In this document: piece by piece, positions 1 to 64,000 of the stretch | How positions within the stretch are numbered: the stretch's first letter is position 1 | How the letters are laid out: every line of letters begins with the position of its first letter | Assembly (NCBI RefSeq): GCF_035083965.1 | Contig: NC_089736.1 | Location: 10,998,207-11,062,206, forward strand | Length of the DNA stretch: 64,000 nucleotides | Direction: 5' to 3' | From: Branchiostoma lanceolatum | Taxonomy: Eukaryota > Chordata > Leptocardii > Amphioxiformes > Branchiostomatidae | The notes under the pieces: model-generated | What the model saw: only the letters and a program-made list of their open reading frames with translations | What the model was told of the DNA's origin: nothing | The model's database searches: none | Program-made: the position numbers and the translations under genes

Positions 1-2725
1 TGGTAACATAAGTAAAGGGAGTATTCACTGTATATCTTGGAAGGGTTCAGATCAAATGCATTAATGTTGGCCAAGGAGGTTCAATTAAACCTCATTGTGT
101 TGAACATCATAAGAAATTGTTACTTTTCATTGACAAAACCTCAGAAAAACAGTACAAAAAATATTGTGGACAAATTGAAGTTTGTTGACTGTAAACGTTA
201 GCTTGAAAATATTCTAGTGCAACCTCTCCATGAAATCAGTGAACATTCCCTTATTTACTAGTAGTCATAAGGTTAGTGAAGACAATAAGAGCATACTTTT
301 ACCACATTAGACAACTATAACATTAGAGAAAATACAGTGCATACATTTCATGAGCGAACATGCACAAATATATTATCAAAAGGTTATCTATGAAATTACA
401 CCTACAATTGCAAGCAAACACATTAAAGGTATGAGCTGACAAGAAAGTTCAAGTGGGGTTTAGTCAACTGAGATATGCATTGAGTCACGAGGCCCTCTGT
501 CAACTATAACATGTACTGCACTATGACTACTACCACCAACCTGTAGACATGTACAAGGCTTGACAGTAAGATTTACTACAAATCACAAAACTACATCACT
601 TTTTATATATATCTTAGCTATATCATGTTTGTATTGATTTCGTAACGTCCATTCTTTATCTTCCGTTCATGTATTGCAGCTTTTAATATTGTATTCGATG
701 TTTGTATTATTCTGTTCTTTGATTGCTTCTGCAACTTGGTTCACACATGGGGAGTTGTTACTACTATGTCTTTTCGAAACCTGCTATACTATGACTTTCA
801 TTTGCACTGTCTATGCTGCTATACTCCACAGCATCAGCTTTGTTATTGGCCAATTGTGCTATTTTCGACAAACCCCACTCTATACTCCATGGACAGCAAC
901 AACTTTCTTACAGAGGCAAATCTGCTCTTCTCCACGGACCCCAACTCTATACTCCATAGATTGTAGCAACTTTGTTAACCTAAAATCCAGTCTATATTCT
1001 CTTTCATTGTGTCCCATAAAATACTGCGCCAAACAACTATTGGGTTCCAAAGATATCTCTGTGGCGCCTTTTGCTTTGTAGAGGGCCTGGCCTATGACAC
1101 CCGGCCTATTAAACAACGATATAGACCGAATTCCAGGTTACTACTTTGTTACAGAGGTAATATCTCCATGCATGCACCAAGTTGCAACAGGCAGTCAACA
1201 GTCATGTTTGATTTCCCAGCATTTATGGCACCTTTGGCTTCAAGTTTTAGGATGACCCTTGCAGCGAGTCATCTTATCACCATAATCTTCTTCTCACCCT
1301 AACCATACAATTACTTCTCATACATATCTCCACATTTCCTACTTAACTACCATGTTATCGCACCATTTCTATATATCTCTTTGTGCTAGACAGCAGTTAT
1401 AAGATCTGACTGCGCATGACGATATTGAGCTTATTCTAGACAATGTATATAACGACACTTCAGGTGTAAATAGTTTCACAAGAACAATTTCACTTGAACG
1501 ACAGTACAGATGTTGACAACAGGAGCAGCATGCCACAACTGTAAAATACAGTGTTCACAACATACATTTGGAATCATTAGTAAGAGAATTTCAATTGTAA
1601 GGATGAATGTACTTTTTTTCCTTCTTTACTTTCTTCGCTCTCCAACCCGTTATGTTGTTGACACATTGCAATGATCTTGACCTTTGTTACTGTTAGTCTT
1701 GTGTTACTTATGTCAGTCTTGATTTTAAGAAGGTTGATCTTAACATGATACATGATGCAAAGGTCTTACATTGGTCCATTTGTTTTTAAATAAATCAAGA
1801 CTTTTAAGTACAGTTTTCTTCTAACTCCAAAATTTCACAAAAAGAATATGGTTTGCACATTCAAGTTTCACTCAAAACCTGAAGAGGATTTTTCTATGGT
1901 TCTTTCATTTTCAGAACACTTTTGCCAGATTGTATTAAGGAAAAATATGGAAAATTTGTAAAGAGGAGGGCGCAAGCATAGAAACAATATGGCTTTGTCC
2001 TTTGATAAAAGATCTTATAAATCCTTGGCCATGCTGATTCAATTAATATTCCTCTCATCTTGTTGGGTTAGGTTAAAGCTAGGGTCTTTGGCATATTCCA
2101 ACAAGGCCTACAAATCCAATGTTCACAAAAAGATAAAATCTAACCATTTAGAGGACTGATGTGAATATTAATCTGTTTTTTTTCCATAAACAGACGCAAC
2201 ATGTATAAAGGGACTGTAGTCATTTTGCTGATAGCAGACAGAAAAAGGAATCATTTTGAATATTTGCACATCTTTGATCAAAATTTGTGACAACAATTGT
2301 TTAGCAGTATGACTATACTTCAGTTAGTTTTGCAGGTAGATTTCAAGTGTTTTCAAATGTCTTTACAGTATGGTAATATGGAACTTACGCAATTCACAAG
2401 CATTTTGGAGTCTTGTTCTAGTGATGCTGAAGAAGAGTGATGGATGTCACTCAAAACGTCCGGAAATAATCTCCGAATCTTACCCAGTTGTAGAGATTGA
2501 AGTGGAATCAAATATTTTGGAGTCTTAACTTTTTTTTCTAAATCGTGAGACTAGTATCCAAGTAATCACCCGTAGAGCCCTAGAAATTTGTCAACATTGG
2601 AAGGTACATAAAAAGAATAATCTGTCCTTAAAAAAAGCAGAGGAAACAACAAGCAATAATCTTGATCTCTATGTAAATTTTGGAGTTTGAGGTATGTTAT
2701 AATATCTGCAGTTGATTTTCCAGCT
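1..2725. other. Downstream flank of the CPS gene, no gene seen
   Basis: No convincing coding exon was found on either strand. Short open frames around 674-1302 are low-complexity and match no family I recognise. They overlap a stretch at about 880-965 where a phrase containing 'ctctatactccat' recurs. A segment at 2380-2540 looks like a degraded retroelement 3' end, but I cannot name it. The 3' UTR of the minus-strand CPS gene should begin at 2725 and run leftward. I saw no close canonical polyadenylation hexamer on the minus strand. Confidence 0.5.
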
Positions 2726-31172
<28,447 letters not shown>

Positions 31173-33504
31173 GGCGCCGCTCAGTCAAAACTAAATCTGA
31201 AAAACACATGAAAAATGGTCATCATTCTGCTACATAATATACTATATTTTCTCCAAGAAGTATGCAATTTTTAAAACTTCTAAAACTGCTAAAATCCAAA
31301 AGGTATCACAAGTCATTGCCTAAGTTGGGGTGCACATGAGGCAAAACTATATCTGAAAAACACAGGAAAAAATGGTTAGTGTTTCTAGTATGTCTTCTTT
31401 AATTAAACGTAGCTCATTAATTATGCAAACAATGTTTTGATTAGCTGTCACTCTGTGGTGAACGTGACTAGCAAATGTAACAATTCATTAATAATCCTTA
31501 TCAAGTAAGCTAGGAAAGCATTAAGCACAAACAAGACAAAATTGATATCAGTTTATCCACAGCTCTTCTTGAAATGTACCCTTTTAGAAATTATCTGTAT
31601 CAAATCACAGAAACCGTTATACTACCTCTGACATATCTACTGTATGAAATTAACTATGGATATATAGTACATGACCACTAGTACATGTACCATCAAATCA
31701 GGACTTTAACCAAAAACATCATTACATGTACTACTACTAGTACCTGTATCACCCACACAGATGAACAAAAAACTTCATAGCCTAAGGTACAAGTATGCAC
31801 AATACTAGCATTATGGTATTTGTAATGTAAAGAAAAAGTAGGAGATGTTTCTAAGTGAATTAGCATGGCAGACACGTATCCCATCTTAGCCCAATCAGTT
31901 CCAATCGATTTAATACATGTAACTGCGGGTAAGTTACTAGCGGAAGGCAGCCATTGTGTCGTCTGTAGAACCTTCTGACGTCAAACCACCGGCTTTATCC
32001 CCGCTGTACGATTAAATCGACTCAGTCAGCTAATAGAATAGAAATTCCCGCGGGACATAATGGTGAAGGTATTTATGAGAGGAAGCCTTTATTTTGGTAC
32101 AAAACACCGGGGAGGGTTGAATGTCTGGGTACATTAGACCATGGGAAAATCATAGAACGGCCACATCATCTCGACTATATGGAGACGATCATATGGAGAA
32201 AACAAAGCTAAAAGATGCAAGTCTATAATAAAACAATTTGTATAAGGTATACTGCGATTATTTTCATACTTAATTTTTATGACGTTTTGATACAGTCTCA
32301 AATTCATACATTCTAATACATGATACACATGTATATGTCCTTCTAATAATGAATCTTAGTACAGTAACCTTACATGCAAAGGACTAAAGTCTGCGTAGCA
32401 ATACTTTCTTCTTTTATTTCAAACTCAGAAGGCTAAGTTAGCAGCTAAACAAACGTTATGTTACAATCATTGGCCCCAAAAAAAGCCGAATACAGATTGC
32501 ATCCTAGAAAAGGAAACCACACACTTGGTCGTAAATAAATTGAAGTGTTTATATTGTACTGCTTACACAGAATGATTTACCACAAATATGAATTAATTAT
32601 GGGATTTCTAATGAGCTCTCTATTAATAATAACCTCAACACAAGAGATGACTGGAATATATAATTATGTACACAGAATTTCGAGCGCACTGAAAAATTCA
32701 TCATGTATACATCCTGCATCTGAAGAATACACCGTAGTACAACTGTTAGAACATATACATGTAGTTAATATATACTCACACATAAGCTACAACATTGTCA
32801 CCTTACAATAAAAAAGAGATACGTATACAATCCTACCAGTCGTGTTGAAGTCTCTTCCCGTTCTAACATACAAATTATTCGTACACAGCTTCAATACAGT
32901 ATTTTGTACTTGGCAGGTGGTGAGGGTATGTATGGGGGTTATCAGTGCTTGGATCCTGAAGAGATTTAATTTTCAAGGCACGGTAATTTTGCAATTGTAT
33001 TTGTACGGCACAGTATTTTCTTCAACCATTGACAAGAAGTAGGTGCATTTATATCTAGTTTGAGTACTAATAAAAAATCAAATGGTGAAAGACTAAGATA
33101 AACTATGAACAGTGTAGCTGATGCCCAATCTCACTGTTTCTATTTGTTTCAGTGGTATACTGCTAACATGCTTTTTTCATGTGGCGACATCTAGCATTTC
33201 AAATACAAAGTGCACCTATGCCTACTTACATCTGTTACAGTATCCCAGACTTCAGCAGAAATTTTAATTTCTCTCTTTCATTTGGAAGTAACAGATCTTT
33301 TCTTTTTCCATTTTGAGGTTACCAACTTCAACTTGCTGAAGACTTTTGTAGCCTATATACCGACTGTAAGGTTTGGACCATCGCACACTGGGGCATGCCC
33401 CCTACTCTTTTTCGAATGGTGTGGTGGGTTCTTTAAAGTGCGTGGGGTGTGGCTCTCCCCAAACACGGGACCTACATTAATATTTAACGTCCTATCCGAG
33501 GGAC

Positions 33505-33660
33505 GTCCCTAACCTAGGCCAGGTACTCATTTTCACCTGAGTGAAGTGAGGAAAGTCATGTTAAGTGCCTTTCCCAAGGGCACAAGATCGGTGACACGAC
33601 CAAATTTGAACCCTGGGTTCTGGGCCAAACACGCTTCCGTTACGCCACACGACCCCACAT
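33505..33660 (-). repeat. SINE-like repeat, family A, minus strand, with tRNA-like head
   Basis: On the minus strand it reads GTGGCGTAACGG (box-A-like), then GGGTTCAAATTTGG (box-B-like), then GTGCCCTTGGGAAAGGCACT. This is the best-preserved tRNA-like head of family A in the window. Confidence 0.65.
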
Positions 33661-35164
33661 AGATATAGACGATTATTCAGAAAGATTCAACACATCATAT
33701 CATATATTTGCTACAATGCCAGTGGCGCAACATTACGATAGCTTGCATAAATCACATCACATCTGGTAGCATACAATGTACATCACTCCCTCAAAATCAC
33801 CAGGGTGCATAGGGGCACAACAGCTGCAAAATGGAGATAGCAGAATGATCTTGCCTAGTATTACCCAATTCCCAGTATCACCCTAAAATACACTATCAAT
33901 AGAAGTGTAATACTTCCGGAAAGACTGCAATTGGCTAATACCTAGCATCGAGGGATATTACAATCCTTACCGGTAAATCAGTTTAACTATACTTTATAAT
34001 ATTTCATCCTGTAGTGCCCAGTCTATAACCATGCACTTGGAAGGGTCAATGTGGAAAATAGCTGAGGGGTGGAGGAATGTGCTGATAGTGGTGAGCCTTG
34101 AAGTGGACATAAATTGATGGCTATTGGACAATTTAGGGTAAAACATGAAAGGCAACATTTGCAAGCAAATACAGTATATTTCACTCCATTCACCTTTACT
34201 CCTACGGTATGGAGTGAAATATAAATATGCTATCAGCAATGTGTATTTATATCTGTCCACGGATAGGCTTTAGCAGTTAGGGTGAACAAACACAAAATGA
34301 ACAAACAGAATTTCCTCGGTTTTAGTTTACAACTGGAAAATTAAGTGTTTGAACCAGTACTGTTTAATGCATATGGATTATGATTCTGCGCATTACCATA
34401 TAAAATATAAATCAAGTGCACAAATGACATTTTTTAGTTTTTACTGAAGATCTAAGTTTAAAATTTAATCTTAATTCACAGATGAAAGTGGTGTTCTGAT
34501 CAGTATAAGGGTGTAAAAAATTCCTTGTCCCCTAATTATAGGTTGGCCTCTTGATTTGTCTTAGGCATAGTTGTCTGTTAAATGGGGTATGCACAATGGA
34601 TTCTCCATTACCTACACATGTACTATATAATTAGAAAGGGTGGAACAGATCTTCACCTGCATGATTTGCTTGTCTGTGATTCTGTGTACGAGAACTGAAA
34701 ATAGAAATTTTGTGAAATCAAAAAGATTTCTTAATAAATACCCAACGATCCAACTACTGGAAATCCATTTAAGTTTTAAGACTCTTAATTCTGTAGCATA
34801 GTGAGTTTTCAGTTGAAACATTAGGAGCAATACGGTAGAAATGCTGGTGCCTGTTCAATGAGTTCAGTGTACTAAAAGTGACCATGAACATAGAAAATAC
34901 TGCAAATATTTCACAATCTACAGTATAAAATGGTCGTCACGCAACATTAGATCAGTCCATTATTGCTGAACATGTGTCCAAAGTTCTCTGTATGACCTCT
35001 TATTCAAATGAACTTATGGTTGCACTCAATTTATCGAGACGTTTAAGGACAAAGGGTTCAATGTCCAAGTCACCAATGTTGTCATACTGTCTGACCCACC
35101 TGTCAATCAAATAAAATGGGAGGGACCTGGGGATAACAAAATTAAAGTCTGGTCCAATAAAGAA

Positions 35165-35250
35165 CACATTTAACCTTCTCCCTGCTGCCTAACTCTGTAA
35201 CCAATAGGGAATTGGGTGCCAAACGGCTACATCAGTGTGCTAAAGGTTAG
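35165..35250. repeat. Short dispersed repeat, inverted partner of 21183-21272
   Basis: 'aaccttctccctgctgccta' through 'cagtgtgctaaaggtt' is the reverse complement of the copy in the CPS gene, with several mismatches. Confidence 0.65.
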
Positions 35251-35619
35251 AACAATTCATGTGAAGTTTAAATACTCTATGATATAAGCTAACATTTCTA
35301 AACAATGGATGTTTTCGTACTTGTTTCAAATAAACATTAGCGCTATACTCAAATTGGTTTTGCCATTGTCTCAGAGATCTTATAACAATTCCTTATCTCT
35401 TTAATGATGCATGTTACACAGACTGTGGTCCAAACTGTGTGACATGCTAACAAACGGCGCCACATGTTTGCCCTTTATACCACATTTACTCAAATTACCA
35501 TGTACCACTTGTGATTTTGCACCTGTTCCACTACAATCCAGAACCTGGCTACATGCTTCAACCAACAACAACAGTCCAATTTTAGCCTAGGATTTAACAA
35601 GATCTTGTAGTCTTTGATT

Positions 35620-35800
35620 TACTGTAAATGCCTTTGAATTCACTGTGATTTAATCCATGGTAAAGAGAAATTGAGGGTTTGTGCTGGTTTTTAGTCCACT
35701 GCGAACCGAAGACAAACAAAAGCATGTTTGCAGTGGTTTTAAGTTCACAACAACCGTGAATATTAAACCACCGCAAACTAAACTGCATTTACAGTCAGTA
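35620..35800. mobile_element. Inverted-repeat element, TACTGTAAATGC family
   Basis: The ends ACTGTAAATGC and GCATTTACAGT are perfect inverted repeats. The interior has 'tgcagtggttttaagttcac' resembling the palindrome in the element at 18470-18685. It is intergenic. Confidence 0.65.
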
Positions 35801-37475
35801 GTAATCTGTGCTGCCGGACTGTAGTTGCTGAGTCAACTGAAGATTAGGTTGTAATGAGTGCTGTGTTAATATTTGTTCTTTGCTCTCCAGGGCACTAACA
35901 TACAACACACTATCTTTAGCTTTAATAGATGTAAGATGTAAGCTGTAAGACTATATACCAAGTTGTGTTTTTAAACATACCTACAACTACACATCATGTA
36001 CAGATAAGGTTTGAAATCACTGAACCATACCTGTATTATAGGACGCTGGGTTCACGTGCCACTTAAGCAAAGCTAACAACAGTCACACGTGTATGGTACA
36101 GACACTCACAGGTAAATATGATGATGCAATAGCAGGGAAAGGTCCAGACCCTTGGGCGATGTTGAACGGGGGCCAACTTGTAGGAACACATGCTGGAATG
36201 GTTTTAGACTTCAGAACATAACAGGAAATAGCTTGGAATGATCAGTACCACATGGTAGGGAAAGTTCTAAATAATGTACAGTGTTGCTGACTTGTATGTT
36301 ATCAATACAGTATTACAATAGTTAATAAAAAGGGAAAGTCCACTGCCATATCTTGTGCTATTCTAAGTTACATATCTGGAAAGCGGAGACCAACATTAAC
36401 AGTGGGTACAACGCTCGGGCAAAAATGCAATGCAGGGTAAAACATTCTTTTGCAAACATTTTGAAAAAAATTACCCTTGGATTTTAAATGATGAAAATAT
36501 TGACAGCTCAAGTTAGCTTACAGATATCAAATGCTGTGGAAATAATAACCAGGCATACTTATCTTTCTACGAGAACTTAGTAAGCATTGTTAGAAAAAAA
36601 GCATCTGTAGCAAAGGGAAGTACAGTGGGGCAAAGCACATTTAAATAATTTGGGGGTGTGACCATTCAAACCCCCAAGGAATCTACCATTGCAAATTACT
36701 GAACAGTAGCGCACCCCACAAAATCCCTTGACAAAACAACCTCTTACCTTCGATATCAGCTCCAAATCTCTCCGGGGACGTTAACATAAATACTCCTAAA
36801 ATACGTGTCTCCAAAATGCCCAGCTGATATGTATATACTAGTACTCACGGCTAGAGTAGAGCTAGAGTTCAGTGCGAGTACAAGCTTCTGCTATAAATGG
36901 CGTAAAACCGGCTCACACCACCCATTTGTTTACACAGTTGGACAATTCCATCTCCTACGACCTTTGGCATGGACTGTCATAAAACTTCAGAATACATTTC
37001 TTTTAATACGGGCTTAGAGAGTAAAGCACTTATCATGTTGCCACGTTTTGTGTCAAAGTTGAGTTAATTCGATCAATAAAATGTGTCAAATGCATGTAGC
37101 AAATATTTCACGAATCACGATCGATTTATAATGTGCACGATACAAGATTAAACATGATAAGGAAAGTAAATCAGATTAAAGTAATTATTCCAGATTAATT
37201 CATGAGGAAGCATTCTCTTTATACAAAAGAATAGCTAAGTCAGCATGTTGCATGTGTTGTTTTGATTGATGAGGGCACAGCATGCCACAACGCTTCTACT
37301 TCTTTGCTTCTAAAGCAACTAAAACCTTACATTTTCTAGAAAAAAAATCATGCAAAGTTAATGAAAATGTAATCACAAACATATCGGTTCTTTCCTACCT
37401 ATGAGGCGTGGAAGACAAAGTCCAAAAGTGAAGGAATGCAGCCTGGAGCAAACAAATTTCCTAATTTCAAAAGAT

Positions 37476-37488
37476 TGCCGCCATCTTG
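37476..37488 (-). promoter_or_regulatory. YY1-like motif
   Basis: 'gccgccatctt' is the reverse complement of AAGATGGCGGC, the consensus YY1 site found near the starts of many housekeeping genes. It lies about 560 bp upstream of the CDC27 start codon. Function is inferred from the motif only. Confidence 0.35.
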
Positions 37489-37925
37489 CTGGATGGTGAA
37501 ATTTGCATATGACCTCAGTGACCTAGCCGAAGGCTACTTTTACTTTTCCACCTTTTTAACATCAAAACCAAAAACTATACTTAAAATTTTATACTTGGAT
37601 AAAAAATTGTTCTTATAATACTGCTAAGATATGAAATTGATAACAGTTTACATAAAATTATAGTTTCTAAAATCGTTTTCCCAGCATCCTGGTCAAGAAA
37701 TTTTGTAGGTCACCACTGTAAACAAAAAATGTGCCTTCTCATTTTTCCAGCAGAAAATGATATACGTATAGCAATATTGCTAAATTTTGATAGAAATATA
37801 ATATAAGTACAGATTGGATTTTATGCTCGATCTTTTAAATCGTTACAAATCACAAAAGTTGTAAGATACCGGGAACTTGGTCAAATATTCAGGCACCAAA
37901 ATCTTTGGTGACACTTGCAGAGAAA

Positions 37926-37955
37926 AAGATGGCGGGCGACTGTCGAAAAAGAATT
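37926..37955 (+). promoter_or_regulatory. YY1-like motif and short upstream ORF before CDC27
   Basis: AAGATGGCGGG matches the YY1 consensus. Its ATG (37929-37931) would open a nine-codon frame reading MAGDCRKRI before a TGA. It lies about 115 bp upstream of the CDC27 start and could be a 5' UTR upstream ORF if transcription starts before it. The transcript start is unknown. Confidence 0.35.
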
Positions 37956-38042
37956 TGAATTTTTTGGCTTGCAAATATTGTCCATTTTCTCTCTTGTACT
38001 TGACTTTCAAGGATAGATTACGTAAAACTAGGCAACGGGAAA

Positions 38043-41003
38043 ATGATAATGCAAGAGCCAGTTCAGGTAAGGGTGTTTTGATGTCTAAATCGGCTGATTT
38101 TACTGTGTTCCGGTACTGTCAAGTTTCGGGCGCTTGTTTGTATTTTTCTAGCTGTCAGTGCAGAAATTTCGCTCGGACATACGAAGTTGTCTGTACAGAT
38201 ATTTTCTCTGATACTTAAACGGACTGTATCCATAGTACGTTTCCACGCGATATGTTTTATATAACCAGACCAAAGAAACGCCGATGTGTTGCGATATGTA
38301 AGAACAAAACATGCAAATTTTTTCCAGCTGTCGAAAAACGGAGGGGCCCAACTGTTGCTGCTTGTTCACACAAACTGAAACGTTTACATTTTTTAAACAT
38401 CTCGAGATCTTTGCTATCTAAGGTCTTGAACAAATCATAGGATTACAAACACGTGTAATTGTACCGAATCAAGATATTTTAGAGTATAGATAAGTACCAT
38501 TATTCATGTAACAGTCGATCTGATTGGGAACAGTAGTTTGGATACAAAGGTTAACGTTGTCATCAGCAGGCATTATTTATAAGAAGAAGAATGAGAAGTT
38601 AAACCTGAATGTTTTGAATCGGCCCTTCTTTTTCTCTTTGTAAAAAGTTTATGTTGAAACTGAAAAGGATCTAGTGGTCACAAACCAGTTTATTTAGCTC
38701 ACTCACTGAAGCGCCAGTGCCAAAGAGCTATTCTTCCACCGTTTGGGACAAAGGAGACAAAATGCTACGTTCAACATTTAAAGGTTTATTGCGCTGGAGA
38801 AATTCCCCCAGGCCTAGCTCTTTTTGACAAGTTCAATTAACAGATATAGGTCCCGCCCTAGGGACTGCGATCCTTCCCAGTAGCATGCTTGTTGGGTGAG
38901 TGACAACAGCCGGGATTTGAACTCCCAACCTTTCGATCCAGAGGCAGAGTCGCTAACTACTGGACTATACACGATACTGACACATCTTTGTTGTATCTTC
39001 TACAAGAAAAAATAGCAGAGATCACATGTTCCGTTGTTCATCATATACAAAATTGGTCTTATCACATTATATTTTCTGTACTTCAGGCGGCCATATGGCA
39101 TTCCTTGAACCACTACGCTTTTGCAGACGCCATCTTCCTCGCAGAACGATTGTACTCAGAAGGTGAGGAGCACATGATTCTCAAGTTGAAGAAAAACACA
39201 TGTACAGAGAAAAAGTGTTTTATGAAAGGGCAATGGTGAAGTGTGTTGTTCTTTATCCAGCTGTTACTAAGTGTTAGATTCTTAACTGTATAATGGTAAA
39301 TGATTTAATTGATGAATTCCAGTTTTGAATTAATCATGATGGTACCCAGTACACTATGTTTAAGGTAATCACAGAGTTGTTTGTTGTTTTGAAGTGAAAG
39401 TACAAAATAGTTTTGAGAGTGAAATATGACTGTAGATCATTGATTCTTTTTCTTACGCTGCCTGCAGTTGGTTCAGATGAAGCCTTGTTCCTGTTGGCCA
39501 CCTGCTACTACCGATCAGGGAAGCCGTACCGAACATACATGTTGCTCCAGTCCAGAGGATGCCCCACTCCCCAGTGCAAGTTTCTGTATGCAAAGTGTTG
39601 CATAGATCTGGAAAAGTGAGCCATGATATTGAACTGTCGATTTTTAGTCTTAAGCGTTGGTAAATTTGTAAGTCTGTGATCAAAACAAAAGAGATATCTA
39701 AAATAATTTTTTTGCTCGTTTCTAGTGTTTGCATGATTGACTTACCCAGTATTGCATAGATCTGGAAAAGTGAGCCATGATATTGTAAATCTTTTTTCAT
39801 CTGTTGTTTTTTAGTATTAAGTGTTGGTAAATTTGTAACTCTTTGATCAAAAGAGATATCTAAAATGTTTTTCATACTCATTTCTAATTTTGCATAATCA
39901 ATGTAACATTTTGTTTAGGTATGCAGAGGGAGAGTCTACTTTTATGGGAGGGGCGATCGGCAAGCAGCGTTCTTATGAAGAATTGGTGACGGAATTTGGA
40001 GACGCAGGATGTTTCTCCATGCAACTTCTGGGGAAGATATTTGCGTAAGACATCAGTCGTTCTTTTAGTATCCTTCTTAATGGGAACAATGTATATTGCT
40101 AAACTGTATTCGAATCAGGCTTTTAGCTAGGCATGCGTCCATGCATCATTTGGACGCATGATACTAAAATAACAAGGAAATGATTCAAATTACATCCCCC
40201 TTCAGTACTTGGTATCCTCCTGTTTACAATTGCAAACGTTTATGCATTTGAGGATGTATATGTCAAACACATTTGTACTGTTTGTCTAAGATACCTTATT
40301 GTTTCTAACCATTGCAGTAAGAGTGAAAGGAATAAGAGAGCCAGTGACTGTTACAGACAGAGCTTGAAGCACAACCCTTTCCTTTGGTCCAGCTACCAGG
40401 CTCTGTGTGACATTGGTAAGTACACATACCATAGCTTTGAGTTTGGGATTGTTGCAGTAGTGCCTCCTGCCAGCTTCCTATGTTACTACAGCGGAACCTG
40501 TATGTTTGTGTGTTTGTATTCGGGTAGCATAACTCAAGAAGCTGTGGCATGGATGGATCCTCATGAAATCTGGTAGGCGCCGGAAAAACGAAGTTTGTTG
40601 ATGGGCCCTCTAGTAGCTACCTACGGTACTGCAGCAGAACTTCAAAGTTTGAGGTCTAAACTCTAATCTACTGGAATCACTAGGATCATGATATTTGAGT
40701 GGTGTAGGTTTTGGGCCCCCTAGTGGCTTGTTTGGAACTTCAAGGGTCAATTTTGTTGCAGGCTTTGTACTAGTAAATGTATATGCTATTCTACTGATGG
40801 TTGTTATGAGGACATGTTTACAAAATGTTGTTACCATGACAACTGTTTGTTCCTCAGGAGAGAAGCCCGACCCAGACGAAGTGTTTCAGCTGACCAACCT
40901 GCAGAACTTCAGCTCTTGCCAGTCTTCCTTACCTCCCCCCGCCCTCACCCCCCAGCAGGGGGGCACCTCCGAAATCACCCCACCCCTACAGGACAGCGCT
41001 AAG
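38043..41003 (+). CDS. CDC27: CDC27 exons 1-6: N-terminal TPR dimerisation region
   Basis: Exons: 1, 38043-38066; 2, 39087-39162; 3, 39468-39615; 4, 39919-40044; 5, 40318-40415; 6, 40858-41003 (residues 1-206). Diagnostic blocks are ALFLLATCYYRSGKPYRTY, PQCKFLYAKCCIDL, YEELVTEFGDAGCFS, CYRQSLKHNPFLWSSYQALC and GEKPDPDEVFQLTNLQNFSS. This part mediates APC3 homodimerisation in the known complex. Exon 1 holds only eight codons. The exon 6 donor (GTTAGC) is weak but phase-consistent. Confidence 0.92.
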
Positions 41004-44000
41004 GTTAGCACAGTATTTTGCTGTTTCTTTTTTAAAAACAATTCGTATTGCATTTCAAATAAACAATACGTAAATGAACAAAGAGAAAAAACAAGAACTG
41101 ATACAAATGTAAAACACAGATCTGAAGATATTTACCGTTTCTTAGTATTCAAGGCAGGTCAAATTGAAGAGTAATGTTTGAGAGAAATCAAAAGGCTTTA
41201 CCTAAGTTTAAGGCCTAGGAAGAAAGCTGTGTTTCAGGTTACAAAACCAACCCTAGGAAAAAAACTGCCTTTTTTTGGGTTGATAAGGAACATAAGTTTT
41301 TCCATCTAACAGCTGAATGGTGAAAATGTTGTAGAATTGTCTTCCGACATGCTCTCCTCATATCTCTTGAAATAGAAAACTGATAGAAACAAAAACACCA
41401 TTCAGATACAAACTAGATGCCCTTTTTGTTGATACACAGCTTGTTTGTAGAAGCCCCGGGTTCGATACCGGCTGTGTCGCTCACCCGACATGCACGCTAC
41501 CAGAAAGGGTTGCAGTCCTTAGGACAAGACGTTAAGCCGTGGTCCACTGTTCATTGTGCTTGTTGAAAAGAGCTAGGGGAATTTCCCTGGTACAATGAAC
41601 CTGTAGATACTGTACATAGCGTCTGTCTTCTCTGTCACGACCAGTGGAAGATTAGAACTGGTTTGAGATCACTTTCCTTTTCCTTTCCTTACATATGTTT
41701 CAATATGTTAAATCACTACAGTTTCCATCCCTGCAGTCCCCGATGGTAAAGCTGCAGACCCCCACCCCTACCAGCTCCACGTCCGTGGGGTTGGACATGT
41801 CGACAGGATCCCCCCAGCCCCTGGTGCAGAGAGTCCGGGGGAGGGCGGGGAGGAGCCTCCTCGGAGGGCCGGCGGCCCTCAGCCCCCTCACACCCAGGTA
41901 AGGGCTGAAATAGCCATGTGAGAAAGCAGTACAACCAGGGCTTTAAATACTGGGTGCATGTGCACCTTTGTGCACCCAAAATCGCACTAATTTCTGATGT
42001 TGGGTTTACCAGTGCACCTACATGTAGATATTTTTGTACGCTATAGGGTAAAGCAAACAGAATATTCTTGAATTGTAAATTTCAGAAAAAGTAATATAAC
42101 CTTTTCTTGTACAGTACTTTATTTGATGTATTACTTGTTTGAATTTTTTAAGTTACAGTAGCTATAGAATTACAGATTGAATAGAGGCAGTAGCTTTAAA
42201 CTTTGTGATTATTTCTTGCTGACATTCAACTTTATTTTATGTGATGCACCTAAAATTCTTTCTGTGCACCTAATTTTTTGGCTGGGTGCACCTATTTCAG
42301 GAGATTAGTAAGGATTGTTGCATGTAGATTTGTTTAAAAAAAAACATGTATCAAAGCAGTTTTGATGATCTGATGAGTCACACATATGAAATTGCAGTCA
42401 GTATAACAGAAAAATTTTAAAAAAAAACGTCGCTAACATTATTTGCTTTTAAAGTTTGTAATAATGAACATGTATGCTTACACTTTGTATTTGTGACTGT
42501 TTCAGTTTTGGAGTTCTGCCTTTAGACACCCCTAGCCCAGAAGTGTTTAGCACTGGTTCCTGCACCTTTGTGACTCCCTCACCCACCACGCTAGAGTGCT
42601 CACACCTGGACACCAGGGCTCCCAGCAAGAAGGTATGTTCACCAAATATGGTCAAATCTGTTCTAGGTCTGCCAAATATGGACATTTCTGTTCTGAGTGT
42701 GCCAAATATGGGCATTTCTGTTCTAGGTGTGCCAAATATGATCATTTCTGTTCTAGGTATGCCAAATACGGGCATTTCTGTTCTGAGTGTCCCAAATATG
42801 GTCATTTCTGTTCTAGGTATGCCAAATATGGTCATATTTTCTTCTAGGTGTGCCAAATATGGTCATTCACTGTTCCAAATGTGGTCATATTCAGCTCTGT
42901 GAGGGTCACAAATTATGATATGAGTATTGTCTTGTCATGCAATGTTGTGACATAGGAACTTTCATAACAGTTTCCAGAACTCATGGAAATTCTATTAATA
43001 GTATTATGAAGAATGAAATTAAGTCTACATCCGTTTTTACTTGTTAATGAGTAATAGATTAATCATCTTTCTTATTGTTTTATCAAATAGGTTGTAACGA
43101 GAAGAAACTACCCGTCCCAGACAAAACCTGCGGTGTTCAGTCAGACAGGCAACAGTGGCAATGTCAAGGAGTCCAACACGTTAAACACGCCCAGTCCTAG
43201 TCCTAGGTTGGTAGTCTTTTTTATTTTGAATCTTCTACAATGAGTGGGTAAGCCATTTGTATCTGAGTCTTCACTCTTCTCTCAGTCTTCAGTAAAGAAT
43301 GATGTCGCTGTAGCTCAACTGGTAGCAACGTCACAGTTGAGCTCCTGGTTCCAATAAGTTGGTAACTGGGAGACAACAATTCATCCTGGGAAGGGCATCT
43401 CAGTTGGGGCTGCACCCGTTTTCCAGAAGGGACGTAAAATGGGGGTTGCGTGTTTTAAGGAGGTGCCGTAGCTCAAGTATGCTAACAACCCCTCCCTGTA
43501 AGAATATACCCTGGTACAGAAACAGTTAGGTAACTTGCTGCCCTATGTGCCACTATGCACTACAATGGTCTAAATGAACAAACAAAGTTCACTCATTATT
43601 TCTCTGTCCCTTCTCCCCCCATTTCTAGTGGTCCTCAGGTTCTTGTACAGACGACAGCCCAAGGTGTCCGCCGTAGCACTCGCCTCTTCACTGCCTCCAA
43701 CTCCGTCAAGGTCAGTCAAGGTTATTTTGCCTTACTGCGTCTCCCCTTGCTGTTAGGTCAAACTGGGAAACTGGGATTTGCAGTACCTTGTCGTGTTGCC
43801 AGGGGGCACTTTTGACTTGTGTAAGAAAATCCCAAATATCTTTCATTGTTATACAGGAAAATTATAAGAATCAAAAGTAGGATTTGCAGTACCTTATCAT
43901 GTTGCCAGGGGGCACTTCAGATTGGTAAATGAAAATACCACAACTCTTTCATTCTTATCTAGGAAAATAATAAGAAGCCAAAAACAAGATTTGCTGCTCC

Positions 44001-47000
44001 GAAAGCTCCCGCCAAGAAGACGAAGAGTCGTACAGGAAAGGGGACGTCGTCCCAGCCCACCATCACAGAGGGGTCGGAGATTATCAAACCAGAGAGCACA
44101 AGTACCACAGAGTCCAAACCCAGCCAGCTACAGGCCACATGGGCCCTCAATGTACAGAAAGCTGCTGCAGGTAAATGTTTTATTTCATTTTTTTAAAAAG
44201 TTGAGCTCCTGCATCGTGAATATTTTTGGCATAAATGAGGGGTGATAAGCACACCAAGAAGGCCAATAAGGCCAAGATATCAAAGAACAGGACTGGTAGG
44301 TACTTTATGGTGTACTGCTAAATTTATTGTCTATTGGAAAATTACAAATTGTACAAACCTGTGCAGGACAGGTGTAGTTGTCTCTGCATCCCTCGTTGTC
44401 AGGCAGACTTATGACTGTAGGGGTGGTCAGGCTTGATTACACCTACAGTCATAAGTCTGACTGACAACCGAGAGGATGCAGAAGACAATGGCACCACCTC
44501 TGGAGTTTTATTCTTCAGAAAATCTATGAAAGCTATCTGTGGTGTGTTCCAGTTTTTAAAAAGAGATCTTTCTGTTGTACAGTTGATATGTTTGGCCATT
44601 TCATCCCGTAAACGACAGTACCACAATTGTATTTTCAAATGTGTACCTTATTTCGCAGAGGGCCTTATGACATTGATGAGGGACCTAGGCCACGCCTACC
44701 TGGCGCTGAGCCACTACGACTGTCGGAAGGCGGTGTCGCTGTTCCAGCAGCTTCCTCAGCACCAGTACAACACAGGCTGGGTGCTGTCTCACATCGGCAG
44801 GGCATACTTCGAACTGGCAGAGTACCACAAGGCAAGTATGGTGAAAGTAACAGGCCTCGAAATTAACCATGTCCCGTGTCCCGAGGACAGTAGAATTTGG
44901 GTTCGGGACAATTCAACTTACCTTTCGGGACTATTTCGGGACAATCAGAAAATTCTGAGTCAGTCCCCGTCATGGAGGAACTCGATTCAGCGGAAGATTT
45001 TGCGGTAAAGATGTCCCCATTTCCATTGGAAAATGTTTATTAAATAGTTCCATCCGTAGTCAACCTGTTAAGTTGTGCCTAAAAACGCAAACAAATCAAT
45101 GAAAACTCCCGCGATTTCGGCCATTTGGCGAAGAATGGAAACAAACACCGGCCATCTTGAAATTTTTAGCGAACTATCGCTAAATCTCGCAATAACACGC
45201 GAGAACGCCACAACGTCCTCTAACGAGACTTTGTGCAACTGCAGTTTCAAATGTCGATAGAGGGCCGATATTGCCCGATAATATGATAGATTAAATCCAG
45301 CATCGTGCTTTATTCTTTCTTGGGGCGAAATTAAGTACTTCTTTGTTATTTTTGCCATATTAGAAATTTTACTAAATTAGAAAAAGGTATTGATTTCTTA
45401 AAAACTTGTATATTGTATGTTGGAATTCTTCACTGGTTTAACTTTGAGAGCTTTTGTGTTTACTACTGACTGTATATAATTTTGCATGTATTATATTTTG
45501 CATGCAAAATGTTTGCCAACATGCAATTTTGTATGTAACTGAAAAAAAAATTGTAACAAACATATGCCATGGCTTTAGTTCAGGTTCAGACTTGAATATA
45601 GGTTCTAAGCTGAACATGAACCTCTGGAACTTAATCCAGACCCCCCACTAAGTTCACATCTTTGGCCCTGGTTGGGACACTTCGGGACACTTTCGGGACA
45701 GTTGAAATCCACTTTGGGGACAATTCAGGGACAATAGGGAAAAAGTTAATTTCGAGGCCTGAGTCATTTTATCACAGCATAGGTGTCAGGTACAAAAGTC
45801 TAACTTTACATGGCCCAAGTTGTGTGGAGAGTGCCAAAGACATTGCCACAGTAAGGGTTCTGGCATCCTCCCTTTTTGAAAGACACTATTTCCTTCATTT
45901 TGAGGGACAAATTTTGTGAAGTAAAGTTTTCCCTCAGTTTTTGCTGTTAAAATGGTAATTTTTCGAACAAAACAATCATGAAGGGTCACAAGGTTCTCAC
46001 AAGAAAGAAACACTCCTACATGTATGTAGTTTGAAAGATAGCATAGGGGCCCAAATCACAGCGTAGGGGGTCAAAATGCTCAGACTATACTAACATTGAT
46101 AAATTCCCATGGAACATGAAAGGGCTCACTTCGAGTAAGGGGCATCAACTCTTTATGAACTATAACTTCCTTTGTCAGATATGTATGAATTTCTATTTCT
46201 CTCCATGCAGACACGTGTTTGAGTGTAAATTTTGTGATCCACATGTCTATATACAGGCAGAGAAGGCGTTCAAAGAGGTTCGTAAGCTTGAGCCCCACAG
46301 GGTGGAGGGGATGGAGCTGTACTCCACCGCACTGTGGCACCTACAGAAGGACGTCCTGCTGTCGTCGCTCGCACAGGAGCTCTCCGACATGGACCGCGAC
46401 TCCGCACAGGTACGCCAGGTCAAAGTTCAGGGGTGTAACCCCTGACCTATCGTCCATAGATGGTCTGTTTCCATATGTACACTTAAGGGGAGAAAAGATA
46501 GAAAAAGACCATCAATTGAATTTCTTAGATTCTGGGTTTTTTGAGTTGTAGCACAAATTTTCACCGAGCACATTCGTAGAGCATGTTAGAATATTCCTTT
46601 GGTAGTTTCCACATTCGTGATTATCACTGAAAAGAGCAAGAATCTGTAAACGAAGTTGGTAATATTTTGTTTGCCCCCCTCCCTCTTACAGTCTTGGTGT
46701 GCGGTTGGAAACTGTTTCTCCCTCCAAAGAGAACACGACACGGCCATCAAGTTCTTCCAGCGAGCCATACAGGTGGAGCCAAACTTCGCCTACGCCTACA
46801 CCCTGCTGGGCCACGAGTACGTCCTGAACGAGGAGCTCGACAAGGCCATGTCGTGTTTCAGGAACGCCATCCGGACAGACCCCAGACACTACAACGCATG
46901 GTGAGTTAGTTCCCTGTGTTATAGCATTACCTTAGGCCTTATATTAGCATTACCTTAGATGTTATAGCATAACTGAAACATATACATGGTGAGTTAGTTC

Positions 47001-50000
47001 TCTGTGTTATAGCATTACCTTAGGCCTTATATTAGCATTACCTTAGATGTTATAGCATAACTGAAACATATACATGGTGAGTTAGTTCTCTGTGTTATAG
47101 CATTACCTTAGGCCTTATATTAGCATTACCTTAGATGTCATAGCATAACTGAAACATGTACATGGTGAGTTAGTTCTCTGTGATATAGCATTACCTTAGG
47201 CCTTATAATAGCATTACCTTAGATGTTATAGCATAACAGAAACATGTACATGGTGAGTTAGTTCCCTGTGATATAGCATAAGGGAAACAGATACCCACTC
47301 ATATTGAGGGGGCACAGCCTAGTTAATTTTGGGTTTAAATTGGAGGCTGCCCACCCTCAAGTCTAGGTACCGTCTCTTCCAGGGAATTACTCTGAAGCAA
47401 AGTAACTGTGTATATGGTGAAAGGATATCCCTTCGGCTACAACCTAGTTCAAGACCATTTGTTTCTTCAGCATTTCTAATTTTGGTAAATCTGTGGGACA
47501 CAACATTATTTTCATGTTAAGAATTATACACAAAATTTTGGATTTTCGTGTAGGATAACACCGTTGAAAAAAGACTACTTTTTTGATCTGTTGTAGGTAT
47601 GGAGTTGGGATGATCTACTACAAGCAGGAGAAGTTCAGTCTGGCTGAGATCCACTTCAGGAAAGCGCTGGCCATCAACCCCTTCAGCTCTGTCCTACTCT
47701 GTCACATCGGAGTGGTGAGTCCTTTACAAACTTAAAACATCCTTTTTTTATTTACGGCTTTTTCTATTGAGAATTATTTACGGCTCAACCAACTATGGTA
47801 GACTTTGGCATCAGCCCCTTCAGCTCTGTGACGTCCTACTCTGCCACATCGGAGTGGTGAGTTCTCTATATACTCTATAAAATTATACATCCTAAAAATC
47901 CAACGTAAAAGCGTCAAGCTTCATCCTCAGTCTGAGGTTTGACCGTTAAAAATTTTGCTTGTAAACAGTACTAAATACTATTTAAGCTCTAATACCGGAT
48001 AAATTACGGAGATCATTTCCGGAAATAATCTCCATGATTTATCCCGTAGTAGGGTTTTTAGAAATTGTATATTAGTATTGTTTTCCTGGATGTATAACCT
48101 TCATCAGTGTTACTTACAGTAGTACATTTTTGTTGCAGGTCCAACATGCCCTCCAGAAGTCAGACAGTGCCCTCCAGACCCTGAACAAGGCCATCACAGC
48201 CGACCCAAAGAACCCCCTCTGTAAATTCCACAAGGCCTCCATCCTCTTTGCTACAGAAAGATACAAGGTACATGTACAACAACACTTCATCCTTCAACTG
48301 TAGTGGAAGGCACATTCAGCTTAACAAAAGTTTGTTTTTCACACACACATGCAGGAAAGTAGCCTAATATTGCTTTACGAAGCATTGGCTTTCTATGTGC
48401 AATTTTTTGGTGCTACTACGTGTATGCCATGGTTTTCAGTACAAACCATAAACTTTTGCAAATTGAAGGTAAGAGAAAATTTTGCTGACTTGCCATTCTG
48501 TTTCTATTTCAGGATGCATTGAAAGAACTGGAAGAGTTGAAACAAATTGTACCTAAGGAATCCTTAGTATACTTCCTTATGGGCAAGGTAAGGCTACAAA
48601 ATTTCTATATTTGAGTTCATCACAGATAATGTGAAAGGGAGGGCAAAATAGGTGCCTAAGCACCTTATTCAATATCTTATGATATTGAATGATATTCAGT
48701 GGTGGCTATCTCATGTTTGGTAGCCTTAAGTTTGGTTAACATTGAACTAGAATTTGCCAGCACCACAGTTTTTTTATTCACATTGAGCAAAAGGGTTTTT
48801 GCTTGCAGTACTGAAAATAGTCTCTAGGTGGCACATCACACCTGTACAACATAGAGTTTTGGGATAAAACCTGGTTCTCCAGATCTTCCCTTTAGTCACT
48901 GACAAAAGACAGCGGATGCTGTCTGAAATGTCTGACCGTTTCAAAAGTTTATCCAGTTGCTTGAGTAACTGTCATTTGGCATATCTTTTTACCTGGATGT
49001 AAAACCTTCATCAATGTTGGAGGGGGAATGTATAGCAGACAAGTGCCAGTGGTGACATGAAAAGAAGAAAAAAAATATCCCACTGAATGACTTAAAACCT
49101 AAAGACTTTTGTTGTCACACCACCAGGTGTACAAGAAGCTAGGTCAGACCCACCTTGCTCTGATGAATTTCTCCTGGGCAATGGACCTGGATCCGAAGGG
49201 TGCCAACAACCAAATAAAGGAGGCGATAGACAAGAGGTACCTACCTGAAGATGATGACACAATGGACACAGAGGATGATATCACTCCAGACGATGCCGGT
49301 AGGTTTGTGAGTTACAAGATTCAGGGGTGGAGAGGGGGTGGAGCAGTTCATGAATTGTCATAAAAGCCTGTCTCTGATATGAATTGCAACCATGGGTTGT
49401 CATTTAAGAGAATGTACCTATCTAAAAGACTGTTAGACACAACAGTGGTGTCATGTTAGGTTAGGGTGTTTGGCCTGGGTATTTCAATCCCCTGACATGC
49501 CACCGATGTTGTGCCCTTAGGAAAGGCACTTAACACGACTTTCCTCACTCCACTCAGGTGTAAAAATGAGTACCTGACTTCGGTTGGGGGGTTAAAAGAA
49601 GGTGGAAGGAGAGGGTTTGGCTCCGCCTTCCAATACCATGCCCTAGACACAGTGGATAACAACCCACTGCCCCTACGGCCTCAAAAAGGCCATGTGACTA
49701 CCTTAACCTACCTTTTACCTTAGACAAAATATCATCTAAAAGAACAACGGCTGTGTGGGCTACTTTTCAAATAGGAAGAGATGCATTTGTCAGTTGATAT
49801 TACTAGTTCATTGCCTCAGTTTAGCTCCTTGTTCTGCTCATAAGTTACAACTGATTTTGTCCACTTTTCCAGGGGAGGATTCAGTAACAATCATGGACGA
49901 GCAGCCGTTAAACCTGGACTAATTCTGTCCACTTTTCCAGGGGAAGATTCAGTAACAATCATGGACGAGCAGCCGTTAGACCTGGACTAATTCTGTCCAC

Positions 50001-50222
50001 TTTTCCAGGGGAAGATTCAGTAACAATCATGGACAAGCAGCCTTTAGACCTGGACTAATTCTGTCCACTTTTCCAGGGGAAGATTCAGTAACAATCATGG
50101 ATGAGCAGCCGTTAGACCTGGACCTACAGGGGGAGGGGAGTCCGGGGGAGGTGGACACGAGTAACGAGGTGGACGCGGAAGACGTCCAACTACACGCCAT
50201 GGAGAGCGACGAGAGCTTGTAG
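38043..50222 (+). CDS. CDC27: CDC27 / APC3, TPR subunit of the anaphase-promoting complex; 19 exons, complete
   Basis: CDC27 is a scaffold subunit of the APC/C ubiquitin ligase in the nucleus. Its TPR superhelix binds the C-terminal Ile-Arg tails of CDC20/CDH1 coactivators and APC10, and so helps trigger destruction of cyclin B and securin. Nineteen coding exons with consistent phases total 2487 nt and 828 residues (human about 824-830). Sequence blocks match the family from the start (MQEPVQ|AAIWHSLNHYAFADAIFLAERLY) through the conserved linker phrase GRSLLGGPAALSPLTP to the C-terminal TPRs. Either of two ATGs (38043 or 38049) could start translation. The intron after exon 12 has a GC donor. 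Exon 14 and exon 19 have tandem-repeated splice sites. Exon lists are in the part entries. Confidence 0.96.
38690..38975 (-). repeat. SINE-like repeat, family C, minus strand, in CDC27 intron 1
   Basis: On the minus strand it reads 'gtatagtccagtagttagcg', then 'ggttgggagttcaaatccc', then 'gctgttgtcactcaccc', matching the family C copy at 26905-27290 with divergence in the 3' half. Confidence 0.65.
41450..41690 (+). repeat. SINE-like repeat, family C, 5' truncated
   Basis: Starts at the box-B region ('gttcgataccggctgtgtcg') and continues 'aggacaagacgttaagccgt', 'tctgtcttctctgtcacgac'. It lies in CDC27 intron 6, ending close to exon 7. Confidence 0.65.
41737..44170 (+). CDS. CDC27: CDC27 exons 7-11: low-complexity regulatory linker
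   Basis: Exons: 7, 41737-41897; 8, 42506-42632; 9, 43091-43206; 10, 43629-43710; 11, 43963-44170 (residues 207-437). The region is rich in Ser, Thr, Pro and Lys with many Ser/Thr-Pro pairs (TPTPT, SPLTP, TPSPE, TPSPSP), as in the phosphoregulated loop of vertebrate CDC27. The invariant phrase GRSLLGGPAALSPLTP then SFGVLPLDTPSP bridges exons 7 and 8. Exon 10 has GVRRSTRLFTASNSVK, equal to the family's RRSSRLFT motif. Phosphorylation of this loop promotes coactivator loading in vertebrates; extension to this species is inference. Confidence 0.9.
41938..42303 (+). repeat. Dispersed 'ggtgcac' repeat, inverted partner of 28208-28534
   Basis: Begins 'gggctttaaatactgggtgc' and ends 'tgggtgcacctatttcagg'. 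It is similar in layout and termini to the copy in CPS intron 1, on the opposite strand. It lies in CDC27 intron 7. Confidence 0.6.
42640..42870. repeat. 30-bp minisatellite next to CDC27 exon 8
   Basis: About seven copies of a 30-bp unit of the form 'tgccaaatatggtcatttct' plus 'gttctaggtg' begin 8 bp after the exon 8 donor. The period is a multiple of three, so it is open in several frames on both strands. It looks zinc-finger-like (YGHFCSECAK) by accident. Confidence 0.9.
43310..43555 (+). repeat. tRNA-derived SINE-like repeat, family B
   Basis: Head TGTAGCTCAACTGGTAGCAA resembles box A. 'cagttgagctcctggttcca', 'ttggggctgcacccgttttc' and 'cctccctgtaagaatatacc' match the copies at 19736 and 58808. 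It lies in CDC27 intron 9. Confidence 0.7.
44384..44481. repeat. Near-perfect hairpin element, about 98 bp
   Basis: The left arm CTGCATCCCTCGTTGTCAGG and following 'cagacttatgactgtag' mirrors the right arm 'ctacagtcataagtctgac' and 'gacaaccgagaggatgcag' around a short loop. It lies in CDC27 intron 11. Confidence 0.8.
44659..49298 (+). CDS. CDC27: CDC27 exons 12-18: C-terminal TPR superhelix
   Basis: Exons: 12, 44659-44831; 13, 46257-46409; 14, 46692-46900; 15, 47597-47714; 16, 48139-48267; 17, 48513-48587; 18, 49127-49298 (residues 438-780). The blocks are the consecutive TPRs: GWVLSHIGRAYFELAEYHKA, GMELYSTALWHLQKDV, WCAVGNCFSLQREHDTAIKF, AYAYTLLGHEYVLNEELDKA, YGVGMIYYKQEKFSLAEIHF, SVLLCHIGVVQHALQKSD, NPLCKFHKASILFATERYK and YKKLGQTHLALMNFSWAMD. 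These form the Ile-Arg-tail binding groove. The exon 12 donor is GCAAGT, not GT. The exon 14 donor is repeated in tandem downstream. Confidence 0.94.
44851..45761. mobile_element. Inverted-repeat element, about 911 bp, close to the CDC27 exon 12 donor
   Basis: The left end CAGGCCTCGAAATTAAC and right end GTTAATTTCGAGGCCTG are perfect inverted repeats. Both subterminal regions are crowded with GGGACA/TTCGGGACA motifs (for example 44911-44945 and 45675-45735), as expected of transposase-binding repeats. No transposase frame is visible. Flanks AGTAA and AGTCA could be a degenerate 5-bp target duplication. It begins 19 nt after the exon boundary. Confidence 0.75.
46901..47275. repeat. 88-bp tandem array carrying copies of the CDC27 exon 14 donor
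   Basis: The donor GTGAGTTAGTT, preceded by CATG, occurs at 46901, 46989, 47077, 47165 and 47253, exactly 88 bp apart. Between them the unit contains 'agcattaccttaggccttat' and 'ttagatgttatagcataact'. Units differ by only a few substitutions. The first copy is the true exon 14 end. Confidence 0.92.
47807..47862 (+). pseudogene. Partial duplicate of CDC27 exon 15 3' end and donor
   Basis: 'catcagccccttcagctctg' through 'cacatcggagtggtgagt' repeats the true end of exon 15 (47665-47720) about 142 bp downstream. A 5-nt insertion (gacgt) breaks the frame. It has a donor but no acceptor. Confidence 0.8.
48890..49025. repeat. Fragment of the 188-bp inverted-repeat family
   Basis: 'agtcactgacaaaagacagc', 'gtctgaaatgtctgacc' and 'gcttgagtaactgtcatttg' match the right half of the element at 6838-7025. 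It lies in CDC27 intron 17. Confidence 0.5.
49440..49730 (+). repeat. SINE-like repeat, family A
   Basis: Carries GTGCCCTTAGGAAAGGCACT, 'ttcctcactccactcaggtg' and a 3' half with 'cactgcccctacggcctcaa'. It lies in CDC27 intron 18. Confidence 0.6.
49858..50076 (+). repeat. CDC27: 68-bp tandem array of the CDC27 last-exon acceptor and exon start
   Basis: The phrase TGTCCACTTTTCCAG then GGGAAGATTCAGTAACAATC repeats so that exon-start positions fall at 49873, 49941, 50009 and 50077, exactly 68 bp apart. The first three copies read into an in-frame TAA after about 16 codons. Only the fourth continues to the long C-terminus. Confidence 0.93.
50077..50222 (+). CDS. CDC27: CDC27 exon 19: terminal exon
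   Basis: Read from the fourth acceptor, the exon encodes GEDSVTIMDEQPLDLD, then LQGEGSPGEVDTSNEVDAED, and ends VQLHAMESDESL before TAG (50220-50222). The ending resembles the family's acidic tail (human ends QLHAAESDEF). This supports the fourth copy as the ancestral exon. Use of copies 1-3 would give a protein about 32 residues shorter. Confidence 0.85.
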
Positions 50223-50286
50223 TAAACAACGGTGATGTGCAGCGATTTTGTAACGGTCAACGTGTCTTTCTTTCGGAACAGTTGAC

Positions 50287-50292
50287 AATAAA
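50287..50292 (+). terminator. Polyadenylation signal of CDC27
   Basis: AATAAA lies 65 bp after the CDC27 stop, inside 'gttgacaataaagagagatc'. A T-rich stretch follows. Confidence 0.6.
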
Positions 50293-51118
50293 GAGAGATC
50301 TTTTGTTGTTCCTAAGTCGTGTGATTTTTCGAAGTGGTAGCCATACCTGGGGCTCTATCAATGGAGAAGTAGAGACAAGTTTTTTTTTCACTCTTGGAGA
50401 AGTTCTAAAACTAGCTTCTCCATGATAAGGCCATACAACTTACAGTTTTGATTGTTTGGTTATCATTTTTGTCATCTTTTTTTGAGCAGGACAAAGCAAC
50501 ACCCACCTACATGTATTATGTACACAGATATTGAACAATTCTAAAGCAGTACTTTTCCTTTGCCCAAGTCACTCACATTACAGTATGCACATGTGCCTAG
50601 AACAGTAAACAGTAGTGTACCTTTTATTACTTGTTGCTGCAAGTTTTTCTGAGGAAATTTTACAAAAAACCGAGTGTAGTCCTTTAACTCTTGTTCATTA
50701 GTATGCTTGTGTATGATAGTAAACATTTCTGTTAGAATTATGAGGTAGGCAATTGCATTTTCTTCATAGGAAAAATGGAGGCTGTATTTGGGGTTTTCCG
50801 TGGTAGATGGTACTCAGATGTAACAATAGCATTCTTAAGTTGAATTATTATAACTGAATTATTTAATACAAGTTTGAGACATTGGAGTTTTCTGTATGTA
50901 TGATAAAAATGCTTCAGGAATACGTTTTGTGATGAGTATATCAAGTATAGTAATTATTCATGCATGGAATGAATGTACATGACTATGTATGACAATTAAG
51001 ACACTGGTGCCAACTTTGTAGTGACTACCTAAGTCAGATTTTTGTGTAGAATTCTGTATCATATGGATAAAGTTGTGGTGCATTTGGTGAATACCAATCA
51101 GTTGTTTCTTTAAATAGG

Positions 51119-51640
51119 CCATGTTGATTTGATTATATGGATGACATCTTATGGAAACCTCAAGACTGATGCGAGCGTGCGGAAAAAAAAAGTTTGGCAA
51201 AAAAGTTGCTGTCATAATGAAAACTATGTGGTCAGGAAGGTTGAACATATGACTAAACCAAGTATGGTATACCAAATGATAGATTCTTCATTTTTGTTCT
51301 TTCACATCTTCTTTTAGCCTGGGTGCCATCCTAGATTACTCCTGCATTCGCTACCCTAAAAAAAATCTGTTTTTTTTAGGGTAGTGAATGCAGGAGCTCC
51401 GGTATTAATCTAGGATGGCACCCAGGCTAATCTTCTTTGACTTTGGAATTGACTTTGGCATATTACAACATACAATGTGGGTATCTGTTTTCCAATATTT
51501 CTTTACAATTTAAGGCACATATTTCCTTGTATTGCCGCTGCTTTGTACGATTCACATTATGGTCGAAAACTTTCTTCATCTTATTTGGAAACGGGACGAA
51601 AATTGATGCGCTCGCTGGTATCATCCATATAATCAGATAA
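51119..51640. mobile_element. Inverted-repeat element with nested hairpin
   Basis: The left 'gattatatggatgacatc' and right 'tcatccatataatcaga' are inverted, and 'gatgcgagcg'/'cgctcgc' motifs pair inside them. The left end resembles the left end of the element at 29578 ('atggatgacatctt' in both). The hairpin at 51315-51430 sits within it. Confidence 0.55.
51315..51430. mobile_element. Foldback hairpin element, about 116 bp
   Basis: The left arm TAGCCTGGGTGCCATCCTAG is mirrored by 'ctaggatggcacccaggcta'. The inner arms 'tgcattcgctaccctaaaaa' and 'ttttagggtagtgaatgca' also pair. A nearly full-length palindrome with no coding capacity. Confidence 0.85.
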
Positions 51641-52984
51641 TATATTAATTAAAAAGAGTTGGAAAATCCTCACAGAGATATACTTTGCCTCATGTTTTCC
51701 ACCTCACTGCCGTTTTTGGCGATGCCTCTGGAAGTAGCCACATTGCGAATACATGTCTGTCTACGTGGACTGACGCCAGTGCCTGTACCCCAGACCCTGA
51801 TGGTAGCACATGCCTTACAGTGAGAAAACAATGGCCAAAATGACTGTCAGCTTACATTTTACCTTAGATATAATAACTTTATTGCACAACAATTGTACAA
51901 GGTACAAAGTATGGCATACATTGCTGATCCGCCATGTACTTCAACGTCATTACATTACTTATAATGTGTGATTCTGTGTTCTTAGAGTTTCATGTTGGAC
52001 AAGCAAAAAAGTACCATATGGAACAAAACATCTAAAGTCTAAAATACTTTACTTTGGTGTCTTATTTGATCTTTACATCTCAAGATATAGAGCTACAGTG
52101 GTACTGTCTTAAGCCAGAGAAAGAAAAACAGAAGTAGCAATTTTAACCATTCAGACATGTTGGTCCAGTTCTAACCGCTCTTTAAAATTCAGTGACATCA
52201 TGGAATCCTGTGCACATTTCTAGGATGTGCACAGAAGTTGATGATGTCATATGCCAAGAGCCAGGATGTTTTGATGGGAAATGCTCTTTTTTTAAACGAA
52301 GAAAATTCCTTTACTTGAAAGTCCCCAAAATCATTTTTCTTTCATTTTTCTGAAGGTTCCGTCACCTCTAGTTCAACAAGAAATTATATCATAGCTGTAG
52401 AATAAACTTTTTTGTTTTTAGATTTTTTCCTAAGTCAACAATTGCTCATTTTGTAAACTTTAAGGTGATTAATGTACATACATTGAGATCAATATGTTGT
52501 ACAGAGAACCATATGTGCTAAACATGTATAACAGGGACATAATATAAGAGTATTTGTATGTCATAGCTCTAATATTTTACAATTCAAACATGACATACAA
52601 CCGAAATAAGATCAACACTTTTTGTATTTCATGCAACTATTAAGCAATCGGACAATGACTAATTTGTCGAAATTCATGGTGGTATTTTTTGTCAGAAAAT
52701 GTGGTATTATATATATGTATGTGAGAAGTGTTCTTTCAGTCTTAGTTTGTAATGATGTATTTTTCTTTTGTAAGATCTGTGTTGTGTGGTAAAATGTATA
52801 ACGGAAAGTAACAAGTTGTTGAACCATTAATGAAAGAGAAACTGAATTATCGAAGAAACTTCCAATCTTTTGTTTCCCAGCGTTCTTTGTGTGCCAATTG
52901 TTGGGAGTATTTCTTACCAACCGTTCTTCTTTTCTTTCCTATGTTATTTTATAATTATTATCTCAGAAATAAAAGGAATAATAC

Positions 52985-53330
52985 AGAGCAATTTTGTACT
53001 GTGTTAAGTATGGCATGCAAGTGTTGCATAACATGTCAGGTCAATCAGAATGTTGTGTGGGTTTCAAAAGCAATTTTGAGGCAGTTTTGTACTGTGTTAC
53101 AATGTAAGTATGGCATGCAAGTGGTACATAACATGTCAGGTCAATCAGAATGTTGTGTGGGTTTCAAAAGCAGTTTGAGGCAGTTTTGTACTGTGTTACA
53201 ATGTAAGTATGGCATGCAAGTTGTACACAACATGTCAGGTCAATCAGAATATTGTGTGGGTTTCAAAAGCAGTTTGAGGCAGTTTTGTACTGTGTTCAGT
53301 ATGGCATGCAAGTGGTACATAATACCACAA
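52985..53330. repeat. 99-bp minisatellite
   Basis: 'ggcagttttgtactgtgtta' through 'gtgggtttcaaaagcagttt' recurs with repeat points at 53081, 53180 and 53279, and a shorter first unit from 52988. A stray partial unit is at 53535-53585. Period divisible by three keeps a frame open. Confidence 0.85.
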
Positions 53331-53376
53331 ATATTGGTACATAATACGGCATAACAGATACATACAAATATTCCCC

Positions 53377-53452
53377 AGTGGAATGCCCTGCCTGGCACGG
53401 TTGTGATGGCTCTCACCGTTGAGTCATACCGTGCCAGGCTGGAGGCCTGCCC
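53377..53452. repeat. Short hairpin
   Basis: 'gcctggcacggttgtgatgg' pairs with 'cgttgagtcataccgtgcca' and 'ggctgg', giving a stem centred near 53413. Confidence 0.6.
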
Positions 53453-54234
53453 GCCTTAGCCTGGGACCTCCCCCCCCCCCCTACTTTTCCCCTCGCTGGG
53501 TTATCTGGTGGTAGTTGAAGTCATACTATAATATGCCAGCTCAAACAGAATGTTGTGTGGGTTTCAAAAGCAGTTTTGAGGCATATCTTCTGCTTGCCTG
53601 TCTTGTGGTTTGATATGATTATCAGGGTTCTATGTATCAACAACCAATGAAACGATAAATGTCTCAGAAAAAGTAAGAGGGGGGGGGGATTTAAATCGCT
53701 GGGGGGTTGTCTGCAAAAATACAGAGGGATATAAGATTCAGATACTTCGTTTGGAGTGCTTGCAAACTGTTAGCAAGCTTTAATAGTCGCATGTTTTGAA
53801 CCTCATGGAACGGCCTTACATACTAGTATTGATAATCGATAAAGGTTCTTCTGTGGCGTGAATCAGTGTAGTAAGTTAGAGAGCCATGGAAAAATCGTGA
53901 TCTTCTTTAAATCCTTATTGTAATCAACAGATCATGTCTACAATTTAAAGGCCCTAGCGACTGCGCTCTCATTTCAGTTGGCTCCATTACCACACACGTC
54001 TTACTATTCACTCTAGATCTGTTTTGGAACAATTTTCGCCTTTCGTGAGTTACCAGGGAGTCAAGCCGACTGTGAGTTCAACTCAGCGAGGCAGATTGAA
54101 TTCCAATGTTCGGCTTGACTCCCAAGCCAAATTATTCTGGCCTCCTTCGCAGACTTCTTGTTTGTAGGGACGGCGTTCATTTGGGGGAGCACTGCTTCGC
54201 GACTTTCAACATTTCTCCACGCCAAGAAGTCTGC

Positions 54235-54560
54235 TATATGTCGGCGTCTTGAAAGAGTCTGCTGTAGACTATACGTTGAAAACAGCATTAAGAGAGTCTG
54301 CTATACACTATACGTTGAAAACAGCATCGAGAGAGTCTGCTATAGACTACTGTATACGTTGAAAACGGCCCTGATAAAGTCTGCTGTAGATTATATGTTG
54401 AAACAGCATTAAGAGAGTCTGTTGTTAACTACTAGTATACGTTGAAAACAGCCCTGAGAGAGTCTGCTGTAAACTACAAGTTGAAAACGCCCCTGAGAGA
54501 GTCTGCTGTAAACTACAAGTTGAAAACGCCCCTGACGGAGTCTGCTGTAGACTATACCAT
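54235..54560. repeat. 39-bp minisatellite
   Basis: About eight units of the form 'gagagtctgctgtagactat' then 'acgttgaaaacagcatta'. Unit length is 39 bp with some longer variants. Both strands stay open over the array, producing spurious frames. Confidence 0.85.
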
Positions 54561-55787
54561 CCCGTGTGACTGTCATATGACAGGCCTTGGGGCTGTACGC
54601 TATTGTGTGAAGCCAGCAGGGCGTACAGGACTAGAATCCGTGTCACTCAACTGTTTGTATAAACAACGGGACTACTACACAGTCAAGGATACTGTCCTTA
54701 GCTCTTCCATCTAACGTTTCATGTACTTGCAGGTTGGTTTCACTGGCAGCTAGGCAAACCTGGGTTTTATCTGAGCTCCGTCCGTCAATATTGACCATGG
54801 TAGAATCCTATTAGATTTAACGGGAGAAAAACAGCTACCTGTTCGTACATTTCTACTTATTCATTAAATTTTGGTTTAGACATAAATCGCATCTTCAGAT
54901 GTAAGTCAGAAGTTTGTAGTGTAAAGGGGAGTCGTTGTTTTTCTGGACATAGATTCTCACCATTCTTCATATGAAAATGCTACTCATCCCAGCGCTGCTA
55001 AAAGGCTGCGAAGGAGGCAACTAAATTTTGCATTTTTCTATGGCCGTGTTAGTCGTTTGACAGAAGGAGAAATTCGTAAAAAAAGTGAGGTCGTGCTAAA
55101 ACGTTCCGGGAGTGTGTATGGTATATCCCAAGAAATATGGTATTTCCCTTAATGCTCTATTGACTCCAGACAATTAAAGTAACCGAGAGTGGCAGTCATA
55201 TGACATGCACGGGACGCCTCGAGCTACAGAAAACTAGTCTTCATTTGGGCTCCAGGGGTCTCACTTAGATAAAACCATTCATTACTAAGTTATCCTCAAA
55301 TTCCCAATCTTTAAGGAGTGGGAAAAGTTAGATTTGGTCAATATCTGGCGACCCTCGAACTTTGTAAGACTACTGGAAGTACCTCACGATACCACATTGT
55401 GTTACAGACTACTTAAGTTGTGGTTTTCAGTAGTCTGAAGACCGTCTGACGATTTCTTCGTTTGATCCTTGCCGATGTCCATCTCAGTCGAGCCAAATTT
55501 CGGGACAATTTTTTTGCCGATTTTACACTAGAATCATTTGCTGAAGTAAAATCAGAATTAGAATTGTTTGCTTAAGTAAAACCTTTTCATCGGTGTCAAC
55601 TTTGACGTCAAGTGTTTTTATACAGAATCGGAGATTCTAGTTTACAGCTACCCATGGAAAATAGTAGACTCTCCCTTGGTCATTTTAGTGCCCCGCCCCC
55701 TCTTAATTAAAAAGAGTCACGAGGGAACTCCATTATCACACTCTGGGTAAGCAAGGAGGTTGGAAAAGTGATTCTGTCGGAGAAGTT

Positions 55788-58700
55788 ATGCCGAAGATGT
55801 TTCTAGTGGTTTTCTGTTCGCTCCTCCTCGGCACATGTTACGGGCAGTTCCCTCGAGCCTGTACGGACGACCTGAGCCTCTCCACCGGCAGGTGTTGCCC
55901 CCTGTGGCCGGCGTCAGACGGGACGGGGTCGCCTTGCGGTGAGGCTCTCGGCCGTGGCACCTGCCGTCAGATTCAGCTGGACGACTCTCCCCACAGCCCC
56001 AGCTATCCCTACGTGGGGGCGGACGACCGGGAACGATGGCCGACTGTGTACTGGAACTGGACTTGCGAATGTCGAGGCAACTTCTACGGCGTCGACTGCA
56101 GTGAGTGTAAGTACGGCTATGTGGGACCCGACTGTAACGAACGAAAGATCTTAATCCGTCGGAACATCTTCGACCTGTCGTGGTGGGACAGAACCCGATT
56201 TCTGCGAGCGCTCGACGAGAGCAAAACCACCGTGAGCGAGCGTTGGGTCATCCCCGTGACACCTTACGTTGACGTCCTCGCAAACGGAACCAAACCGGCC
56301 TTCGCTAACGTCACGACGTATAACGTGTTAGCCTGGATGCACTACTACGTCTCCAGAAACGTTCTCCTTCCCGACGGAGGCGTGTTTGAAAACATAGACT
56401 TCGCACACGAGGGCCCGGGCTTCTTACCTTGGCATCGCGTTTTCTTACTACTGTGGGAACGAGAGCTGGCCAGATTCGTGGAAGACGAGGATTTCACCAT
56501 TCCCTACTGGGACTGGAGGGACCTGGACGAGTGTGGTGAGTTGGAATGTCGTTATGTGTGTAAATTTTTCCCAAGAAATAGAAGAATCTATATGTAAATC
56601 CAGGCACAGCCCTTATCCCGCGATAGCACTTTATTCACTCACAGCAACAACGTTTAACGACTCTTTGATACACAAGAAAACAGTTACTCAAGCAACTGCA
56701 AGGATTTGGAAATGTTCCGTTTCGAAGATCTTTCGTGTTTGTTGAGTAACTGTTTTCTCTCGTATCTTATCACCTTGATGTCCAATCATCATCTAAACTC
56801 TTAACTGATAAGGAAAATTCATTTTTAATTACCTTTGTCTGTCTGACTAGATAATTGTTCTGATTAAAGCTGTCGGCTAAGGTTTGCGCAGTTAACATAA
56901 CAATGACTAGTAGGTAACACACCAAGACACAACGGAAGTCATGCCTCACAGCAAAACAGGTGTTAAACACAGAGAATGAGCCGGATCCTTACATCTGCTT
57001 GGAGATTTGTCTTACGTATATACTGTTTAGATTAAAGCTAAAGGTATGGAAATTCGAAGATTAGTTACTCGATTTCGCCACCCCTTTACGTGTTCAAATT
57101 ACACTGTAATTTACAGATGATGTAATGAGAAGATTTCTCGAAGTTCCCATCGGTAAAAAAACATTTCTTTCCAAATGTTTCTTTACATTTTTCTAGATAT
57201 CAGTACGATATAGCATTGCATATTGTGTAGCCTCCACCAGGCCTTCATAGACCAAGTGAATAGTTGGCCAGGAGAGTCAGTCAGCGGACTTCTCACGGTC
57301 ACAGCATTGAAGCGCTTCCTGCGGAAGGTTTGAGTACTGCAGCACTAAAATAGCGTCCTGTTTTTCAGGCGATGTCTGCACGGACGACTTCCTGGGGGCA
57401 ACATTTCAGGGCTTCAGCGGGAGACTCAGCAACGGGTCGGTGTTCTCCGACTGGCAGGTATGTTTGTTGGTGCACTACATTACAATCATTGATTAGCCAA
57501 TGCAAATACAAGGAGCAGATACATGCTTATAAGACCGAAGTCGAAAAAAACACACCTTCAAAGCATTGAAGTGTTTTTTGACTTCATTTGGCGCTGCCTG
57601 TATCTATATTTCCATATGCCGTGAGGCCGTGAGTCTTCAAAAAATCACCACCTCTTTCACTCCAGAATAACTATGACGATCCAGAAGAGTTAGGACAATA
57701 TATTAGACTTTTACTGCAAAGCTCCTGCATGGAAGGCAAAATGACCATCCTTTTTGCCATCTTATTTCTGGGTTTTCAAGTAGCGTTGCAGAAAGACCAC
57801 CAAATGAACTTATCTTAACTTTGAAATGACAGTTACTTTTATCTGTCTAAAACTTGAGTAGAGGTATAACGCAAACTCCAGCTGTCCGGGGGTTTCTGTC
57901 CCCTCCCCGCGGGCGGCTATGCGGTTACAGGGCGGCGAGCCGTCACAGGAGCTTGATTGAATTCAGGCTAGAGTAGAGGCGTTTGTGTACGTTTTTTCAC
58001 CACCTATCTACCATGTTAACATTGATACGTGCACGGCCACCCAGGTCATCTGTACGCGGGATGACGAGTATGACGAACTCCGGACAGTTTGTGACGGCAG
58101 TCCGGAAGGACCGCTTCTCCGGAATCCCGGAACCGTTCCGGACTACTCCACCCTTCCGAGATGGCAGGACGTCCAGGACGTCTTGAAACTGGACCAGTAC
58201 GAACCGCCCCCTTACGACAGGTCGGCGAACTTCAGCTTCAGAAACACACTGGAAGGATTCGCTGCACCAGACGGTTTGTCATGTTTTTGGTTTGATTTGT
58301 TCGTTTGTTTGTATGGGTGGATGGTTGTATGTTTGGTTGGTGGTCGGTCGGTTTGTACCGTGTATGCCTGACATCTGGCGACTTTTATAGGTACTGCAAG
58401 CGTCCGGAGTTACCTGCACAACGCTGTCCATCGCTTCATGAACGGGACTCTCAGCTCGGTCGGGTCTTCAGCGAACGATCCCCTGTTCATCATTCACCAC
58501 GCCTACGTGGACAGTATCTATGAAGTCTGGCTCCGGAAATTCAGGTACGGGTTTAGTCACGAGTCACTAGTTACAGGGATAGTACGGTGGCCCACAGGAA
58601 CAGCGCTATTTTTTCTATCTTGGTTTATTTTTTTGTTTTCAGACTTAGGTTTCTTGTATCCTCCATCCCGGAGTATAACTTATTTTTCTTGACGCTATAC

Positions 58701-60165
58701 TGTGAAGTATTTTACAACGTTGGACTTAAGTATACATTTCTACTTCTTCATTGAAGTTTTTCATATGTGGTATTTCAAATTCTTTGTGTGTCCTTGTGTT
58801 TTGTCTCTATAGCTCAACTGGTGGCAGCCTCACAGTTGAGCTCCAGGTGCCATTTAATTTAGTTGGTAACTGAGAGACCCCGGTTCGAATTCGGTGAAGG
58901 GCATCCTGGTTAAAGATGCATACGTCGACTTTCGGGGCCCGTGTTCGAAGAGGTGCCTCGAGCACGTTAGAATATAATGCACTACAACATCCTCACTACT
59001 CGGATGGGTACCTACTGGCTGTACTTCAGATTAATGATCCTAAAAATAACTTGTGTCCTTCCACAGACCGAACGTCAGCGCTCTGACGGCAGAAAACGCA
59101 CCGATTGGTCATAACAGGGGGTCATTCATGGTGCCGTTCGTACCCCTCCACAAATCCGCAGACTTCTTCGCTCTAGCGGCGGACTTCGGGTATGACTACG
59201 ACTACCTGATTGAGACCGGTGAGTGCACGCACATGTTGTTTTTTTTGCTCTCCAAGTAGAGGAGGGGTTCCGGCAGGTTTTTGACGTGTTTTTAGGCGTT
59301 TTTGTCGGGCTTTCCACTTTGTCATTTTTTTGTCTACATAAACCAAAGGTTAGAGCCAAAAAAAATGAAAACCCGACAAAAACGCCTAATAATACGTCAA
59401 AAACCTGCCGGAATCCATCCTCTGCTTGGAGAACATCGAATCTTTTTTCTTCTTCCATATGGGAGTTTGCATTTTCAGTAGCTCTGCGTTATACCTGTAC
59501 TTCTGAGTTATTTCTTGAACTATTGAAATTTTTGAGGGGTCGATGTTTTGAAGAACAGCAGCCTAACGTTTCATGCCATTGTCCTTTTTAATGAAAGAAA
59601 AATGTGCTTTTCACAAAAGTAATACACAAAGAGAACAGAGAAAGAATACAAGGGCGTTAACTGATGATGATACAAACATAATCACGGATCAAAAGGCAAA
59701 CTATAAAGACTACGATATAAAATACAGAAAAAGGTGGAAGCAAAATTTGAACTACAACGTAACTATACATGTACTTTGAAATCTATTGCCAAATGAGCTT
59801 GGCAGTCTCTTAAAGAGACTGAACTGCACATATTGTAAGTAACATCTATTACATGAAATAATGTTGTTGTCTTTTGCACCCCTCTAGAATTGGCCTGGTG
59901 GGAGGACCTGGGCTTCCTGAAGTTCTACGGGCTGCTGGTAGGGGGCATGATGATGGGTGTGTTGTTGCTGGTCCTTACCGTGACCACCAGCCGGCGGTAC
60001 TGCTGCCCGGCGCGGCAGATATACCGGCCCAGGATCCGCCGGATCGTTCGGGTCCCTACCGAGTACGACCCGACAGAGACCGAGGAGTCCAGCGGAGAGA
60101 CCGAAACAACTCCGCTTATCAACAAACAGGAACCGGAGCCAAGATATGCCGTAGTGTATTTGTAG
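55788..60165 (+). CDS. TYR: Tyrosinase (monophenol monooxygenase), TYR type; 6 exons, complete
   Basis: Type 3 copper enzyme that oxidises tyrosine to DOPA and dopaquinone, the first step of melanin synthesis, in melanosomes. Exons: 55788-56535, 57369-57457, 58045-58273, 58391-58544, 59067-59218, 59888-60165 (1650 nt, 549 residues; human 529). A signal peptide (1-19) is followed by FPRAC and an EGF-like cysteine-rich block. CuA ligands are His185 (WMHYYVSR), His207 and His216 ([12 protein letters not shown]). CuB ligands are His365, His369 (LHNAVH) and His392 ([11 protein letters not shown]). The double His at 391-392 and [11 protein letters not shown] fit TYR, not TYRP1/DCT. Exon 6 has a membrane span (about [20 protein letters not shown]) and a cytoplasmic ETTPLI, a [DE]xxxL[LI] sorting motif. 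The exon 3 donor GTTTGT is weak but in phase. Confidence 0.95.
56680..56800. repeat. Fragment of the 188-bp inverted-repeat family in TYR intron 1
   Basis: 'cagttactcaagcaactgca' and 'gttgagtaactgttttctc' flank a short interior and pair with each other. 'ccttgatgtccaatcatcat' follows, as in the copies at 13230 and 49000. Confidence 0.5.
58808..58995 (+). repeat. tRNA-derived SINE-like repeat, family B, in TYR intron 4
   Basis: Box-A-like TAGCTCAACTGGTGGCAG and box-B-like GGTTCGAATTC are both readable. The end 'gtgcctcgagcacgttagaa' matches the 3' region of other family B copies. Confidence 0.7.
59248..59433. mobile_element. Inverted-repeat element, about 186 bp, in TYR intron 5
   Basis: 'ctctccaagtagaggagggg' with 'ttccggcaggtttttgacg' at the left pairs with 'cgtcaaaaacctgccggaa' and 'ctctgcttggagaa' at the right. 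The inner 'aggcgtttttgtcgggct' also pairs. Apparent frames on both strands result from the palindrome. Confidence 0.8.
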
Positions 60166-61888
60166 TTACGCAGACGCTTTTAAAGGAAAATCGCATAATT
60201 CTATGTGCAGCAAATATGTAAATCTAGATACGTGAATAATCTAATCAAGTTGGTGAATGGCTGAATAGCAAAGTTCTTTATTTACAACCACATATTCAAG
60301 CAGCGACACCTAGCTGAACCAGTCAGAACTGACCTGAAGAAGATTACAGATGGTCATCAAAATATCAAATATGTGGTTGGGAATAAAGAATATTCAGGCA
60401 ATCTGGATATTTTCAAAAAATTATTGTAAAATTAAGTGTGTAGACCATGTAAGGAGTAACAATAGGGACTGCATCCTGTTTGAACGCCCAATAAAATACT
60501 TTTTTTAGAAAACATCACAGCAATAATGGGCAACTTGTACATAATCTTTTTGATACACAGACATTATCAGTCAGTAGGATGAATCACATTGGAATCAAAT
60601 GCTTTGTATGCAATAAAATGTTAATAAAAGACACGTTAATCAATGTCATATGATGATGACATAGAACATGTGTATGACAAAGAAAAAAGTACTTCATAAA
60701 GAAACTCAATGAAATGAAATCTATTTAGGTATGGCATCTTCGATTTCTTTTTTTTCTATGAACTGAAGTGAAAGGCAAGTAAACTGAGATATGATGGCAG
60801 AACCTGTCTGGTGCGGGTAAGTTTGAATGCAGAAAAGTCCTTCGAACAGTTACTTATACAATTAAAGCTTCAGTGACCCGGAAAAGCAAGCTGAATCCGC
60901 GATAGTGTATACTAGTATCATCAACGCCGGCATCGAAAACGTAAAACTAATTAAACACTAGGCATGTTTTGTAAACTTGAAGTAAAACGACAGTCTAAAT
61001 GAAATGCTTCTACTCGTACGTACCAGATACGACAGTGGTAGATATTTTAATGAGCTGTCGATCTGCGAAACACACAAAAACACTTCAATGCCTTTCAACT
61101 ATTCACCGATTACTTGTGGCCCTGAAATAATCACAGTCGTTAGACCTACAGCTACAGAACGACGTCCTTGAAAGAGCTATCACCACTTACGGGAGTTAAA
61201 AAAACCCTCACTGAGCTAACATTTTCCATATATACTATCAAGAAACATTGTCTTTATGCCATTATATCAATCATAGACTTGAATGCAGAATAATTGACGA
61301 CTTTTTTGTGTTCTCTGATAGTTGAACGTCTCCTAGTGCCAGTGAGTTTGCTTGGTTCTGTAGCGTCTTACAATTCGGTTGGACTGGTAGTATTAATTCT
61401 AGCCCATAAACCTGGAAGCGTCCACTGTATTATTTTGTGGGTTCATGTGAGGTAATGTAAGGTACCGCCCTTTTAATTGGCTTTTAAATAAACTAGGCCG
61501 TCCTCAGCTGACCCAGAAAGCCTATTACAAGGTAAAAGCCGCGATCTGTATCGTTTTGTCTTCGTCACCTGAGACTTTCTGACCGACAAGCCTTTAATGG
61601 TGTTCCAAACGTACACCAGAAAACTACACTTCTCAAAACATGCAGATAAAAGTATGTGAATCATCACTGAACAATGTCCCATCTTGTCACCCCCTTGATG
61701 TGATTCCTCATGGTATGTTCCTAAGTTGTGCAACTCTTTGAGATAATCATTGTTTGGTGGATCAGAACCGAGAAGGGTGGGTAGCTATCTCTTAAAGCTA
61801 CAGTTGCGGTTGTCTCTTTGACGTTCTTTTGTGGGAGCCATTCGAGCTCAAAACGCCCAGTTAAGATCGGACGCCGACGCCGTTGACC
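60166..61888. other. Intergenic region after tyrosinase
   Basis: AT-rich sequence with several AATAAA hexamers in the first 500 bp. I see no coding exon. The 3' UTR of tyrosinase occupies the start, and the segment just before 61889 should be the 5' region of the next gene. Confidence 0.5.
60382..60387 (+). terminator. Candidate TYR polyadenylation signal
   Basis: AATAAA about 217 bp after the tyrosinase stop. Further AATAAA hexamers lie at 60490-60495 and near 60611-60628, so the used site is unknown. Confidence 0.4.
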
Positions 61889-61991
61889 ATGGTTAAAGCC
61901 ACGATGCTAGCCGTGTTGGCGGTTCTTCTGTGGAACTCGGACATCGTCATGTCAATCTGCAGTATGACTAACCCCTGCAAAAACTTCACAG
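61889..61991 (+). CDS. Probable first coding exon of a secreted or type I membrane protein (partial)
   Basis: ATG (61889) opens MVKATMLAVLAVLLWNSDIV, then MSICSMTNPCKNFTG, and meets a strong GTAAGA donor at 61992 in phase 1. The first ~24 residues look like a signal peptide (basic start, Leu/Val/Ala core). The cysteine pattern C-x5-C followed by a phase 1 donor is typical of a split EGF-like module. No following exon could be identified to the window end, so the family is unknown. A chance frame cannot be excluded. Confidence 0.45.
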
Positions 61992-62251
61992 GTAAGAATA
62001 TTCTCACATTTCGTCCGACGATAACTGTACGGAAGGACATTGAGGGTATTCTTGACACCATCGCGAATGCGTTATGATATAATTCAGATGTCGTGTGACG
62101 ACAAAAATTGCCGTAGACTGACCACGCCAGCTATATGGAGAATATTTGAGGAGAGTTTGGCCGCCATAGGGTTTCATTAGCAGACACAGGGGGAAATGTT
62201 AACCCTCCTGGCCAATCATTGTCCAATTCTACGACCCACACCCCAAAGGAA

Positions 62252-62349
62252 GGTCTGGTGGAGGCAAGCCTGGATGCCAGACCCCAAATCTCTCAAATAT
62301 CCACGGTGGATTTTAGAGACTGGGTGTCTGGCATCCAGGCTAGGTGGAG
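62252..62349. repeat. Foldback hairpin element, about 98 bp
   Basis: 'gcctggatgccagacccc' pairs with 'gggtgtctggcatccaggc', and the flanks 'tggtggagg'/'taggtgga' are roughly complementary only in part. The inner arms 'aaatctctcaaa' and 'ttttagagac' also partly pair. Confidence 0.7.
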
Positions 62350-62498
62350 ACTAACTTATCGGTGCTGTCACAGTTTCGCCGTGACTCCGACGACCAATAT
62401 TAAACATACGTACGATGAATATGACTGGGTTCTTAGGACGAGTTTGAGGTTTTGTTGATTCGTTAAAAATTTAGTAGATATATATATACAAGCTTGGT

Positions 62499-62822
62499 AC
62501 AAAAAGTGTGGAAACCTGGTTTCTGTCGCTTGTATCTCCGTTGTTACTTCATGTTTTTGAGTTACTTGTAGTCCCGAGAAAAAAGGGCTGAAACTTCCCA
62601 CGATTCCACGATCATATGACATTTTTTCGTGTCCCAGGGTATTTTTGTTTTGCGACGCACTCACATTATCAGCTCTATATCTAGTCCATGAATGTGCGAT
62701 CATAGCAAGTGGAATACTGTTGTAAACCGTAATGAACAGGCTTTTCATTGATATATAAAACAATGAAATTGATAAAGGCATGACAAAGATGTGATAAACT
62801 GGAGTTTCCATACTTTTTGTGT
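62499..62822. mobile_element. Inverted-repeat element with ACAAAAAGTnTGGAAAC ends
   Basis: The left end ACAAAAAGTGTGGAAAC pairs with the right end GTTTCCATACTTTTTGT. The ends resemble Tc1/mariner-type terminal repeats, but the 290-bp interior encodes no transposase. A TA duplication at the very ends is not clear. Confidence 0.65.
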
Positions 62823-64000
62823 CATATTGCGTCATTATGCCAGCGTTTCTGACCATTCTAGATAAAACATCTTTATGCAGCTACAGAACAGTGTAGTTCT
62901 GTTGACTCTCGTTGTTTATTTTTAGGACATTCATTGTTTTTGACGAAGCATCACTTTTGTTTTTGTAAGCTCGCATTCTTAGAAGGATCTTGTTCAAAAA
63001 CGACTCAGGGGTGACCTTCCGTCCTTGTTTCATACTATCTACCCCCTCTTTTTACACTTCACAAGAGTTTGAAAGGAAAGGTCGTTCACCTTATGATTGA
63101 ACCCTCAAGGTGAACGACTGTCAGAAAGCAGGGCGATCAGAGGAAAGTAACGACGCCACTTCAACTGGTGCCTCTGCTTAGAGAGTGTCTCTTTCCAAAG
63201 ACCCACAAACGGCCTCTCTTCTGATATATCAAGGAAAAATGGAGAGCACGTATTTGATAGTTTTGATTAAAGCAATTGCAAGTAGAGAGAAGTTGGTAAG
63301 AGTTTTTTCTTGGATAAAAGAAGATGAAAATGAAAGTTTCTTCATTTCTTGTCGATGCTAAGTTTTTAAAACAAATACGTTCTAAAAATCAGCGTAAACA
63401 TTTGAATGAAGTGATATGGACGAAATGAAAATGCGACCAAAATACACTATAAAACACAGCATCGTAATGGTAAGTATGGTAATTTTCAAAGTTTAAGAGT
63501 TTTACGAAAATCTTATTTGTTTCCTTTTTTACACCATGTCCATTTCAAGAACAGCACAAAGGTCATGTTTTTTTCCTGGTATTTCCCGAAGATAATCTTC
63601 CTGGTAACCAATGTAAACAAACTGTCTGTTTACATTACACCACAGAGATAAAGCATTGCAAGAAAAAAGTACTTAGGTTGCTCGGTAATAGATCTTAAGT
63701 GTTCCCACCGTCTTCGCTACTTAAGACGTGATATGATGCGTTAAGTCATTTTAAATGCATCGGACAAAAGGTAGGATGAGTTAAGATTTAATGTTGCCCC
63801 TGAGGGACACAAAACAAGGCTTTTTCTGGGACCTGTTTTCACTCATTTCTTTCAACTCACCTGAAACTGGAACAAACGAACTAGAAACCTCTAATGCCTT
63901 ATAATGTGGCCTTTTGTTTCTCGGTAGCAACAGTAGCATACTTTGCGTGTTTGTTTTGTGTTCTGCTGGTTGGTTTTGTGTAATTGAGCTGATGTTGGTT

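Follow-up and report, generated by a model that had tools for sequence, protein, structure and literature searches.

The window, i.e., the whole stretch of 64,000 nucleotides of Branchiostoma lanceolatum DNA analysed here, carries CDC27 (APC3) on its plus strand and CPS1 on its minus strand. The identity of CDC27, already proposed in the initial annotation, is supported by homology over the full length of the protein, including the TPR region and the conserved tail. A model of 19 coding exons was built with the human protein sequence as a guide, and the top database match of its product was CDC27 of B. floridae (P0001, 828 aa) with 97% identity (807 of 828 residues); all others among the matches listed (best 120 of 670) were at 58% identity or below. 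In a comparison with the PDB the end of the joined protein matched human APC3 (E 1.1e-26, residues 1–61 of 105), and its final residues gave a weak match to the human tail, DADDTQLHAAESDE against DAEDVQLHAMESDE (7.5 bits). Among the best 120 of 670 homologues, a vertebrate-rich list ranked by score, 105 have ESDE within their last 25 residues, and the other 15, inspected by eye, are made up of 13 with a variant of ESDE and two without it (P0094 and P0115). The gene also contains a likely GC-AG intron (AAG/GCAAGT, 44831, plus strand; the slash marks the junction here and below).

The four-copy array at the last acceptor of CDC27

The gene and the features found at its 3' end are the following:

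38043..50222 (+): CDC27/APC3, 19 coding exons, 828 aa when read through copy 4 (gene model, identity to B. floridae)
49127..49298 (+): penultimate exon, donor CCG/GTAGGT (CDC27 gene model)
49858..49925 (+): copy 1, AG at 49871-49872, exon start 49873, in-frame TAA inside CTAAT
49926..49993 (+): copy 2, decoy acceptor, exon start 49941, in-frame TAA
49994..50061 (+): copy 3, a decoy like copy 2, with exon start 50009 and TAA in frame
50062..50222 (+): copy 4 and the real terminal coding exon (start 50077), with the conserved acidic tail up to the stop
50287..50292 (+): AATAAA, presumed poly(A) signal for the terminal exon

The four tandem copies of 68 bp that had been described at this acceptor were confirmed by TRF (period 68 bp, 49850-50123, 4.0 copies, 95% matches, score 499) together with an in-register comparison, in which the copies start at 49858, 49926, 49994 and 50062 and the array covers 49858-50129. 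A chance origin of the array is ruled out by the 95% matches across the four copies. Taking copy 3 as reference (68 positions), there are four mismatches in copy 1, two in copy 2 and eight in copy 4, five of these last located within the final six bases, where the copy passes into the real exon. Private substitutions are present in copies 1, 3 and 4. The unit spans the exon-intron boundary, with the 3' end of intron 18 followed by some 47 nt of terminal-exon sequence. All four copies share the acceptor sequence TGTCCACTTTTCCAG/GGG and all four acceptors retain the polypyrimidine tract, the AG and a yUnAy motif whose A lies 19 nt upstream of the exon start. The exon starts and reading frames given in the initial annotation were correct, and the complete 19-exon model reproduced its two protein lengths, 796 aa by way of copy 1, 2 or 3 and 828 aa by way of copy 4; a transcript that keeps the last intron would encode 801 aa.

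The tail that is lost through copies 1–3 is found from starfish to vertebrates among the matches listed. The C-terminus of B. floridae CDC27 corresponds to the tail reached only via copy 4, with two substitutions located beyond the duplicated segment. Within this segment the translations of copies 2 and 4 are identical to B. floridae, and there is one replacement each in copy 1 (D to N) and copy 3 (E to K). As an indication of relaxed coding constraint in the decoys this pattern is weak, two changes being too few for a test and copy 2 having no such change.

For copy 1 the motif at 19 nt is CTGAT, with CTCAT at 33 nt as a second branch-point candidate, and for copies 2–4 it is CTAAT. The CTAAT found at the ends of copies 1–3 falls in the reading frame and provides the TAA stop; the CTGAT of the original flank would likewise give an in-frame stop (TGA). 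All three copy junctions read TAATTCTG and the corresponding flank reads TGATTTTG, which suits a single first duplication with multiplication taking place later. In this first event coding sequence with the end CCTGGAC would have become joined to that part of the same intron which contains the branch point, and the 68-bp unit would then have been amplified to four, probably by unequal exchange. It is the duplication junction that would have placed CTAAT in the exon frame, so that copies 1–3 stop at TAA. The overlap of branch point and stop illustrates how the duplication of a junction can import a stop codon into the frame of a decoy.

Other junction duplications in CDC27 and CPS1

Direct repeats were sought by comparing every intron, extended by 80 nt of adjoining exon, with itself. 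In CDC27 they were present in six of the 18 introns and spanned a splice junction in five, at the donors of introns 3, 14 and 15 and the acceptors of introns 10 and 18. Beyond what the initial annotation described there are thus four more junction-spanning duplications in this gene, and the phenomenon already has a name, “mirage”. The additional arrays of CDC27, followed by two of CPS1, are:

39594..39898 (+): donor mirage, intron 3, two copies, decoy donor after 39769
42642..42883 (+): 30-bp array in intron 8, starting at the 10th intron base, which abuts the donor (exon end 42632) and does not span it
43768..43994 (+): acceptor mirage, intron 10, two 106-bp copies, decoy exon start 43857
46897..47279 (+): donor mirage, intron 14, five copies of ATG/GTGAGT, the first productive, exon end 46900
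47672..47874 (+): donor mirage, intron 15, two copies, decoy donor after 47856
12532-12987 (-): CPS1 donor mirage, intron 20, duplicate with 79 nt of exon, the decoy keeps GT
5744-6028 (-): CPS1 acceptor mirage, intron 31, two decoys with AG kept

The five donors of intron 14 are identical and spaced by 88 bp, and the full-length protein is obtained only from the first.

These additional duplications also bear on whether the terminal array is an error of the assembly, i.e., a collapsed or expanded repeat with a true copy number different from four. There is a precedent, since one published amphioxus mirage was apparently assembled aberrantly in a genome draft, according to the legend of Additional file 4 of PMC3087553. 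However, copies 1, 3 and 4 are set apart by their private substitutions and the four other duplications in CDC27 have different units, and we consider such an error highly improbable. In any case, other individuals may differ in the number of copies.

For CPS1 we used a model of 36 exons whose junctions were picked to fit the B. lanceolatum CPS1 record, to which it is identical at 1504 of 1507 residues; the identity to B. floridae was 1389 of 1445 aligned residues. Direct repeats were found in eight of the 35 introns and three were flagged as spanning a junction, those of introns 20 and 31 listed above and that of intron 24, which was counted although its copies have no GT. The 1507-aa structure of the model is shared by the B. 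lanceolatum record, which thus agrees with use of the exon-proximal site in introns 20 and 31; the records of both species may come from gene prediction and not from sequenced cDNA. A likely GC-AG intron is present in CPS1 as well (GAG/GCAAGT, 11002, minus strand). Pfam domains were searched in the six frames of bases 1 to ~30000 and in two forward frames of 50301-64000. A reverse-transcriptase domain (PF00078, 15411-16157, plus strand) lies in the 2.9-kb intron 18 of CPS1, on the strand opposite to that gene, and downstream of CDC27 there is a tyrosinase domain (PF00264) in two pieces (56316-56525 and 58279-58536, plus strand), with tandem arrays at 53005-53322 and 54250-54557 located between CDC27 and these pieces. 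One frame of the right flank scanned against the PDB gave no match.

Direct repeats in CDC27 reach across a junction in five of the six introns that contain them, which could suggest that some process targets splice junctions, for example through breaks at exon boundaries. This is a claim about origin, compatible with the reading of the array preferred below. We set the arrays, with extents entered by hand from the intron self-comparison, at random within their own introns plus 80 nt on each side. The observed number of junction-spanning cases was 5/6 against 3.2/6 expected in CDC27 (P = 0.11) and 3/8 against 3.0/8 in CPS1 (P = 0.65), and the enrichment over both genes was not significant (8/14 against 6.2/14, P = 0.21), even with the GT-less case of CPS1 intron 24 counted among the eight. 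Targeting is thus unsupported by random placement and we regard it as quite unlikely; neither targeting nor avoidance of junctions is evident for the arrays of CDC27 and CPS1.

Decoy strength and the choice of acceptor

In total the five junction mirages of CDC27 contain ten decoys, with a strength similar to that of the productive sites. Scored with a home-made matrix of 52 acceptors (the one of intron 18 excluded) and 53 donors from CDC27 and CPS1, into which most of the authentic sites scored had also gone, decoy and authentic donors were equal in introns 14 (9.80, five sites), 3 (5.31, two sites) and 15 (8.99, two sites), the acceptors of intron 10 gave 9.24 for the decoy and 9.60 for the productive site, and those of intron 18 gave 13.43 for copy 1 and 12.71 for copies 2–4; ranked among the 52 acceptors, 46, 43, 43 and 43 score below copies 1, 2, 3 and 4, respectively. 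With any of the ten decoys the protein is cut short, at 83, 375, 616 (four decoys), 661 or 796 (three decoys) residues, and an even choice among sites would leave one transcript in 160 at full length by our computation. Mitosis requires CDC27, and in a working gene the decoys must therefore be at a disadvantage.

In the gene model the productive copy is the first one at donors and the last one at acceptors, i.e., the one that gives the shortest exon in all five CDC27 mirages. Exon definition would predict this pattern, and a choice of the shortest intron would predict the opposite. A rule by which the shortest exon wins would cover the five cases, on the donor and on the acceptor side alike. 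The array is very probably an ordinary mirage of the last CDC27 3' splice site, bypassed through the exon-proximal acceptor. Splicing would most likely take place at copy 4, the nearest to the body of the exon, with copies 1–3 remaining intronic and a normal protein of 828 aa as the outcome. One of the two readings offered in the initial annotation, a duplication that the spliceosome must ignore, is favoured by the truncation that all decoys cause, and by the mirages of Adh3, the globins and TnC, which are reported to leave regular splicing undisturbed, as is inferred for PGBD5 (PMC3087553, PMC3902484). The idea that scanning from the donor could favour copy 1 does not quite fit the array, since each copy has its own branch-point candidate and the choice would then be a matter of which branch point is used. 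Two points speak against the bypass of copy 1: its acceptor scores slightly higher than those of copies 2–4, and in classical test genes with duplicated acceptors it was reportedly the copy closer to the donor that was preferred (Reed and Maniatis, 1986).

The other reading was a switch between C-terminal isoforms, in which copies 1–3 would be used in part of the transcripts and yield a tail-less CDC27 of 796 aa, perhaps depending on the copy number of the allele. All four acceptors are strong and have their yUnAy motif at the same distance of 19 nt, and truncation to 796 aa is mild compared with the 83–661 aa that result from the other CDC27 decoys. Besides, no more than 32 C-terminal residues are missing from this form and the terminal exon contains its stop, so that the mRNA need not decay and partial use of copies 1–3 might be tolerated. 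Against this stand the reportedly undisturbed splicing of the Adh3, globin and TnC mirages and the conservation of the lost tail from starfish to vertebrates. Also, P0001 was the sole amphioxus-like cluster among the best 120 of 670 matches, with no separate truncated form, although clustering at 90% could conceal one among its 16 members. We consider the switch rather unlikely, and a regulated one is possible but unsupported.

Bypass of the decoys remains the preferred reading. The near-identical acceptors, with position as almost their sole difference, make CDC27 a good test bed for exon versus intron definition in amphioxus, and for whether the length of a minisatellite alters a cell-cycle protein between individuals. 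At its most far-reaching, the ten matched decoys of CDC27 would amount to a natural experiment on exon versus intron definition in which leakage at the last acceptor produces a tail-less APC3, its share set by the copy number of the allele; we think this improbable.

Comparison with known duplicated splice sites

In NAGNAG and longer-range alternative 3' splice sites several AGs vie for one donor. The CDC27 array resembles these tandem acceptors in having multiple AGs per donor. However, its competitors are near-identical duplicates of 68 bp, each with a branch-point candidate, and scanning for the AG alone would not be decisive. No literature was found on a tandem acceptor in CDC27.

In the model of Rogers, as cited in PMC3087553, introns are gained through tandem duplication of segments containing AG/GT. 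The raw material, duplicated junction segments, is the same as in the CDC27 array. In contrast, CDC27 has no new intron and its unit, judged by eye, contains no good donor and would provide only extra acceptors.

The closest relatives are the mirages described in amphioxus, on the 5' or the 3' side, in Adh3 (units of 10–72 bp), the globins BflGb6 and BflGb9 (150–160 bp), TnC and PGBD5 (60 and 108 bp) (PMC3087553, PMC3902484). Copies with AG/GT could act as cryptic splice sites and haplotypes of BflGb6 have six or three units (PMC3087553), and the Adh3 mirage is somatically unstable (PMC3087553, PMC3902484). The two BflGb6 haplotypes offer a precedent for the copy-number polymorphism that the initial annotation considered possible. 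The titles and abstracts of the literature on amphioxus minisatellites, mirages and splice-site repeats contained none in CDC27. The known cases share with the CDC27 array the genus, the boundary-spanning tandem units and the AG or GT kept in many copies. The differences are that CDC27 has five mirages in one gene, that the stop of the array decoys overlaps the branch-point motif, and that splicing was verified by others in several of the known cases, whereas the use of copy 4 in CDC27 is a prediction. With units that span a boundary, splice signals that are kept and a cephalochordate gene as host, the array is by its structure a further case of the known mirage minisatellites of amphioxus, in an unusually rich gene.
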